A program made the position numbers and the translations under genes. Under the pieces are notes generated by a model, which did not search any database, was not told the DNA's origin, and worked only from the letters and a program-made list of their open reading frames with translations. A stretch of 64,000 nt of DNA, taken from assembly GCA_937868765.1 (NCBI GenBank), contig CALMNL010000007.1, positions 124,001-188,000 on the forward strand, in the 5' to 3' direction. Each line of letters opens with the position of its first letter. The stretch's first letter is position 1. Below are positions 1-64,000 of the stretch, piece by piece. Source of the stretch: an uncultured Desulfatitalea sp. GTDB lineage: Bacteria; Desulfobacterota; Desulfobacteria; Desulfobacterales; Desulfosarcinaceae.

Positions 1-60
1 CATTGAAAAAAAGGATGGTACTTGTTAAAAATATGGCAATTCCAGATAGGAGACAGGATC

Positions 61-438
61 GTGTCCGTCCAGACGACCATCGACACCACCACCGGAATAA
101 TCACCCATACCGTCGTGGGCGATTTGATGGTTGAAGATATTTGGGAAGCATTTGCCGTGAGGACCAATCATCCGGATTTCAAACCCGGCATGAGTGTCCT
201 TTGGGATCTGCGCGAAGGCAATGCTTCCAGCCTGACCTTCGATGACATCCGCCGGATCGCCGGCCAGAACAAGGCACGGCTCAGGAAGTCAGGGGTTCCC
301 TACAGGGTCGCGTTCCTGGCACCCCGAGATATCGAATTCGGGCTTTCCCGCATGTATGAGATGTTCTCCGATGCCTCCCTGGTGGAAAACCGGGTGTTCC
401 GAACCCTCGAAGAGGCCCGGCGCTGGCTCTCCCCTTGA
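61..438 (+). CDS. STAS-like / SpoIIAA-like small protein
   Basis: Encodes about 125 residues starting VSVQTTIDTTTG. The fold suggested is a small alpha/beta STAS-like domain: an N-terminal strand pair, then WDLREGNAS in the place of the usual buried strand, and a C-terminal helix EEARRWL. An in-frame TTG exists at 22, but GTG at 61 has a good AGGAGA ribosome-binding site 6-7 bases upstream, so I prefer it. Related proteins are often annotated as hypothetical or STAS/SpoIIAA-like; no function can be assigned. It is convergent with the aldo/keto reductase, with only 18 bases between the stop codons. Its upstream context lies outside the window. Confidence 0.6.
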   Translation: MSVQTTIDTTTGIITHTVVGDLMVEDIWEAFAVRTNHPDFKPGMSVLWDLREGNASSLTFDDIRRIAGQNKARLRKSGVPYRVAFLAPRDIEFGLSRMYEMFSDASLVENRVFRTLEEARRWLSP

Positions 439-456
439 CAGCTATTCAGCAGGCTG

Positions 457-1704
457 CTAGGCGAAATCCTCCAAGGCTTCGCGCATCAGCCGACCGATGG
501 GCATGCGTTGGGGGCAGCACGCTTCAGCGGCGCTGAAATCCGCGCGGGCCAGTTCGTGGTGCACCGATGCGGGCAGGGTGCCGAAGTGCTCCCGAGCCCA
601 CTCGCTGCGGCCGTACCCGCGGCTGTACATGTGGTAGCGCATGATGTCGCCGATGGGCAGACGGGCCGACAGGGTCGCCTCGCAGAGCCGGCCGCAGCCG
701 GTGCAGTAATTGGCGGCGGTGGCGCAGGCATACTCCTGGAGCAGCCGCATTTCCCCGGATGAAAGCGGGGTGGGGTCCACCGCCGCGTCGGCATTGGCCT
801 TGAGCAGGTGCATGCTGTCCATCTGGGAGCAGATAGAGGCGATCTGGGGGTTCTGCCAAACCGCCTTGAGCTTGGCCTGCTCCTCGCGCCAGCCCTTTTG
901 CCGGAACTGGTTCGCCAGGGCCTCTTTGGCCGGGTCGTCCTTGCTCCAATCGTACCACGAACCTTTGGCCTGGGTCTTCATGGCGGTGAGGCCGATGCCG
1001 GCCTTGGTACAGGCCGCCACGGCCGCGGTCATTTCCGGCGAATGCATGACGCGGAAATTGTAGGTGAGCATGATGCCGTCGATCCAGTCCAGCTTGGACG
1101 CCGCCATCAGCAGTTCGGCCATGTTGGCGTGGGTGCTGAAGCCGAAGAGCCGGATCTTCTTCTCGGCCTTGGCTTTTTCAGCCCACTGGCGCACATCTTC
1201 GCCGAGCTCGTTGGCGCTTCTCACGCCGTGGAGGAAGTAAAGATCGATGTAGTCGGTCTGCATGCGCTCCAGCGAGCGATTCAGCAGTTTGGTGATGCCC
1301 TCCGGGCTGCGGGCACAGGATTTGGTCACCAGGAAGATTTTCTCCCTTTCCTGGGGGTACTTGCCGAAGAACTTGCCGATGCCCGCTTCGCTGCCGGCAT
1401 GGTAGCAGTCGGCCGTATCCCAGTAGGTGATGCCCCAGTTGATGGCCTGCTTGAGCATCAGCTGGTTGGCTTCAATGTCGAACATGCCGCCCAGCCCGAG
1501 GATCGAGACATGGCGGCCGCTTTTGCCGAAGGGGCGGGTCGGCACCTTGAACGCTCCGGCCTTGGGCGCCGCCGGGGCAGGCGCGGCGGGTTGGGCCTGG
1601 GATGTTGCGGCCACCGCATACCCGGCCAGCAGCGAACCTGCGCCGGCCGCACCGGCGCTTTTAATAAATTGACGTCGGGACAATCCTTTTCGGTTTTCGC
1701 TCAT
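457..1704 (-). CDS. Tat-exported aldo/keto reductase with C-terminal Cys motif
   Basis: 415 residues. The N-terminus carries a twin-arginine signal (LSRRQFIKSAGAAGAGSLLAG) followed by an Ala/Pro linker, so the protein is probably exported folded. The reductase domain shows the expected Asp and Tyr in WDTADCYHAGSE, Lys in LVTKS and His in YFLHG, the catalytic tetrad of the aldo/keto reductase family. The C-terminal part has CTGCGRLCEA plus a later CC pair, suggesting an added metal or Fe-S site as in other AKR_Fe-S fusions. ATG at 1704 has GGGAGG eight bases upstream. It is the last gene of a minus-strand operon after the polyferredoxin gene. Substrate unknown. Confidence 0.85.
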   Translation of the reverse strand: MSENRKGLSRRQFIKSAGAAGAGSLLAGYAVAATSQAQPAAPAPAAPKAGAFKVPTRPFGKSGRHVSILGLGGMFDIEANQLMLKQAINWGITYWDTADCYHAGSEAGIGKFFGKYPQEREKIFLVTKSCARSPEGITKLLNRSLERMQTDYIDLYFLHGVRSANELGEDVRQWAEKAKAEKKIRLFGFSTHANMAELLMAASKLDWIDGIMLTYNFRVMHSPEMTAAVAACTKAGIGLTAMKTQAKGSWYDWSKDDPAKEALANQFRQKGWREEQAKLKAVWQNPQIASICSQMDSMHLLKANADAAVDPTPLSSGEMRLLQEYACATAANYCTGCGRLCEATLSARLPIGDIMRYHMYSRGYGRSEWAREHFGTLPASVHHELARADFSAAEACCPQRMPIGRLMREALEDFA

Positions 1705-1760
1705 GAGCGCCTCCCTTTATTTCTTGAATCTCTCAATCCTCGGGTCTTCAGCTTTTTTCA

Positions 1761-3695
1761 TTAAAGAATCAATCGATGTCCCCGCTGCCGCGACTCGTTC
1801 TCGGCCGTCACCCGGATGGCGCGGCGGCCCTGGACGGGGCACTCGTGTTCGCACACCCCGCATCCGATGCAGCGGGCCGGGTCCACCTGGGGCTGTTGCA
1901 GCCGGATCAGAATCTCCACACTGTCCCCCACGGCCGGGATGGCCTTCTCGGCCTCTCCGGGTGGCAGCGCAAGCGTGAGCGCTTCAGCGTCGTTAGCCGC
2001 AATGGGGACGGGCACTCCCCCCCCTTTCCGGCAGAAGTAGTCGCCGGTGCCGTATTGCCCGGCCACGAGCGGCGCTGACAGCACCACCCTGGCGTCTGTC
2101 ACCGACCGCACCGTGTGGCGGCCGTTGCGCACCGCCTGCCACATCTCCCGGGTGAAGATCGCCTTGGGGCTCACCGGGCAGTTCTCCTGGCAGACGATGC
2201 AAGGCGTATCCATGGCCCAGGGCAGGCAGCGGCCGCGGTCCACGAAGGCCATGCCCAGACGCAACGGTCCGGCCTGGGCAAACCCACCGCGGCCCAAACG
2301 TTCGTCCACGCTCAGAGGGCGCAGGGCCGCTGTCGGGCAGACATGGCTGCAGGCCACGCAGTTGAGCTGGCATCCGCTGCTGCCCACGCGGAAATCGAGC
2401 ATGGGCGTCCACAACCCTTCGAAGCCGCCTTGCAGGCCCGCCGGCCGGATCACCTGGGTGGGGCACACCCGCATGCACTGGCCGCATTTGAGGCAGCGGG
2501 CGAGAAAATCGACTTCGGCCAGAGCGCCTGGCGGCCTGACCACCTCCGGATGCCATCCGACAGTCGCAGCGCCCTCCAGACGCAGCAGCGGCGCAGCCAC
2601 CAGGCCGGCGGCCAAGCTGGTCACCACCTGGCGCCGGCTCCAATCCGGCGTATCGTGCTGACCGGCCGCCGACGGCTGCGTGCGATACCCTATCAGATCA
2701 TGGCGGCACGGGTCCAGGCAGTTCATGCAGAGCACGCACTCGCTGATGCGGATGGCCCCGGCCGGCGCGCAGGCCCCCTCGCAATCCCGCTCGCACAAGC
2801 GGCAGTCGGCGCAGCGGTTCTCCTTCTTGCCGATGCGCCACACGCTCCAGCGGCTGAGCACTCCCAGCAGGGCGCCCAGGGGGCAGACGAAACGGCAGTA
2901 AAAGCGCGGAATCCGCAGGCAGAGGAAGGTAAAGAGCAGGAAGAGGAGGCCGATCGGCATCGCGCCAGGGTAGGTCCGGGCCGTGGCCGAAAGCAGGTTG
3001 AGCGGTCCGTCGGCCAGGGGCAGGATCACCAGGTTGAAGGTTCGGTGCATCAGGGCGATGGGGTCCAGTAAGCCGGTCTGTAGCGCTGCGGCCAGCCATC
3101 GGTTTTGGGGCACGAGCAGCTCCATGAGCAGACCCGCCGCCAGCAGGGCGCCCAAGAGCACGCCCCAGAAGCGGAAAGCGGAGCTGGTCTTAAAGAGCAG
3201 CAAGGCGATGACGACAACCACGGCCAAAGCCGATAGCGGCCATAAAAGCAGCGGTTGGCGAACCACGCCGGCGAGCAGCCAGTGAACCAGGTCGGCAGCG
3301 GCGGCCGCCAGCAGTGCGGCCAGCAGCCAGTACTTGACCCGCTGGGCGGGGTGGGGGCGGTTGCGCTCGACGGCGGCGGGTGCCGACAGGCCGCGTTTGC
3401 CCAGCCAGCCCATGAATTGCTGCCAGGCGCCGTAGGGGCAGAGCCAGCCGCAGAAGAAGCGCCCCAGAAAGAGGGTGAGCGCCAGGGTGGCCACCCCCCA
3501 GAGCAAACCGGCATAGACGGTGTGGGTGGCCAGCAGCAGGGCCAAACCACTGAGCGGGTCGAGCTGCAGGAACCAGTTGATGGGCCAGCCCCGCAGCTGA
3601 AAGAAACGCTCGCCTAAAGTGGACACGATGCCGAACCAGAGAAAAAGCGTGAAGAAGAAGATCTGGCTGATACGGCGGGTGTTGGTGATACGCAT
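1761..3695 (-). CDS. NapH/NapG-like membrane polyferredoxin fusion
   Basis: 644 residues from the ATG at 3695; an earlier in-frame ATG at 3734 sits on the stop of the upstream gene and is less likely. The first ~290 residues hold several membrane helices and the two paired-cysteine loops FCGWLCPYG and YCRFVCPLG typical of NapH/CcoG-type proteins. Next comes a Cys-rich ferredoxin segment (CADCRLC, CVLCMNC). Around residues 354-372 there is an internal twin-arginine-like stretch (SRRQVVTSLAAGLVAAPLL) that starts a MauM/NapG-like ferredoxin region with CLKCGQCMRVCP, CQLNCVACSHVCP and a final CIGCGVCEHECP. It likely passes electrons between the quinone pool or cytoplasm and the exported reductase encoded next to it. 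Confidence 0.85.
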   Translation of the reverse strand: MRITNTRRISQIFFFTLFLWFGIVSTLGERFFQLRGWPINWFLQLDPLSGLALLLATHTVYAGLLWGVATLALTLFLGRFFCGWLCPYGAWQQFMGWLGKRGLSAPAAVERNRPHPAQRVKYWLLAALLAAAAADLVHWLLAGVVRQPLLLWPLSALAVVVVIALLLFKTSSAFRFWGVLLGALLAAGLLMELLVPQNRWLAAALQTGLLDPIALMHRTFNLVILPLADGPLNLLSATARTYPGAMPIGLLFLLFTFLCLRIPRFYCRFVCPLGALLGVLSRWSVWRIGKKENRCADCRLCERDCEGACAPAGAIRISECVLCMNCLDPCRHDLIGYRTQPSAAGQHDTPDWSRRQVVTSLAAGLVAAPLLRLEGAATVGWHPEVVRPPGALAEVDFLARCLKCGQCMRVCPTQVIRPAGLQGGFEGLWTPMLDFRVGSSGCQLNCVACSHVCPTAALRPLSVDERLGRGGFAQAGPLRLGMAFVDRGRCLPWAMDTPCIVCQENCPVSPKAIFTREMWQAVRNGRHTVRSVTDARVVLSAPLVAGQYGTGDYFCRKGGGVPVPIAANDAEALTLALPPGEAEKAIPAVGDSVEILIRLQQPQVDPARCIGCGVCEHECPVQGRRAIRVTAENESRQRGHRLIL

Positions 3696-3733
3696 GCTCT
3701 TCTTCCTGCCTGGTGCCCATCCAGGAATGGGCA

Positions 3734-4717
3734 CTACTTTACCAAGATGGATCGATAATCCACCGTGCCGACACCCAGGCGCTCGGCCATGCGCAGGTAG
3801 GGCAGATCGTCCACGGTTTTGTCCAGGAGCGCGGCGCCGGCGGCATCGACGGCCACCGGGTCGGTGCCGGCGATCAGGGTCTGGGTCGGCTTGAGGTCGT
3901 CCAGGGATCCGCCGGTGGGGCCGTTGCGCATCATGCTCGCCGTGCCGTCCAGGATCACCAGGGTGGGCCGGATCAGCATGGCCAGTTCGGCGATGATGGT
4001 GTGGATCTCCTGGTGAAAGATGTTGCGCCGGCCGCCCAGCAGCCCGTACCAGTTCTTGAGCGTCATCGACGCGCCGCTGCGGTGGTGGTCCTTGACCGGC
4101 GCCAGGCCGATCACCTTGTTCACCTGGCGCAACGGCGCGCGCAGCAGGGGCCAGCGCCGGATCAGGCGGCCGTTGGGCAGGCTGTAGTTTTCGAACCGCT
4201 GGTCGGTGGGCAGGAGCAGCTGGGCGCCGGCCGCCTGGGCCGCCGCAGCGATTCCCGTGAGGGCAAAACAGCTGGCCGGGTCGTTGATCGGATTGTCGGT
4301 GACCAGCACCTGGTGCGCCCCTGCCTCGAAGCAGAGCCGGGCCACCCGGGTCACCACCTCCGGGTGGGTGGTGGCGCCTATCATGGGCGGAGCGGCAAAG
4401 GCGGCGTTGACCTTGAGCAGCACCCGGTCGCCGGTCTGGATGAATCGCTCCATGCCGCCCAAAGCAGCCAGGGCTGCGGTCACGCTGGCGCCGCGATCGG
4501 CACCGTGAACCATGGCCAACCGCCTGGCCTGACCGGGGATGGAATAATCGGGCAGCGGATCATTGGACGGGCTCTCTTCCCCGGACTGCGGCCCCCGGCG
4601 GTCCCAGAAAGCCCAGCCCAGGGCGCCGATGCCCAAGCCGCCCAAGCCGGCGCGCAGCAGGCGCCTTAGAAACCAGCGGCGCTCGGGTCGGTCAGGTTGG
4701 GGATCGAGGTCATTCAC
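3734..4717 (-). CDS. DUF362-family protein with Tat-like N-terminus
   Basis: 327 residues from the GTG at 4717, which overlaps the stop of the upstream gene, a sign of translational coupling; a longer frame to 4786 would read through that gene. The N-terminus ERRWFLRRLLRAGLGGLGIGALGW looks like a Tat signal or membrane anchor. The rest matches the DUF362 family (QTGDRVLLKVN, VTDNPIND, KNWYGLLGGRR, ILDGTASMMRNGPTGG), often found with ferredoxin domains and near Fe-S or quinone redox genes. No ferredoxin motif is present here. Function unknown; the operon context suggests a role in an exported redox pathway. Confidence 0.8.
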   Translation of the reverse strand: MNDLDPQPDRPERRWFLRRLLRAGLGGLGIGALGWAFWDRRGPQSGEESPSNDPLPDYSIPGQARRLAMVHGADRGASVTAALAALGGMERFIQTGDRVLLKVNAAFAAPPMIGATTHPEVVTRVARLCFEAGAHQVLVTDNPINDPASCFALTGIAAAAQAAGAQLLLPTDQRFENYSLPNGRLIRRWPLLRAPLRQVNKVIGLAPVKDHHRSGASMTLKNWYGLLGGRRNIFHQEIHTIIAELAMLIRPTLVILDGTASMMRNGPTGGSLDDLKPTQTLIAGTDPVAVDAAGAALLDKTVDDLPYLRMAERLGVGTVDYRSILVK

Positions 4718-5738
4718 CGGGCACCCCCAGGTTCTTATACAGTCTGACGGCCAAGGCCAGGCCGTAGGAGAGGTCGTCGGCCTCATGCACCCCGGCCAGC
4801 AGGTCGCCGTGGTGAAAGACGATTTCGTACTGGTCCAGAATGGCGATGATGGTCACTGGCGGTGCGCCTTCCGGTGCCGACACCTTCTGGCCGCCATAGG
4901 TCAATAGGTAATCGGTATAGGCGCCGGCGAGGCCGGATGCTTCGCTATCCGTGGCGCGGCGCGAGATAAAGGCCATGGCGCGGTGACCGTCGCCGACATA
5001 GTCGGCCGTGAAGACCCGGTCCAGGCCCACCAGGCCGAAGGCATTGGTCGGGGTCAGGGCAATGGTGTCGGCTACCAGGCCTTCTTCGGGGAAAAGGGTG
5101 CGTTCGTCTTTGGCCGCCCGGGAAACAGGATGGTCTGCCACAAAAGCCCGGGCAAGGTCGGCCATCCGGGTCTGGAGCGTGTCGGATGGGTCCGAACCGA
5201 CGATCTCCAGGTAGTAAGCGCCCTGGGCCAGAAAAAGACCGTTGGCGGATTGGTACGCATCGGCGGCCAGGTCCAGCGGTCGGGCCTGGGGCCGGCGTTG
5301 TTGGCTGTAGACGGCGAAGGCGCCAGGGGGTGTCTTCATGGTATAGACGAATCGTTCGAGCCAGCGGCCAGGGTCATCGGCCAGGGCGAAGCGTTGGGTT
5401 TCCAGGCGCTCGAACCCCGCGGCCAGGTAGAGTTCGGCTTTTCCGTCGATCTTGTCGGACAAGGTCTCGGCGTTGTAAACTTCCGGCGGTCCCATGGCGC
5501 GCAGGCCCGCCGCGGTCGCCGGTGCCTCGGCGGCGTGCGGGGTGGTGGACGGCCCCGCTTCATGGGTTTGAGCCCGCCATTTTCCCGGGTCGAAACGGGA
5601 CTGGGCCACGAAGACGCCCCCGGCAATGATCGCCAGGGTGACCAGAATCGCCCGGCCGACCCACCGCTCTGTGATCGATGGCGCCTTATTGTGTGATAAG
5701 GCTCTTCTGGGTGGCGCGTTCTTCAACCCCTCCCCCAT
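4710..5738 (-). CDS. DUF6599-like exported/anchored protein
   Basis: 342 residues. One membrane helix (ILVTLAIIAGGVFVA) follows a short charged N-terminus, then a low-complexity Ala/Pro linker and a soluble domain containing YNAETLSDKIDGKAELYLAAGF and VYTMKTPPGAFAVYSQQRRP, which I recognise as the DUF6599 type. The biochemical function is not known. It is the first gene of the operon DUF6599-DUF362-polyferredoxin-AKR; its stop overlaps the next start. The ATG at 5738 has no strong ribosome-binding site, so the exact start is uncertain. Confidence 0.75.
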   Translation of the reverse strand: MGEGLKNAPPRRALSHNKAPSITERWVGRAILVTLAIIAGGVFVAQSRFDPGKWRAQTHEAGPSTTPHAAEAPATAAGLRAMGPPEVYNAETLSDKIDGKAELYLAAGFERLETQRFALADDPGRWLERFVYTMKTPPGAFAVYSQQRRPQARPLDLAADAYQSANGLFLAQGAYYLEIVGSDPSDTLQTRMADLARAFVADHPVSRAAKDERTLFPEEGLVADTIALTPTNAFGLVGLDRVFTADYVGDGHRAMAFISRRATDSEASGLAGAYTDYLLTYGGQKVSAPEGAPPVTIIAILDQYEIVFHHGDLLAGVHEADDLSYGLALAVRLYKNLGVPGE

Positions 5739-5771
5739 CCTTGCTTTAGCCTTCCACGGTGTCTGCTGTTC

Positions 5772-5906
5772 ATCCGGAAATGGTAGCTTGCGGCCCAGAT
5801 CAAGGCGGAAGCCTTTTTGAAACCGCAGGCGTAACTGGACTACTCCGAGGATTTCAAAAAGGCTTCTAACGCCGATATGGGTCGCAAGATGCCGTTTTCC
5901 GGATAA
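5772..5906. repeat. 135-bp imperfect palindrome, MITE/REP-like
   Basis: The intergenic stretch folds back on itself. The ends ATCCGGAAA and TTTTCCGGAT are complementary. Further in, CTTGCGGCCCAGAT pairs with ATGGGTCGCAAG, GGCG with CGCC, and the core GAAGCCTTTTTGAAA pairs perfectly (15 bp) with TTTCAAAAAGGCTTC around a ~30-base loop. No coding potential is visible. It lies between the GGDEF gene and the start of the DUF6599 operon, both on the minus strand, so it would sit upstream of the operon. It could be a non-autonomous mobile repeat, a large transcription terminator, or a regulatory RNA hairpin. Confidence 0.6.
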
Positions 5907-5918
5907 ACACCGCTAACC

Positions 5919-6857
5919 CTATGATTTGCTCGTGAACAGACAGGACACCCGATTGCGGCCGGCCTGCTTGGACTGATACATGGCCTTGTCGGCGCGCTGG
6001 ACGAAAAGGGAGATCTCTTCCTGCCAGTTGAACTCGGTTACCCCGATGCTCATGGTGATGGCCACCGGTTCGTCTTGCTTCTGGGGATAGAAACGCTCGG
6101 CCTCCACGGCGGCCCGGATGCGCTCGGCCACGGTGGCGGCCTCTTCCCCCTCGGTCTCGGGCAGGATCACAGTGAACTCCTCGCCCCCGTAGCGGTAGGC
6201 CGAGTCCATTTTGCGCAGACAGCTTTTGATCACCTGCCCCAGGCGGACGAGGATCTTGTCCCCTTCCAGGTGGCCGTAGGTATCGTTGTACTCTTTGAAA
6301 TTGTCGATGTCCATGAGCAGCAGGCTGAGCGGTCGCTGGTAGCGCGTGGTGCGGTCGATCTCGATCTTGAGCTGGTTGTAGAAGTAACGGGAGTTGTACA
6401 GTTTGGTCAGGCCGTCGGTGATCGAGAGCCGTTTGAGCTTCTCCAGCATCTGGATGCGCTCCTGGGTCAACCGACGCTCTTTGAGCACCCGGCGCAGCCG
6501 CAGCAGCAACTCCTCGAAGCGTACCGGCTTGAAGACGAAATCGCTGGCCCCCTTGCTGATGGCCTCCTCGTAGCTGTAGTCACCGCTGTAGCCGGTCATG
6601 ACAATGACATCGACTTCGAAATTCTTGCGGATGCGATCGGTGAGTTCAAGACCGTCCATCCCCGGCAACATGATGTCGGTGATGACCACATCCACCGCCT
6701 GGGTTTGAAGCATTTCCAGGGCATCTTCGGCGCAAGCCGCCGAGGAGGAGCTGAACCCGCACATCTCAACGAATTCCTGCATGGAATCGCGAATGGCGGC
6801 ATCGTCATCCACGATGAGGATATGGGCATCCAACAAGGTTCTCGGTTCTTCGGCCAT
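5919..6857 (-). CDS. Response regulator with GGDEF diguanylate cyclase domain
   Basis: 312 residues from ATG 6857 (MAEEPRTLLDAHILIVDDD); the open frame runs further upstream but homology starts here. Residues ~10-125 form a receiver domain (IVDDD, phospho-acceptor Asp in VVITDIMLPGMDG, Thr in MTGYSG, Lys in FVFKPVRF). A short coiled linker follows, then a GGDEF domain with YRYGGEEFTVILPETEGEEA as active site, predicted to make cyclic di-GMP. No inhibitory RxxD site is obvious just before GGEEF. No partner kinase is adjacent. It is transcribed away from lepA. Confidence 0.9.
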   Translation of the reverse strand: MAEEPRTLLDAHILIVDDDAAIRDSMQEFVEMCGFSSSSAACAEDALEMLQTQAVDVVITDIMLPGMDGLELTDRIRKNFEVDVIVMTGYSGDYSYEEAISKGASDFVFKPVRFEELLLRLRRVLKERRLTQERIQMLEKLKRLSITDGLTKLYNSRYFYNQLKIEIDRTTRYQRPLSLLLMDIDNFKEYNDTYGHLEGDKILVRLGQVIKSCLRKMDSAYRYGGEEFTVILPETEGEEAATVAERIRAAVEAERFYPQKQDEPVAITMSIGVTEFNWQEEISLFVQRADKAMYQSKQAGRNRVSCLFTSKS

Positions 6858-6874
6858 TGCGTTCGCTTTATCGG

Positions 6875-6902
6875 TTGACACCGTTGAAAACAATCTGATA
6901 CT
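6875..6902 (+). promoter_or_regulatory. Candidate sigma-70 promoter for lepA
   Basis: TTGACA at 6875-6880 and GATACT at 6897-6902 with a 16-base spacer and a TG just before the -10. It lies in the divergent region between the GGDEF gene and lepA and would give a leader of about 135 bases. Confidence 0.45.
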
Positions 6903-7044
6903 AAAACAAATTTCTTCACTTAACGGAATATACCGGCTCAAAGTGGGGAAGTCAACCGGGTTTTGAGCGACGGGAAGAAAAGTCTCTTTCAGATCGGCAA
7001 GATAGAGCCGGACCAACCATCGCTACGGCCGGGTGGGTGCACAG

Positions 7045-8841
7045 ATGAAACAGATTCGAAATTTCAGCATTATCGCCCATATCGACCACGGCAAGTCGAC
7101 GCTTTCGGATCGTCTGATCCAAGCCACCAAAATCGTGGCGGATCGTGATTTCAAAGACCAGATCCTGGACAGCATGGACATCGAGCGCGAGCGGGGCATC
7201 ACCATCAAGAGCAACACGGTCTGCCTGCCTTATACAGCCGCCGACGGCAAGGCGTACATCCTCAACCTCATCGACACCCCCGGCCATGTGGATTTCTCTT
7301 ACGAAGTCTCCCGGGCCCTGGCTTCGTGCGAGGGCGCCCTGCTGCTCATCGACGCCAGCCAGGGGGTGGAGGCCCAGACCCTGGCCAACCTGATGCTGGC
7401 CATGGAACACGACCTTACGATCGTGCCGGTGATCAACAAGATCGACCTGCCCTCGGCGGATATCGAGCGCTGCAAAATGCAGATCGAGGAGGATCTGGGA
7501 CTCGATTCCAACAACGCCATGCTGGTCTCGGCCAAGGAGGGGATCGGCATTCCCCCGCTGATGGAAGCCCTGGTGACCCAGCTGCCGCCGCCCAAGGGCG
7601 ATCCCGATGCACCGCTGCGGGCGTTGATTTTCGATTCCCACTACGATGCCTTCCGGGGCACCATCGTTCACCTCCGGATCTTCGACGGCACCCTCAAGGC
7701 CGGCGACCGTATCCGTTTCATGTCCAACGACGCGATCTACAAGGTGGAAGAGGTGGGGCTGTTCCAGATCGTGCGCAAGCCCCAGAAGGAGCTCACCGCC
7801 GGCGAAGTGGGCTACATGATCGCCGGCATCAAGACCGTGAGCGACACCCGCTGCGGCGACACCATCACCTTGCAGGAGCGCCCCTGCGATGCGCCGCTGC
7901 CCGGCTTCCGGGATGCCAAGCCGGTGGTCTTCGCCTCCATCTATCCGGTTTCGGCCGACGACTACGAGGATCTGGCCGTATCCCTGGAGAAGCTCAAGCT
8001 CAACGACGCCTCGCTGATCTACGAGAAGGACACCTCGGCGGCCCTGGGCTTCGGCTTCCGCTGCGGCTTCCTGGGGCTGCTGCATCTGGAGGTGGTACAG
8101 GAACGTCTGGAGCGGGAGTACGACCAGTCGGTGATTCTCACCGTGCCCTCGGTGCGCTACAAGTTGATTCTCAACGACGGCACCGAAATGGTCATCGACA
8201 ACCCGGCCCACTACCCCGACCCGACCACCATCGACCAGGCCCTGGAGCCGTACATCCGCGCCAGCATCATCGTGCCCGACCGTTACATGGGGGCCATCAT
8301 GAAGCTGTGCCTCGACCGGCGCGGCATCAACAAAAACTACCAGTACCTGACCAACAACCGGTTGGAGATGATTTTCGAAATTCCCCTGTCCGAGGTGATC
8401 TACGATTTCTACGACCGCCTCAAGAGCGTCACCCAGGGGTACGGCTCGTTCGACTACGAGGTGATCGACTACCGTCCCGGCAAGCTGGTCAAGCTGGATA
8501 TCCTGATCAACGGCGAACGGGTGGACGCCCTCTCGCAGTTGGTGCACGAGGACCGGGCCTATTCCCGGGCGCGCGTGGCCTGCGACAAGCTCCAGGAGGA
8601 GATCCCCCGCCAGCAGTTCAAAATCGCCATCCAGGGCGCCATCGGCGGCAAGATCATCTCGCGCTCCACGGTCAATGCCTTCCGCAAGGATGTCACGGCC
8701 AAGTGCTACGGCGGCGACATCACCCGCAAGCGCAAGTTGTTGGAGAAGCAGAAGAAGGGCAAGCGGCGCATGAAGATGGTAGGCCAGGTGGAGCTGCCCC
8801 AGAGCGCTTTCCTGGCGGTGCTCAAGACCGACAGCGACTGA
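7045..8841 (+). CDS. lepA: Elongation factor 4 (LepA) GTPase
   Basis: 598 residues from MKQIRNFSIIAHIDHGKST. All translational GTPase motifs are present: the P-loop AHIDHGKS, the switch region RERGITIKSNTV, DTPGHVDF and NKIDLPSA. The EF4-specific C-terminal half ends with ITRKRKLLEKQKKGKRRMK. EF4 back-translocates stalled ribosomes and acts on membrane-bound and cytoplasmic ribosomes. ATG 7045 matches the family start; a GTG 12 bases earlier is in frame but adds residues not seen in the family. The next gene starts 31 bases downstream and may be cotranscribed. Confidence 0.97.
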   Translation: MKQIRNFSIIAHIDHGKSTLSDRLIQATKIVADRDFKDQILDSMDIERERGITIKSNTVCLPYTAADGKAYILNLIDTPGHVDFSYEVSRALASCEGALLLIDASQGVEAQTLANLMLAMEHDLTIVPVINKIDLPSADIERCKMQIEEDLGLDSNNAMLVSAKEGIGIPPLMEALVTQLPPPKGDPDAPLRALIFDSHYDAFRGTIVHLRIFDGTLKAGDRIRFMSNDAIYKVEEVGLFQIVRKPQKELTAGEVGYMIAGIKTVSDTRCGDTITLQERPCDAPLPGFRDAKPVVFASIYPVSADDYEDLAVSLEKLKLNDASLIYEKDTSAALGFGFRCGFLGLLHLEVVQERLEREYDQSVILTVPSVRYKLILNDGTEMVIDNPAHYPDPTTIDQALEPYIRASIIVPDRYMGAIMKLCLDRRGINKNYQYLTNNRLEMIFEIPLSEVIYDFYDRLKSVTQGYGSFDYEVIDYRPGKLVKLDILINGERVDALSQLVHEDRAYSRARVACDKLQEEIPRQQFKIAIQGAIGGKIISRSTVNAFRKDVTAKCYGGDITRKRKLLEKQKKGKRRMKMVGQVELPQSAFLAVLKTDSD

Positions 8842-8872
8842 GCCGACGGTGCCCTTTCGACTTGGAGGAAAC

Positions 8873-10159
8873 ATGGGTAAGACCATTGCGGAGAAGATAT
8901 TCGAAAGCCATCTGGTGGACCGGCCCACCCCCGACACCTGGGTGTTGCGCCTGGACGCGGTCTTCTGCCATGAAATCACCACCCCCATCGCCATCAACGA
9001 TCTGATCGCCCGGGGCAAGGACCGGGTCTTCGATCCGGCCCGCATCAAGGCGGTGATCGACCACGTCACCCCGGCCAAGGACGGCAAGACCGCCACCCAG
9101 GGCAAGATCCTGCGAGACTGGGCCCGGCGTCACGGGATCCTGGATTTCTTCGACATCGGCCGCAACGGCGTGTGCCACGCCCTCTTTCCCGAAAAGGGAT
9201 TCGTGCGGCCCGGCTACACCATCATCATGGGCGACTCCCACACCTGCACCCACGGCGCCTTCGGCGCCTTTGCCGCCGGCGTGGGCACCACCGATCTGGA
9301 AGTGGGCATCCTCAAAGGGGTGTGTGCCTTCCGCTCGCCGGCCACCATCAAGATCAGCGTCAACGGAACGCTGCCGGCCGGCGTCTTCGCCAAGGACGTG
9401 ATTCTCTCGATCATCGGGCGCATCGGCGTCAACGGGGCCACCGACAAGGTGATCGAATTCCATGGCCCGGCCGTGGCGGACATGACCATGGACGAACGCA
9501 TGACCCTTTGCAACATGGCCGTGGAGGCCGGCGCCACCTGCGGCATCTGTCCGCCCGATGCCACCACGGTGAGCTACCTGTGGCCTTTCATCGAGGAAGA
9601 ATTCCCTTCGCCCCAGGCGGCCCTGGAGGCCTGCGCCCGTTTTCTGCCCGATGCCGATGCGCCCTATGAACGGATCATCGCCCATGACATCTCCGATCTG
9701 GCCCCCCAGGTGACCTTCGGCTTCAAGCCCGACCAGGTCAGACCCGTGGCCGAAATGGCCGGCACGCCGGTGGATCAGGTCTATATCGGTTCGTGCACCA
9801 ACGGGCGCCTTGCGGACCTGCGCGTGGCGGCCGAAGTGCTGCGCGGCCGCCGCATTCACCCCCATGTGCGCGGCATCGTCTCGCCGGCCACCCCGCAGAT
9901 CTACGCCCAGGCGCTGGAGGAGGGCATCATCGCCACCTTCCTGGAGGCCGGTTTCTGCGTCACCAACCCCACCTGCGGCGCCTGCCTGGGTATGAGCAAT
10001 GGGGTGTTGGCCGAAGGGGAAGTCTGTGCGGCCACCACCAACCGCAACTTCAACGGCCGCATGGGCAAAGGGGGCATGGTGCACCTGATGAGCCCGGCCA
10101 CGGCAGCGGCCAGCGCCTTGGCGGGAAGCATTGCCAATTCGGAATTGTATAAAGTTTAG
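8873..10159 (+). CDS. Aconitase-family dehydratase large subunit (LeuC/HacA type)
   Basis: 428 residues from ATG 8873 with GGAGG seven bases upstream. It is the two-subunit type of 3-isopropylmalate dehydratase/homoaconitase. The Fe-S ligands are visible in GSCTNGR and in CGACLGMSNG near the C-terminus, and the substrate region has GDSHTCTHGAFGAF. The pair catalyses hydration/dehydration of a substituted malate-type acid and needs a [4Fe-4S] cluster. No leuA or leuB is in the window; an IclR regulator, a GlcD-type oxidase and a TRAP transporter follow. A catabolic role, for example on a dimethylmalate- or homocitrate-like acid, is therefore as possible as leucine synthesis. Confidence 0.85.
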   Translation: MGKTIAEKIFESHLVDRPTPDTWVLRLDAVFCHEITTPIAINDLIARGKDRVFDPARIKAVIDHVTPAKDGKTATQGKILRDWARRHGILDFFDIGRNGVCHALFPEKGFVRPGYTIIMGDSHTCTHGAFGAFAAGVGTTDLEVGILKGVCAFRSPATIKISVNGTLPAGVFAKDVILSIIGRIGVNGATDKVIEFHGPAVADMTMDERMTLCNMAVEAGATCGICPPDATTVSYLWPFIEEEFPSPQAALEACARFLPDADAPYERIIAHDISDLAPQVTFGFKPDQVRPVAEMAGTPVDQVYIGSCTNGRLADLRVAAEVLRGRRIHPHVRGIVSPATPQIYAQALEEGIIATFLEAGFCVTNPTCGACLGMSNGVLAEGEVCAATTNRNFNGRMGKGGMVHLMSPATAAASALAGSIANSELYKV

Positions 10160-10212
10160 GCAGAAGGCTGAAGGAAGAAGGTCGTAGAGCGAAGGACAAA
10201 GGAAGTAGAACG

Positions 10213-10740
10213 ATGAAAGAGTTCAATGGGCCGGTGCTGTTTCTGGATCGTTCCGACATCAACACCGATGAGATCATTCCGGCGCGTTATCTTACCGAAA
10301 TTTCGAAAGAGGCCCTCCGTCCTCATCTGTTGGAAGATCTCGTGCTGGAAGAGTTCGACCCCCGGGCCGACATCGCCGGCAAACGCGTCATCGTCACCCG
10401 CAGCAATTTCGGCTGCGGTTCCTCCCGCGAACACGCACCCTGGGCCTTGGAGGTCAACGGCATCACCGTGGTGATCGCCCGCAGTTTCGCCCGCATCTTC
10501 CGCCAGAACATGTTCAACTGCGGCATGCTGGCCATCGAACTGCCTGAAGCGGCCATCGAACAGCTCTTCAGCCGCTTTGCCGGTCGGCCCGCCGAGGTCG
10601 AGATGGATTTTCCAAACAGTCGTTTGACGTTTCGTGCCGGAGCAGAAGAAGCGGTGGTGCCCTTCGTGATTTCCGACTTCGATCGCAAGCTGGTCGAGTC
10701 CGGCGGCTGGGTCGATTTCGCCGACAGTCATTACGCCTGA
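10213..10740 (+). CDS. Aconitase-family dehydratase small (swivel) subunit
   Basis: 175 residues, the usual length for LeuD/HacB-type small subunits. The characteristic swivel-domain motifs are INTDEIIPARYL and SNFGCGSSREHAPWAL, the latter carrying substrate-contact Ser/Arg residues. It pairs with the large subunit 54 bases upstream; the gap is a purine-rich run with repeated GAAGG. ATG 10213 has AAGGAAG upstream. Specificity cannot be read from sequence alone because the loop that decides isopropylmalate versus homoaconitate (YLTEISKEAL) is atypical. Confidence 0.85.
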   Translation: MKEFNGPVLFLDRSDINTDEIIPARYLTEISKEALRPHLLEDLVLEEFDPRADIAGKRVIVTRSNFGCGSSREHAPWALEVNGITVVIARSFARIFRQNMFNCGMLAIELPEAAIEQLFSRFAGRPAEVEMDFPNSRLTFRAGAEEAVVPFVISDFDRKLVESGGWVDFADSHYA

Positions 10741-10850
10741 TTCCTGCCGCCAAATCTTGATCAGCAGACAGCGGTTGGTCGCGAATCGATCCGGCTCGCG
10801 GTTCTGAAGCGACATGGCACAAAAGGAGGTTGTGGGCGCCGTCATCGTTC

Positions 10851-10879
10851 TTGACATTCCAAGGCGGGTCCTTTAATCT
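10851..10879 (+). promoter_or_regulatory. Sigma-70 promoter for iclR-type gene
   Basis: TTGACA at 10851-10856, a 17-base spacer and TAATCT at 10874-10879. It is placed 43 bases upstream of the IclR-family start codon, so the regulator is probably transcribed on its own or with the oxidase gene behind it. Confidence 0.6.
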
Positions 10880-10921
10880 TTCCATATCATATTCCATTCA
10901 GCATCGTCGAACAGGTGGCCC

Positions 10922-11713
10922 ATGTCTATTCAGTCCGTAGATCGCGCCCTGCAAATCTTGACACTCTTCTCCCATCGCTGCCCGACCCTGGGCGTCACCG
11001 AAATCAGCCAGGCCGTGGGGCTCTCCAAGGGCACCGTGCATGGATTGATTCGCACGCTGCTGCGCCAGGGATTTCTGCAGCAGGATGTCCCCTCGCGCAA
11101 ATACCGGTTGGGGCTTAAAATTTACGAGCTGGGCATCATCCTGGCGGGTACGCTGGAGATCAACCAGAAAGCCGCCGGACCCGTGACCCAAATGGCCAAG
11201 AGCGCCCAACTGGTCGGTCGCGTGGCCATCTGGGACGGCGACTCGGTGATCATCACCTTCGATGTCCACCCGCGCATCCGTGCCGTGCTGCCATTTCGCT
11301 TCGGCCCCCGGGTGCATGCCTACTGTTCGGCCATGGGAAAAGCCATTCTCGCTTTCCTCGACGATGCCCAGTTGCACAGCTACCTCGACCGTACTCCTAT
11401 GGTGGCGTTCACCGCGACCACCATCACCGAAAAAGAAAAGCTGCTGGAAGAATTGGCCGAGACGCGCCGGCGCGGCTACGCCATAGACCGCGAAGAAGCG
11501 GTGCAGGGGATCGGCTGTATTGGCGCGCCGGTATTCCAGCGCGACGGCCAGGTGGCCGGCGCCATCAGCATTTCAGGGTCCACCGCCCGGGTGCTGGGCG
11601 AAAAGATGGCCGAATATACCGACGAACTCATGCGCACGGCCGCCGAAATCTCACGCTACATGGGCCATTTTCCAGCCTTTGCCGACTCCGTGCCCGGTCC
11701 GCGGCCCAATTGA
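10922..11713 (+). CDS. IclR-family transcriptional regulator
   Basis: 263 residues. Residues 1-60 form the winged helix (SIQSVDRALQILTLFS, VTEISQAVGLSKGTVHGLIRTL, RKYRLGLKIYELG). The rest is the IclR effector-binding domain (RVAIWDGDSVIITFDV, HAYCSAMGKAILAFL, RRRGYAIDREEAVQGIGCIGAPVF). AGGTGG lies just before ATG 10922. IclR proteins sense small acids and control adjacent catabolic genes, so the likely targets are the oxidase gene downstream and the convergent TRAP operon. The palindromic hairpin in the dctP leader is one place to look for its effect. Confidence 0.92.
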   Translation: MSIQSVDRALQILTLFSHRCPTLGVTEISQAVGLSKGTVHGLIRTLLRQGFLQQDVPSRKYRLGLKIYELGIILAGTLEINQKAAGPVTQMAKSAQLVGRVAIWDGDSVIITFDVHPRIRAVLPFRFGPRVHAYCSAMGKAILAFLDDAQLHSYLDRTPMVAFTATTITEKEKLLEELAETRRRGYAIDREEAVQGIGCIGAPVFQRDGQVAGAISISGSTARVLGEKMAEYTDELMRTAAEISRYMGHFPAFADSVPGPRPN

Positions 11714-11739
11714 AGATGTCCGTTTCGATCGGGGGAACC

Positions 11740-13128
11740 ATGCTGAATCACCTCAATGAAGAAGACCACCGCCAATTGGCCGCTCTGGTCGCGCCCGATC
11801 GTTGTTCCCGCGGAGAATCCAACCTTCGCCTGCATGCCCGGGATCAATCCCGTCATCCGGCCGGCAAACCGGAGGTGGTGATCTGGCCGGAAACCACCGA
11901 AGAGGTGGCCGCCCTCCTGCGGTATGCCCATCAGCGGCGGCTGCCGGTGACCGGCTGGGGCGCCGGCAGCAGCCTGGAAGGCAACCCCATCCCGGTGAGA
12001 GGCGGTATCGTGGTCAGCTTCGCGCGCATGAATCGCATCCTGGCGATGCGCGAAGCGGATTTCCAGGTGGATGTCCAGCCGGGCGTCATCTACAAGGAGA
12101 TGAACCATCAGCTGCGTCACACCGGCTTGTTCTTCCCGCCCGATCCCGGGGCCGGCGCCACCATCGGCGGCATGATCGCCAACAACGCCAGCGGCACGCG
12201 CACCGTGCGATACGGTTCGACCAAGAATTATGTCCAACGGTTGACCGTGGCCCTGGCCGGCGGTGAAGTCATCGAAATCGGCAACCGGGCCTCCAAAAGC
12301 TCGTCGGGCTTCGATCTGCTCCATCTCTTCGTGGGCTCCGAAGGCATGCTGGGGCTGGTCACCCAGGCCACCCTGCGTCTGGCCGCCATCCAGGAAGAGA
12401 TCGCCTGGGCCGTGGCCACGTTCCCCACGGTGCAGGCCGCCAGCCAGGCGGTGCAGTACATCATCCGCTCGGGCATCGATCCGGCGGCCGTGGAGCTGAT
12501 GGCCCCCGAATGCGTCGAGTTGATGAATCGCTTCAAGCAGATGGGGCTGACCATTTCGCCGACCCTGTTCGTCGAATTGCACGGGCCCACCCGGCGGCAG
12601 CTCGCCGAGAGCCTGGAGATCGTGCGCGATATCTGCCAGCAGGAGGGCGGCCTGGAATTCCGGCCCGGGCTGGACCGCGCCGAGAAGGACAGGCTGTTGG
12701 AGGCGCGATACGCCATGGCCGAAATGATCCAGCAAGCCCACCCCGAGCAGTCGCGCATCGTCATCGATGTGGCCGTGCCCATCTCGGCCTACACCGAGAT
12801 GATTCAATATGCCCGGGAAGCGGCACTGAAGGAGAAGGAGATCACGGCCTACACCTTCGGGCATGCCGGCGACGGCAACATTCACCTGGTGGTGGGCACC
12901 GACAAAAAGAATGATCAGGGGTGGCAGGCCATCGACAACCTGAACCAGCGGGTGGTGGCCAAGGCCCTGGCGCTGGGCGGCACGGCGACGGGCGAACACG
13001 GCGTGGGCATCGGCAAAAGGAAATTCATGCCGGCCGAACATGGTGCCTCCCTGGAATGGATGAAGAAAATCAAGCAGCTCTTCGACCCCCACGGTATCCT
13101 CAATCCCGGCAAGATGTTCCCGGAATAG
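11740..13128 (+). CDS. FAD-linked 2-hydroxyacid oxidase/dehydrogenase, GlcD type
   Basis: 462 residues from ATG 11740 (GGGGGAA upstream). The FAD-binding type 4 domain is clear: TGWGAGSSLEGNPIPV, DPGAGATIGGMIANNASGTRTVRYGSTKNYV. The C-terminal lid has FGHAGDGNIHLVVG and GTATGEHGVGIGKRKFM. Family members oxidise D-lactate, glycolate or D-2-hydroxyglutarate and pass electrons to an Fe-S partner or quinone. No GlcF-like Fe-S subunit is adjacent, so the acceptor is encoded elsewhere. Located directly after the IclR gene and convergent with a TRAP uptake system, it likely oxidises the acid that system imports. Confidence 0.9.
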   Translation: MLNHLNEEDHRQLAALVAPDRCSRGESNLRLHARDQSRHPAGKPEVVIWPETTEEVAALLRYAHQRRLPVTGWGAGSSLEGNPIPVRGGIVVSFARMNRILAMREADFQVDVQPGVIYKEMNHQLRHTGLFFPPDPGAGATIGGMIANNASGTRTVRYGSTKNYVQRLTVALAGGEVIEIGNRASKSSSGFDLLHLFVGSEGMLGLVTQATLRLAAIQEEIAWAVATFPTVQAASQAVQYIIRSGIDPAAVELMAPECVELMNRFKQMGLTISPTLFVELHGPTRRQLAESLEIVRDICQQEGGLEFRPGLDRAEKDRLLEARYAMAEMIQQAHPEQSRIVIDVAVPISAYTEMIQYAREAALKEKEITAYTFGHAGDGNIHLVVGTDKKNDQGWQAIDNLNQRVVAKALALGGTATGEHGVGIGKRKFMPAEHGASLEWMKKIKQLFDPHGILNPGKMFPE

Positions 13129-13179
13129 ACCCAGCCGAAAGCCGCATCGCTTCCAAATCTCCATCTGGAAAGAAAAACT

Positions 13180-13220
13180 ACCGCCCTCGTTCCCGCATCG
13201 CGCGGTGAAACGAGGGCGGT
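13180..13220 (-). terminator. Rho-independent terminator of dctPQM, possibly bidirectional
   Basis: ACCGCCCTCGTT (13180-13191) pairs with AACGAGGGCGGT (13209-13220), a perfect 12-bp stem. Read on the minus strand the stem is followed at once by TAGTTTTTCTTT. On the plus strand a T5 run follows about 11 bases later, so it may also stop the glcD-type transcript. Confidence 0.8.
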
Positions 13221-13245
13221 GGTCCGCCATTTTTGAAGAGCAGTT

Positions 13246-14559
13246 CTATCCGAAAAACGTGGTCGGGAGCCAGGTGGCGATCTGCGGAAAGAACATGACC
13301 AGCAGCATGCCCGTGGTTTCCATGATGGTGAAAGGAATCACCGAGCGGTAAATATCGCCCATGGTGATCGACGGCGGCACGATGGCCTTGAGGTAGAAAA
13401 GGTTGAAGCCGAAGGGCGGCGTCATGTAGCCGATGTTCATGTTCATGATGAAGAGAATGCCGAACCAGAGGGGGTCGAAACCGTGGGCCTTGATCACGGG
13501 CAGAAAGACCGGGATGGTGATCATCATGATGCCGGCCGGATCGAGCACCATGCCCAGCACCAGCAGCAGGAGTTGAATGAAGATGATGGTCCCCCATTTG
13601 CCGCCGGGTACATACTGCATGAGGGTTTCGATGAGCTGGGTGCCGCCCATGCTGTGATAGGCGGCGGTGAAACAATAGGCCCCGAAGAGAATCCACATGA
13701 TCATGCCGGTCAGGCGGAAGGTTCGCAGGCTGGCCTCCCATAAAAGTGGCCACGTCAACCGACGGTAAACGGCCGCCGAGACCAGCGACCCCAACAGGCC
13801 CACGGCCGCGGCCTCGGTCGGCGTGGTGATGCCGAAGACGATGGAACCGAGCACGGCGAAGACGATGCACACCGGCAGGATCACGGCCTTGAGGGCCTTG
13901 AGTTTGCGCGGCCAGTCGCCGCGCTCTTCAGCAGGCAGCGCGGGGGCCAGGTGCGGCTGGAAAAAGCAGCGGATGAGCACATAGCTGGAAACGATGGTGA
14001 GCAGCAGCAGTCCGGGCAACACGCCGCCGGCGAACATGCGGCCCACCGACTCGCCGGTGATGAGGCAGTAGAGAATCATGATGACGCTGGGCGGGATGAG
14101 AATGCCCCACCCGCCGCCGGAATTGATGCAGCCCACGGCCATGAGCTTGTCGTATTTGCGTTCGAGCATGGAGGGCAGGGCGATGGCGCCCATGCTGACC
14201 ACGGCGGCGCCGCTGATGCCGCACATGGCGGAAAAGATGGCGCAGATCACCAGCGTGCCCACCACCAGGCCGCCGCGCACCGGTCCGAACCACAGGTACA
14301 TCATCTCGTACAGATCGTTGGCCGTGCCCGACTTCTCCAGAATCATGGCCATGAAAATGAACAAGGGAATGGCCACCAGAGTAAATTTCTCCATGGCCCC
14401 CCAGGTCTGGGCCGCCACCATGTAAAAGGCCTCCGGGCCCCAGGTGGCATAGAGGAAGATGATCGACACGCCGCCCAGGGTGAACGACAGCGGCAGGCCG
14501 AGAAGCAGGAAAAGGAACAGCGATAAGAAGAAAAGCAGGGTCAGGATTTCGATGCTCAC
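13246..14559 (-). CDS. dctM: TRAP transporter large permease, DctM type
   Basis: 437 residues from the GTG at 14559, which overlaps the stop of dctQ (GTGA). The sequence is almost entirely hydrophobic with about 12 membrane helices and the DctM family stretches SGTANDLYEMMYLWFGPVRGG, CGISGAAVVSMGAIALPSML and GCINSGGGWGILIPPSVIMILY. An open frame continues upstream, but that part is the out-of-frame reading of dctQ. It forms the ion-coupled transport channel with DctQ; substrate is delivered by DctP. Confidence 0.93.
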   Translation of the reverse strand: MSIEILTLLFFLSLFLFLLLGLPLSFTLGGVSIIFLYATWGPEAFYMVAAQTWGAMEKFTLVAIPLFIFMAMILEKSGTANDLYEMMYLWFGPVRGGLVVGTLVICAIFSAMCGISGAAVVSMGAIALPSMLERKYDKLMAVGCINSGGGWGILIPPSVIMILYCLITGESVGRMFAGGVLPGLLLLTIVSSYVLIRCFFQPHLAPALPAEERGDWPRKLKALKAVILPVCIVFAVLGSIVFGITTPTEAAAVGLLGSLVSAAVYRRLTWPLLWEASLRTFRLTGMIMWILFGAYCFTAAYHSMGGTQLIETLMQYVPGGKWGTIIFIQLLLLVLGMVLDPAGIMMITIPVFLPVIKAHGFDPLWFGILFIMNMNIGYMTPPFGFNLFYLKAIVPPSITMGDIYRSVIPFTIMETTGMLLVMFFPQIATWLPTTFFG

Positions 14560-15098
14560 AGTGTCTCCCTTTCTTTTGAAGCATGACGATCGCTCGATTC
14601 CCCCGTCACCAGCACCAGGATGTCCCGGATCAGTTTGGCCGTTCCCTGCAGGATCAGCAGGAGCGCGCCCAGGGGGATCATCAATTTGAAAGGATAGACC
14701 GGTGGGTTCCAGGCCGACTGGGAACGCTCCCAGGTGACCAGCGACTCCCAGGCCAGTTGCCCGCCGTAGATGAAGAGCATGCCGCAGAACAGGAGAAAGA
14801 CGACGTAGGTGATGATGTCCAGAACCGCTTTGGAACGGGTGGAGAGCCGCGAGTAGAGGATGTCCACGTTGACGTGGCCGTTGGACTTGAGGATGTGTCC
14901 GCCCGAGAGGATCACGTAGGCCCCGAAGATCAGCTGGGTCGCCTCGGTTCCCCATACCGTGGGGGCGTTGAAGAAGTAACGGCGGATCACTTCCGACAAG
15001 ACCAGCAGGAACATGGCGAAGATCGAAAGGGCCAGGATGCGGCCGGTCCATTCGTTCACTTGATCGATGGCGTGAAGCAGAACATGCAGAAATTTCAA
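14556..15098 (-). CDS. dctQ: TRAP transporter small permease, DctQ type
   Basis: 180 residues with four predicted membrane helices (ILALSIFAMFLLVLSEV, TQLIFGAYVILSGGHIL, AVLDIITYVVFLLFCGMLFIYGG, FKLMIPLGALLLILQG) and the family's RRYFFN and HVNVDILYSRLS motifs. It is the small membrane partner of DctM. The gene overlaps dctM and follows dctP after a 174-base gap that carries a stem-loop. Confidence 0.9.
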   Translation of the reverse strand: MKFLHVLLHAIDQVNEWTGRILALSIFAMFLLVLSEVIRRYFFNAPTVWGTEATQLIFGAYVILSGGHILKSNGHVNVDILYSRLSTRSKAVLDIITYVVFLLFCGMLFIYGGQLAWESLVTWERSQSAWNPPVYPFKLMIPLGALLLILQGTAKLIRDILVLVTGESSDRHASKERETL

Positions 15099-15164
15099 AC
15101 GTCGCCTCCCGCAAGATGGGGGTCAGGCTTCATGCCCCCCAGGTTTTATGGTTCCTGCCAAACG

Positions 15165-15206
15165 CCGGAGGCCGTGAGGAAAAGAAGGTTCCTCACGACT
15201 TCCGGT
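15165..15206 (-). promoter_or_regulatory. Stem-loop between dctP and dctQ
   Basis: CGTGAGGAA (15173-15181) pairs perfectly with TTCCTCACG (15189-15197), extended by outer CCGGA/TCCGG pairing. It has no following T-run, so a transcript-stabilising or attenuating hairpin that raises binding-protein expression over the permeases is more likely than a full terminator. Confidence 0.5.
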
Positions 15207-15272
15207 CGAGGGTTGAGGGATGATTGGCCGGGGCAAGCCGACGAAGGCCGGACCCTGGGCCGGCTTCCAGCA

Positions 15273-16313
15273 CTAACGGCCCAACGAGGCCTGGAAATCC
15301 TTGAGCATCTGAACCGCTTTGGCGCAATCGGGGCTGCGCTTGGCCACCTCGTCCCAGGTGACCAGGGCGGCGGCCTTCATCTTCTGGACATCTGCGGCGG
15401 GCAGCTGGATCAGTTCCACGCCCTTTTCTTTTCGCACCTTGGCCAGGGTGACCTCCTCCAGGTACTGGTACTGGTTGGTGCGCAGCCAGAAATGTTCGTC
15501 CAGGGTGGCTTTCAATATGTCGCGGACATCGGCGGGCAGGGCATCCATGGCCTTTTGGTTGATCAGCCAGATGTCGGTCTGGGCCACGTTGAGGGCCGGA
15601 CGCAGGTGGTATTTGTTGACTTCATAAAAACCCATGCTGTCGCTGCCCTGCACCGCGCCCCAGTGTGCGCCTTCCACCACGCCCGAACTCAGGGCGGCAT
15701 AGATTTCACTGCCGGGCAGCTGGCTGGCAGCGGCGCCCAGGGAGGTGAGATAGACCTGCAGGATGCCCGAGGAGCGTAGCTTCATGCCTTTGAAATCTTC
15801 GAATTTCCGGATCGGCTTCTTCAGCGACAGCTCGGTGGGATAGACCTTGTCGGCCGAGTAGTAGAGACCGTGTTCGGCAAAAGCCTTCTGAACCATGGCA
15901 TCGAAGCCGAGCCACTTGTTGAAGTAGACGCATTCCCAGGTCTCCTGGAAATTCATGGGCAGCCCGGAGGCCACATCCATCAGCGGCACCTGATCCCGGG
16001 GATAGGCCGAAGAGGTGCCCACGATCTGGATCATGCCCCGTTTGGCGGCATTGAAGAGCTCCTTGGAGGGGACCAGGGCGTCGGCCGGGAAGAGTTCTAT
16101 CTCCAGACGACCGTTGGTGCGTTCTTTGAGCTTTTTGACCAGTACCTGGGCGCTGTCGGCATATGATGAGCTGGAGGCCGGCCAATGGGTCTGCATTTTC
16201 CATTTGATGACCGTGTCGGCCGCCAGAACGCTGCCAGGGACGGACCAGACGACAATTGCCGAAAAGATCGTGAGAAGGAACAGCCCGCGCGAAAACCAAG
16301 TTTTACCCTTCAT
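15273..16313 (-). CDS. dctP: TRAP transporter substrate-binding protein, DctP type
   Basis: 346 residues from ATG 16313 with a strong AGGAGG seven bases upstream. A Sec signal peptide (SRGLFLLTIFSAIVVWSVPGSVLA) precedes the mature domain starting ADTVIKWKMQTHWPASSSSYADS. Family signatures include FKGMKLRSSG (substrate-carboxylate Arg), AALSSGVVEGAHWGAVQGSDSMGFYEV and DIWLINQKAMDALP. The WKMQTHWP and EGAHWG stretches resemble oxo-acid/lactate-type binders, which fits the neighbouring hydroxyacid oxidase; the ligand remains an inference. It acts in the periplasm. Confidence 0.9.
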   Translation of the reverse strand: MKGKTWFSRGLFLLTIFSAIVVWSVPGSVLAADTVIKWKMQTHWPASSSSYADSAQVLVKKLKERTNGRLEIELFPADALVPSKELFNAAKRGMIQIVGTSSAYPRDQVPLMDVASGLPMNFQETWECVYFNKWLGFDAMVQKAFAEHGLYYSADKVYPTELSLKKPIRKFEDFKGMKLRSSGILQVYLTSLGAAASQLPGSEIYAALSSGVVEGAHWGAVQGSDSMGFYEVNKYHLRPALNVAQTDIWLINQKAMDALPADVRDILKATLDEHFWLRTNQYQYLEEVTLAKVRKEKGVELIQLPAADVQKMKAAALVTWDEVAKRSPDCAKAVQMLKDFQASLGR

Positions 16314-16356
16314 ATCCAATCCTCCTATCGCTGTTGAATGAGTTTGCATGGAAACA

Positions 16357-16386
16357 CCGTCTCGCTCCAAGAGGTGAGCGAGACGG
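16357..16386 (-). promoter_or_regulatory. Perfect hairpin in the dctP leader
   Basis: CCGTCTCGCTC (16357-16367) is complementary to GAGCGAGACGG (16376-16386), 11 perfect pairs around an 8-base loop. It lies between the proposed dctP promoter and the dctP ribosome-binding site and lacks a T-run. It could act as an mRNA structure or, as DNA, as an operator palindrome for the nearby IclR-type regulator. Confidence 0.5.
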
Positions 16387-16440
16387 CTCCCCTTGATCAC
16401 GACGGAAGCGAACGAAAATGGCGCACCGGTAAGTGCCATC

Positions 16441-16469
16441 ACTATGGCAGAGCGCCGCACGGGTGTCAA
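16441..16469 (-). promoter_or_regulatory. Sigma-70 promoter for dctPQM
   Basis: On the minus strand TTGACA (16469-16464), a 17-base spacer and CATAGT (16446-16441). It predicts a start near 16434 and a leader of about 120 bases before dctP. Confidence 0.5.
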
Positions 16470-16590
16470 CGTACAATGCGGCCGCTTATGACGATTTCTC
16501 TTTAAGGACAGCTACTTGCTAATATTAAAGGAAAAATAATGTATGACAATGGCGAACGCAATTTGCTCTGGGCAGATGGCAGGGATCTGC

Positions 16591-16626
16591 AAAAGCCCCC
16601 TTGCCAGGGCGCGTCGGCAAGGGGGC
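16591..16626 (-). terminator. Rho-independent terminator of the rnf operon
   Basis: GCCCCCTTGCC (16595-16605) and GGCAAGGGGGC (16616-16626) form an 11-bp perfect stem; on the minus strand it is followed by TTTTGCAG. It lies 40 bases past the rnfB stop. Confidence 0.8.
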
Positions 16627-16665
16627 AGAGGGACGAGAAGGCGGGTCGCCAGGCGACCAGGGGAG

Positions 16666-18747
16666 TCACGCCACATTCACCCGCTTGTCGGGGTTGTAGC
16701 AGATCCGGCAGCAGTTCAGGCAGCGGTTCGATTCGTAGGCCGCATCTTTCTCACTGATCACCTGGTCCACTTCGATCATACTGGTGATGCGTTCGGCCAC
16801 ATGCAACTCGGGCATGGGAGTGCGGGCTTTCTTTACGACGCCGGGAACGGTCTTGAAAAGGGACTCGGCAATGTGTTTTTTGCGCAGGGACATCTGAGAT
16901 GTCTGCACCGGCTGACCGGTCAAAAACTGATGGATCGAACGGGCGGCCCGGCGGCCGCCGCCGATGGCGTCCACCACCAGCGAAGGTCCGGTGGCCGCGT
17001 CGCCTGCCGTAAACAGATAAGGCAGGCTGGTCTGAAGCAGTTCCGGGTCGTTGTCGTAGGTATTCCAGCGCGTGATGGCCGGTCTGTCTTCTTTGGTTTC
17101 CTGGTTCAGGCAGGCCTGGTCGGGCTGCTGGCCGATGGCCGAGATGACCATGTCTACGGCCAGAATGGTTTCGGAACCCTCCACGGGAACCGGACGGCGT
17201 CTGCCGCTGGCGTCGGGCTCGCCCAACTCCATCTTGAGATATTCCAGGCCCACCACGCGGCCCTGGGCATCGGCCACCACCCGTTTGGGGGCTGCCAGGA
17301 ATTGGAATTGGATGCCCTCGTGCTCGGCAGCCACGATTTCCACTTCATTGGCCGGCATCTCTTTGCGCGTGCGGCGGTAGACGATCCAGACCTCTTCGGC
17401 CCCCAGGCGTTTGAGGGTGCGCACGCAGTCGATGGCCGAGTTGCCGCCGCCGACCACGGCGCAACGTTTGCCGATGGGTATTTTTTTGTCCGGAGAGCCG
17501 GCCACCTGGGAGAGGAATTCGATGCCTTTCCAACAGCCCTTTTGATCTTCGCCGGGCACGCCGATGGCCAGGTCCTTCCAGGCCCCGATGCCCAGGAAGA
17601 TGGCCTCGTACCCCTCATCCCGCAGGGATTTGAGGGTGAAGTCACGGCCGAGGCGCTGGTTGAGGCGCGCTTCGATGCCCAGGTCCAAAATGCCCTGAAT
17701 CTCCCAGTCGAGTACTTCGTCTGGCAGGCGGTATTCGGGAATGCCATAGCGCGTAATGCCGCCCAACTTGGGCATGGCTTCGAAGATGGTCACATTGTGA
17801 CCCAGACGGCGCAGGAAGTAGGCGCAGCTCACGCCGGCCGGGCCGCCGCCGACCACGGCCACTTTCCTGCCGGTGTCCGGTGCGCAGGGAGTGGGCAGGC
17901 GCCGGCCCGAGTTCATCTCCCAGTCGGCCACGAAGCGCTTGAGCTGGTTGATGGAGACCGGTTCGTCTTCGATACCCCGGCGGCAGTAGTTTTCACAGGG
18001 GTGGGGGCAGACCCGGCCGCAGGTGAGCAGCAGGGGATTGCGCTCGCGGATGGTGTTCACCGCACCGGCGTAATCTCCCTTGCGGATCTGGTCGATATAC
18101 TGGGGAATATTGATTTCCGCCGGACAGGTCTGCTGGCAGGGGGCCAGTGCGTCGTCCAGTTCGTTGAAATGCAGCAGGCGCTGGCTCATGGTGCGCACGG
18201 TGAGGATGTTCTTGGGGCAGGCCCGTTCGCAGGCCCCGCAACCCACGCATTTGGCCTCGTCCACCACCGGGTAGCCCTCGGAGCCCATGTGGATCGCGTC
18301 GAACTTGCACGAACGGATGCAGTCGCCCATACCCAGGCAGCCCACCGAACAGACCCGACGGCCGCCGTGCAGGTTGGCCAGCGCCGCGCAGGTTTGAGCG
18401 CCGTCGTAGAAATATTTATCCGCCGCCCGAAACCCGCCGGAGCAACTGTTCATTGAGCGCAGGGCTTCGGCGGAACCGGCCGATACACCCATGACCGCCG
18501 CAATCTTCTGGGCCGACTCGGGGCCGCCCACGATGCAGACGCTGGGCGCCGCTTTGCCGGCCACCACGGCCGCCGCCGCGGCCGAGCAACCGGCATAGCC
18601 GCACCCGCCGCAGTTGGCACCGGCGGTATAGTACTCCACTTCGGAGATGCGCGGATCTTCCCAGACATAGAACACCTTGGATGCCACACTCAGCAATATA
18701 CCGCAGGCGGCACCGATGAACATCATCACCAATACGGCTTCAATCAC
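16666..18747 (-). CDS. rnfB: RnfB fused to a GltD/NfnB-like NAD(P)H oxidoreductase
   Basis: 693 residues from GTG 18747 (GGGAG upstream). Residues 1-~205 are a normal RnfB: N-terminal membrane helix, the four-Cys cluster CGGCGYAGC...C, then CSVGCLGMGDCIRSC and CVGCGACERACP ferredoxin sites. The remainder (~490 residues) is a glutamate-synthase small-subunit-type flavoprotein: CQQTCPAEINIPQYI and CGRVCPHPCENYC for Fe-S clusters, FAD site VAVVGGGPAGVSCAYFLRRLG, NAD(P) site CAVVGGGNSAIDCVRTLKRLGAEEV with YRRTRKEMPA, and the C-terminal FAD motif FTAGDAATGPSLVVDAIGGGRRAA. RnfB normally receives or gives electrons to soluble ferredoxin; the fusion should add a second nucleotide entry/exit. Last gene of the rnf operon. 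Confidence 0.92.
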   Translation of the reverse strand: MIEAVLVMMFIGAACGILLSVASKVFYVWEDPRISEVEYYTAGANCGGCGYAGCSAAAAAVVAGKAAPSVCIVGGPESAQKIAAVMGVSAGSAEALRSMNSCSGGFRAADKYFYDGAQTCAALANLHGGRRVCSVGCLGMGDCIRSCKFDAIHMGSEGYPVVDEAKCVGCGACERACPKNILTVRTMSQRLLHFNELDDALAPCQQTCPAEINIPQYIDQIRKGDYAGAVNTIRERNPLLLTCGRVCPHPCENYCRRGIEDEPVSINQLKRFVADWEMNSGRRLPTPCAPDTGRKVAVVGGGPAGVSCAYFLRRLGHNVTIFEAMPKLGGITRYGIPEYRLPDEVLDWEIQGILDLGIEARLNQRLGRDFTLKSLRDEGYEAIFLGIGAWKDLAIGVPGEDQKGCWKGIEFLSQVAGSPDKKIPIGKRCAVVGGGNSAIDCVRTLKRLGAEEVWIVYRRTRKEMPANEVEIVAAEHEGIQFQFLAAPKRVVADAQGRVVGLEYLKMELGEPDASGRRRPVPVEGSETILAVDMVISAIGQQPDQACLNQETKEDRPAITRWNTYDNDPELLQTSLPYLFTAGDAATGPSLVVDAIGGGRRAARSIHQFLTGQPVQTSQMSLRKKHIAESLFKTVPGVVKKARTPMPELHVAERITSMIEVDQVISEKDAAYESNRCLNCCRICYNPDKRVNVA

Positions 18748-18812
18748 GTATACACTCCCTGATAAAACGATCTGAACCACGATCGAAAATGAAAAAGGTT
18801 GTCACCAAAAGA

Positions 18813-18854
18813 CACGAACCGCCGGGGATTTTTTCAATCCCCAAACGGTTCGTG
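18813..18854 (-). promoter_or_regulatory. Two-part hairpin in the rnfA-rnfB gap
   Basis: CACGAACCG (18813-18821) pairs with CGGTTCGTG (18846-18854), and inside it GGGGATT (18824-18830) pairs with AATCCCC (18836-18842). The rnfA-rnfB gap is 150 bases, against 1-14 bases or overlap between the other rnf genes. Possible RNA processing or attenuation site. Confidence 0.5.
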
Positions 18855-18897
18855 CGCCATGCATTCTGCAATCCCCGTAAGGGGTGATAATTAAGTG

Positions 18898-19473
18898 TCA
18901 GACCATGCCCTTGAAGGCGAAAAAAGTCAACGACAGCAAGCCTGCGGTGATCAATCCGATGGAGGTATCCAGCAACGGCTTGGGCACTCGTGCCAGCAGG
19001 ATGCGCTCCCGCACACCGGCGAACAGGATCAATGCGAGTGAGAAACCGGCCGCATAGGCGAAAGAGGAAACCAGTGATTCTACGAAGGTATACTCTTCCT
19101 TGATGTTGATCAGGCAGACGCCCATCACGGCGCAGTTGGTGGTGATCAGGGGCAGAAAAATTCCCAGGCCGGCATAGAGTGCAGGAATGCTTTTCTTGAG
19201 GAACATTTCCACGAATTGTACCAGCGCCGCGATAAGCAGAATGAAAACGATGGTCTGCAAGAAAACCAGGTCGTATTTGATGAGAATGAATTTGTTGGCG
19301 ATCCAGGTGAGCGCACCGGCCATGACCAGAACGAAGATAACGGCCATGCCCATGCCGATGGCGGTCTCCATTTTTTTGGAGGTGCCCAGGAAGGGGCAGT
19401 TGCCGAGATATTGGGCCAGCAAAATATTGTTGATCAGAATGCAACTGATGATCAGAACGAAGTAGTCGCCCAT
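18898..19473 (-). CDS. rnfA: Rnf complex membrane subunit RnfA
   Basis: 191 residues, standard length, with six predicted membrane helices. Hallmarks are NNILLAQYLGNCPFLGTSKK and ITTNCAVMGVCLIN, whose cysteines (with those of RnfE) hold the intramembrane iron-sulfur centre in Rnf/Nqr complexes. It sits nine bases after rnfE. Confidence 0.96.
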   Translation of the reverse strand: MGDYFVLIISCILINNILLAQYLGNCPFLGTSKKMETAIGMGMAVIFVLVMAGALTWIANKFILIKYDLVFLQTIVFILLIAALVQFVEMFLKKSIPALYAGLGIFLPLITTNCAVMGVCLINIKEEYTFVESLVSSFAYAAGFSLALILFAGVRERILLARVPKPLLDTSIGLITAGLLSLTFFAFKGMV

Positions 19474-19482
19474 GGTATCTCC

Positions 19483-20088
19483 TTATTTCTTTCCCAACAA
19501 GTTCATGACGCAAAGCATCAGGCCGAGACAGACGAAGGCGCCCGGCGCTTCCACCATGAAGGCAAACGGAACGAAGGCATCGCTCATGACGTGAATCGGT
19601 TTTTCCCAGATGGTTATGAATCCGGTGCCGAAGATCTCCCGGATCGCTCCCAGGGCCGATAACGAGAGGGTGAAGCCGATGCCCATGCCGAGGCCGTCGA
19701 AGATGGACGGAATCACACCGTTCTTGTAGGCAAAAGCCTCGGCGCGGCCGAGCAGGATGCAGTTCACCACGATCAGGGGGATGAAGATGCCCAGCTTCAG
19801 GAAGAGCGGGTAGGCGAACTTCTGCATCGCCAGTTCCACGATGGTCACGAAGGTGGCGATGATGATGATGAAGGCCGCGATGCGCACTTTACCGGGGATC
19901 AATTTGCGACATACGGAAACCAGAATGTTGGAGCAGACCAGCACGAAGGTGAGGGCTGCGCCCATGCCGATGCCGTTTTCCACTGTTTTGGTCAGAGCCA
20001 GGGTCGGGCATAGACCCAAGACCAGTCTGAACGGCGGAATTTCCTTCCATAAGCCTTTGGTGAATTCCTGGACAAGCGACTTAGCCAT
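19483..20088 (-). CDS. rnfE: Rnf complex membrane subunit RnfE
   Basis: 201 residues, homologous to RnfA and predicted to be inverted relative to it in the membrane. Family motifs are LVLGLCPTLALTKTVENGIGMG and IPLIVVNCILLGRAEAFA, each carrying a conserved cysteine for the shared membrane Fe-S site. ATG 20088 has GGGAGC upstream. Operon position between rnfG and rnfA is the usual one. Confidence 0.96.
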   Translation of the reverse strand: MAKSLVQEFTKGLWKEIPPFRLVLGLCPTLALTKTVENGIGMGAALTFVLVCSNILVSVCRKLIPGKVRIAAFIIIIATFVTIVELAMQKFAYPLFLKLGIFIPLIVVNCILLGRAEAFAYKNGVIPSIFDGLGMGIGFTLSLSALGAIREIFGTGFITIWEKPIHVMSDAFVPFAFMVEAPGAFVCLGLMLCVMNLLGKK

Positions 20089-20102
20089 GCGCTGCTCCCT
20101 AT

Positions 20103-20693
20103 CTATTGAATGCTTTTGAGTTTTTCGAGGATCTGCGGCTTCAGGGCCTTGTAGATATTGCCGCCTTCGGTCACCCCCTGGGCCACGCCGCGGGAAGTGA
20201 CCGTGGCGCCGCTGAGGGCATCGATTTGCCCGCCGTCATTCTTCACCTTCATGGGTTCCAGCAGACTCTTGCCCTTGAACTGATCCGTAAACGCCGCATC
20301 GGACTTGGCCCGGGACCCCAGGCCGGGCGTTTCGGAGTGGGTGGTGACGCCAACCCCTAAGATCTTATCGGTTTCCGGGTCGACACCGATCATGATGCCG
20401 ATGTCGCCGCCGAAGCCTTTACCGGTGCTTTCGAAGGCCACTACTTTTTTGCCGTTCTCCAGGCCGACGAAAAAGTTGCGTTCTTCCTTGGTGCCGGGAT
20501 TGAGTTTGAACCTTTTTTCGGTGGGGTCGTTGCTGACATCGGGGAGAACTGCCATGATGGCAGGGCCTTTAACGAATTTGAGCTGCTGCTTTTCGATATC
20601 TTCCTGCCAATTCTGCCGCAGCGCCGCCAACCCCCCACCCGAGAGGACGCTCAGAATCGTCAAAACCACGACCATCTTGATCATCTCTTTCAT
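20103..20693 (-). CDS. rnfG: Rnf complex FMN-binding subunit RnfG
   Basis: 196 residues: one N-terminal membrane helix (IKMVVVLTILSVLSGGGLAAL) and an extracytoplasmic FMN-binding domain. The covalent flavin site SGATVTS is intact near residue 163, and GVGVTTHSETPGLGSRA matches the family. Flavin is attached to the Thr by ApbE, which is not in the window. The gene starts one base after the rnfD stop. Confidence 0.95.
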   Translation of the reverse strand: MKEMIKMVVVLTILSVLSGGGLAALRQNWQEDIEKQQLKFVKGPAIMAVLPDVSNDPTEKRFKLNPGTKEERNFFVGLENGKKVVAFESTGKGFGGDIGIMIGVDPETDKILGVGVTTHSETPGLGSRAKSDAAFTDQFKGKSLLEPMKVKNDGGQIDALSGATVTSRGVAQGVTEGGNIYKALKPQILEKLKSIQ

Positions 20694-20694
20694 C

Positions 20695-21654
20695 TTACGC
20701 TGCCTTTCCTAATGCCTTGGGTCTGATTTTGTCCAGCAGGGGATTGATCAGGTTGATTACCAGAATGGCGTAGATTACGCCGTCGGGGTAAGCACCGATA
20801 TTGCGGATCAGCATGGTCATGAGGCCGCCCATGGCGCCGTAGAGCAGCATGGGAATCGCGTTCACCGGTGAACTGCTGTCTTCGGGAGCCAGGAAGAATG
20901 CACCCAACAAGGTATAACCGGCCACCAGATGGAAGATCGGACCGGCATACCGGCTGGGGTCGACAATGTGGAAGATGCCGGCGGTGATGAACAGCCCGGC
21001 AATGAAGGCCAGCGGTATTTCCCAACGGACAAATCCCCGGGCGATCAGGTAGACGCCGCCGACGATGATGGCCAATCCGGATACGGCGCCGATGCCGCCG
21101 ATCTGATGCCCGATCAACAGATCCCCCAGGTTCAATTGGGAGATGGCGTCGGGTCCGAAGGCCTTCAGGGCCACCAGCGGATTAAACGCCGGAAAGGCGA
21201 AGTCGATATTGAGCAACTGGGCATCGATGTCGAAGTAGTTTTTCCATGAAATCCGCACGATGGCATAGGCGAGCACCGCCGGATTGAACGGATTGCCGCC
21301 GATGCCGCCGAAAATCTGCTTTCCGATCAGAATGGCCACGAAGGTGCCGGTGATCACCAGCCACCAGGTGGCCGTGGCGGGCAGCAGCATGCCGAACAGC
21401 AGGCCGATGAGGGCCGCGTTGCCGTCGCCCACCGTGTTGGGCCGCTTGGAAAGCCGGGTGATCAGGAGTTCCCACCCCACGGCGCTGGAAACCGACAGAC
21501 AGATCACCGCCAGGGCCGGCACACCAAATACCGAGATGCCCATGAGCACGGCGGGAAGGGCTGCGATGATGGTGTTGTAGTGCCGTTCGGGCACCGCGCT
21601 GCCGATGTGCCAGAAAGGCGCATGGGAGACCAGTAGCTTTTTCGCGTTATTCAT
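20695..21654 (-). CDS. rnfD: Rnf complex membrane subunit RnfD
   Basis: 319 residues from ATG 21654, which has GGAGG upstream and overlaps the rnfC stop. It is a polytopic membrane protein with the family motifs GDGNAALIGLLFGMLLP and GGNPFNPAVLAYAI. The region that normally reads SGATPL before a Leu/Lys-rich helix here reads PAFNPLVALK, so the Thr used for covalent FMN attachment appears to be absent. Length and flanking segments are otherwise normal. Confidence 0.93.
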   Translation of the reverse strand: MNNAKKLLVSHAPFWHIGSAVPERHYNTIIAALPAVLMGISVFGVPALAVICLSVSSAVGWELLITRLSKRPNTVGDGNAALIGLLFGMLLPATATWWLVITGTFVAILIGKQIFGGIGGNPFNPAVLAYAIVRISWKNYFDIDAQLLNIDFAFPAFNPLVALKAFGPDAISQLNLGDLLIGHQIGGIGAVSGLAIIVGGVYLIARGFVRWEIPLAFIAGLFITAGIFHIVDPSRYAGPIFHLVAGYTLLGAFFLAPEDSSSPVNAIPMLLYGAMGGLMTMLIRNIGAYPDGVIYAILVINLINPLLDKIRPKALGKAA

Positions 21655-22933
21655 TTGCTTCCTCCGCCGGGACGGTGCGCGCAAGTTCATACTTAGCCAG
21701 CTTTATGTACTGGAGGATCGGCATGCGGGAGACGCAGACCATGCTGCACAATCCGCATTCAACACACGAGTAGAGATCGTAAAGATCGGCGCCTTCCTGA
21801 TACTGGCCGGCTTCCAGGAAGCGCACCAGCATGTTGACGGCGATATGGGACGGACAGATGCGGACGCATTCGCCGCAGTTGATGCAAGGGTAATCGCTGC
21901 TGAGGATGATCTCCGCGGCCGCCTGCACCATGATCGCGTCGGTGTCGGCCTGCACGGGCTGTTCCTCCGAATAAACCGCCGTGCCGGTCATGGGGCCGCC
22001 GAAGATCAGGCGGTCTCGGTCTTCCAAGGTGATGCCCAGGGTCTGCAGAATGCTGCCGATGGGGGTGCCGATGCGCGCCGAAACCATGTGTTTGTTGCCC
22101 TGCTTGTCCAGGACGGTGAGCACCTTTTCGACGGCTACCTGGCGGCTGGCGACGGCCGCGCCGATGGCGGCCACCGCTTCGGCGCGCATGAAAAGCACGC
22201 CCTGGTTTTCGAAGGATTGCCCTTGGTTCAGGATTCGACCGAAGATCTGATAGAACAGCATCAGCGGCTGGGCCGAGGGGTAGCTGTTGGGAACCGACCT
22301 CACGTCGGCGGCGAAGTGGCCGTCGAAGTTCTGGAAGCTTTCACCGGGAACCGCCAGGATGATCTTCTCGATGCCGGTGGCCTCTTTCAATACGTGGATG
22401 CCTTTTTCCACTGCGTCGGTACGGGTTTTGAGCACGTAAAGATTGCTGTCCACCAAAAGGTCGGTATCGCCGCCGTATATGACTATGGTATCGATGGGCT
22501 TTTGGGGGCTCACCAGCTTGGCCAGCGGAGGTGCTCCGGGCGCGCCGGAGAGATAATCCGCCAGGGTCGCCAGATTGATCTGCCCGCAGGCTTGTGCGAA
22601 GGCACCGTCCCATTCGTCGCGGTTCTCGGTAGCGATGGTGATGGCGGTGTACTTGCGCCCATAGTCGCCCAACTGGGGGGCCACCGCGCTGATTTTGCCG
22701 GTAAAGGAGGAGATGACGGAAGGTCCCGGGCCGTCGTCCCAGGTGAGGCGCTGGCCGGTCAGCACACGCGTCCCCACTTTCAGCTTGGTCGAGGGGGCGG
22801 GCCCTATCTCCCTGGGCAGCAGCAGGGTCGCCTGGGCCGGTCGGGGAACGGTCACCGGCCGTGGAAATGCGGTGCTCAACAGTTCGTAGCTGAACTTGGG
22901 CTTGGCATAGCCAAAAACAGGTTTGGATAGCAT
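21647..22933 (-). CDS. rnfC: Rnf complex peripheral subunit RnfC
   Basis: 428 residues. An N-terminal barrel-like domain, then the NADH/FMN-binding part (PIDTIVIYGGDTDLLVDSNLYVLK, IGTPIGSILQTLGI, FGGPMTGTAVYSEEQPV), then two ferredoxin sites CINCGECVRICP and CVECGLCSMVC. RnfC is the NADH-oxidising/reducing subunit on the cytoplasmic face. It is somewhat shorter than proteobacterial RnfC with long Ala-rich tails and resembles the compact anaerobe type. The glycine-rich nucleotide loop is less canonical than in NADH-specific forms. Confidence 0.94.
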   Translation of the reverse strand: MLSKPVFGYAKPKFSYELLSTAFPRPVTVPRPAQATLLLPREIGPAPSTKLKVGTRVLTGQRLTWDDGPGPSVISSFTGKISAVAPQLGDYGRKYTAITIATENRDEWDGAFAQACGQINLATLADYLSGAPGAPPLAKLVSPQKPIDTIVIYGGDTDLLVDSNLYVLKTRTDAVEKGIHVLKEATGIEKIILAVPGESFQNFDGHFAADVRSVPNSYPSAQPLMLFYQIFGRILNQGQSFENQGVLFMRAEAVAAIGAAVASRQVAVEKVLTVLDKQGNKHMVSARIGTPIGSILQTLGITLEDRDRLIFGGPMTGTAVYSEEQPVQADTDAIMVQAAAEIILSSDYPCINCGECVRICPSHIAVNMLVRFLEAGQYQEGADLYDLYSCVECGLCSMVCVSRMPILQYIKLAKYELARTVPAEEANE

Positions 22934-23016
22934 GGTTTAACCTTTATTGGGATTAGGCTGTAAGTGTGGTGTGAATATGAGTTGGAACCATCCACTTCTC
23001 CGATATCCCGTAAGCG

Positions 23017-23466
23017 CTAAAGTACATGACACTTGGAGCAATTGTTCGATCCGGATTGAGGCCCTTTGCCGAACTCTTCGTGGCATCCGATGCACTGCTT
23101 ATGAAAAGCGTCCGAGCGTTTCATGATGTCAGGCTTTTCGATTTCGGCGGCATCCGCGTGACAATCCAGACACGATTCAGGAATCTGGGCGCCTTGGGGC
23201 CGCGGTGGGTGGCACACGCCGCAGGAGACCGGTTCGATCTCCTCGCCGCCGTGCAGATGATGGCAGTCGGTGCAGGCCAAGGCGTAGCCCTTGACGGTGG
23301 CATGCATCTGGTGGTCAAAGAGGACCTTGCCGGCATTGGTCTGGTACATCAGGCGGATCGGCTCCTCGGGGGTTGGAACCGGGAAGGCGGCGTAGCAGAC
23401 AATCGCCACCACCAGGAGCTGGACCGATACGGCGTACACGATCAGTCGGTGCTTCTTTGAAATCAT
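23017..23466 (-). CDS. Membrane-anchored pentaheme c-type cytochrome
   Basis: 149 residues from ATG 23466 (AAGGAAC upstream). A single N-terminal helix (LIVYAVSVQLLVVAIVCYAAF) acts as signal or anchor. Five CxxCH heme sites are present: CTDCH, CGVCH, CLDCH, CIGCH and CSKCH, with extra His residues in the class III (cytochrome c3-like) spacing. It precedes rnfC by 83 bases and is likely the first gene of the rnf operon, as seen for multiheme cytochromes next to rnf in Desulfovibrio and Methanosarcina. It probably links the Rnf complex to periplasmic electron carriers. Confidence 0.88.
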   Translation of the reverse strand: MISKKHRLIVYAVSVQLLVVAIVCYAAFPVPTPEEPIRLMYQTNAGKVLFDHQMHATVKGYALACTDCHHLHGGEEIEPVSCGVCHPPRPQGAQIPESCLDCHADAAEIEKPDIMKRSDAFHKQCIGCHEEFGKGPQSGSNNCSKCHVL

Positions 23467-23726
23467 CTGCACTAGTTCCTTATTATGATGGTATGGAGTC
23501 CCACATGACGCTGAAAAAACCAAGGCACCGGACTAACATAAGGGTTTTTTGCTTTCAAGCATTTTGTTCCATTTTAAATGAAATAATTGAAACAAAAGGT
23601 AAAATCGCTTATTAAACCGCTTGCCGGAAAGCGCCTGGGAGATGCCGGCGCGCAGGGCTGTCGGGTTGGAAAGAAGAGCGCCCCCGTTGCCGCCGGACCA
23701 AAACATGTGCCTGAAAGGAATGAGAG

Positions 23727-24245
23727 ATGAGCGAATCGGCCGAATTCGTCCGCCTGGAGAGCTTCAGCAGCGACAACTCCTGTTTCGCCTGCGGGTCTGA
23801 AAATCCCTTCGGGCTGCACATGCAGCTGTATTCGGACGGCCACATCGTCATGGCCCGGACCGTCGTGCCCGGCCATATGTGCGGGTGGGGCAATCTGGTT
23901 CATGGCGGCATCCTTACCACTCTGCTGGACGAGACCATGAGCTGGGCTGCGATTCACCTCCTAAAGAAACTGATCCTGACCCGCACCATGCAGGTGGCCT
24001 TTCTGCTGCCGGTGGCGCCCAATACCACCGTGCGCACCGAAGGCCGCATCGACCGTCAGATCAAGAATACCGAAGCCTTGATCAGCGCTTCCCTCTACGA
24101 TGAGCGCGATCAGGAGTGTGTCCGCGCCACAGGCCGCTTCGCCCTGCTGAGTGCCAAAATGATGCGCCGTATGAAGATCATGAACGACCAGACCATCGCC
24201 GATTTCGAAAAACGCTACGAGCGACCTGATTCCGGAACGAGATGA
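23727..24245 (+). CDS. PaaI/hotdog-fold thioesterase-like protein
   Basis: 172 residues starting MSESAEFVRLES, with AAAGGAATGAGAG just before the ATG. The hotdog signature NPFGLHMQLY...GWGNLVHGGILTTLLDETMSWAA includes the conserved HGG and the Asp/Glu of LLDE expected for acyl-CoA thioesterases of this type. An N-terminal CFAC pair is shared with some family members. The acyl substrate is unknown. Convergent with nifV; divergent from the rnf operon. Confidence 0.85.
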   Translation: MSESAEFVRLESFSSDNSCFACGSENPFGLHMQLYSDGHIVMARTVVPGHMCGWGNLVHGGILTTLLDETMSWAAIHLLKKLILTRTMQVAFLLPVAPNTTVRTEGRIDRQIKNTEALISASLYDERDQECVRATGRFALLSAKMMRRMKIMNDQTIADFEKRYERPDSGTR

Positions 24246-24309
24246 TCGGTGCCGTTTTAATCCATCGGTGGGTCGGCTGCGCGTGTGAAACTGTTTGGAA
24301 TTTCTGGCC

Positions 24310-24325
24310 GGCCGGATAACCGGCC
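24310..24325. other. Short GC hairpin between hotdog gene and nifV
   Basis: GGCCGG ATAA CCGGCC forms a tight 6-bp stem with a 4-base loop in the 84-base convergent gap. No T-run follows on either strand, so a terminator role is only a guess. Confidence 0.3.
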
Positions 24326-24329
24326 CGAT

Positions 24330-25412
24330 TCACCCTTCCGAGAGGCCATTGCGCAACAGGGATCGCAGCGATTCGATCTGGGGGGCGGACGCCTCGATGC
24401 CGGCTTGATGGAGCAGGTGGCGAATGCCGGTGCTGCCCGAATGGCTGCCCAGGGCCAGGCGGCGGCTGCGGCCGATGCTTTCGGGGGCGAAGGGTTCGTA
24501 GGCCTGGGGTTCGCGGAGCAGGGCGTGGCAATGAGTCCCCGATTCGTGGGTGAAGCACATGTCGCCCACGATGGGGCGGTCCGGCGCGATGGGGCGGCCG
24601 CTGACCAGGGCGGTGCGCCGGCAGAGGGCGAGCAGCCCGCCGGGATCGAGGCCGCAGGCCAGGCGCGGGTGTCGGCCGAGAAGCATGGCGAGCTGCTCCA
24701 GGGAGGCATTGCCGGCCCTTTCGCCCAGGCCGTTGACGGTCACGCTGAGGGCGGCGGCGCCGGCTTCGGCGGCGGCCAGGGCATTGGCCGTGGCCAGTCC
24801 CAGGTCGTTGTGGCCGTGGAACTCCAAAGGCAGATCAGGGGCGACCTGGCGGCAGAGGGTCACCAGTCGCGAAATCGTGTCCGGTCGGCCGATACCCACG
24901 GTGTCGGCCAGGCGCAGCCGCTGAACCCCGGCCTGGGCTGCCGCTCGGACGAACTGCAAGAGCCATGGTGCCTCGGCGCGGGTGGCGTCCAGGGCGCCGA
25001 CGCTGACCTGGGCGAAGCGCACCCGGGCCTCGGGCACCAGGTTGCGCAGCTGCTCCAACACCCAGGCGCGGCCCTTGTTCAAGGCGCGCAGCTGGATCTG
25101 CGATACCGGCAGGCTGATGTGCACACCGAACACCCCGCAGCGCGATGCGGCCGCCAAGTCTTCGGGGCGTGCCCGGCACCAGGCGCTGAGCCGGCACTTG
25201 AGCCCCAGGCCGGCGATGCGGGCCATGTCTTCTTCCTCGACCGCTCCCATGGCTGGTGTGCCCACCTCCAGTTCGTCGATGCCCAGGGCATCCAGCTCGC
25301 GGGCAATGGCCAGCTTGTCGGCGGTCTTGAAGACGACCCCCGGCGCCTGGGCGCCGTCCCGCAGGGTGGTGTCGTTGAGCCGCACAGCTCGTTTGGGATG
25401 GGGCGGGTCCAA
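24330..25412 (-). CDS. nifV: Homocitrate synthase NifV
   Basis: About 360 residues. Conserved motifs: LNDTTLRDGAQAPGV (metal and substrate), EVGTPAMG, LRLADTVGIGRP, FHGHNDLGLATANALAA and VNGLGERAGNASLEQLA. It makes the homocitrate needed for the FeMo-cofactor from 2-oxoglutarate and acetyl-CoA. The open frame extends upstream but reads the acetyltransferase gene out of frame, so the start is near 25412, where TTG follows AAGG at a workable spacing; a GTG slightly downstream is the alternative. It is the last gene of the nif operon. Confidence 0.9.
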   Translation of the reverse strand: MDPPHPKRAVRLNDTTLRDGAQAPGVVFKTADKLAIARELDALGIDELEVGTPAMGAVEEEDMARIAGLGLKCRLSAWCRARPEDLAAASRCGVFGVHISLPVSQIQLRALNKGRAWVLEQLRNLVPEARVRFAQVSVGALDATRAEAPWLLQFVRAAAQAGVQRLRLADTVGIGRPDTISRLVTLCRQVAPDLPLEFHGHNDLGLATANALAAAEAGAAALSVTVNGLGERAGNASLEQLAMLLGRHPRLACGLDPGGLLALCRRTALVSGRPIAPDRPIVGDMCFTHESGTHCHALLREPQAYEPFAPESIGRSRRLALGSHSGSTGIRHLLHQAGIEASAPQIESLRSLLRNGLSEG

Positions 25413-25417
25413 GTGCT

Positions 25418-25903
25418 TCAGCCTTTTGTGCAGCGTGATCGGCTGCCTGCAGTCTGCTTCCTGCGCAGACAGATCAAGCGCGTCGGTCGCCAGCCGATGT
25501 GGTCGTAGAAATCCAATGCCGAAAAATTGGTGCGATCGGCCAGCAGTTGCAGACGGGTGGCGCCGTGCGTCCAGGCCCACGCTTCGAGGGCATCCACCAG
25601 CTGGCGGCCGATGCCCTGGCCCCGCCATGGGGGATCGACGATGATATCTTCCACCAGGGCCACCGGCCCGCCCTCGGCGGTGGAGATCAGCAGCTGGGCC
25701 GTGCCCATGCCGACGACTCCGCCTTCGGCCTCGGCCGCTTTTACGCAGCGGTGCTTGCCGCAACCGTCGATCATCAGGGCCAGACCGCGGCGGTGGCGCT
25801 CAACATCGATGGTGAAATCGGTTTCGATGGCAAACAGCTGGGCGAGCAGCGCCGCCAGTGCCGGAATGTCTTCGTGCCTCGCATTTCGGATGGTTGCCGG
25901 CAT
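25418..25903 (-). CDS. GNAT-family N-acetyltransferase in nif operon
   Basis: 161 residues. The acetyl-CoA binding loop is visible as DPPWRGQGIGRQLVDALEAWA, preceded by the strand VALVEDIIV and followed by TNFSALDFYDHIGW. GNAT proteins accompany nif genes in several anaerobes without known role; it may acetylate a nif-related protein or a small molecule. Only five bases separate it from nifV. Confidence 0.87.
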   Translation of the reverse strand: MPATIRNARHEDIPALAALLAQLFAIETDFTIDVERHRRGLALMIDGCGKHRCVKAAEAEGGVVGMGTAQLLISTAEGGPVALVEDIIVDPPWRGQGIGRQLVDALEAWAWTHGATRLQLLADRTNFSALDFYDHIGWRPTRLICLRRKQTAGSRSRCTKG

Positions 25904-25934
25904 ATTTTTCTCCTCCGGCCGCGCCGGAGCAATG

Positions 25935-26240
25935 CTATTGAATCAAATAACTCTCCGCGGAGCCGTTGTCTTCGATGGCGTCCAGGATTTCATCCACGAC
26001 CCCTTCGCTCGCCACCTTGCCATACCAATGCCCCTGGGGCTGGACCACCATCACCGGACCGTGATCGCACGCCTTGAGGCAACCGGTGCTGGTGATCTGG
26101 GCATCCAGGCCGCGGTCGAGGATTTCGTTTTCGATATAAGGCAGCAGGGCCACGGAACCCTTTTTGTGGCAGGCCCCTTTGGGGTCGCCGTCGGCCCGGA
26201 AACTGGCGCAGACGAAGATGTGGTACTTGGGTTTCTCCAT
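25935..26240 (-). CDS. Thioredoxin-like [2Fe-2S] ferredoxin
   Basis: 101 residues with four cysteines in the thioredoxin-like ferredoxin pattern: C11 (HIFVCASF), C24 (GACHKKG), C54 and C58 (STGCLKACDHGP). This type is common in nif clusters of Clostridium, Azotobacter and anaerobes and probably donates electrons to, or protects, nitrogenase. The gene lies between nifB and the GNAT gene; its ATG has AAGGAG upstream. Confidence 0.92.
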   Translation of the reverse strand: MEKPKYHIFVCASFRADGDPKGACHKKGSVALLPYIENEILDRGLDAQITSTGCLKACDHGPVMVVQPQGHWYGKVASEGVVDEILDAIEDNGSAESYLIQ

Positions 26241-26266
26241 GTTCTTCTCCTTTGATTTAATGTTGT

Positions 26267-26284
26267 AACCTAAAACCTAAAACC
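26267..26284. repeat. CCTAAAAC-type intergenic repeat, copy 1
   Basis: AACCTAAAACCTAAAACC lies in the nifB-ferredoxin gap. Related tracts occur in the nifN-nifB and nifK-nifE gaps of the same operon. Confidence 0.55.
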
Positions 26285-26292
26285 GATTATTC

Positions 26293-27570
26293 TTACGCCC
26301 CGCATCCCAGCATGTCGCCGCCACAGGATAGGCCGCAGGCCCTGGGTTTGCGCACGGCCATGGCGCTCAGGCTTTCGCCGGCATATACCCGGCGCACGGC
26401 TTCTTCGATGAGCCCCTCGCAGAGGCCCACTACCACGCCGCTGTCGGCCAGCACCTTGCGGGGATTTTCGCCGGCACCCGAGGTCAGCAGCATGCGGCAG
26501 TCGCTCAGCCGCTGGGCCAATTGCTGCCAACGTTCGAGGCCGCCGCCGGCTTCAGGCGCGGGTCGGGCTTCGACTATCCGGACCAGTCCCTGGCGCTGTT
26601 CGTAAATCAGAAACTTCCGGGCCTCTCCAAGATGCTGGTTGACCAGCGCTCCCTCCATGGAGGCCACCGCCACGTAGGGCCTGATGGGGACGGCTTCTCC
26701 CGTTGCGGGCGGCTCGGCCAGGTGCTGGCAGCTGTTCAGGAGCTGCATGAGCTTGGTCGATGGCGCCTCTCCCAGCAGTCCCACGGCGTCGGCCCGGCAG
26801 CGGGTGCAGTGGCTCATCTGCGGGAGGTGCTGACCCGCCTGTTTGCGGATGGCCGTCACGGTGGCGCTGTCCGGCTCGGTCAGGTGCTCGAAGGCGCTGC
26901 CCTTGTTCGGATAATAGGGCATGCAATTGAAGAGATCCGCTCCCATAACGGCCATGGCCCTGGCGATCTCGACGACGTGATCGTCATTGATGCCCGGCAG
27001 TACGATGGCATTGATTTTGACCAGGATGCCTCTGCGTTTGAGGGCGGCGATCGCGTCCATCTGGCGTTCGAGCAGGATCCCCGCCCCCTCTGCGGGGGAG
27101 ACCACCCGTTTGCCGATGCGCATCCAGCTGTAGATTTTAGCGCCGATTCTGGGGGCCACGGCATTGACCGTGATGGTGACGTGGCTGACTCGCAGGCGCT
27201 GCAGGACGTCGATGTAAGGCCCGATGGCCAGGCCGTTGCTGGCCACACAGAGCATCATATCGGGATAAGAGCGGCGTACCCGCTCGAAAGTCTCCAGGGT
27301 CTGTGCGGCATTGGCGAAGGGGTCCCCGGGGCCGGCGATGCCCACCACCTTGATATGCGGTTTTTCTTTGAGCACTTCGGCCAGGTAGACCATGGCCTGG
27401 GCCGGAGACAACACCGCGCTGGTGACCCCCGGCCGGCTCTCGTTGGCGCAGTCGAAGAGCCGGTTGCAGAACTTGCACTGGATGTTGCAGCGCGGCGCCA
27501 CCGGCAGGTGGATGCGGCCATATTTATGATGGCTCTTGCGGTTGAAGCAGGGGTGTTGTTCCAGGTTCAT
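26293..27570 (-). CDS. nifB: FeMo-cofactor biosynthesis radical SAM protein NifB
   Basis: 425 residues from ATG 27570 (MNLEQHPCFN). The radical SAM core shows CNIQCKFCNR, with the neighbouring HPCFN and GVTSAVLSPAQA blocks typical of NifB, and CTRCRADAVGLLGE. From about residue 300 a NifX/NafY-type domain follows (VAVASMEGALVNQHLGEARKFLIYE). The tail GLSCGGDMLGCGA carries two extra cysteines. NifB fuses two [4Fe-4S] clusters with carbide and sulfide into NifB-co. The two-domain form is the usual bacterial one. Confidence 0.96.
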   Translation of the reverse strand: MNLEQHPCFNRKSHHKYGRIHLPVAPRCNIQCKFCNRLFDCANESRPGVTSAVLSPAQAMVYLAEVLKEKPHIKVVGIAGPGDPFANAAQTLETFERVRRSYPDMMLCVASNGLAIGPYIDVLQRLRVSHVTITVNAVAPRIGAKIYSWMRIGKRVVSPAEGAGILLERQMDAIAALKRRGILVKINAIVLPGINDDHVVEIARAMAVMGADLFNCMPYYPNKGSAFEHLTEPDSATVTAIRKQAGQHLPQMSHCTRCRADAVGLLGEAPSTKLMQLLNSCQHLAEPPATGEAVPIRPYVAVASMEGALVNQHLGEARKFLIYEQRQGLVRIVEARPAPEAGGGLERWQQLAQRLSDCRMLLTSGAGENPRKVLADSGVVVGLCEGLIEEAVRRVYAGESLSAMAVRKPRACGLSCGGDMLGCGA

Positions 27571-27674
27571 TTTACCACCGCCTTTTTTCTGCTCATTAAA
27601 ATCTTCAGTCTTCCAGTCTTTGCTCGCTTTCGTCCCCGCAAGCTTTTTCTCAATCCAAAGACGCCCTTCCACCA

Positions 27675-27700
27675 CCTAATACCTAAAACTTAAAACCTGA
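27675..27700. repeat. CCTAAAAC-type intergenic repeat, copy 2
   Basis: CCTAATACCTAAAACTTAAAACCTGA-like tract in the nifN-nifB gap, between the nifN stop and the upstream part of the nifB leader. Confidence 0.5.
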
Positions 27701-27705
27701 AATGG

Positions 27706-29112
27706 TCACATATACGTGTAACCCACCTCGGAGCCGTCCTGCCGCTGTTCGATCAACGCATTGGCGATGCGGTCGAAGAGGGCCATGGCACCTTCATAGC
27801 CGACGTGCAGCAGACGCGAGCCGCCCATGCGGTCATGGATGGGAAAACCAACCCGTACCAGGGGGATCGAAAGCCGGCGGGACATGGCGTAGCCTTTGCT
27901 TTGGCCGATGATCAGGTCAGGTTGGGCCTTTGCGACCGCGGTTTCGATGGCGGTGAAATCGGCACCCTCCAGAACGGTCATTTCGGCGCGCCAGGATGCA
28001 GGCACCAGGTCTTCCAGCACGCCGGTCAGATGACGGCTATGGCCGCCCGAACCGCACACCACCGGGTGGATGCCGATCTCGGTCAGAAAGGCGACGATCC
28101 CGGCCACCAGATCTTCTTCGCCATAGACGGCGGCCCGGATGTTGTTGACGTGCTTGTGGCCGTCCACCAGGGTGTCGAGCAGGCGGCCGCGCTGTTCCCT
28201 GTATACGGTGGGCACGGGCCGGCCGCTGACCGCGCTCAACGCCTGAAGGAAGGCATCGGTGTGGCGGATGCCCATGGGAAATCCCAGGCGCACGGCCCGC
28301 ACGCCGAAGCGTTCGTCCAGGAGCGCTGCGGCGGTTTCCGCGACATGGGCCAGGGCATGGCCCAACTCGATGCTGGCCGCGGCATCGCCGGCATGGGCGA
28401 TGGCATCCACCGGGGTGCCGCCGGCCGGGATGCGGTGGTAGCTCTCCCACAGGCCGCCGTCCAGCGTCTGGCTGTAGTCTGGCAGCACCATGGCCGCAAG
28501 GCCGAAGGCCGCCGTCATTTCTTTCAGGTGGCGGATATCGGCCGGCGACAACATGCCCGGGAAGAGATTGACCCCGGCCGCTTCGGTTTCCTTTTGCCGG
28601 GCGGCCAATGTCGCCACCGTGGCCAATACGGCGCGATGAAAGCCCTCCATATGGCTGCCCTGGTAGCTGGGCGTGCTGGTGTGCACGATGGGCGGCACGG
28701 AAGCTGCGGTCTGGCCGGCCAGGTATTGCTTGATGAACATGGGCACATCGTCGCCGATGGTCTCCGACAGGCAGGTGGTGGCTACGCCGATCAGGGACGG
28801 TTCATACTGCCGGCAGATGTTTTCCAGGGCCAGCTTCAGGTTGACGGCGCCGCCGAAGACGGCGGTCTGTTCGCCGAAATTGGAGCAGGCGATGTCCACC
28901 GGTTCCTTGTAGTGGCTGATCAGGTAGCGACGGATGTAGGTGCTGCATCCCTGGGACCCGTGCAGCAGCGGCACGGCGCCACGGATGCCCTTGTACACCA
29001 GGGCGGCACCCAGGGGCGCGCACAGCTTGCAGGCATTCTGGGCGGCCGACACGGTCGGCGTGATCTCTATTTGCTTCAGCGTATATTCCACGTTGTTTTC
29101 CGAGGCAGTCAT
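27706..29112 (-). CDS. nifN: Nitrogenase cofactor scaffold subunit NifN
   Basis: 468 residues from ATG 29112, overlapping the nifE stop (ATGA). It is a NifK paralogue: NACKLCAPLGAALVYKGIRGAVPLLHGSQGCSTYIRRY, VATTCLSETIGDD and STPSYQGSHMEGF are the conserved blocks. With NifE it forms the heterotetramer on which NifB-co matures into FeMo-co. No fused NifX domain is present at the C-terminus. Confidence 0.95.
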   Translation of the reverse strand: MTASENNVEYTLKQIEITPTVSAAQNACKLCAPLGAALVYKGIRGAVPLLHGSQGCSTYIRRYLISHYKEPVDIACSNFGEQTAVFGGAVNLKLALENICRQYEPSLIGVATTCLSETIGDDVPMFIKQYLAGQTAASVPPIVHTSTPSYQGSHMEGFHRAVLATVATLAARQKETEAAGVNLFPGMLSPADIRHLKEMTAAFGLAAMVLPDYSQTLDGGLWESYHRIPAGGTPVDAIAHAGDAAASIELGHALAHVAETAAALLDERFGVRAVRLGFPMGIRHTDAFLQALSAVSGRPVPTVYREQRGRLLDTLVDGHKHVNNIRAAVYGEEDLVAGIVAFLTEIGIHPVVCGSGGHSRHLTGVLEDLVPASWRAEMTVLEGADFTAIETAVAKAQPDLIIGQSKGYAMSRRLSIPLVRVGFPIHDRMGGSRLLHVGYEGAMALFDRIANALIEQRQDGSEVGYTYM

Positions 29113-30482
29113 GGCACTGTCCTTCCTGTATCTCCCTGGTTGCGAAACGGCACGAACTGCCATACCGGGCTGGTCACCGTGGTATGGATCTCCCGGGCGA
29201 AGTGCAGCATGCCTTCAAAGCCGGCCAGCGGGGTTTTGCGCTCGTGGTTGTGGTCGCAGAAGCCGACCCCCAGCTTGTAAGCGATGGGGCGCTCCTTGAC
29301 GCCGCCGATGAAGAGGTCGGCCTGCTTCTCGATGACGAAGCGCGAGAGTTCCAGGGGATTGGCGTCGTCCAGGATCACCGTGCCTGGATCGCACAGGTCC
29401 CGCAGGGTGGCGTAGTCGTCGGCGTTGCCGGTCTGGGAGCCGGCCACCACGACGCGCATGCCCAGGTGGCGCAAGGCCTTGATCAGGGAGAAGACCTTGA
29501 AGGCACCGCCTACGTAAACGGCGGCGCGTTTGCCTTCCAGGTCGGCCCGGATGCATTTCAGTTCGGGCACGATGGCGTTGACCTGGTCGCGCACCAGGGT
29601 TTCGGTTCTTTGCTGTATGGCCGCCTCCGAAGAAAAATGGACCGCGACATCGTAGAGTGCCTTGGCCATATCTTCGATTCCGAAGTAGGAGGCGCGAATA
29701 TAGGGAATGCCGTATTTGGCCTTCATCATTTCGGCCAGAAAGGTCATGGCGCCCGAACATTGCACCACGTTCAGGCAAGCGCCATGGGCCCGGCGGATAT
29801 CATCCACCCGGCCGTCGCCGGTGAGCACCGATACCACCTGTACGCCCATGCGTTGGTAGTAATCGCGGATCAACCACGCTTCACCGCCGATGTTGAATTC
29901 GCCCAGGATGTTGATGCTGACCGGGGCGATGTCGCGGGTGTCGCCGGTGCCCACCAGCTGGAAGAGGGCGTCGCAGGCGGCTTTGTAGCCGTCTTTCTTG
30001 GTGCCCTTGAAACCTTCGGAGTGCACGGGCAGGACCGGGATACCCCGCTCTCGGGAGACGCGGCGGCAGACCGCTGCCACGTCGTCGCCGATAATGCCCA
30101 CGATGCAGGTGCTGTATACAAAGGCGGCTTTGGGGTTGTAGGCGTCGATCAATTCGCACAACGCCTGGTAGAGTTTCTTTTCGCCGCCGAAGATCACCTC
30201 CTTTTCCTGCAGGTCCGTGGAAAAACTCATGCGGTGCAGCTGGGCGTCCGAGGAGAGCGCCCCGCGGATATCCCAGGTATAGGCCGCGCAGCCGATGGGG
30301 CCGTGCACCAGGTGCAGGGCGTCGGCGATGGGGTAGAGCACCACCCGGGAACCGCAGAAGACGCAGGCCCTCTGGCTGACGCTGCCGGCCAGGCTCTGCT
30401 TGTCGCAGGTCATCTCATACGGAGCGGCGCCAGTCTCATGGATCTGCTTTTCGCGTTGTTTTAGAATCGGGATGGAAGACAT
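29109..30482 (-). CDS. nifE: Nitrogenase cofactor scaffold subunit NifE
   Basis: 457 residues from ATG 30482; GAGGT lies upstream. NifD paralogue with SVSQRACVFCGSRVVLYPIADALHLVHGPIGCAAYTWD (cluster cysteines), YSTCIVGIIGDD and FNIGGEAWLIRDYYQRMGV. FeMo-co assembly scaffold with NifN. The nifK-nifE gap of about 130 bases carries an inverted AT-rich repeat, the longest gap among the structural and assembly genes. Confidence 0.96.
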   Translation of the reverse strand: MSSIPILKQREKQIHETGAAPYEMTCDKQSLAGSVSQRACVFCGSRVVLYPIADALHLVHGPIGCAAYTWDIRGALSSDAQLHRMSFSTDLQEKEVIFGGEKKLYQALCELIDAYNPKAAFVYSTCIVGIIGDDVAAVCRRVSRERGIPVLPVHSEGFKGTKKDGYKAACDALFQLVGTGDTRDIAPVSINILGEFNIGGEAWLIRDYYQRMGVQVVSVLTGDGRVDDIRRAHGACLNVVQCSGAMTFLAEMMKAKYGIPYIRASYFGIEDMAKALYDVAVHFSSEAAIQQRTETLVRDQVNAIVPELKCIRADLEGKRAAVYVGGAFKVFSLIKALRHLGMRVVVAGSQTGNADDYATLRDLCDPGTVILDDANPLELSRFVIEKQADLFIGGVKERPIAYKLGVGFCDHNHERKTPLAGFEGMLHFAREIHTTVTSPVWQFVPFRNQGDTGRTVP

Positions 30483-30498
30483 GGTCAAATACCTCGCC

Positions 30499-30605
30499 TT
30501 TAGGTTTTAAGTTGAGGTTTGGGGTCTATTGGAGTGCAGGTGTTTGGTTCAGCTATTTCAGATGGAAGCCTACCGACACTTAATCCCTAAAACTTAAAAC
30601 CTAAA
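30499..30605. repeat. 15-bp perfect inverted repeat in nifK-nifE gap
   Basis: TTTAGGTTTTAAGTT (30499-30513) and its exact complement AACTTAAAACCTAAA (30591-30605) flank 77 bases. They belong to the same repeat family as the tracts at 26267 and 27675. In RNA they could form a long-loop hairpin between the structural genes and nifEN. Confidence 0.6.
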
Positions 30606-30612
30606 ACCTCTT

Positions 30613-31992
30613 TTATAATACCAGGTCAAAGTTGCTGTTGGTGCTGTCACGTTCTTTGCGGTCGAGCATCGCATCCAGTATCTTTTCGAGCAACCGCAAT
30701 GCCCCGCGGTAACCCACCGATGGGAAGTAGCTGTGCCCCATGCGGTCCAGGATGGGGAATCCGAAGCGCACATAGGGGATGTCCTCGTCCCGGGCGATGT
30801 ACTTCACATAGGTGTTGCCGATGAGCAGGTCCACCGGATGGTTCTTGATCCATTGGTGAAAGAGGAACATGTCGCCGGGAACGGCGATGTGGGCCTCGTC
30901 GGTCACGCCGGAAAGAGTTTCGCGCAGGGCTTCTTCGAACCTCTTGCCGGCCGGTGTGCCGGTCACTACGTACACCGGTTTCATGTCCAGGGCCCTCAGG
31001 AAACGCGCCAGGGCCAGCAGCTGATCCGGGTCGCCCACCAGGCCCACCCGTTTGCCGTAGAGATAGGCGTGCCAGTCGGAGATGGCGTCCACCAGCTGGC
31101 CGCGCTCCAGGTCGATGCTTTCGGGCACGTTGACGCCGGCCATGCGGCGCAGGGTGTCCACGAACAGATCCGTGTCGTGCAGGCCGATGGGCAGGTTGAG
31201 CAGCTCACAGGGCACCTTGCATTTGGCGTCCATGGCCAGCCCGGCCGGTGCCGAGGCGAGGGTTCCCAGCGCGATGGTGCCCATGCTGCTGCCGCTCTGC
31301 CTGAGCTGGTCGATGGTCACCCCGCCCTCCGGAAACATCTTGTACTTGCCGGTCAAGGGCCCGTTGAGCACCCGGGCCGTGTCGGGGAACATGATCGAAG
31401 CGATGCCCATTTCAGAGGCGATGCGGCGTACTTCGGACATGTCGGCCGGCTCCACGAAGCCCGGGATCAGGTTGACCAGCTTGCTTTTGGGCGCTGCAGA
31501 TTCGGCGAAGTAATCCACCATGGCCTTGGTCATGCTGGCGAAGCCGGTGACGTGGGAGCCCACATAGCTCGGGGTGTTGGCATGGAAGACATACTTGCCT
31601 TCCGGGATGCGGCCTTCGGACCTGGCCTTGTTGACGATCTGGGGAATGTCGTCACCGATGGTTTCCGACAGGCAGGTGGTGTGCACGGCGATGACGTCCG
31701 GTTCGTAGACGGTGAAGATGTTGTCGATGGCCTGGAGCAGGTTGGCCTGGCCGCCGAAGACCGAAGCCCCTTCGGTAAAGGCACTGGTGGCGGCCATCAC
31801 CGGTTCTTTATAGTGGCGTGTCAGAGTACTGCGGTGATAGGCATAACACCCCTGGGAGCCATGACTGTGAGGCAGGCAGCCGTGGACGCCCAGGGCCGCG
31901 TACATGGCGCCGATGGGTTGGCATGTCTTGGCCGGATTGACCGTCAGTGCCGCGCGTTCCTTGATTTCCGATGTGGTATGTCTGAGCAGCAT
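30613..31992 (-). CDS. nifK: Nitrogenase MoFe protein beta subunit NifK
   Basis: 459 residues, the short form lacking the N-terminal extension of proteobacterial NifK and matching clostridial/archaeal-type enzymes. P-cluster cysteines are visible in NPAKTCQPIG, HGSQGCYAYHR and HTTCLSETIGDD. Other family blocks are FHANTPSYVGSHVTGF and RFGFPILDRMGHSYFPSVGYRGA. With NifD it forms the alpha2beta2 MoFe protein. Confidence 0.97.
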   Translation of the reverse strand: MLLRHTTSEIKERAALTVNPAKTCQPIGAMYAALGVHGCLPHSHGSQGCYAYHRSTLTRHYKEPVMAATSAFTEGASVFGGQANLLQAIDNIFTVYEPDVIAVHTTCLSETIGDDIPQIVNKARSEGRIPEGKYVFHANTPSYVGSHVTGFASMTKAMVDYFAESAAPKSKLVNLIPGFVEPADMSEVRRIASEMGIASIMFPDTARVLNGPLTGKYKMFPEGGVTIDQLRQSGSSMGTIALGTLASAPAGLAMDAKCKVPCELLNLPIGLHDTDLFVDTLRRMAGVNVPESIDLERGQLVDAISDWHAYLYGKRVGLVGDPDQLLALARFLRALDMKPVYVVTGTPAGKRFEEALRETLSGVTDEAHIAVPGDMFLFHQWIKNHPVDLLIGNTYVKYIARDEDIPYVRFGFPILDRMGHSYFPSVGYRGALRLLEKILDAMLDRKERDSTNSNFDLVL

Positions 31993-32052
31993 GGTACGTT
32001 ACTCCTCAAATTTCTGTTTGACTGGATTGCTTAATTTTGAGCTTGCTCGGTG

Positions 32053-33717
32053 TCAGCCTTCGAAACCGTACTTCGCGGCCAGCTCGGGATTCTTGTGCCA
32101 GGGCGCTTTCAGGTAGCTCCACACCCGGCTGCCCACCATGCGGTCGATCTCCTGGTAGAAGTTGACGGCCCCTTTGAAGCCGGCATAGGGGCCGCCGTAG
32201 TCATAGCTGTGCAGCTGTTTCATGGGAATTCCGTGCTTCTGGATCACGTACTTCTCCTTGATGCCGGCGCAGAAGATGTCGGGTTTGAACATGGCGATCA
32301 TTTTCTCGGTCTCGTGCTGGCTTATGTCGTCGATGACCAGGGACCCCTGGGCCATCTCCGGCATCATGCCCTCATAGTCGGCGAAGGGTATTCCCTGGGA
32401 TTGCAATTCAGAGATCCGATCTGCCGAAATGCGCGGTCGGTACCGGGTATCGTCGGGGTGCACTTCCAGTTCCTCGATATTGCGGCTGTCGGCATCCACC
32501 TTGATGGCGGGCAGCACCCGGCGGCCTTCATAATCGTCCCGGTGGGCGAACTCGTATCCGGCGGACAGGGTCACCATCCCCAGTTCATTGAACAGCTCTT
32601 GATAATGGTGGGCCCGGGACCCCCCCACGAAGAGCATGGCCCGCTTGCCTTCGGTGCGCGGTCGGATTTCAGCAGCTGCCTTTTGCACTTCCGGCAGTTC
32701 GGCGGCGATGACCGCCTCGGTGCGGGCCATCAGCGCTTCGTCGCCGAAGTACTGGGCGATCTTGCGCAGCGATTTGGCTGTGGCCTCGGCCCCGATGAAG
32801 TTGACCTTGATCCAGGGCAGACCGAACTTCTTTTCCATCATCTCGGCCACGTAGTTGATCGAGCGGTGGCACATGATCAGATTCAGGTCGGCGGTATGCG
32901 AGTTGGCGAACTTGTCGATGCTCGAGTTGCCGCTGAAGGTGGAAATCAGGGTCAGGCCGCATGCCTCGAAAAGCCGTTCGATCTCGAAGGCATCGCCGCC
33001 GATGTTGTATTCGCCCAGCATGTTGATCTTGAACGCGCCCGGTCTCACCGTGTCGTCGGTCCCCACCACATGAGTGAAGATGCCGTTGTTGGCGATGTGG
33101 TGTCCGGCCGACTGGCTGACACCTTTGTAGCCTTCACAGGAGAAGCCGAAGACGTTGATCCCCAGTTTCTCTTTCATCTCCCGGCACACCGAGTGCACGT
33201 CGTCGCCGATCAGGCCCACCGGACACGTGGAAAAGACCGCGATCGCCTTGGGTTTGAAGTTGTCGTAGGCTTCCTGGATGGCCTGTTTGAGTTTCTTTTC
33301 GCCACCGAAAATGATCTGTTCGTCCTGCATGTCGGTGGTGAAGCAGTAGGTCATGAAGTTGTGACCGTCGGGCGTGCTGTCCGGATCGGTCTGGTTGCGT
33401 CGGGTGAGCCAGCTGTAGAAACCGCAGCCCACCGGCCCGTGGGTGATGTTGATGATGTCCCGGGTGGGGCCCAGCACCACGCCCTTGCATCCGGCATAGC
33501 AGCAGCCGCGTTGACTGATCAGACCCGGAACGGTGCGCACGTTGGATTGGATTTCGGGCACCGTGCCGTCGGGCGCGACACGATTGACCACGATCTGCTT
33601 GTCCCGCTTGCGGGCTACCTTGGGCGGATACTTGGCCAGCAGTTGCTTGCGCACCCGGGCCAGGTCCTTGCCCTCCAGAGTCAAGCTCTTTTGTTTTTTA
33701 TCGGCAGGCATCGCCAT
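32053..33717 (-). CDS. nifD: Nitrogenase MoFe protein alpha subunit NifD (clostridial type)
   Basis: 554 residues from ATG 33717 (AAGGAG seven bases upstream). P-cluster cysteines lie in GCCYAGCKG, GPVGCGFYSW and FSTCPVGLIGDD. The FeMo-co ligands are the Cys of LIMCHRSINY and the His of KQLHSYDYGGPYAGF. A ~50-residue insertion (DADSRNIEELEVHPDDTRYRPRI and on) marks the long NifD seen in Clostridium pasteurianum. The presence of nifV and nifEN with this NifD indicates a molybdenum enzyme; no anfG/vnfG delta subunit is present. Confidence 0.97.
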   Translation of the reverse strand: MAMPADKKQKSLTLEGKDLARVRKQLLAKYPPKVARKRDKQIVVNRVAPDGTVPEIQSNVRTVPGLISQRGCCYAGCKGVVLGPTRDIINITHGPVGCGFYSWLTRRNQTDPDSTPDGHNFMTYCFTTDMQDEQIIFGGEKKLKQAIQEAYDNFKPKAIAVFSTCPVGLIGDDVHSVCREMKEKLGINVFGFSCEGYKGVSQSAGHHIANNGIFTHVVGTDDTVRPGAFKINMLGEYNIGGDAFEIERLFEACGLTLISTFSGNSSIDKFANSHTADLNLIMCHRSINYVAEMMEKKFGLPWIKVNFIGAEATAKSLRKIAQYFGDEALMARTEAVIAAELPEVQKAAAEIRPRTEGKRAMLFVGGSRAHHYQELFNELGMVTLSAGYEFAHRDDYEGRRVLPAIKVDADSRNIEELEVHPDDTRYRPRISADRISELQSQGIPFADYEGMMPEMAQGSLVIDDISQHETEKMIAMFKPDIFCAGIKEKYVIQKHGIPMKQLHSYDYGGPYAGFKGAVNFYQEIDRMVGSRVWSYLKAPWHKNPELAAKYGFEG

Positions 33718-33773
33718 GGCAGTTCTCCTTGTTTGAAATCGGTAGATGACAACACGCAAACAAACAGGTTCAA

Positions 33774-34154
33774 TCAACCATCATCGAGTACCGCATCCCC
33801 ATGTTGTCCGGTCCGTACCCGGAAGCCGTCCATACAGGGCATCACGAAGATCATGCCGTCGCCGGGCTTGCCGGTCTGGTTGACGCGGATCAATGTCTGA
33901 ACGGCCTTCTCCACCAGATCGTCCTGTACCACCATGACCAGGAATCGCTTGGGGATCAGCCGCTGGCTCTGTCCCAACTGGGAGATGGCTTCCTCGTATC
34001 CCCGCTCGGCCCCTTTGAGCAGCTGCAGATCCACCAGACCTTTGCCCCTTCCCAAGCAGTCGCGGGCCGTGATCGACGGCAGTCCCACTTCGGCCAGGGC
34101 CCTTTTGGTCTGATTCATGCGGTTGAGCCGCACAATCGCCAGAATTTCTTTCAT
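33774..34154 (-). CDS. nifI2: PII-family nitrogenase regulator NifI2
   Basis: 126 residues of the NifI2 (GlnB-like) branch: MKEILAIVRLNRMNQTKRALAEVGLPSITARDCLGRGKG, a T-loop region with LLKGAERGYEEAISQLGQSQRLIPKR, and the C-terminal GKPGDGMIFVMPCMDGFRVRTGQ. NifI1-NifI2 complexes bind NifDK and switch it off when nitrogen is plentiful, relieved by 2-oxoglutarate. The start overlaps the nifI1 stop by four bases. Confidence 0.94.
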   Translation of the reverse strand: MKEILAIVRLNRMNQTKRALAEVGLPSITARDCLGRGKGLVDLQLLKGAERGYEEAISQLGQSQRLIPKRFLVMVVQDDLVEKAVQTLIRVNQTGKPGDGMIFVMPCMDGFRVRTGQHGDAVLDDG

Positions 34155-34507
34155 GGTTTCACCTCTTCGATGGTACCGTCGGCTTTTTGTTTGACACCAG
34201 AGCTGATGGTATAGGATTCGAGCACCGGCACGATGAAGATCTTGCCGTCGCCGAAGGCCCCTTTTTCTCCGGTGCGCGCCGCTTTCATGATGGTGCGGAT
34301 GACGAAATCCTTGTCGCTCTCCTTGACCACGGTGAGGATCATCTCCTTGGGGATTTCGTCGTAGGTGATTTCGCCGATTTTGATGCCGCGCTGCTTGCCG
34401 CGGCCCACCACCGACATCTTGGTCACCCCGGGGAATCCGGCTTCCATCAGGGCCGCCAGTACATCATCGACTTTTTCCGGTCGTACGATCGAACGAATCA
34501 TGATCAT
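34151..34507 (-). CDS. nifI1: PII-family nitrogenase regulator NifI1
   Basis: 118 residues: MIMIRSIVRPEKVDDVLAALMEAGFPGVTKMSVVGRGKQRGIKIGE with a short T-loop, and the ATP/2-oxoglutarate region GAFGDGKIFIVPV. It is the partner of NifI2. The position between nifH and nifD is diagnostic for the archaeal/anaerobe-type nif operon. A second ATG two codons in is also possible. Confidence 0.94.
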   Translation of the reverse strand: MIMIRSIVRPEKVDDVLAALMEAGFPGVTKMSVVGRGKQRGIKIGEITYDEIPKEMILTVVKESDKDFVIRTIMKAARTGEKGAFGDGKIFIVPVLESYTISSGVKQKADGTIEEVKP

Positions 34508-34552
34508 GATATGATTTCCTTTATCGGTAGGTTGATAGATTTGAATCTCTTC

Positions 34553-35488
<936 letters not shown>

Positions 35489-35593
35489 CTATTCTTTTCC
35501 GATAATGCCTTGTCCTTAAAGGAAAGTATGTGGCCCGGCCGCCCGGCCAAGATGAGCTGGTGACGCAATCCTACCTTTTTGTGCCTTCAAAAA

Positions 35594-35607
35594 TGTAGAT
35601 GACTACA
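35594..35607. promoter_or_regulatory. Inverted repeat upstream of nifH, possible activator site
   Basis: TGTAG-ATGA-CTACA lies about 120 bases upstream of the sigma-54 element. It resembles the NifA upstream activator pattern but has TGT-N8-ACA rather than N10. Confidence 0.3.
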
Positions 35608-35719
35608 AAAGTGTGGAAGAAATCGTAGAAGGCGTCCACGCAGCAGAGCATGCCCCTCGCCGCAGCGAAAGCGGGGAGGCGATCGGCTTTACTGGAATGG
35701 GTTTGCTGAATACTTATCG

Positions 35720-37261
35720 CTATAGGCCGACCATGCGTGGATCGATGCCGTACTTGCGGATGCGGTAGCCGAGTTGGCGCGGCGTGATGCCCAGGATGCG
35801 CGATGCCTGCTGCTGCACCCCGCGGGTGTCTTTGAGCGCCTGCAGGATCCTGCGGCGTTCCAATTGCTGGACTTCCCCTCCGAGATCTTCGGTAGAAAAA
35901 GCGCACATATCCCCGTTCTGGGGCGATGGTGGGTTGAAACACAGAATGCCGGGGGGAAGATCGCTTTCGGTGATGGTGTCTTTATCGGTCATGATAATCA
36001 GCCGTTCGGTGGTGTTGGCCAGTTCCCGGACATTGCCCGGCCAGGCGTAGGACTTTAGGCGGGCGACGGCCGATGGGTTGATCCGCACCTGGCGGTTGTG
36101 AAGGCGGTTGAACTTTTCTATGTAGAAATCGAGCAGGGCCGGCACATCTTCGGCACGCTCACGCAACGGCGGCAGCACAATGGGCACCACATTCAGGCGC
36201 CAGTACAAATCTTCGCGGAAAGTGCCTCTGGCCACGGCCTCCATCAGGTTGCGGTTGGTGGCCGTCACCACGCGGACATCCGCAGTCATGGGGTCCGAAG
36301 AGCCGATGCGCTCGAAGGCGCGCTCCTGAAGCACCCGCAGCAGCTTCACCTGCAGGTTCAATGGCAGTTCGCCGATCTCATCCAGGAAGATCGTTCCCTG
36401 ATCGGCCGTTTCGAAGCGCCCGGCCCGTCGCACGGCGGCGCCGGTGAAGGCCCCTTTTTCCACCCCGAAGAGTTCGGCCTCGATGAGATTTTCCGGCAGC
36501 GCGGCCAGGTTGACCGCCACGAAGGGCTGCTTGGCGCGCCGGCTCTGGTAATGCAGCGTCTGGGCGATGAGTTCCTTGCCCGTGCCGCTTTCACCCAACA
36601 GTAAAACCGTGGTATCGGTGGCCGCCACCTTGCGCACCAGTTTGAGCACCTGCTGGAACGGCGCCGACTCGCCCACGATGTTGGGCAGGCTGAAGCGCTC
36701 CTTGAGTTGCATGCGCAGTTGGCCGCACTCGCTCTGGGCCTGTCGCAGGTGCTCCCAGAGCATCACGAACTGGGCAATGAACGAGGCCACGATGGAGAGC
36801 ACGCGCAGATCGTCGTCCATGTTGCCCTCTTGGGCGGTGTAAATGCCGTCGACGCTGATGACCCCCAGATTCCGGCCTTCCAGGGAGATGGGCATGCACA
36901 GGAAGGAGATGCCGCTTTTCTGGGGCCGCGATTCGGTCTTGTTGAGGAATTTGGGCTCGGCACCGATGTTGGGCACGAACATGGGTTGGCCGGTCTCGAT
37001 CACCCGGCCCACGATCCCTTCGCCGATGCGGTACTTGCCCCGCTGGATCTCTTCCCGGCTCAGACCATAGGCGGCCACGATCTTCAACTCCCGGGTCATG
37101 GGGTCTAGCAGAAAGACACACCCCCGCTGCAATCCCAACCGGCCGGCCAGGATCTCCATGGCGGCGTAGAGGTTCTTCTCCAGGTCCAGCGAACTGGTCA
37201 GCACCTGGCTGACCTGGAGGATGGCGCTGAGTTCTTCGTTCTTGCGTAGGATCAGGTTCAT
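35720..37261 (-). CDS. nifA: NifA-type sigma-54-dependent activator
   Basis: 513 residues from ATG 37261. Domains in order: GAF (about 20-175), AAA+ (about 200-430) with Walker A GESGTGKE, the sigma-54 contact loop GAFTGA, Walker [11 protein letters not shown] and arginine-finger region [22 protein letters not shown], then a linker with two cysteines ([16 protein letters not shown]) and a C-terminal Fis-type helix-turn-helix ([21 protein letters not shown]). The linker cysteines are not the CX4C of oxygen-sensitive rhizobial NifA. Its position upstream of nifH and the domain plan support nif-specific activation. The open frame extends to 37387, so an earlier start cannot be excluded. Confidence 0.9.
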
Positions 37262-37626
37262 GTTGAGAAAAGCAGCAAGGCGCGTGCCACTGCTTTTGCA
37301 AGGATTCCAGATTATGCAGAACATTTTGAAAAAAATATATAAATGAAGCTTTGCGGCGGTTATCTCCGGTTTTAAAAAGAGTAACAAAAAGGAAAGAAAC
37401 GATGCTTATAGATACAAAAATGTACTAATGCGCACGCCAGACGCCCCCCTTCCGCCGCCGCGACGCCAGCGCGTCATGGTTGGTTTTACCTGCCATAAGA
37501 CTGCTGATGCGCACTTGTTGTCTCCCACGGATAAAATGCTATCTTCGGTTCAAGTTCAAAGCTGACCATCGCTACTATTTCGACCGACATCAAATTCGCT
37601 ACAAACCGCTGAAGGAGGATATGATC
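37262..37626. other. Divergent nifA/fasciclin intergenic region, 365 bases
   Basis: No convincing gene. It contains the sigma-54 site abutting nifA, an AT-rich block around 37320-37430 and the leader of the fasciclin gene; a weak TTGTCT-N16-TATCTT promoter for the latter sits at 37518-37545. Confidence 0.5.
37274..37289 (-). promoter_or_regulatory. Perfect sigma-54 promoter consensus next to nifA start
   Basis: Minus-strand TGGCACGCGCCTTGCT: TGGCAC, 5 bases, TTGCT, an exact match to the sigma-54 consensus. The -12 element ends 13 bases before ATG 37261, so the predicted transcript would start within a few bases of the start codon. This implies either a leaderless nifA message, a start codon further inside the gene, or a regulatory decoy. 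Confidence 0.65.
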
Positions 37627-38124
37627 ATGAATACTCTACATAAGGCAGTTGTCGTATTGGCGCTTATTCTCGTTCCCGGGATGCTTATGGCCGGCAAGCA
37701 CGGCACCGACGCAAAGATGGACATCGTCGATACGGCCGTATCCGCCGGTTCGTTCAATACCCTGGTGGCTGCGGTCAAGGCCGCTGACCTGGTGGACACC
37801 TTGAAAGGAACCGGACCGTTCACGGTTTTTGCCCCCACCGACGAGGCGTTCGCCAAGCTGCCCGCCGGGACGCTGGACGATCTGCTCAAGCCGGAGAACA
37901 AAGAGCGTCTGCGGGCCATCCTGACCTATCATGTGGTGCCCGGTAAAGTGATCGCCGCCGATGCGGCCAAATTGACCGAGGCCAAGACCGTCAACGGCCA
38001 GAGCTTCAAGATCCGCAACGAAGGCGGAGCCGTGCTGGTGGATGCCGCCAGAGTCGTCAAGGCCGATATCGTCACCAGCAACGGCGTGATCCATGTGATC
38101 GACCAGGTGATTCTGCCCAACTGA
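37627..38124 (+). CDS. Secreted fasciclin (FAS1) domain protein
   Basis: 165 residues from the second of two ATGs (37627), which has the better spacing to AAGGAGG. A Sec signal ([18 protein letters not shown]) is followed by one FAS1 domain: [45 protein letters not shown] (H1), [10 protein letters not shown], and the H2 motif [20 protein letters not shown]1 proteins mediate adhesion; bacterial single-domain forms have unclear roles. It is monocistronic, ending at a terminator. Confidence 0.93.
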
Positions 38125-38157
38125 TTTGCGACCTCCACTCCGGAAGTAAACCTGCCG

Positions 38158-38190
38158 GCGGGCTGCATGCAGCAGCCCGCTTGCTATTTG
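38158..38190. terminator. Bidirectional terminator between FAS1 gene and lipA
   Basis: GCGGGCTGC (38158-38166) pairs with GCAGCCCGC (38172-38180), followed by TTGCTATTTG on the plus strand. Both flanking genes end here. Confidence 0.65.
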
Positions 38191-38204
38191 TGAAACGGCA
38201 CAAT

Positions 38205-39077
38205 TTAATTTTCTTCTACGATCTTAATGAAAATTTCTCCGGCCTGATACGAGCTGCGCACGAAGGGCGCGGCGGCCACATGCGCAAAGCCCATGGCGAG
38301 AGCTGTTTTTCGCCATGTTTGAAACCCTTCGGGCGGCACATAACGGATCACGGGGAGGTTGCGGGGAGTCGGCTGCAGGTATTGCCCCAGGGTGAGCAGG
38401 TGGCAATTTACGCCGCGCAGGTCGGCCAGGGTCTGGCGGACCTCTGCTTCGCTTTCGCCCAGGCCGAGCATGAGGCCCGATTTTGTGGGGATGCGGGGCG
38501 TCTGGCGGGCCGCGTTTTCGAGCAACGCCAATGAACGTAGGTACTGCGCCTGGGGCCGTACCGTGGGGTAGAGGCGCGGGACCGTCTCCACGTTATGGTT
38601 GAGAACGTCGGGGCCTGCGGTGAGTACCGTTTTCAGGGCCGAGACGTCTCCCTGAAAGTCTGGAATCAGCACCTCCACGCGTACGCCTGGGATCTCCCGG
38701 CGCAGGGCGGCGATGGTGGCGGCGAACTGGGCGGCGCCGCCGTCGGGCAGATCGTCGCGGGTCACCGAGGTGATCACCACGTAGCGCAGCTTCATTTCGG
38801 CGGCGGCCCGGGCCACGCGGCGGGGTTCGTCGGGATCCGGCGGGAGCAGCGGTCCCTGTTTCACCGCGCAGAAGCGGCAGTCCCGGGTGCAGTGGTCGCC
38901 CAGAATCAGAAAGGTGGCGGTGCGGCGGCCGAAGCATTCGAAAATGTTGGGGCAATGGGCCTCCTGGCAGACGGTGTGCAGGCGGCCGTCGCGCAACAGG
39001 CGCCGGGTCTCTTCGTATTCGGGGCCGCTGGGCATGCGCACCCGCAGCCAGGGGGGTTTGGGCAACTTGTCGGACAT
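38205..39077 (-). CDS. lipA: Lipoyl synthase
   Basis: 290 residues. Both cluster motifs are present: the auxiliary cluster CQEAHCPNIFEC and the radical SAM CTRDCRFC. The C-terminal RSSYQAGE motif that holds the auxiliary cluster serine is complete. LipA inserts two sulfurs into octanoyl groups on GcvH and E2 proteins, both encoded in this window. It lies eight bases after lipB. Confidence 0.97.
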   Translation of the reverse strand: MSDKLPKPPWLRVRMPSGPEYEETRRLLRDGRLHTVCQEAHCPNIFECFGRRTATFLILGDHCTRDCRFCAVKQGPLLPPDPDEPRRVARAAAEMKLRYVVITSVTRDDLPDGGAAQFAATIAALRREIPGVRVEVLIPDFQGDVSALKTVLTAGPDVLNHNVETVPRLYPTVRPQAQYLRSLALLENAARQTPRIPTKSGLMLGLGESEAEVRQTLADLRGVNCHLLTLGQYLQPTPRNLPVIRYVPPEGFQTWRKTALAMGFAHVAAAPFVRSSYQAGEIFIKIVEEN

Positions 39078-39085
39078 TTGGCTAC

Positions 39086-39769
39086 CTATTTAAGGAGCGT
39101 CGCCAGGCGCTCCGGACTGATCTCTTCCAATTCAAGGTCGAGCAGATCGCTTAAATGGCGCGCCATCTCCCGGCGCACGGCCGGCATCGGGATCGCTGCG
39201 CCGGTTTCCCGGGACAGCGTGGTCATGGCGCAGGCCTGGATGCCGCAGGGGTTGATCCAGGCAAAGGGTGCCAGGTCGGTGGCGACGTTGAGCGCCAGGC
39301 CGTGGAAACTGACCCCCCGGCGTACGGTGATGCCCACGCTGCCCAACTTGCGCGGCCCGATCCAGGCCCCGCGGTGAACGGCGTCGCCCCGGGCTTGGAG
39401 ATCCCAGTGGGCCGCGGTGCGCACCATGGCCTCTTCCAGGGCGCCCACGAAGGCCACCACCGCCAGTCCGGCGGCGTTCAGATCGATAATGGGATATACC
39501 ACCAGCTGGCCCGGACCGTGGTAGGTGATATCGCCGCCCCGCTCGATGGGCACAATCGAGATGCCTTTTTCTACCAACTCCTCTTGCGGGACCAGCAGGT
39601 TCTGCAGGCCGCCCCGGCGGCCCAGGGTAAAAACCGGCGGGTGTTCGAGCATGACCACCAGGTCGCGCTCCAGTTCCCCCGTGCGCCGGCCGGCCGCCGC
39701 CCTGTGCTGCAGCGCCAGGGCCCGGCGGTAATCGGTGAGGGGCAGGTCGAGCAGGTATCCCGGTCGCAT
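39086..39769 (-). CDS. lipB: Octanoyl-ACP:protein N-octanoyltransferase
   Basis: 227 residues from ATG 39769. Signature RGGDITYHGPGQLVVYPI, the conserved Lys in GPRKLGSVGI and catalytic Cys in WINPCGIQACAMTTL. It transfers octanoate from acyl carrier protein to the lipoyl domains. The gene begins six bases after the gcvPB stop, so lipoylation is cotranscribed with the glycine decarboxylase. Confidence 0.95.
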   Translation of the reverse strand: MRPGYLLDLPLTDYRRALALQHRAAAGRRTGELERDLVVMLEHPPVFTLGRRGGLQNLLVPQEELVEKGISIVPIERGGDITYHGPGQLVVYPIIDLNAAGLAVVAFVGALEEAMVRTAAHWDLQARGDAVHRGAWIGPRKLGSVGITVRRGVSFHGLALNVATDLAPFAWINPCGIQACAMTTLSRETGAAIPMPAVRREMARHLSDLLDLELEEISPERLATLLK

Positions 39770-39774
39770 GACCG

Positions 39775-41220
39775 CTATCCCATCAGGCACGGTTTGCGCG
39801 CGGCCGTGACTTCATCCAGGCGCCGCAGCTTGGCGTGGTGCGGGGCCTGGTGCAGCAACTCCGGCTTTTGTTCGGCCTCCCGGGCGATGGCCCGCAGGGC
39901 GGCGATGAATTGGTCCAGGGTCTCCTTGGTCTCGCTTTCGGTGGGCTCGATCATCAGGGCGCCGTTGACCACCAGAGGGAAGTAAATGGTGGGCGGATGA
40001 AAACCGTAGTCGATGAGGCGCTTGGCGATGTCCAGAGCCGACACTTTGTGGGCCTGCTGGCGCTTGTCGGTGAAGACGCATTCGTGCATGCAGGGCCGGT
40101 CGTGGGGCAGGTGGTAATCGGCCTTGAGCCCGGCCTGGATATAGTTGGCGTTGAGCACGGCCAGGCGGCTCACCCGGGCCAGCTCCGCACCCAGGCTCAG
40201 GATGTAGCTGTAGGCCCGGGTCAGGATGCCGAAGTTGCCGTAAAAGGCGTGCAGACGCCCCACGGACGAGGGGTAATCGTCGCGCCAGGTGAATCGGCTG
40301 CCCTCGCGGGCCACACGCGGCACCGGCAGATAGGGTTCGAGGGCCCGGGTGACGCATACCGGTCCGGCCCCCGGACCGCCGCCGCCGTGGGGCGTGGAGA
40401 AGGTCTTGTGCAGGTTCAGATGCAGCACATCCACCCCCATGGCGCCCATGTCCACCACTCCCAGCACGGCATTCATGTTGGCGCCGTCGGCATAGACCAG
40501 GCCGCCCTTGGCGTGCACGGCATCGGCGACCTGGCGGATGTTCTCTTCGAAGAGACCCAGGGTGTTGGGATTGGTCACCATGATGCCGGCCGTGTCGTCG
40601 TCCATCCGGTCGGCTACGGTTTGCAGCGTCAGAATCCCCTGGGGGCCGGAAGGCACCGGCACGGCCGTGAAACCGCACAGGGCGGCGCTGGCCGGGTTGG
40701 TGCCATGGGCCGTGTCCGGGATCAGGATCTTGGTGCGTGGCCGGCCAAGGGCCGCATGATGGGCGTAGAAGATCAACATGCCGGTCAGCTCGCCCTGGGC
40801 CCCGGCCGCCGGCTGCAGGCTCACGGCGGGAAGGCCGGTGATCTCGGCCAGCCACCGCTCCAGATCGAAGATCAGGCGCAGCAGCCCCTGGGCCAGGTCA
40901 TCGGGCAGCAGGGGATGGGCGTTGGCGATGCCCGGCAGCGAGGCCTGGCGCTCGTTGGTCTTGGGATTGTACTTCATGGTGCATGAGCCCAGGGGATACA
41001 TGCTGCTGTCTACGCTCAAGTTCCACTGGCTCAGGCGGGTGTAGTGGCGCACGAGCTCCGGTTCGCTCAGGTCGGGGAAATCGGGCCCGGGGCCGGTGAG
41101 GGCCGGGTCCACGGGATGTTCGGGTACCTCCCGGGACGGCAGGGAATAAGCTTCGCGGCCCGGCGCGCCCAGCTCCCAGAGCAGCGGTTCGTTGAAGACG
41201 AGTCCGGTAGTGCCGATCAT
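39775..41220 (-). CDS. gcvPB: Glycine decarboxylase (P protein) subunit 2
   Basis: 481 residues from ATG 41220, which has AGGAGG upstream and overlaps the gcvPA stop. The PLP lysine is in LNLHKTFSTPHGGGGPGAGP. Other family blocks: MYPLGSCTMKYNPK and ILIPDTAHGTNPASA. With subunit 1 it decarboxylates glycine and loads the aminomethyl group on GcvH. The reading frame continues upstream into gcvPA but without homology. Confidence 0.96.
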   Translation of the reverse strand: MIGTTGLVFNEPLLWELGAPGREAYSLPSREVPEHPVDPALTGPGPDFPDLSEPELVRHYTRLSQWNLSVDSSMYPLGSCTMKYNPKTNERQASLPGIANAHPLLPDDLAQGLLRLIFDLERWLAEITGLPAVSLQPAAGAQGELTGMLIFYAHHAALGRPRTKILIPDTAHGTNPASAALCGFTAVPVPSGPQGILTLQTVADRMDDDTAGIMVTNPNTLGLFEENIRQVADAVHAKGGLVYADGANMNAVLGVVDMGAMGVDVLHLNLHKTFSTPHGGGGPGAGPVCVTRALEPYLPVPRVAREGSRFTWRDDYPSSVGRLHAFYGNFGILTRAYSYILSLGAELARVSRLAVLNANYIQAGLKADYHLPHDRPCMHECVFTDKRQQAHKVSALDIAKRLIDYGFHPPTIYFPLVVNGALMIEPTESETKETLDQFIAALRAIAREAEQKPELLHQAPHHAKLRRLDEVTAARKPCLMG

Positions 41221-42551
41221 TGCGTCACCTCCTGGACCAGCAGGTCCAAATCCTGCTTGCGGCTGGTTTCGGTGGCGCACAGCAGGTAGTGATCGGAGAG
41301 TTCGGGGAAGTACTTTTCCAATGGCAGGCCGAAGACGATGCGCCGGGCCAGCAGCTCCAGGTAGCGGCTTCGGGAGCCGGACGGCAGCCGCACCACGAAC
41401 TCGTTGAAGGTCGGGGCGGCAAAGGGCAGGGCGACGCCCGCGGCCTGCAGCTCGGTTTTCAGGTAGCCGGCCGTGTCGTAATTGAGCCGCGCCAGCTTGC
41501 GGAAGCCGGTGCCGCCCAGGGAGGCCATATACATGGCGGCGGCCAGGGCGCATAGCCCCTGGTTGGTGCAGATGTTGGAAGTGGCCCGCTCGCGGCGGAT
41601 GTGCTGCTCGCGGGTGGAGAGGGTCAGTACGAACCCGCGCCGGCCCTCCAGGTCCACGGTCCGGCCCACCAGGCGGCCGGGCATGCTGCGCAGATGCTCC
41701 TGGCGACAGGCGAAGAGTCCCACCCCCGGACCGCCGAACGATCGCGGAATGCCCAGGCTCTGGCCCTCGCCGCAGACGATGTCGGCGCCCAGGCGTCCCG
41801 GGGCCTCGAACAGACCATAGGCCAGCGGCTCGCTGAAGGCCGTGATCATCAGGGTATCGGGCTGGCGGTGGGCGGCGGCCGCCGCGGCCTTGAGATCTTC
41901 CATGCAGCCGAAAAAGTTGGGGGACTGCACGGCCACGGCTGCCAGATCGGCGGTATCGGCCAGGCGCGACAGATCGGTGCGGCCATCGGCACCCCAGGGC
42001 AGCAGAACAATTTCGAAACCCGCGGGCCTTAGATAGGTCTCGGCCACCTGGCGGTAGTGGGGGTGCACGGCCCGGGAGAGGGCCACCCTTCGGCGTTTGG
42101 TGATGCGGATGGCCATGAGCAGCGCTTCGGCCAGGGCCGAGGCGCCGTCATACATAGAGGCATTGGCCACCGCCATGCCCGTCAGCCGGCCCACCAGGGT
42201 CTGATATTCGTAAATGGCCTGCAGGGTGCCCTGGCTCACTTCGGGCTGGTAGGGGGTATACGCCGTGAAGAACTCCCCCCGGCGCAGCAGTTGCTTGATG
42301 GTCTCCGGAATGTGGTGATCGTAACTGCCCGCGCCCAGGAAGATCTTGTAGGCCGGTGCGACGGCGTTGGCGCCGGCCAGGTTTTCCATGTGGCGGTCCA
42401 GGTCCCACTCGCTCAGGGGCGGCGGCAGGTTCAACGGTCCCTTGCGCCGGCACGCGTCGGGAATCCGGGCGAACAGCTCTTCGATTCGCCCCGCGCCCAC
42501 GGCAGCCAGCATGGCCTGGATATCGGCCTCGGTATGGGGCAGGTAGCGCAT
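41217..42551 (-). CDS. gcvPA: Glycine decarboxylase (P protein) subunit 1
   Basis: 444 residues beginning MRYLPHTEADIQAMLAAVG, the standard start of the family. AGSYDHHIPETIKQLLRRGEFFTAYTPYQPEVSQGTLQAIYEYQT and NASMYDGASALAEALLMA are diagnostic. It is the split form found in anaerobes and archaea. It follows gcvH by three bases. Confidence 0.96.
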   Translation of the reverse strand: MRYLPHTEADIQAMLAAVGAGRIEELFARIPDACRRKGPLNLPPPLSEWDLDRHMENLAGANAVAPAYKIFLGAGSYDHHIPETIKQLLRRGEFFTAYTPYQPEVSQGTLQAIYEYQTLVGRLTGMAVANASMYDGASALAEALLMAIRITKRRRVALSRAVHPHYRQVAETYLRPAGFEIVLLPWGADGRTDLSRLADTADLAAVAVQSPNFFGCMEDLKAAAAAAHRQPDTLMITAFSEPLAYGLFEAPGRLGADIVCGEGQSLGIPRSFGGPGVGLFACRQEHLRSMPGRLVGRTVDLEGRRGFVLTLSTREQHIRRERATSNICTNQGLCALAAAMYMASLGGTGFRKLARLNYDTAGYLKTELQAAGVALPFAAPTFNEFVVRLPSGSRSRYLELLARRIVFGLPLEKYFPELSDHYLLCATETSRKQDLDLLVQEVTQ

Positions 42552-42554
42552 GGG

Positions 42555-42953
42555 CTATCCTTTCAATGTGGCCAGATAGCGCTTCTGGTCCATCAGTTGT
42601 TGATATTCGCCTGGATCGTCGGGTTTTACCTTGATCATCCAGCCGTTGCCGTAAGGCGCGCTGTTGACCAGCTCCGGATTGTCCCCCAGTTGGGTATTGA
42701 CCGCCACCACTGCGCCACCCAGCGGCATATAGAGCTCGGACACCGCCTTGACCGATTCCACCGAACCGAAATCGGCCCCCTTTTTGATCTTGCTGCCGGC
42801 GGCGGGCAGATCCACATAGACGATGTCGCCCAGCTGGTCCTGGGCGTAGTCGCTGATGCCCACGACGAAAAGATCCTTCTCGGGTCGGGCCCACTCATGG
42901 TCTTTGCTGTACCGGACATTTTCGGGGAAGTTGAGTTCGCTGATCTCTTTCAT
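42555..42953 (-). CDS. gcvH: Glycine cleavage system H protein
   Basis: 132 residues with the lipoyl lysine in DFGSVESVKAVSELYMPL and the family start VRYSKDHEWARPE. Carries the aminomethyl group between P, T and L proteins. First gene of gcvH-gcvPA-gcvPB-lipB-lipA; no gcvT is in this operon. I found no glycine riboswitch-like structure in the 250 bases upstream. Confidence 0.96.
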   Translation of the reverse strand: MKEISELNFPENVRYSKDHEWARPEKDLFVVGISDYAQDQLGDIVYVDLPAAGSKIKKGADFGSVESVKAVSELYMPLGGAVVAVNTQLGDNPELVNSAPYGNGWMIKVKPDDPGEYQQLMDQKRYLATLKG

Positions 42954-43156
42954 GCTTTCCTCCTTGGGCTGGATAAAAGGGATGGCCGTTGGTGCCGATG
43001 GCCTTGGGGCCGAAATCAGGCTGAAGCATCGTCGCGGGTGCGTTGCGTCTCAAAACAGATCGTATCCCGGCGAATTCAATCGATTGCCCTCATTGTGACG
43101 CGATTTGAACGAGAATGCAAGGAGGATGAAGGGTCCGCAGGAGAGGTCCGAAAGGA

Positions 43157-43186
43157 AACCCCGGGCGCCATGGGCAACCCGGGGTT
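43157..43186 (-). terminator. Terminator of the GldAFG/DUF4340 operon
   Basis: AACCCCGGG (43157-43165) and CCCGGGGTT (43178-43186) make a 9-bp perfect stem; on the minus strand TCCTTTC follows. It lies 22 bases past the DUF4340 stop. Confidence 0.65.
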
Positions 43187-43207
43187 GAATATCAAAGGGT
43201 AAGGTTT

Positions 43208-44245
43208 CTACTTCTTGGATGTCGGTTCTTTGATGCCCAGCAGTTTGTCGATGGCTCTTTCGATCTCCTTGAGCCGGTATTCGTTGAGCAAAAAGCCGTA
43301 GGCGCTGGTGGATGCCAGGGCCGGCACCTTATCGGCCTTTTCCTCAGCCTTGGGAAACACCGACAGGGTATACTCCCCCTGGTCGTTCTTGAAAGTAATC
43401 ACGGCCAGCGGCTGGCCTTGGGTCAGCTTGGCTTTGGCGGCATCATCCAAATAGCTGTCGCACTGCAGGTGGGCCACGGCGCCGATGATGCGTTCGATAT
43501 CGGCTTTGGCCAAAGTCTGGCCATCCGCCGACTGCCATTGCGGTTCGGGCGGCGGTGTCGGCGTGGCGCTGGGCGCAGGCGAAGGCGAGGCAGCCGGCGA
43601 AGCTTCCGGCGATGGCGTCGCGGTCGCCTGGACTTCGGGTGCGGGCGGCGTCACCCTGGTGGCGGTCAAGGTCTTGCCATCCTTTTGAATGGTCAGGGAG
43701 GCGATGCTCTCCTTGTCCGCCTCGAAGATCGATTTGTCGCGCAGGGCCTCCACATCCTGTTCGAAGGTGCCCCGCAACTGGCCGCGGGCGTGGTAGATCC
43801 TGGGATCGCCCGCCAGGGTGACAAAGGTGTGCTGGAAGGTAGGCGCGGGTTTGCCGATGTCGAAGGCGCGCAAGCGGGCGCCGCCCTCGCCGAAGGCCTG
43901 GACATTGATCCGGGTCTTGGGCGTCAACTCGTAGCGCTCGTAGTTTTTCGATTCGGAAACCAGGGCCGTCAGGTCCAGCTCGGCCACGGCGTTGACCATG
44001 TTCTTGGCCTTGACGCTGTCGGCCCTGTAGCCCTGGGGCTCGATGAACCACTTCTCGTCCTTTTTGACCAGCTCCACCGGCGGGTTTTCCTTGTCGGTAA
44101 TTACCAGGCGGTTGATCTTGGCAGCTTCGAGCTTGGCCGGCTGGGGAAGATCTTCCTGATCATGATTGGCCGAGCGCGTCGTCAGGTACACCACCAGCGC
44201 CACGACCACCAACGTCAGCACAATGTACTCTTTTTTCAGCTTCAT
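43208..44245 (-). CDS. DUF4340-domain protein with Pro/Ser-rich insert
   Basis: 345 residues. One N-terminal helix (YIVLTLVVVALVVYLTT) anchors an extracytoplasmic DUF4340 domain (LVITDKENPPVELVKKDEKWFIE, AVAELDLTALVSESKNYERYEL). Residues ~205-235 are a low-complexity stretch of Pro, Ser, Ala and Thr interrupting the domain. Members sit beside GldG-type ABC exporters and are presumed accessory subunits. Downstream of gldG with a 32-base gap. Confidence 0.87.
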   Translation of the reverse strand: MKLKKEYIVLTLVVVALVVYLTTRSANHDQEDLPQPAKLEAAKINRLVITDKENPPVELVKKDEKWFIEPQGYRADSVKAKNMVNAVAELDLTALVSESKNYERYELTPKTRINVQAFGEGGARLRAFDIGKPAPTFQHTFVTLAGDPRIYHARGQLRGTFEQDVEALRDKSIFEADKESIASLTIQKDGKTLTATRVTPPAPEVQATATPSPEASPAASPSPAPSATPTPPPEPQWQSADGQTLAKADIERIIGAVAHLQCDSYLDDAAKAKLTQGQPLAVITFKNDQGEYTLSVFPKAEEKADKVPALASTSAYGFLLNEYRLKEIERAIDKLLGIKEPTSKK

Positions 44246-44277
44246 CGTTACCTCTTGTGTCTGGTCAAGTCATCGAT

Positions 44278-46488
44278 CTACTGGAACAGGGTCTGGATCT
44301 TCTTGGTGCGCACGTGCCGGCGCCACCAGACCAGCAACCCGAACAAAATGACGAGGACGGGCAGGCCGGCGATGTTGACCGCCTTGATCAAGGCTTTGGT
44401 GCCGCCGCCAATGGGCTGCAAGGGGTTCAGGCGCTGGGACTTTCCGCGCATGACGGCGACATCTTCGCGTCCGTTCAGGGCGTCGATCATGTTGAGCACG
44501 AAGACGGTGTTGGGGCCCTGACCCTGTTCGTCCATCAACTGGTCCCCGATCATGCGTGCCGATGCGATGACGAAAATTTTGGCCGGCACGCTCTGTTCGA
44601 CGGTGGGGCTCTGGCCTTTCAAAGGCGGCGGCGTGGGCGCGGGGGTGGGCGATGGCGTCGGTGTCGCCGCATCGGTCCCCTCACCTTCCGGCTTCGGCTC
44701 CTCGGGTTTCTTTTCCGCTGGCTTCTCGGGCATGGGTTTGCCTTTGAAGTAGCTGGTGAATTGCCCTTCGAGCAGGTAGGACAAAGGCCGCGAGCCCATT
44801 TCGGACTTGTTGGCCGGCGGCTGGATGAAAATGGGGTTCAGGATGATCCGGTCGCGCATCTCCCAGGAGCGATCGGAAGAGGAGAAGAGCTTATAGGCCT
44901 TGACGTTCTGCTCCTCGATGCGCTTGTCGTCGAGTTCCAGGGGCGATACCAGGAAGGCATACATGCCTTTGAGGTTCTGCAGATAGTCCAGCTGCTTGTT
45001 GATGTTGGCGTTTTCAATGCGCGGGATGAAGTAGATCGGCTGGTCGCCGCCGCCCTGCTGGGGCGATTTCTGTTCCCGATAGCAATTCTCGTCCATAACA
45101 TACGATTCTTTGATACGCACGCCGTAATGGGCCAGCAGTTTTTCCAGCCCGGTCTTCAGGGGCACGTGGAAACGCATCTGCTGGCTGCCCATCATCAGGC
45201 CCTGGTTCTGCTGCTGTTCCTGCAGTGCATCGATGAAGAGCGCCAGGTTGGTGCCGCGCATCAATGCCTGGTCGATCTGGTACAGGGCGTAATCGGAGAA
45301 AGGCTCGGTGGGCCGGGCGATGATCAGGCATTTGAGCCCGTCGGGCACCGGCGTATCGTTCAGGTTGATGGCCTTGACCGAGTAGTTCTGATTGAGCAGG
45401 TCGCCGAAACGGTTCAGGGCTTCCTCCTGGGGGCCCAGGGGATTGCCGCTGTCGCCCATGGGCAGCGTGCCGAACCCTGAAAGATAGCCGATCTCCTCGT
45501 TGATATTGATCAGGCGGTCCAGGTTGGTGTTCACCAGTTCTTCGATCTGCTCCACCGGCGTCAACTGGTACTGGTCCCCGAAGATGGGGATGCGCACCAC
45601 CCGCAGCAGCGGGATCTGGCGGACCTGGTTCTTATACCGCATCAGCATGCCGATGACCCCTTCGCCGGCGGAGATGTTGGCCTTGGGGATATCGGGCCAG
45701 CTGTATTTCATCGCTTCCAGGTCGCCCAGGGTCTGGAGCTTGTCGGGGGTGGTGGTGGGGTCGATGTACTGGTACTCCAGGCGGTCGTAGGTTTTCGCCT
45801 GCATGCCGTCCACCACGGCCTTGATGCGATCGGGGTATTTGTCCAGCTCTTTGAGGCCCAGCATGGGGGCCACCTTGTAGAAGGAAGAGGAGAGCAGTAC
45901 GGTGACCCGGACCTTCTGATCAAGGGCCAGCAGGGCACTCACCTTGTGGTTAAGCTTCTGGATGGCCGTGGTCAGCTTGTACTCCAAACCATCGGTGGAA
46001 GTGATGGTGGGGATGCGTTCGATGATATCCCCATGAATCATCACCAGGCCCATGTAGGCCTGCTTGAACTTGAGCTCGTCCTGCTCCACGATCTGGATCT
46101 GCACCGGCTGGATGCCATACTCCCGGGCCATCTGCTGGTTTTCACGGGCCGCGTCGTTGAGCCCTTCGGTTTCGGCGCTGACGTTGTAGAAACGCACCTT
46201 GAACTTGCTCTTGTTCTGCAGGGCATATTCGTTGAGCAGGTCGCGCAGGTACATTTCGGTGGTGTTGTGCGGTGCGGGCAGGTCTTTGGTGAAGAACACC
46301 TTGATGGTCAGCGGCTCGGTCAGGGTGGCGGCCACCTTTTTGCTCACCGGCGAGAGCGAGTAGACCTTGTTCCCGGTCAGGTCGATCCGGAAGAACAAGG
46401 TGAGTCCGGCCAGGTTGACGAGCACCACGATCAAGGCGTAGACGGCGAACTTGATATATTTGGCGTGTGGTTGAGCTTTGGCGTTCAT
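44278..46488 (-). CDS. GldG-like ABC-associated exported protein
   Basis: 736 residues. An N-terminal helix (FAVYALIVVLVNLAGLTLFF) leads into the GldG/ABC_transp_aux domain (DLTGNKVYSLSPVSKKVAATLTEPLTIKVFFTKDLPAPHN). The C-terminus has a second helix (LIKAVNIAGLPVLVILFGLLVWWRRH), so the bulk is periplasmic. A Pro/Thr/Lys-rich spacer lies before the final domain. Family members accompany GldA/GldF transporters of unknown substrate; outside Bacteroidetes the system is not tied to gliding. Confidence 0.87.
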   Translation of the reverse strand: MNAKAQPHAKYIKFAVYALIVVLVNLAGLTLFFRIDLTGNKVYSLSPVSKKVAATLTEPLTIKVFFTKDLPAPHNTTEMYLRDLLNEYALQNKSKFKVRFYNVSAETEGLNDAARENQQMAREYGIQPVQIQIVEQDELKFKQAYMGLVMIHGDIIERIPTITSTDGLEYKLTTAIQKLNHKVSALLALDQKVRVTVLLSSSFYKVAPMLGLKELDKYPDRIKAVVDGMQAKTYDRLEYQYIDPTTTPDKLQTLGDLEAMKYSWPDIPKANISAGEGVIGMLMRYKNQVRQIPLLRVVRIPIFGDQYQLTPVEQIEELVNTNLDRLININEEIGYLSGFGTLPMGDSGNPLGPQEEALNRFGDLLNQNYSVKAINLNDTPVPDGLKCLIIARPTEPFSDYALYQIDQALMRGTNLALFIDALQEQQQNQGLMMGSQQMRFHVPLKTGLEKLLAHYGVRIKESYVMDENCYREQKSPQQGGGDQPIYFIPRIENANINKQLDYLQNLKGMYAFLVSPLELDDKRIEEQNVKAYKLFSSSDRSWEMRDRIILNPIFIQPPANKSEMGSRPLSYLLEGQFTSYFKGKPMPEKPAEKKPEEPKPEGEGTDAATPTPSPTPAPTPPPLKGQSPTVEQSVPAKIFVIASARMIGDQLMDEQGQGPNTVFVLNMIDALNGREDVAVMRGKSQRLNPLQPIGGGTKALIKAVNIAGLPVLVILFGLLVWWRRHVRTKKIQTLFQ

Positions 46489-46503
46489 GTCATCTTCCCT
46501 TTG

Positions 46504-47205
46504 CTATTTTTCTTCCATCACCAGATGGGTGGCATACAGACCTAAGAAAGCGACACTCAGAAAGTAGAGCAGATCGCGGGAATCGAGAATGCCTTTGGCG
46601 ATATTGGTGAAATGGGCGTTGGCGCTCAGATAGGTGACCAGATCCAAGATCGACTGGGGAAAGAAGAAGAGCATCTGATCGACGATGGCCAGAAACACGC
46701 AGATTACCATGGCCACGATGCCGGCGATGATCTGGTTGCGCGTCAGGGAAGAGGCGAAGAGGCCGACGCCGGCATAGGCCGCGGCCATCAGCAGGGCGCC
46801 GAGATAGCCGGCGATACTCACTCCCCAGTCCAGGTCGCCGATCATGCTGATGAAGATCGGGTAAGAGAGCGTGGGCACCAGCAGGGCGGCCGCAAAGGCC
46901 ACCGCGGCCATAAATTTGCCCACGATGATGTCCCGGAAGGTGACCGGCAGGGTCAGCAGCAACTCGTAGGAACCCACATTGATCTCCTCGGCGAAGAGGC
47001 GCATGGTGACCAGCGGCATCACCAGGGCGAACAACAGGGGCAGCAGGGTGAAGAACCGCCGCAGCTCCGCCTGGTTGTTAAGGAAGAAGGCGGAGAAGAA
47101 AAGCCAGCCCGTCACGGCCAGAAAAATGGCGATGACGATATAGGCGATGGGGGATGTGAAGTAATCCTTGAACTCTTTGTTGAAGATCAGCAGTGCTTGG
47201 CGCAT
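46504..47205 (-). CDS. ABC-2 type permease, GldF-like
   Basis: 233 residues with about six membrane helices: SPIAYIVIAIFLAVTGWLFFSAFF, LLPLLFALVMPLVTMRLFAEE, FMAAVAFAAALLVPTLSYPIFI and others. The EEINVGSYELLLTLPVTFRDIIVGKF block is characteristic of GldF/NosY-like permeases. It starts one base after the ATPase stop and ends 15 bases before the gldG-like gene. Confidence 0.9.
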   Translation of the reverse strand: MRQALLIFNKEFKDYFTSPIAYIVIAIFLAVTGWLFFSAFFLNNQAELRRFFTLLPLLFALVMPLVTMRLFAEEINVGSYELLLTLPVTFRDIIVGKFMAAVAFAAALLVPTLSYPIFISMIGDLDWGVSIAGYLGALLMAAAYAGVGLFASSLTRNQIIAGIVAMVICVFLAIVDQMLFFFPQSILDLVTYLSANAHFTNIAKGILDSRDLLYFLSVAFLGLYATHLVMEEK

Positions 47206-47206
47206 T

Positions 47207-48145
47207 TCAACTCTCCCTGGTCAATTCGCGGAAAATGGTTTCGAGGGTCTGGGCCTCCTGGTTCATCTCCACCAGGACCCAGTCGGTGGCCTTGACGGCC
47301 TGGTAGATCTCGGGACGGGCGTCCACCCCCGGCTGGCAGAGGACCTGCACGCGGGTCAGGCCCGGCGCTTCCTCAGTCTGGGGCGTCACCGCGCTCACCC
47401 CGGGCACTCCTTTCAGGCGGTCCACCACCGCTTCGGTCGATGCGCCCATGAAGCCCAACTGGACGCGGCCCTGGCGGTCCTTGCCCGAGGTCAGCTCCTG
47501 GGTGCTGCCGTCGGCCACGATGCGGCCTTTGTTGATGATCACGATGCGATCGCAGGTGGCTTCGGCCTCGCTGAGGATGTGGGTCGACAGAATGACGGTC
47601 TTTTGCTCGCCGATTTTGCGGATGATCTCCCGGATCTCCACGATCTGGTTGGGATCGAGACCCGAGGTGGGCTCGTCCAGCACCAGGATTTCCGGGTCGC
47701 TCATCATGGCATGGGCCAGGCCCACGCGCTGCTTCAACCCTTTGGAGAGGGTGTCGATGGTTTTGTGCATGATGCCCCGCAGGCCGCACATATCGGCCAG
47801 TTCGAAGAGGCGCTGGGCCATGGCCGCACCGTCGAGGCCCCGGATGCGGGCCACGTGCTCGAGGTAGTCATAAACGAGCATGCCTTTGTAAAGGGGGGCC
47901 GATTCGGGCAGGTAGCCGATGAGGCGTTTGATGGCCAGAGAATCTTGGTGAATCGAATGCTCCTTGACCCGAATGTCGCCGGCCGACGGTTGAAAGTAGC
48001 CGGTCAGCATGCGCAGGGTGGTGGTCTTTCCGGCGCCGTTGGGGCCCAACAACCCGACGATCTCCCCTCCCTTGATGTCCAGGTCGATGTGGTCCACGGC
48101 GCAAAATTCGTCGTAGTACTTGGTCAATCCCTCAACATGGATCAT
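47207..48145 (-). CDS. ABC transporter ATP-binding protein, GldA-like
   Basis: 312 residues. Walker A GPNGAGKTT, Q-loop GYLPESAPLY, signature LSKGLKQR and Walker B ILVLDEPTSGLDP are intact. A C-terminal domain of ~85 residues follows, as in GldA/CcmA-type ATPases. AAGGAG precedes the start. It powers the exporter formed with the permease and GldG-like protein. Confidence 0.94.
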   Translation of the reverse strand: MIHVEGLTKYYDEFCAVDHIDLDIKGGEIVGLLGPNGAGKTTTLRMLTGYFQPSAGDIRVKEHSIHQDSLAIKRLIGYLPESAPLYKGMLVYDYLEHVARIRGLDGAAMAQRLFELADMCGLRGIMHKTIDTLSKGLKQRVGLAHAMMSDPEILVLDEPTSGLDPNQIVEIREIIRKIGEQKTVILSTHILSEAEATCDRIVIINKGRIVADGSTQELTSGKDRQGRVQLGFMGASTEAVVDRLKGVPGVSAVTPQTEEAPGLTRVQVLCQPGVDARPEIYQAVKATDWVLVEMNQEAQTLETIFRELTRES

Positions 48146-48388
48146 AAGACGGTCTCCTTGGTTCGTTCCGGGGCTGTGGTTTCTCGAAGCCTTGGAATAG
48201 TAAGATGATGTGTCGCCTTGTCGTTTTCAGCGGCGCTGGGAGGTTGCATGCGGGAAGTGATTCCCGGGTGCCTGCCGCTTTGATAGCCTGCTGCGAGCCT
48301 GCTGGTTGGCTCTCCTGAAGCTGGCTTTAATAGATCAAATGAAAGTGGCTGTCAACTCGGTTGAAACCTTTGGGGATTTTGACGATTT

Positions 48389-48697
48389 TCATTCTCCGGC
48401 CGCGGGCGGCCTCAGCCCGGCAATAGAATACCACGGTCCCTGGATGCGGGCCGTCTTGCAGCGCGGGCAGCGGCTGGGCGGTGAGAGCCGCCGGCGCTCC
48501 TTGAATTCGAAACCGCAGCCTTCGCAACGGGCGGGCCGAAGGCGCAGGCGGCCGCCCCGGCCGGCCAAGGACTTGGCGATGTGGGGCAGGTGGGCCAGGG
48601 TCTCCTTTTCCCGCAGTCCCAGGGCCTGGGACAGGGCGAGGAGGTCCATGGGACGTTCCGCGAGCAGGGCGATGATCTGTTGCCGGAGGGTGGGCAT
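48389..48697 (-). CDS. Small HTH plus zinc-ribbon regulator
   Basis: 102 residues from ATG 48697, overlapping the stop of the phosphatase gene (TAATG). The first half is a helix-turn-helix (LRQQIIALLAERPMDLLALSQALGLREKETLAHLPHIAKSL). The second has a zinc ribbon with CEGCGFEF and CPRCKT. It matches the COG3357 type of predicted regulators, whose targets are unknown. Translationally coupled to the phosphatase. Confidence 0.8.
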   Translation of the reverse strand: MPTLRQQIIALLAERPMDLLALSQALGLREKETLAHLPHIAKSLAGRGGRLRLRPARCEGCGFEFKERRRLSPPSRCPRCKTARIQGPWYSIAGLRPPAAGE

Positions 48698-49230
48698 TAT
48701 CGGGAATGATCCTCCTCGTCGGCCGTGAGCAGGCGCGCCGTGAGATGCGCGACGACCCCCTCGATGCACGGCTCGAGGGTTTCCAGGCAGGCCTGGTAGA
48801 CCGATAGCGGTCCGCCATATGGGTCGTCGACCTCCGGTCCCAGCGCCAGGGGATTGAAATTCATCAGCAGTTGCGCGTTATCCTTACGCCAGCCCAGCAA
48901 TTGGTGCACTGTATGCAACTGGGCGTTTTCCATGGTCAGGATCAGGTCGGCCCGGCGCACCATCTCCCGGGTGATATGCCTCGCCCGGTGATCGCGGATG
49001 TCGATGCCGATCCGGGCCATGGTCTGCACCGCCAGGGGCTCGGCCTGGTGGCCGTGCAGGGCATGGGTGCCGGCGGAACCGACCAGCACGCGGCCCTGGA
49101 GCGGCGGGGGCAGGCGATGGCGCAGCAGGCCGGCCGCCATGGGGCTGCGGCAGATGTTGCCGGTGCACACCATCAGCACCTCGAATGGCGCCCGGATGAC
49201 CTTCCCAAATAAGCTTTTCTTTTTTATCAA
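48697..49230 (-). CDS. Low-molecular-weight protein tyrosine phosphatase
   Basis: 177 residues. The active-site loop is CTGNICRSP (C-X5-R) near the N-terminus and the general-acid Asp lies in EVDDPYGG. The fold matches LMW-PTP/arsenate reductase. A substrate cannot be named; such enzymes often act on protein arginine or tyrosine phosphates. Coupled to the HTH/zinc-ribbon gene. Confidence 0.9.
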   Translation of the reverse strand: MIKKKSLFGKVIRAPFEVLMVCTGNICRSPMAAGLLRHRLPPPLQGRVLVGSAGTHALHGHQAEPLAVQTMARIGIDIRDHRARHITREMVRRADLILTMENAQLHTVHQLLGWRKDNAQLLMNFNPLALGPEVDDPYGGPLSVYQACLETLEPCIEGVVAHLTARLLTADEEDHSR

Positions 49231-49310
49231 AGGGTTGCCTCAATTCTGGGACACATGTAATGCATGCCGACCGCACCTGTCAATGCGCCTGTATCCTTAC
49301 CGATCCACCC

Positions 49311-49339
49311 TTGATCTTTTACGCCTGCTCCATTATAAA
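49311..49339 (+). promoter_or_regulatory. Sigma-70 promoter for the response-regulator gene
   Basis: TTGATC (49311-49316), a 17-base spacer and TATAAA (49334-49339). It would give a leader of about 130 bases. Confidence 0.55.
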
Positions 49340-49478
49340 CGATTCCACTTGGTTCGCTCGCCCGACGCCAAGAATCTTCCCACGCGGGCGGCCGGGTATG
49401 CATGCAATCCTTGATGCACCACGGGGCCTTCACTTCCATCAAAGCCCTTCATGACCACCCCAGGCCGGAGTTAACGCC

Positions 49479-50621
49479 ATGACCATGTGCCGCATTCTTT
49501 TCGTGGACGACGATAAAGATATACTCATGATGGTAGAGCAATACCTGCAGATGCAGGGATATGACATCACCACGGTGAACAGCGGCCTCAAAGCCCTGGA
49601 CCTGGTCAAGGACCAGGATATCGATATCATCTTTACCGACTACAAGATGCCGGAATTCAACGGCTTGGAGCTGCTGGCGGCGGTCAAGCAGTACAAGCCC
49701 GAAATCGAAGTGATCGTGGTCACCGGTTACGGCTCCATGGAATCGGCCATCCAGGCCATGAAATTCGGCAGCTACGACTACCTGCAGAAGCCCTTCAAAC
49801 TCGACCATCTCAAACTGATCATCGACCGCATCACCGAGGAGAAAAAGGTCAAGGACAAGGCCGAGCTGATTCGCAAACGCGGCCGGGAGCGGCACAAATT
49901 CGAGGGGCTGGTGGGCATCAGCCCCCGCATGCAACAGATCTACGAATTGATCGAAACGGTGAGCCGGCAGGAGCCCATGGTGCTCATCCAGGGTGAAAGC
50001 GGCACCGGCAAGGAGCTGGTGGCGCGCACCATCCATCAATGCGGCTCCCGCCGGGACAATGCCTTCGTGCCGGTCAACTGCGGCGGGATCTCCGAGGGAA
50101 TCCCCGAGGACCAGCTTGTGGCCAACGTGACCGGGTTGATGCAGAAAGTCCAGGGGGGCACGTTATACCTGGATGAAATCGCCGAACTGGCGCCGGCCCT
50201 GCGCCTCACGATCCTCCAGGCGCTCAAGGACGAGCGGCAGAAAAGCGCCACGGCGCCCCATGTGATCGCCGCCACCAGCAAGGAGCTCTCCGACGTGATC
50301 GCCAGCGGCGCCTTGAAGAAGGACCTTTTCGACCTGCTCAACGCCGTGGTGATCCGCATGCCGCCCCTGCGCGAGCGGTTGGAGGACATCTGCCTGCTCA
50401 TCAACCACTTCACCCACCAGGCCTGCGCCAAGCACAACCGCCGGGCCATCAGCGTCTCGCCCGACGCCCTGGACATCCTCATGCGCTACCATTGGCCCGG
50501 CAACCTGATCCAGTTGCAGAACGTCATCGAGCGGGCCCTGGCCCTGGGGGTGGATGCCATTCAGCCCGCCGACCTGCCGGCCGAGATCCAGACCTTCAGC
50601 ACGATCTCCAAGATGGGGTAG
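49479..50621 (+). CDS. Degenerate NtrC-like response regulator
   Basis: 380 residues. The receiver domain (1-~120) is complete: FVDDDKD, Asp54 in IIFTDYKMPEF, VTGYG and LQKPFK. The AAA+ domain has Walker A GESGTGKE (173-179) and Walker B TLYLDE, but between residues ~208 and 226 the segment with GAFTGA is deleted (SEGIPEDQLVANVTGLMQKVQGG). The usual arginine-finger stretch FREDLYYRLN is replaced by LKKDLFDLLN. No Fis-type DNA-binding domain follows; the protein ends at the AAA+ lid. It is therefore unlikely to activate sigma-54 and may act by protein-protein contact. The radical SAM gene follows directly. Confidence 0.88.
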   Translation: MTMCRILFVDDDKDILMMVEQYLQMQGYDITTVNSGLKALDLVKDQDIDIIFTDYKMPEFNGLELLAAVKQYKPEIEVIVVTGYGSMESAIQAMKFGSYDYLQKPFKLDHLKLIIDRITEEKKVKDKAELIRKRGRERHKFEGLVGISPRMQQIYELIETVSRQEPMVLIQGESGTGKELVARTIHQCGSRRDNAFVPVNCGGISEGIPEDQLVANVTGLMQKVQGGTLYLDEIAELAPALRLTILQALKDERQKSATAPHVIAATSKELSDVIASGALKKDLFDLLNAVVIRMPPLRERLEDICLLINHFTHQACAKHNRRAISVSPDALDILMRYHWPGNLIQLQNVIERALALGVDAIQPADLPAEIQTFSTISKMG

Positions 50622-50686
50622 CCCGGGTCGACATCCTGCTCGTCCAGCCGCCCATCCGCGACTTTTACTTGACCGCCAAGCGCACC

Positions 50687-52249
50687 ATGCCCTACGGCCT
50701 GGCCTGCGTGGCGGGCGCCTGTCGCCAGGCGGGATTCAGCGTGGCCATCCTGGACGGCCTGGCCAGCGCCAAAGCGCGGATCATCCCCTGGCCGGCGGAG
50801 ATGGGGTACCTGAACCCATTCTACGGCCGCGTCGACCGCTCGCCCTTCGGCCTCTTTCACCATTTCCGCCACTTCGGCGCCAGCTTCGAGCATCTGGCCC
50901 GGCAGGCCAAGGCGTCCGGCGCCTGGCTGGTGGGCATCAGCTCGCTCTTCAGCGCCTATGAGGATTCGGCCCTGGCCACGGCCGAAGCGATTCGCAAGGC
51001 CTGCCCCCGGGCGCGCATCGTCCTGGGCGGCCACCACCCCACGGCCCTGGCCGAGGCGGTGCTGGCCCATCCGGCCGTGGATTTCGTCCTGCGCGGGGAT
51101 GGCGAGATGGGAATGCCGGCCCTGGCCCGGGCGTTGCGTGAGAATGCCCCCCTGGCCGATGTGCCCGGTCTGGCGTATCACGCTGCCGGCCATGTTCTTG
51201 AGATCGCTCCCCCGGCGCGGGCCGACGACCTGGACCGGCTGCCGCCGCCGGCTTTCGATCTGATCGATTGGCATTTCTATCGCCGTGCCGGCCGAGGCGC
51301 CCTGGCCCTGTCCGCCGGCCGGGGCTGCCCCCTGCGCTGCACCTATTGCGCGGTCAACGCGGCCACCTATCACGGGTATCGCTGCCGGCGCGTGGCCGGC
51401 GTCCTGGCCGACATCGAGGCGGCCGACCGCCTGGCCCCCCTGGGTTTTATCGACTTCGAGGACGAGCACCTCACCGCCGACCGGCAGTGGTTCCTGGCGC
51501 TGATGACCGCCCTGCGCACCCATTTCAAAGAGCGGCGGCCCGAATTGCGGGCCATGAACGGGCTGCTGGCCGCCTCCCTGGACGAAGAGCTCATCGCGGT
51601 CATGCGCGCCGGCGGCTTCAAGACCCTCAACCTGGCGCTGATCACCACCGTCGCGGCCCAGCTCAAACGGTTCGGACGCCCCGATCTGACCGTCGATCTG
51701 GACCGGGTGCTGGCCCTTTCGGCGAAACACGAACTGGCCAGCGTGGCCTACCTCATCGTGGCCGGCCCTGGACAGGACCCCGGGCAGAGCCTGCAGGACC
51801 TGCTTTTCCTGGCTAGACGGCGGGTGCTGGCCGGCGTTTCGGTGTTCTACCCCGCTCCCGGCAGCGCCGATTATCGCTGGTGCCGGCGGCAAGGGCTGCT
51901 GCCCGATACCGCCGGTCTGCTGCGGGCCACGGCCCTGCCCTTGGTGCATGTCACCGACCGATTGCAGACTGTGACCCTGCTGCGCCTGGGGCGCATCCTC
52001 AATTTCATGAAGGCCGTTATCGACGAGGGGACCGGTCTGCCAGAACCTGCCACCGTCCCAAAGCGGCTGCTTCTTGATCGGAAGCGCGCCGAGATCGGTC
52101 GCCTTCTGCTGGCGGGATTTTTACATGATGGAGCGGTCTGCGGCGTGGACGATGAGGGGTGGGTCTACCGCCATGCAGTGGATGCCAAGTTGGCGCGGCA
52201 GTTTCGGGACGGCCTGGCGGAAGGGCCGGTGCGCGGCGCCATTGCCTGA
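50687..52249 (+). CDS. B12-binding domain radical SAM protein
   Basis: About 520 residues from the first conventional ATG; the homologous frame clearly begins earlier, near 50627 (VDILLVQPPIRDFYLT), right after the response-regulator stop, but has no ATG, GTG or TTG there; CTG at 50636 is possible. Residues then run through a cobalamin-binding Rossmann domain (VGISSLFSAYEDSALATAEAIRKACPRARIVLGGHHPT) to the radical SAM site CPLRCTYC and GFIDFEDEHLTAD. This class methylates or rearranges unactivated carbons or builds lipids/tetrapyrroles; the substrate is unknown. Confidence 0.85.
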   Translation: MPYGLACVAGACRQAGFSVAILDGLASAKARIIPWPAEMGYLNPFYGRVDRSPFGLFHHFRHFGASFEHLARQAKASGAWLVGISSLFSAYEDSALATAEAIRKACPRARIVLGGHHPTALAEAVLAHPAVDFVLRGDGEMGMPALARALRENAPLADVPGLAYHAAGHVLEIAPPARADDLDRLPPPAFDLIDWHFYRRAGRGALALSAGRGCPLRCTYCAVNAATYHGYRCRRVAGVLADIEAADRLAPLGFIDFEDEHLTADRQWFLALMTALRTHFKERRPELRAMNGLLAASLDEELIAVMRAGGFKTLNLALITTVAAQLKRFGRPDLTVDLDRVLALSAKHELASVAYLIVAGPGQDPGQSLQDLLFLARRRVLAGVSVFYPAPGSADYRWCRRQGLLPDTAGLLRATALPLVHVTDRLQTVTLLRLGRILNFMKAVIDEGTGLPEPATVPKRLLLDRKRAEIGRLLLAGFLHDGAVCGVDDEGWVYRHAVDAKLARQFRDGLAEGPVRGAIA

Positions 52250-52253
52250 TGGG

Positions 52254-52856
52254 TCAATCGTCCAAATGTTCGGTCAATTCCAGCGGTGCATAGGAGAGGT
52301 AGGCAAAAAGCCTTTTTTCCAATTCCAGCGTATGATCCCAGATGATCCGCATCCACAGCCGGTGCTCCTCGGTCTTGGCGTAGCGTTGCATGATATATTC
52401 CATACGGTCATGCAGCGGCACGATCCGGTCGTGAAGCACCCGCTTGTCGGCATAGTTGACCACTTCGGCTTCGCTGGGGGCTGCCTGGGCAAAATAGGCG
52501 TCGAGGATCACATGCTGGCGGATGACCTCACCCACCTCTGGATACCCCAGGCCGCTGACGTATTCCCCGCCGGTCTTGGAGTGGTTTTCGCCGGTGGTGA
52601 AGCTGCGCGGCTTGGTGATATCATGGAGCAGGGCCGAAGCGTTCACCAGCGAGCGATTGAGGGACACGCCGGCACGGATCAGGCCGTCGGTCAGGAGCAG
52701 CGCCACCCGGCAGACCAATTCGGAATGGGCTTGGATATGGGCCGGCATCTGCATCACCGCCAGCATGTTCAAGCACTCTTCGGATTCAGGAATACGCAAA
52801 AGGACCTCCCCGCAAACCTTGCGAGCCGATCCCCGTGGTTCGGCCCGGATCATCAT
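52254..52856 (-). CDS. HD-domain phosphohydrolase
   Basis: About 200 residues from ATG 52856, chosen because GGAGGT lies five bases upstream; an ATG 12 bases earlier is also in frame. Metal-binding residues are HSELVCRVALLL, ASALLHDITK and RQHVILDAYF. It resembles small HD hydrolases of the YqeK/HDIG type acting on nucleotides. Convergent with the radical SAM gene, with only four bases between stops. Confidence 0.85.
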   Translation of the reverse strand: MMIRAEPRGSARKVCGEVLLRIPESEECLNMLAVMQMPAHIQAHSELVCRVALLLTDGLIRAGVSLNRSLVNASALLHDITKPRSFTTGENHSKTGGEYVSGLGYPEVGEVIRQHVILDAYFAQAAPSEAEVVNYADKRVLHDRIVPLHDRMEYIMQRYAKTEEHRLWMRIIWDHTLELEKRLFAYLSYAPLELTEHLDD

Positions 52857-52938
52857 TCGCACCTCCATTTATAGCTGACCTCAGGTACAAGGGACAAGGT
52901 GAAGTTTCAACTTTCGGCTCCGAATGCGATCTTTCTTT

Positions 52939-52967
52939 TTGACATGCTCCGGCCTTTTTCTTATCTA
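52939..52967 (+). promoter_or_regulatory. Candidate promoter for sucA
   Basis: TTGACA (52939-52944), 17 bases, then TATCTA (52962-52967) in an AT-rich stretch about 55 bases before the sucA start. Confidence 0.4.
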
Positions 52968-53020
52968 ATTTAATTGGTGGTCACATCTTCCAGTCTTAAC
53001 CCCTTCAGAAGAACGGAACC

Positions 53021-55762
53021 ATGCAAATCCCTGAAGCCCTCAACTTGAACTATCTCGATGAGCAGTATCAGCGCTACAAGGCCGATCCCGAATCGGTTAG
53101 CCGCGAGTGGCGCGTTTTCTTTTACGGGTTCGACATCGGGCAGCAACAGGGCGCCGTCACCGAAATCCGTGCGCCCCAGCCGGAGTGTGATCCGTCCCAG
53201 GGCCAGGTGGCCGAACTGATCCTGCGCTACCGGCAACTGGGCCACCTGCTGGCCTGCATGGACCCCCTGAGTGCCTGCCCCACCTCCCATCCCCTGCTCG
53301 ACCTGGAGAGCTTCGGCCTGGGGCCCGCGCATCTCCAGCGGATGTACCCCACGCCCCAGTTCGATTTTACCTCCCAGGCCACGCTCCAGGAGATCATCGC
53401 CATTCTCAGGCAGACCTACTGCCGTTCGGTGGGCGTGGAGTATATGCACCTCCAGGACCCCAACGAACGCGCCTGGCTGCAGGCGCGCATGGAGCCGGTA
53501 CGCAATCAGCCGCCCCTTTCCGCTGAGGAACAGCGCCTGGCCTTGGAGAAGCTGACCCAGTCCGCCATGTTCGAACAGTTCCTCAACAAGCGCTACGTGG
53601 CCGTGACACGCTTTTCCCTGGAGGGCGGCGACGGGGTGATCCCCATGCTCGACGCGCTGCTGCGCAGGTTGGCCCGACTGGGAGCCGAAGAGATCATCCT
53701 GGGGATGGCGCACCGCGGCCGGCTCAACGTTCAGGCCAATATCCTCAACCGGCCGGTGGAAGAGATCATCGCCGAATTCGAAAACTGCTACGACAGCAGC
53801 CAGCTGGTGGGCGCCGGCGACGTCAAGTACCACAAGGGCTACCTGGGCGAGGTCGATTTGGGCGCCGACGGCCGGCTCCAGGCCCTGCTGGTCAACAACC
53901 CCAGCCACCTGGAGGCGGTGAGCCCCGTGGTCTGCGGCATCGCCCGGGCGCGCCAGGAGCGGCGCGGCGAGGCCGGCGCGCGCCGGGTCGTTCCGATCCT
54001 GCTGCACGGCGACGCGGCCTTTGCGGGTCAGGGGGTGGTGGCCGAAACACTCAACATGAGCCAGCTCAGGGGCTACAAGACCGGCGGCACGATCCACGTG
54101 GTGATCAATAATCAGATCGGCTACACCACACTGCCCGACGACGCCCGCTCCACCCGCTATGCCACGGATGTGGCCAAGATGCTGATGGTGCCCATCTTCC
54201 ACGTGCACGGCGAGAACCCCGAGGCCCTGGTGCACGTCATCCGCCTGGCCGCCGAATACCGTAACGCCTTTGCCAAGGATGTGGTCGTGGATGTGGTGTG
54301 CTACCGCCGCTTCGGCCACAACGAGGGCGACGAACCCTACTTTACCCAGCCGTTGATGTACGACCGCATCCAGAACCGGCCGTCGCCCCATAAACTCTAC
54401 GCCGAACAGCTGATCGAAGCGGGCGCGGCCACCCCGGCCCAGGTGGCGGCTCTGGAAAAGGCCATGAACGAACGCATGGAGGCAGCCTACGACGAAGTGC
54501 ACAACAGCGCCTGCCCCTTGCCCGAAGTGCGCTTTTTCCAAGGAACCGAAGCCTACTCCGGTCGTTACAGCCACGCGCCCATCGCCACGGCGGTGCCGAA
54601 GAAGCGGCTGTTGGCGTTGTCCCGGCACCTGAACACCTTACCCCAGGGGTTTACCCCCCACTCCAAGATCAAGCTGCTTTTGAACCGCCGCCAGGAGGCC
54701 GTGGAAAAGGGAATCGGTATCGACTGGGGCAATGCCGAAATCCTGGCCTTTGCCAGCCTGCTCGAGGATGGGGTGGCCATCCGCCTGAGCGGCCAGGACA
54801 GCGGCCGGGGGACCTTCAGCCAGCGGCACGTGGTTCTGCATGACCGCAAGCGCGACGAAAGCCATCAGCCGTTGAACCATTTGGGCGACGGCGCGGCGCG
54901 CTTCGATGTCTTCGACAGCCCCTTGTCGGAAGCGGGCGTGATGGGCTTCGAGTACGGCCATGCCCTGGCCCGGCCCGAAGGATTGACGCTGTGGGAAGCC
55001 CAGTTCGGAGACTTCGCCAACAATGCCCAGGGGATCATCGACCTGTTCATCGCCAGCGGCGAGGCCAAATGGGAGCGCCGGTGCGGGTTGGTGCTACTGC
55101 TGCCCCACGGCTGGGAAGGGCTGGGGCCGGAGCACTCCAGCGCCCGTCTGGAGCGATTCCTGCAGCTGTGTGCCGACGACAACCTGCAGGTGTGCGATGT
55201 CACCACCCCGGCCCAGTACTTCCACCTGCTGCGTCGCCAGGCCAAAGCCGCCTACCGCAAACCCCTGGTGGTGATGACGCCCAAGAGCCTGCTGCGCCAC
55301 CCCCGGGCGGTCAGCTCCATGGAGGAGCTGACCGCGGGCGAATTCGCGCCGGTATTGGACGATCCGGTGCGGCCCGAAAAGGCCGTCAAAGTCCTGTGCT
55401 GCAGTGGCAAGGTGTACTACCAGCTGCTGCAACGCCGGGAAGAGCTGGCCACGGCCAAGGCGGCCATCGTGCGCCTGGAGCAATATTACCCCTTCCCCGA
55501 GCAACAGCTGGCCGAGGTCCTGGGCCATTACCCCCAGGCTCAAGAGTGGGCCTGGGTCCAGGAGGCGCCCGAGAACATGGGCGGCTGGCGTTTCGTGCGC
55601 CCGCGCCTGGAAGCCCTGCTCGGAAAGTCCCTGATTTACGTGGGGCGCAAGGCATCTCCCTCGCCGGCCACCGGTTTCCCCGCCATCTACAAAAAGGAGC
55701 AGGCCGCCATCAGCGACCAGGCGGTGGGACCTTACGATGCGGGCAGCGGGGTGGTGGCTTAG
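53021..55762 (+). CDS. sucA: 2-oxoglutarate dehydrogenase E1 component
   Basis: 913 residues, full length. The N-terminus MQIPEALNLNYLDEQYQRYKADP matches the E1o leader that binds E2. Thiamine diphosphate and active-site motifs: GMAHRGRLNVQANIL, HGDAAFAGQGVVAETLNMSQLRGYKTGGTIHVVINNQIGYTT and CYRRFGHNEGDEP. The C-terminal half has EAQFGDFANNAQGIIDLFI. It decarboxylates 2-oxoglutarate in the TCA cycle. Many sulfate reducers use a ferredoxin-dependent enzyme instead, so this NAD-linked complex is notable. sucB follows after 120 bases. Confidence 0.96.
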   Translation: MQIPEALNLNYLDEQYQRYKADPESVSREWRVFFYGFDIGQQQGAVTEIRAPQPECDPSQGQVAELILRYRQLGHLLACMDPLSACPTSHPLLDLESFGLGPAHLQRMYPTPQFDFTSQATLQEIIAILRQTYCRSVGVEYMHLQDPNERAWLQARMEPVRNQPPLSAEEQRLALEKLTQSAMFEQFLNKRYVAVTRFSLEGGDGVIPMLDALLRRLARLGAEEIILGMAHRGRLNVQANILNRPVEEIIAEFENCYDSSQLVGAGDVKYHKGYLGEVDLGADGRLQALLVNNPSHLEAVSPVVCGIARARQERRGEAGARRVVPILLHGDAAFAGQGVVAETLNMSQLRGYKTGGTIHVVINNQIGYTTLPDDARSTRYATDVAKMLMVPIFHVHGENPEALVHVIRLAAEYRNAFAKDVVVDVVCYRRFGHNEGDEPYFTQPLMYDRIQNRPSPHKLYAEQLIEAGAATPAQVAALEKAMNERMEAAYDEVHNSACPLPEVRFFQGTEAYSGRYSHAPIATAVPKKRLLALSRHLNTLPQGFTPHSKIKLLLNRRQEAVEKGIGIDWGNAEILAFASLLEDGVAIRLSGQDSGRGTFSQRHVVLHDRKRDESHQPLNHLGDGAARFDVFDSPLSEAGVMGFEYGHALARPEGLTLWEAQFGDFANNAQGIIDLFIASGEAKWERRCGLVLLLPHGWEGLGPEHSSARLERFLQLCADDNLQVCDVTTPAQYFHLLRRQAKAAYRKPLVVMTPKSLLRHPRAVSSMEELTAGEFAPVLDDPVRPEKAVKVLCCSGKVYYQLLQRREELATAKAAIVRLEQYYPFPEQQLAEVLGHYPQAQEWAWVQEAPENMGGWRFVRPRLEALLGKSLIYVGRKASPSPATGFPAIYKKEQAAISDQAVGPYDAGSGVVA

Positions 55763-55882
55763 CGTGCGCCGTCCCCTGCTATCAGTAGTACCAAAAGGCA
55801 GTAGTCGTGTTGCGTCTGGTTGCTTCCAGCGCGCCTCGCAATTCGAAAAAGAAGTATAAACGTCCCATACACAGGAGAACCG

Positions 55883-57163
55883 ATGGCGACCATCGAAGTC
55901 AAGATCCCCAGCGTGGGGGAATCGGTGCAGGAGGCTGTTCTGGCCGAGTGGTTCAAGCAGAACGGCGACGTGGTGGAAAAGGACGAAGCGCTCTTCGTCA
56001 TCGAGACCGACAAGGTGACCCTGGAGGTGACCGCCGAGGCGGCCGGCATCCTGACGATCCTGGTTGCGGCCGGTGAGACCGTGGCCGTGGGCGCCGTGGT
56101 GGGCCGCATCGAGGTGGGGGCTGAAAAAGCGGCCGCAGCAGCGGCCAAGCCTGCACCCGCAGCGGAACCGTCCAAAGCCGCCGCCCCCCAGGCGCCTGCG
56201 GCCGCTGCGCCGAAGAAGGCTGCGCCACCGGAAGCAAAAGCGCCGGTGCCCGCGCCGCCGGCCGCTCCCTCTGCCGCGCCGGGCCCGTTGTCCCCGGCCG
56301 TGCGCCGCCTGGCGGCCGAAAAGCAGCTCGATCTGCGCCGAGTCCAGGGCACCGGCCCGGGCGGCCGCATCACCAAGGGCGATGTGCTTTTGGCCCTGGA
56401 GCAGGCGCCGGCCGGCGTGCCCGAGCCGTGCGTGGCACCGCCGGAATTGGCTGCCGCCGAAGCGCCGGCCGAAGTGCGCAAGGCCATGTCGCCCATCCGC
56501 AAGCGCATCGCCGCCCGCCTGCTCGAAGCCAAGCAGAACACGGCCATGCTCACCACCTTCAACGACATCGACATGAGCCGGGCCATGGCCATCCGTTCCC
56601 AGTACAAGGATCTCTTCAAGGAGAAGCACGACGTCTCCCTGGGCTTCATGTCGTTCTTCGTCAAGGCCTGCGTGGCGGCGCTGCAGGAGATTCCGGAAGT
56701 CAACGGCTTCGTCGACGGCAGCGACATCGTCTACCACAACTACCAGCACATCGGCGTGGCCGTGGGGTCGCCCAGGGGGCTGGTGGTGCCGGTCATCCGC
56801 CATGCCGAGAAGATGTCCTTCGCCCGGATCGAGCAGGCCATCATCGATTACGTGGCCAAGATCAAGGAAAACCGCCTGGAATTGGCCGACCTGGAGGGCG
56901 GCACCTTCACCATCAGCAATGGCGGGGTCTACGGCTCGCTGCTCAGCACCCCCATCCTCAACACCCCCCAGAGCGGCATCCTGGGCATGCACCGCATCGA
57001 AAAGCGGCCGGTGGTGGTGGATGACCGGATCGAGATCCGTCCCATGATGTATGTGGCCCTGAGCTACGACCACCGCATCGTGGACGGCCGCGGCGCGGTG
57101 ACCTTTCTCAAGCGGGTCAAGGAAATGGTGGAAAACCCCGAACGACTGTTGCTGGAGGTGTAG
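55883..57163 (+). CDS. sucB: 2-oxoglutarate dehydrogenase E2 (dihydrolipoyl succinyltransferase)
   Basis: 426 residues from ATG 55883 with AGGAGA upstream. One lipoyl domain (lysine in VIETDKVTLEVTAEA), an Ala/Pro linker, a peripheral subunit-binding domain (LSPAVRRLAAEKQLDLRRVQGTGPGGRITKGDV) and the catalytic domain ending SYDHRIVDGRGAVTFL with the active His. Single lipoyl domain and order match succinyltransferases. The lpd gene starts two bases after the stop. Confidence 0.95.
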   Translation: MATIEVKIPSVGESVQEAVLAEWFKQNGDVVEKDEALFVIETDKVTLEVTAEAAGILTILVAAGETVAVGAVVGRIEVGAEKAAAAAAKPAPAAEPSKAAAPQAPAAAAPKKAAPPEAKAPVPAPPAAPSAAPGPLSPAVRRLAAEKQLDLRRVQGTGPGGRITKGDVLLALEQAPAGVPEPCVAPPELAAAEAPAEVRKAMSPIRKRIAARLLEAKQNTAMLTTFNDIDMSRAMAIRSQYKDLFKEKHDVSLGFMSFFVKACVAALQEIPEVNGFVDGSDIVYHNYQHIGVAVGSPRGLVVPVIRHAEKMSFARIEQAIIDYVAKIKENRLELADLEGGTFTISNGGVYGSLLSTPILNTPQSGILGMHRIEKRPVVVDDRIEIRPMMYVALSYDHRIVDGRGAVTFLKRVKEMVENPERLLLEV

Positions 57164-57165
57164 CC

Positions 57166-58578
57166 ATGGCAGAGAATCAAGCGTTTGACCTGGTCGTCAT
57201 CGGTGCCGGACCGGGCGGCTACGTGGCCGCCGTGCGCGCCGCCCAATTGGGACTCAAGACTGCCTGCGTGGAAATAGAACCACGCCTGGGCGGCGTTTGC
57301 CTGAACAAGGGGTGCATTCCCAGCAAGGCCCTGCTCGACTCCAGCGAATACTACCACCTGGCGGCCCACGACCTGGCGGCCCACGGGGTCAAGATCGGCA
57401 AGGTGGGCCTCGATCTTAAGACCATGATGGCCCGCAAGGAGCAGGTGGTGGCCGACCTGACCACCAACGTGCGCAAGCTGCTGGAAGGTCATAAAGTTAC
57501 GATCATCCAGGGCCGGGCGCGGGTGGCCGGCCCGGGCCGGGTGATGGTGGCCGGCGAGGGCAAAGAGGCGCAGGAGATCGCCACGCGCAACATCCTCCTC
57601 GCCACCGGCAGCACGCCCATCGCCCTGCCGGGCATGGCTTTCGACGGCGATCGCATCGTCACCTCCACCGAAGCCTTGTGCTTCGAAGAGGTGCCCAAAC
57701 ACCTGGGCATCGTGGGCGGCGGCTACATCGGCCTGGAACTGGGTTCGGTGTGGCTGCGCCTGGGGGCCAAGGTGACGGTCATCGAAATGCTGCCCAAGAT
57801 CGGCACCGGCCTGGACAGCCAGGTGGCGCGCACCCTGGACCGCATCCTCAAGAAGCAGGGGCTGGTCCTGCGCCTCGACACCCGCGTGGTCGAAGCCGTG
57901 AACAGCGGCCGTAACGTGAAAGTCACCGTGCAGAAAGAAGAACAGCGCGAAACCCTGGTGTTCGACAAGCTGCTGGTCTCGGTGGGCCGTCGGCCCCTGA
58001 CCGCCGGCCTGGGTCTGGAAGAGCTGGGAGTAAAACTCGACCCCAGAAACGGCCAGGTGCTGGTGGACGAGTCGTACCAGACCAACGTGCCGGGCATCTT
58101 CGCCATCGGCGACCTCGTCGCCGGGCCCATGCTGGCCCACAAAGCCTCGGCCGAAGGCATCGCCGCCGTGGAGACCATGGCCGGCCGCCACGGCGAAGTC
58201 AATTACGACGCCATCCCTTCGGTGATCTACACCTGGCCCGAAGTGGCCAGCGTGGGGCTCACCGAGCAGCAGGTGCGCGAACGGGAGATTCCCCACTGCG
58301 TGGGCACCTATCCCTTCACCGGCGCGGGCCGGGCGCGCTGCATGGGCGAGACCGACGGCTTCGTCAAGCTCATCGCCCATGCCAAGACCGACCGCATTCT
58401 GGGTGTGCACATCATCGGGCCGCGGGCCGCCGACATGATCGCCGAGTGCGTGCTGGCCATGGAGTTCGGTGCCAGCTCGGAAGATATCGCCCGCACGGTG
58501 CACGGCCATCCCACCTTCGCCGAAGCGTTGCAGGAGGCGGCCATGGCGGTGCGCAAGTGCGCGATCTATGGATCATAG
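57166..58578 (+). CDS. lpd: Dihydrolipoyl dehydrogenase
   Basis: 470 residues. FAD motif VVIGAGPGGYVAAVRAAQLG, redox disulfide GGVCLNKGCIPSK, NAD motif LGIVGGGYIGLELGSVWLRLG, and the C-terminal interface His-Glu in HGHPTFAEALQEA. Serves as E3 for 2-oxoglutarate dehydrogenase and probably as L protein for the glycine cleavage system in this window. The stop codon lies inside the first unit of a tandem repeat. Confidence 0.96.
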   Translation: MAENQAFDLVVIGAGPGGYVAAVRAAQLGLKTACVEIEPRLGGVCLNKGCIPSKALLDSSEYYHLAAHDLAAHGVKIGKVGLDLKTMMARKEQVVADLTTNVRKLLEGHKVTIIQGRARVAGPGRVMVAGEGKEAQEIATRNILLATGSTPIALPGMAFDGDRIVTSTEALCFEEVPKHLGIVGGGYIGLELGSVWLRLGAKVTVIEMLPKIGTGLDSQVARTLDRILKKQGLVLRLDTRVVEAVNSGRNVKVTVQKEEQRETLVFDKLLVSVGRRPLTAGLGLEELGVKLDPRNGQVLVDESYQTNVPGIFAIGDLVAGPMLAHKASAEGIAAVETMAGRHGEVNYDAIPSVIYTWPEVASVGLTEQQVREREIPHCVGTYPFTGAGRARCMGETDGFVKLIAHAKTDRILGVHIIGPRAADMIAECVLAMEFGASSEDIARTVHGHPTFAEALQEAAMAVRKCAIYGS

Positions 58579-58634
58579 CCGGTGGGGATCATAGCCGGTG
58601 GGGATCATAGCCGGTGGGGATCATAGCCGGTGGC
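58571..58634. repeat. Four tandem copies of a 16-bp unit at the lpd stop
   Basis: GATCATAGCCGGTGGG repeats at 58571, 58587, 58603 and 58619 (last base of the fourth copy differs). The first copy provides the lpd stop TAG. Because the unit is not a multiple of three, each copy would read in a new frame. Likely slipped-strand expansion. Confidence 0.9.
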
Positions 58635-58695
58635 AGTCGGCCGGCGATTCTAATTTGAGCGCAAATTGAAGCTGAACGGACTGGAGGAGCGTATT

Positions 58696-60141
58696 TTGGA
58701 GAAGAGTTCTGCGCGGGCGCTGCATGCTATTTTCAACCCCCGCGCCATCGCCGTCATCGGCGCCTCGGATGTGCCTGGCAAGTGGGGCCACCGCATGATC
58801 GACCGGCCCGTGAAGACCGGATTCCCGGGGCCCATCTATCCCATAAACCCCAACAAGCAAGAGATCCTGGGGCTCAAGGCCTATCCCCGCGTGGGGGCCG
58901 TGCCCGGCGACATCGACCTGGCCGTTGTCACCACGCCCACCGAGACCGTGCCCGGCGTGCTCAAAGAGTGCATCGCCAAGGGCATCCCGGGCGCGGTGGT
59001 GATCAGCGCCGGATTCGCCGAAACCGGTGAGCGGGGCCGCCAATTGCAGGAAGAGGCGGCGGCCGTGGCCAAGGCCGGCGGCATCCGCCTGGTGGGGCCC
59101 AACTGCATGGGCATCTTCAGCGCCGGCGGGCGCTTGAGCCTCTGTTTTCCCCAGGCCCCCAAGAGCGGCAGCATCGCCTTCATCTCCCAGAGTGGAACCT
59201 TCGGTGTCTCCATTGCCCAGGTAGCTGCCGATCAGGGGTACGGCCTGAGCAAATTCGTCAGCATCGGCAACCAGGCCGACCTGGGGGTGGCCGACTATGT
59301 CGAATACCTGGCCGACGATCCCGAGACCAACGTCATCGCGCTTTACGTGGAAGGCTTCAAGGACGGCCAACGCTTCTTCGACGTGGCCCGCCGGGTGGTG
59401 AAGAAAAAGCCCATCGTGGTCTACAAGGCCGGCCGGTCCGAAGCCGCCGAGCGTGCCGCCATGTCCCACACCGCTTCGGTGGCCGGCTCGGCGGTGGTCT
59501 TCGACAGCATCTGCCGCCAGATCGGCCTGCTCCAGGTGCACGAGTCCTTCCATCTCTTCGAAATGGCCCAGGCCCTGGCCGGGCTGCCGGTACCCAAAGG
59601 CAACCGGGTGGCCATCCTGGGCAGCGGCGGCCAGGGCGTGGTGGGCACCGACGCCTGCGTGGCCCTGGGCATCGAGCTGCCGCCGCTGGATGCCGAAACC
59701 AGCGCCGCCATCAACGCCCTGCTGCCGCCCCATGCCCCGCCGGCACGCAACCCCGTGGATTTTGCCGGCGCCACACGTACGGCCCTGCAGGAGGCGGAGA
59801 TCATCGAGCAGTTTCTCAGGCTGGACTACATCGACGGCGTAATCAGTAACGTGCCGGTCAGCCCCCAGCTCTTCGAGCCCAACCTGAAGATCGACCGCCA
59901 CGCCAAGGAGATGCCCGAACGGGTGCGGGTGGCCGTGGCCGGCGGGCAACGGTATGCGGCGCTGCCCAAGCAATACGGCAAGCCGGTGGTCTGCCTGCGC
60001 TTCACCAACCTGGAGAACGACATCATGGAAGAGATCCTGGGCGAGGGGGGCATTCCGGTCTACAGTTCGCCGGAGCAGTGCGCGCGGGCCATGTATGCGC
60101 TGGTTCATTATGGAAAAGTGCAGCGAAGCAATAGCATTTGA
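58696..60141 (+). CDS. ADP-forming acyl-CoA synthetase, alpha-type subunit
   Basis: About 481 residues from TTG 58696, chosen because GGAGGAG lies six bases upstream; a TTG at 58666 is the alternative. CoA-binding domain (PRAIAVIGASDVPGKWGHRM, PINPNKQEILGLKAYPRVGAV) and succinyl-CoA ligase-like domains (FISQSGTFGVSIAQVAADQGYG, SIGNQADLG). The catalytic phospho-His is in AAMSHTASVAGS. The ATP-grasp beta part is absent and no adjacent beta gene is seen. It would conserve energy from an acyl-CoA as ATP if a partner exists. Beside sucAB-lpd, succinyl-CoA is one candidate. Confidence 0.87.
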   Translation: MEKSSARALHAIFNPRAIAVIGASDVPGKWGHRMIDRPVKTGFPGPIYPINPNKQEILGLKAYPRVGAVPGDIDLAVVTTPTETVPGVLKECIAKGIPGAVVISAGFAETGERGRQLQEEAAAVAKAGGIRLVGPNCMGIFSAGGRLSLCFPQAPKSGSIAFISQSGTFGVSIAQVAADQGYGLSKFVSIGNQADLGVADYVEYLADDPETNVIALYVEGFKDGQRFFDVARRVVKKKPIVVYKAGRSEAAERAAMSHTASVAGSAVVFDSICRQIGLLQVHESFHLFEMAQALAGLPVPKGNRVAILGSGGQGVVGTDACVALGIELPPLDAETSAAINALLPPHAPPARNPVDFAGATRTALQEAEIIEQFLRLDYIDGVISNVPVSPQLFEPNLKIDRHAKEMPERVRVAVAGGQRYAALPKQYGKPVVCLRFTNLENDIMEEILGEGGIPVYSSPEQCARAMYALVHYGKVQRSNSI

Positions 60142-60228
60142 GTTTATAAACGTGTTGTGTTGTGTGCGTTCCCACGGTCCGGCACGGGAACATTTTGAGG
60201 TTCATTTCATTCGAACGGAGGAGTTATC

Positions 60229-61038
60229 ATGAGCGGTCGGTTGGAAGGTAAAGTAGCCATCATCACGGGCGGCACCAGCGGCATCGGCGCGGCTACGGCG
60301 GAAGTTTTCAACAACGAGGGCGCCAAGGTGATCATCGCCGGGCGTTCCGAGGAAAAAGGCGCCAAACTGGCCCAGCGCCTGGGACCCAACGTGCTCTACC
60401 AGCGCGCCGACGTCACTCGGGAAGCGGACATCAAGGCCCTGGTGGACCTGGCCATGGGCAAGTTCGGCAAGCTGGACTGCATGTTCAACAACGCCGGCGG
60501 CCCGGACCGCGGCACCCTGGATACCGTCACCCCCGACGATTTCAATTACAGCATGAACCTGCTGCTGGGCAGCGTGGTCTTCGGCATCAAGCACGCTGCG
60601 GCCGTGATGAAGCCCCAGGGCTCGGGCTGCATCATCAACAACGCCAGCATCGCCGCCATCCGCTCCAACCAGGGCGGTTATCTCTACAGCGCGGCCAAGG
60701 CCGGGGTGCAGCACATCACCAAGATCGCCGGCGTGCAGCTCGGTCCCTTCGGCATCCGAGTCAACTCCATCGCCCCGGGCGCCATCGCCACGCCTATCTT
60801 CTGGGGCGGCTCGGAAAAGGCCAATACCCTGGATGACGCGGCCAACCAGCGCAAGATGGAAAAGCTGCTGCGCAGCCTATCCAATGCCACGCCGCTGCCC
60901 CGTCCCGGCTACGACAAGGACATCGCCTACGCGGCGCTCTTTTTGGCCAGCGACGAAGGCAGCTTCGTCAACTGCCACGACCTGGTGGTGGACGGCGGAC
61001 GCACGGCCCTGTTCCACGAGAAACCGCAGCAGAAGTAA
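60229..61038 (+). CDS. Short-chain dehydrogenase/reductase
   Basis: 269 residues. Cofactor motif TGGTSGIG, NNAG at ~88-91, catalytic Ser in NNASIAAI and YSAAK, plus IRVNSIAPGAIATPIF. GGAGG precedes ATG 60229. Substrate unknown. It ends at a strong terminator, so it is probably transcribed alone or with the upstream synthetase. Confidence 0.92.
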   Translation: MSGRLEGKVAIITGGTSGIGAATAEVFNNEGAKVIIAGRSEEKGAKLAQRLGPNVLYQRADVTREADIKALVDLAMGKFGKLDCMFNNAGGPDRGTLDTVTPDDFNYSMNLLLGSVVFGIKHAAAVMKPQGSGCIINNASIAAIRSNQGGYLYSAAKAGVQHITKIAGVQLGPFGIRVNSIAPGAIATPIFWGGSEKANTLDDAANQRKMEKLLRSLSNATPLPRPGYDKDIAYAALFLASDEGSFVNCHDLVVDGGRTALFHEKPQQK

Positions 61039-61047
61039 TATCGGTGT

Positions 61048-61084
61048 CCGTGCCCGTTCCGGCGGACGGGCACGGGCGTTTTTG
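61048..61084 (+). terminator. Strong rho-independent terminator after the SDR gene
   Basis: CCGTGCCCGT (61048-61057) pairs with ACGGGCACGG (61066-61075), then GCGTTTTTG. The T-run lies 14 bases before the next start codon. Confidence 0.85.
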
Positions 61085-61097
61085 AGCGGAGGCGGTC

Positions 61098-62522
61098 ATG
61101 CAGCGCAACCTCAAGTTCGCCATCTTCGGGTGTTCGGTTTTCCTCGCCTTGTTCATCGCGGCCGTGGGCTGGTACGGCGTCAAGGCCACGCCCGTGGGCT
61201 CCGGCTACACTGCAAAGTACTTGTGTTCCAACGTGTTCGTCTCCGGGCGCGATCCCGAGCCGGTCTTCCGGGAAGAGATCGTGCCGATCAATCCTTTGGC
61301 CCGCTTCATCGATTACCGCATCGATCGTGACCAGCAGGCGGTCACGGCCGATGCCTACGGCGGCCTTTTCGCCCGCACGGCCATCTATCGCGAGGGGTAC
61401 GGCTGCACCCTGGTAATCGGTATTGGTGCCGACGAACTACGCGCCCAGCAGCTGATTCCGCCTGAGCGGCTTCAGACCAAGGCCATGCCGGACGAAACGC
61501 TCGCCTGGCCCGAGGGCGATCAGGGGCCGGTGGATCCGGCCGGTCTGGGCATCGATGGAGCCAAGCTGAACCAGGCGCTGGACGCGGCTTTCAGCGAACC
61601 CGACCCCAAACTGCGGCGCAACACCCATGCGGTGGTGGTGGCGTTCGACGGCCGGCTGGTGGCCGAACGGTATGCCGAAGGTTTTACCAAGGATATGCCG
61701 TTGCTGGGCTGGTCCATGGCCAAAAGCGTGACCAATGCCCTGGTGGGCATTCTGGTGCGACAGGGCCGTCTGGACCTTTCGCGACCGGCGCCGGTGCCCG
61801 AATGGCAGCGGGCCGACGATCCGCGCCACGCCATCACCATCGACCCGTTGCTGCGCATGAGCAGCGGGTTGGCTTTCAAGGAGATCTACGCGCCGCTGCA
61901 CGATGCCCCCAACATGCTTTACGGCAGCGCCGATTTTGCAGCCTTTGCCGCGGCCAAACCCCTGGAAGGGCCGCCCGACAGCCGCTGGAATTACTCCAGC
62001 GGCACGGCCAACATCCTGGCCCGCATCGTGCGCCGCGCGGCGGAGCGGAGCGGACCGGAATACTATCGATTTTTGTACGCCGAGTTGTTCGACCCCCTCG
62101 GCCTGCGCAAAGCCGTCTTCGAGCCCGACCCCTCCGGCACTTTCGTGGGCTCTTCCTATTTCTTCGCCACGACCCGCGACTGGGCCCGCTTCGGCCAGCT
62201 CTACCTCCAGGACGGCGTCTGGCAGGGCCAGCGCATCCTGCCCGAAGGCTGGGTGCAATACAGCACCACTCCCACCGGCGGCGTCCCCAAGCGGCAGTAC
62301 GGCGCCCTTTTCTGGCTCAATGCCGGTTCCCTCGACAACCCCGCCGATCGCCGCTGGCCCGACGCCCCCACCGATGCCTTCGCGGCCCTGGGCTTCCAGG
62401 AGCAGATGGTGATTGTCATCCCCTCCCGCAAGGCCGTGCTGGTGCGCCTGGGCGCCTCCGCCCCCCGGGAGGCCTGGAGCACCAACGACTTCATCCGCGA
62501 CGTGCTGGCGGCGCTGCCGTGA
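61098..62522 (+). CDS. Membrane-anchored serine hydrolase (beta-lactamase class C family)
   Basis: 474 residues. One N-terminal helix (FGCSVFLALFIAAVGWYGV) then an exported domain. The nucleophile motif is WSMAKSVTNALVG (S-x-x-K), the second catalytic Tyr is in WNYSSGTANILARIV, and the last region reads ALGFQEQMVIVIPSRKAVLVRLG. Family members include esterases and D-Ala-D-Ala-acting enzymes; the class is broad, so resistance should not be assumed. GGAGG lies just upstream of the start. Confidence 0.9.
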   Translation: MQRNLKFAIFGCSVFLALFIAAVGWYGVKATPVGSGYTAKYLCSNVFVSGRDPEPVFREEIVPINPLARFIDYRIDRDQQAVTADAYGGLFARTAIYREGYGCTLVIGIGADELRAQQLIPPERLQTKAMPDETLAWPEGDQGPVDPAGLGIDGAKLNQALDAAFSEPDPKLRRNTHAVVVAFDGRLVAERYAEGFTKDMPLLGWSMAKSVTNALVGILVRQGRLDLSRPAPVPEWQRADDPRHAITIDPLLRMSSGLAFKEIYAPLHDAPNMLYGSADFAAFAAAKPLEGPPDSRWNYSSGTANILARIVRRAAERSGPEYYRFLYAELFDPLGLRKAVFEPDPSGTFVGSSYFFATTRDWARFGQLYLQDGVWQGQRILPEGWVQYSTTPTGGVPKRQYGALFWLNAGSLDNPADRRWPDAPTDAFAALGFQEQMVIVIPSRKAVLVRLGASAPREAWSTNDFIRDVLAALP

Positions 62523-62735
62523 ACTTGGGCAAGGGAGGCATGCCACTTCGAACGGCGTCCAGGTTGTCGCATGGAATCACCTCTGCCCGGCCGCTATCAT
62601 CTGCGCCAAGCGCCACCACGTGCGCCATTCGGTGAAAAAATACTGACGAGATTCCATAGGTTGCAACAAAAAAAATGGCCAATCCGTCAGTTACTGCGCT
62701 ATAGGTCGGAAAACCCCATGGTGGAAGGAGCTGGG

Positions 62736-64000
62736 ATGCGGGTGTTCAGGTTCGCTTGGTTGCTGGGGTGGATGTTTATCACCGTAGAAAGGGTTTTTGC
62801 CTGGGGCGCCGTCGAGGTGGCGTGCCCGACCCATCAGCTCATCGACCGGCAGGCATATCTGCGGTTGCAGCAGGATCCGGCGTTTCCCGAATCCGGTTTC
62901 ATGCCCCTTGATGTCATTCTCTCGCAGGAAGGGGTCTATGCCCAAGTCAGCGCCACATTGGACTTTGGCGGATCAGGTCCAGGACCGGACAGCAATGGGG
63001 CGTCCCCCTATTCCTGGCACTATTACAATCCCCTCACCGACAGAGGACGCGCGCCGGGCGCTGTTTCGCAGTTCTATTTCGATTTGCTCAATCCCCAAAG
63101 CCGAGATCGTGGCAAAGGCGCTGCCTGGGCCGCCCATTTTCTGGCCGACATGAGCGTTCCCTATCATATCGTCGGCATGCCGCGCGACGATGCGTTCAAT
63201 CGCGCCCGCGACAGCCGCGGCGTTATTGAAGTGCCTGTGACCGGCCCACTACTGCTCTACGACAACGCCATGCAGGGGGCCATTGCGCCTGAAGGCTGGG
63301 GCGGAATGTCCGACTTCTCGGCGGCTCTGGGGCTGTATGTGAACGGGCTCGCCGCAAACGAGGCCGATTGGTTCGATCCCTGGTATGCCAACGGCACCGG
63401 TATTTATGGGTCTCAGAAAATCGCCACTTCCAGTCATGTCTTGTGGGAAGGGCGTGCGGACGACAGCTATCGCGGAGCATCTTCGCTGGGCGGTTACAAC
63501 CCGGTATGGCGTAATGCCGCTCCTAATTATCTCTTCGTCGAATCCCAAACCGCGACTTCTCAAGCCGCGCAGGCCAGCCACTTTGCCGTCGAAGCGGCAC
63601 TGTTCACCAGTCGTTCCATTGAGGCGGTTTACCGTGACCCGGGCCTGGGTCTCATGGAGGCCATCCGTAACGTGGCCACCTTGTGGCGGGCTTCTTTTTC
63701 GGGTCTTCGTCCGGCCTTCAGGGTCTTGGCCGACCCCCAGCAGAATAACCGCTGCCGATTGGATTGCCGCATCAAAAACAGCGCCTCCGTCGATGCCATC
63801 AACCCCGCGGTCAGAGTCACCGTTCGCAACGGATCGCAGGCGCGCATCTATCCAGGCCGCTACGAAGGCAGCCTGGCGCCCGGTCGTGAAAGCCAATTCT
63901 CGTTCACCCTGCAAACGCAGCCCGATTCAGTTTATGACGTTTCACTGGAAACCGTGGCGGCATATCCCATTCCCGATCTGCAATATGCGGTGGCAAGGGG
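62736..64000 (+). CDS. Exported zinc-dependent phospholipase C/nuclease-like protein, partial
   Basis: Open from ATG 62736 (AAGGAG upstream) to the window edge, 421 residues without a stop, so the C-terminus is missing. A Sec signal (FRFAWLLGWMFITVERVFA) would leave mature Trp1 of WGAVEVACPTHQLI. The zinc ligands of the phospholipase C/S1-P1 fold are all recognisable: Trp1, His in CPTHQLI, His in SWHYYNP, His-Asp-His in AHFLADMSVPYHIVG, and His/Glu in SSHVLWEG. A beta-rich domain with few motifs follows. Probable secreted hydrolase of phospholipid or nucleic acid. Confidence 0.75.
   Translation, partial: MRVFRFAWLLGWMFITVERVFAWGAVEVACPTHQLIDRQAYLRLQQDPAFPESGFMPLDVILSQEGVYAQVSATLDFGGSGPGPDSNGASPYSWHYYNPLTDRGRAPGAVSQFYFDLLNPQSRDRGKGAAWAAHFLADMSVPYHIVGMPRDDAFNRARDSRGVIEVPVTGPLLLYDNAMQGAIAPEGWGGMSDFSAALGLYVNGLAANEADWFDPWYANGTGIYGSQKIATSSHVLWEGRADDSYRGASSLGGYNPVWRNAAPNYLFVESQTATSQAAQASHFAVEAALFTSRSIEAVYRDPGLGLMEAIRNVATLWRASFSGLRPAFRVLADPQQNNRCRLDCRIKNSASVDAINPAVRVTVRNGSQARIYPGRYEGSLAPGRESQFSFTLQTQPDSVYDVSLETVAAYPIPDLQYAVAR

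Follow-up and report, generated by a model that had tools for sequence, protein, structure and literature searches.

The closest described system is the 'D. toluolica Tol2-type' Rnf (Rnf2), in print for Desulfobacula toluolica and, by Doerries et al. in 2016, for Desulfococcus multivorans. In the passages of their paper dealing with it, the type has a large RnfB (~700 aa) with NAD-binding sites and an RnfC without the NADH domain, for which a different acceptor was expected; the rnf2 cluster contains a cytochrome, and the authors write that how the complex works still 'awaits experimental verification' (PMC5109826). A 2025 paper counts Rnf2 to the core genome of the Desulfobacteraceae, states that it is abundantly formed in six strains and draws it as a sodium pump between NADH and ferredoxin (PMC11887813). 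The main text of a 2025 review on RNF and NQR contains none of the terms 'Desulfo', 'fusion' or 'fused' (PMC12174285), and we found no biochemistry of the Rnf2 type in the literature.

For canonical Rnf complexes, FMN is attached to RnfD Thr156 and RnfG Thr185 in A. woodii (PMC11889175), and in C. tetanomorphum RnfB an extra cluster is held by two cysteines before FdII and two after it (PMC9588780). The site of coupling is disputed: Kumar et al. 2025 place Na+ translocation in RnfA/E and leave only electron transfer to RnfD (PMC11889175), whereas Vitt et al. assigned Na+ transport in C. tetanomorphum to RnfD (PMC9588780). Among flavoproteins of the NfnB kind, Lys170 of StnC ligates the FAD-proximal cluster where NfnB has a glutamate, and the StnC FAD is described as non-bifurcating (PMC10482914).

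The window analysed here, a stretch of 64,000 nucleotides from an uncultured Desulfatitalea sp., contains an rnf cluster in the order cytochrome c, rnfC, D, G, E, A, B, with the fused rnfB last. Its features are as follows:

23017-23523, minus strand: small multihaem cytochrome c with five CXXCH, first gene of the cluster (gene scan, motif count)
21647-22933, minus strand: rnfC without FMN/NADH motifs, eight cluster cysteines kept (alignment to solved RnfC chains)
22514-22552, minus strand: degenerate FMN motif, LSGAPGAPPLAKL replacing GxGGAxFPxxVKL, RnfC residues 128-140 (alignment)
22442-22477, minus strand: degenerate ECEP motif, YGGDTDLLVDSN, RnfC residues 153-164 (alignment)
20695-21690, minus strand: rnfD, covalent-FMN threonine replaced by Asn170, codon 21181-21183 (alignment)
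20103-20693, minus strand: rnfG, FMN threonine in SGAT kept, Thr164 (alignment with 8rb9_G)
19483-20088, minus strand: rnfE, two conserved cysteines (presumed [2Fe-2S] ligands) kept (alignment)
18898-19473, minus strand: rnfA, two conserved cysteines (presumed [2Fe-2S] ligands) kept (alignment)
16666-18747, minus strand: rnfB-gltD fusion, 693 aa (domain models; continuous in relatives)
18178-18747, minus strand: RnfB part with transmembrane helix (model helix 2-25), FdI (Cys46, 49, 54, 71), Cys102/Cys120 and FdII (Cys133-177) (alignments)
16669-18150, minus strand: StnC/NfnB/GltD-type flavoprotein part, residues 200-693 (domain models and structure relatives)
17938-17940, minus strand: Lys270, aligned with StnC Lys170, the FAD-proximal cluster ligand (alignment column count; role from PMC10482914)
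17833-17853, minus strand: FAD Rossmann motif VGGGPAG, residues 299-305 (alignment)
17428-17454, minus strand: NAD(P) Rossmann motif VGGGNSAID, residues 432-440 (alignment)
16699-16722, minus strand: C-terminal CLNCCRIC, residues 676-683, with putative ligands: 676 and 679 as the first Cys pair in permuted position, 680 as the swap position, and 683 (alignment)

The Rnf of the window is a member of the published Rnf2 type: its RnfB of about 700 aa carries an added NAD(P)-binding flavoprotein part, its RnfC lacks the NADH-binding site, and a cytochrome gene (23017-23523) belongs to the cluster. Compared by described features rather than sequences, no difference from the Tol2-type Rnf of D. toluolica, D. 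multivorans and D. autotrophicum was seen. The fusion itself, which an earlier note on this DNA had pointed out, is thus already in print (PMC5109826, PMC11887813). The RnfD change, the permutation of the module, the ligand count and the ligand swap were not found in the passages of the literature consulted. With canonical Rnf (A. woodii, C. tetanomorphum) the window shares the six subunits, FdI and FdII of RnfB, the RnfA/E cysteines and the RnfG FMN threonine. It differs in that a flavoprotein after FdII replaces the further ferredoxin domains, and in that the RnfC FMN/NADH motif and the covalent-FMN threonine of RnfD (Asn170 instead) are lost.

The fusion is a single reading frame. The minus strand is open from 18780 to 16666 (ORF listing), and a GTG at 18747, with AGGGAG just before it, is a reasonable start that yields 693 residues. 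Numbered along the 704-aa frame, Pfam places FeS (residues 54-83), Fer4, Fer4_20 (profile positions 30-111 only) and Pyr_redox_2 (306-608; 109.5 bits for the protein) in this one frame, while NCBIfam assigns RnfB models to 12-268 and GltD-type models to 210-695. The statement of the earlier note that both motif sets lie in one stop-free frame was hence confirmed. Among the best matches listed from 291 genomes of the order, nearly all are full-length, stop-free and in a single frame, with one or two stops in seven of those listed (the tally of 287 also includes matches to GltD alone). Near 18100, where the earlier note had considered a stop or frameshift splitting the gene, the relatives are continuous, and an alignment of 19 fusion proteins retains 79% mean column identity straight across the junction. 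A frameshift or assembly artefact was rejected for this reason; a sequencing or assembly error as source of the fusion is very unlikely.

By sequence and by model fold (AlphaFold; pLDDT 86.9, pTM 0.83), the best solved relatives of the flavoprotein module are the NfnABC large subunits (9bov, 9n5u) and StnC (8oh5), with NfnB, GltD and DPD ranking behind. RnfB does carry an FAD/NAD(P)H-type module, as the earlier note had stated. The designation 'complete GltD' does not fully apply: the first Cys pair of NfnB/GltD is absent at the N side and the matching segment is C-terminal. The N-terminal segment of NfnB ending in RCLQC (4ylf_B 2-42, 5jca_L 6-45) matches the C-terminus of the fusion (profile 638-678) with weak i-E-values of 0.59 and 0.31, both in the same register. 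StnC and NfnABC match the module collinearly to its end (profile alignment). Together, these alignments suggest that the module is circularly permuted relative to NfnB, and because of the match of the NfnB segment the first GltD-cluster Cys pair would correspond to Cys676/Cys679 of the fusion. In DPD this opening pair is Cys79/82. Like StnC and the NfnABC large subunit, the fusion has a GltD-type NADP(H)-FAD module with both nucleotide motifs, the permuted order, the C-terminal RCLxC and a lysine at the ligand position. It is joined to RnfB, whereas their module is joined to a NuoG-like chain, and unlike StnABC the cluster of the window holds no StnAB bifurcating module. With NfnB (NfnL) of NfnAB the fusion has the fold and the nucleotide motifs in common; the Cys pair is at the opposite end, the glutamate ligand of the FAD-proximal cluster is replaced by Lys270 and there is no NfnA in the cluster. 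A YRRT motif common to NADPH enzymes hints weakly at NADPH rather than NADH.

Iron-sulfur ligands were counted over 103 unique fusions: L001 (the copy of the window) and the frame-broken L069 were set aside first, and removal of four duplicates then reduced 107 to 103. Cys46, 49, 54 and 71 are present in 102/102 readable rows, and Cys102, Cys120, Cys133, 137, 143, 147, 167, 170, 173, 177, 204, 208, 247, 251, 255, 676, 679 and 683 as well as Lys270 in 103/103. Exactly one of Cys200 and Cys680 is found in 102/103 fusions and both in L245, which suggests a ligand swap, although the covariation is not significant: a tree computed without these two columns requires 4 changes for position 200 and 3 for position 680, and three of the four independent pairs run in opposite directions while one shows no difference (p = 0.25). 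The sum of 23 cysteines and Lys270 gives 24 ligands, which would fill six [4Fe-4S] clusters. In a tentative assignment these would be FdI, two in FdII, a bridge cluster, GltD-1 (204, 255, 676, 679) and GltD-2 (208, 247, 251, Lys270). The putative bridge cluster (102, 120, 683, plus 200 or 680) is proposed by analogy to the additional cluster described above for RnfB of C. tetanomorphum; in the alignment, cysteines of 7zc6_B are opposite Cys102 and Cys120.

In RnfC of the window, SGAPGAPPLAKL is found where the solved chains (8ahx, 9eri, 7zc6) have GxGGAxFPxxVKL, and GGDTDLLVDSN is opposite GSECEPYLTCD of 8ahx. The protein reaches 27.1 bits for Complex1_51K and 190 bits for the rnfC model, below the cut-offs of 31.2 and 245.95, respectively. 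Loci for comparison were obtained from a contig scan (at least 80 loci), the order search and 395 phylum genomes (144 with a match), plus 100 further regions from lists chosen by hand and non-random. After removal of 15 RnfC matches (13 without RnfD nearby, 2 short) and 21 duplicates, the counts cover unique loci whose RnfC is 380 aa or longer and which have RnfD close by. Both RnfC motifs are absent at 52/52 loci with fused RnfB, none of which keeps either one. Among loci with short RnfB both motifs are present in 63, i.e. in 63/63 loci with intact RnfC and readable RnfB, and both are absent in 18, of which L076 and L154 are contig-end truncations; where no RnfB was seen, the motifs are present in 5 loci and absent in 7. 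Since the decay occurs without fusion in 18 loci, it does not need the fusion. The earlier note had suggested that NAD(P)H could exchange electrons at RnfB in addition to RnfC. This does not agree with the loss of GxGGAxFP and ECEP in the window and at all fused loci, and a second NADH site at RnfC was rejected. All eight cluster cysteines of RnfC are kept in 52/52 fused loci, which suggests that electrons still pass through RnfC and speaks most strongly against the return leg being lost entirely.

Counting along 9eri_D, Thr156 of A. woodii lies within TATPL, and Asn170 of the window is opposite. The FMN column of RnfD holds threonine in 67/68 canonical loci (one gap) and in 7/52 fused loci, in 8/8 of a second decayed group (L176 added) and in 1/17 other decayed loci; the ambiguous SATDPL of L031 was scored as not Thr. 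This aligned column replaced a loose ATPL-like pattern anywhere in RnfD (17/52 fused, 64/68 canonical). The column of the riboflavin-site Asp249, mapped by count, contains Asp in 67/68 canonical loci (one gap), and Glu in 43/52 and Asp in 9/52 fused loci. RnfD might still bind FMN non-covalently, and 7/52 fused loci keep the aligned threonine; both points count against the reading that we prefer below. The FMN position of RnfG is Thr in 49/52 fused loci and Ser in 3, the canonical RnfG rows without motif (8/52, all at short-flank loci) being presumably cut. RnfA and RnfE keep their two conserved cysteines each in 52/52 fused loci.

A tree of RnfA+D+E covers 102/145 loci (17 omitted without A, D or E; 30/56 canonical loci drawn randomly). 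The fused/short state changes once over the 96 rows with readable state. Rows in which no RnfB was seen and two rows truncated at contig ends are not among these; counting all of them as non-fused gives 6 changes. The intact/decayed state of RnfC changes twice. All 52 fused loci fall into one starred clade of 65 decayed-RnfC loci, inside which eight short-RnfB loci are on their own branch; the branch splitting the fused rows from these sisters has a support of 84 and is not starred. The second decay concerns seven loci with short RnfB that form a group apart. Another 17 non-fused, RnfC-decayed loci outside the second group are our own assignment, and part of them are on the tree. Because the fusion changes once, the 52/52 association is one event kept in the sampled descendants, and fusion versus RnfC decay yields one independent pair (p = 1). 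As read from this tree, the fusion arose once, within a clade whose RnfC is without the site; with the tree unrooted and a branch support of 84, loss of the RnfC site probably preceded the single fusion.

A sister group of 24 fusions without the NAD(P) motif (tree, motif scan) was termed type B; in type A fusions the FAD and NAD(P) motifs are highly conserved (alignments). L234 was typed B by motif, yet is placed among type A. Type B fusions show an identity of 35-42% (16 compared); 7 are in rnf clusters, and 17 are without rnf genes in the available DNA, some of them on short contigs. The genome of the window carries one type B fusion (L114:5852-7900), possibly an alternative RnfB that could join the same complex. 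A phosphorylase-like gene, so named by eye, adjoins it.

In line with the periplasmic cytochrome of the earlier note, a multihaem cytochrome gene heads the cluster. A gene with at least three CXXCH within 3.5 kb of the operon or inside it is present at 33/44 type-A fused loci, at L035 and at 4/7 loci typed B, furthermore at 8/18 decayed loci with short RnfB, 6/7 decayed loci without a seen RnfB and 1/68 canonical loci; 15 loci in all without a match have less than 500 bp upstream. Of the 11/44 type-A fused loci without such a gene, 2 have no room upstream, and seven are L049, L051, L156-L159 and L161. For D. multivorans, detection of the Rnf2 cytochrome was limited to cells grown on lactate, and the authors caution on detectability (PMC5109826); for D. 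alaskensis, no fitness effect is reported from mutants of the cytochrome gene that precedes its rnf operon (PMC4841214). Equally correct was the proximity of a nif cluster: nifV-like, 2Fe-2S ferredoxin, nifB, nifE, nifK, nifD and nifH-like genes are located at 24330-35485 (nifD, nifH and nifV named by eye). Apart from the window, none of the fused loci (51) showed nif genes; upstream sequence of at least 4 kb is available for 27 of the 52. The proposed link to nitrogenase thus found no confirmation, and a nitrogenase-specific role was rejected.

Motifs, losses, conservation, gene order and tree are direct results of the analysis. We infer the bound cofactors, the assignment of the clusters, the preferred nucleotide, the direction of electron flow, the pumping of ions and the cytochrome as partner as follows. 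NAD(P)H, probably NADPH, would bind to the FAD module on RnfB and pass its hydride to a non-bifurcating FAD. Single electrons would then run along six [4Fe-4S] clusters, namely the FAD-proximal Cys3/Lys cluster, the second GltD cluster closed by the C-terminal CxxC, the bridge cluster, the two FdII clusters and the mobile FdI, and on to the [2Fe-2S] cluster of RnfA/E, where Na+ would be moved. The electrons would continue to the FMN of RnfG and the periplasmic cytochrome c, whose gene opens the operon. This route would be reversible, so that NAD(P)+ reduction could also be driven. The normal second leg (RnfG to RnfD-FMN to RnfC-FMN to NAD+) would be dismantled, because the FMN anchor is gone from RnfD and the FMN/NADH site from RnfC. 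Besides the sequence features, the placement of the pump in RnfA/E by Kumar et al. (PMC11889175) favours this reading. Against it count the type-A loci without a linked cytochrome gene, the cytochrome observations in D. multivorans and D. alaskensis, the drawing of Rnf2 as a pump between NADH and ferredoxin (PMC11887813) and the assignment of Na+ transport to RnfD (PMC9588780). We give an even chance to Rnf2 being such a route from NAD(P)H via RnfB, RnfA/E and RnfG to a periplasmic cytochrome c with the RnfC return leg dismantled. Its fuller version is tentative and falls somewhat short of that: here only the outward leg (RnfB, RnfA/E, RnfG) is left, the RnfD-FMN/RnfC-FMN return leg is abandoned, and the StnC-like module of RnfB is circularly permuted, with a lysine as ligand of one cluster and a bridge cluster whose fourth ligand may be supplied from either flank of the module. 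The Rnf of Methanosarcina acetivorans, which we also count in favour, likewise has a cytochrome c partner. It is fed by ferredoxin, and its RnfB is not known to carry a flavoprotein module. As reported by its authors, it does not use NAD(P), and their model has RnfG as the terminus of electron transfer to cytochrome c (PMC4023990).

The main rival is a loop like that of Na+-NQR, in which NAD(P)H enters at RnfB and electrons return via a remodelled RnfD with non-covalent flavin and the RnfC clusters, ending on quinone or on an unknown cytoplasmic acceptor at RnfC. Na+-NQR resembles Rnf2 in its NAD(P)H input at the B/F position and in an RnfC/NqrA without NADH site, but its input module is unrelated, Rnf2 keeps the RnfC clusters, and NqrB carries covalent FMN (PMC4348036). 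The eight RnfC cysteines in 52/52 loci fit such a loop, as do the presumed parallel origin of NQR, with NqrF replacing RnfB as NADH input (PMC12174285), the presumed loss of the NAD and FMN sites when RnfC became NqrA (PMC4014512) and the other RnfC acceptor expected by Doerries et al. (PMC5109826). The FMN threonine of RnfD, however, is absent in 45/52 fused loci, its riboflavin-site Asp is Glu in 43/52, and most type-A loci (33/44) have a linked cytochrome gene; we regard the loop as unlikely, while taking it seriously. More doubtful is a reading in which ferredoxin continues to dock on FdII and the module turns RnfB into an exchanger between ferredoxin and NAD(P)+ that is coupled to the pump. 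Ferredoxin, NAD(P)H and cytochrome would then meet as in the hub of the earlier note, minus RnfC. In favour of this exchanger we count that short RnfBs lacking FdIII are considered to use ferredoxin, together with the eight FdII cysteines kept in 103/103 fusions. The 2025 paper also ties Rnf2 to ferredoxin and NADH (PMC11887813). In C. tetanomorphum, however, docking was proposed at cluster 6 in the FdII+III domain, furthest from the membrane (PMC9588780), and beyond FdII the fusion lacks another ferredoxin domain; direct equilibration would moreover short-circuit both pools.

The two remaining explanations are much less probable. A bifurcating or confurcating enzyme, as considered in the earlier note with the NADH site of RnfC as second nucleotide site, could appeal to the fold family that the module has in common with NfnB. 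Bifurcation by the fusion is nevertheless unlikely, because the module resembles StnC and has a lysine in place of the glutamate of bifurcating NfnB. This lysine at the proximal cluster is invariant (103/103), the order is of the StnC type, the StnC FAD is held to be non-bifurcating (PMC10482914), no NfnA-type partner was found among the cluster genes scanned, and the RnfC site is lost. Bifurcation was rejected on these grounds, and we see very little prospect for the enzyme as a whole. Least probable of all, and hardly to be expected, is a decaying flavin module without catalytic role. This seems true for the paralogous type B fusions: the NAD(P) motif is gone from 24 of them, the one in the genome of the window among these. 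The type A motifs, however, are highly conserved, and abundant formation of Rnf2 is stated for six strains (PMC11887813).

The comparison provides specific claims for Rnf2, i.e. a live nucleotide site, a missing flavin and the residues for each cluster. Should Rnf2 with its outward leg only still pump Na+, the pump must sit in RnfA/E, and the two halves of the complex whose roles in coupling are disputed would be separated by nature; and if RnfD is truly without flavin, Rnf2 would be a natural test between a pump in RnfA/E (PMC11889175) and one in RnfD (PMC9588780).

The genes on either side of the cytochrome c-rnfCDGEA-B cluster, whose final gene encodes the RnfB-GltD fusion, lie on the same strand as the fusion and are the following:

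24330-35485, minus strand: nif cluster, immediately upstream of the rnf cluster
13246-16469, minus strand: TRAP transporter-like genes (assigned by eye), immediately downstream of the fusion

An adjacency of nif and rnf genes was found in none of the remaining 51 of the 52 fused loci, 27 of the 52 having at least 4 kb of upstream sequence. At three loci (L041, L043 and L245) the fused rnfB is located upstream of the cytochrome-rnfC genes and is not the final gene; the fusion of L245 carries both alternative candidate ligands, Cys200 and Cys680. At locus L077 an RnfB lacking the flavoprotein part (short RnfB) is located upstream, adjoining a gene identified by eye as UspA-like, and the RnfC is Tol2-like; a UspA-like gene, likewise recognized by eye, also follows the short RnfB of L083.

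The window's genome contains a paralogue of the fusion on contig C3 (L114:5852-7900, minus strand, 682 aa), which has lost the NAD(P) motif, exhibits a changed FAD motif and is surrounded by no rnf genes within the 16 kb examined. Such orphans account for 17 of the 103 fusions. Another orphan, L060, which belongs to the sister group without NAD(P) motif (type B), has neighbouring genes on the other strand that by eye resemble one chain of the formate dehydrogenase type and another that is 2Fe-2S/NuoG-like.

Furthermore, the same genome harbours an operon of the Na+-NQR type (nqrA-E-like by eye; L111:6582-11257), whose NqrB/RnfD match falls under the rnfD cut-off, and no second rnfD above this cut-off was found in the genome. 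In the collection of loci as a whole, RnfC-like proteins with no rnfD nearby were observed at L175, L177-L183, L185, L218 and L221.

A second, independent group of loci (L162, L164, L166, L168, L171, L184 and L219) combines an RnfC devoid of the FMN/NADH motifs with a short RnfB. Its RnfD retains the FMN threonine, and no multihaem gene was seen near these seven loci. Here the NADH site has been lost in another way.
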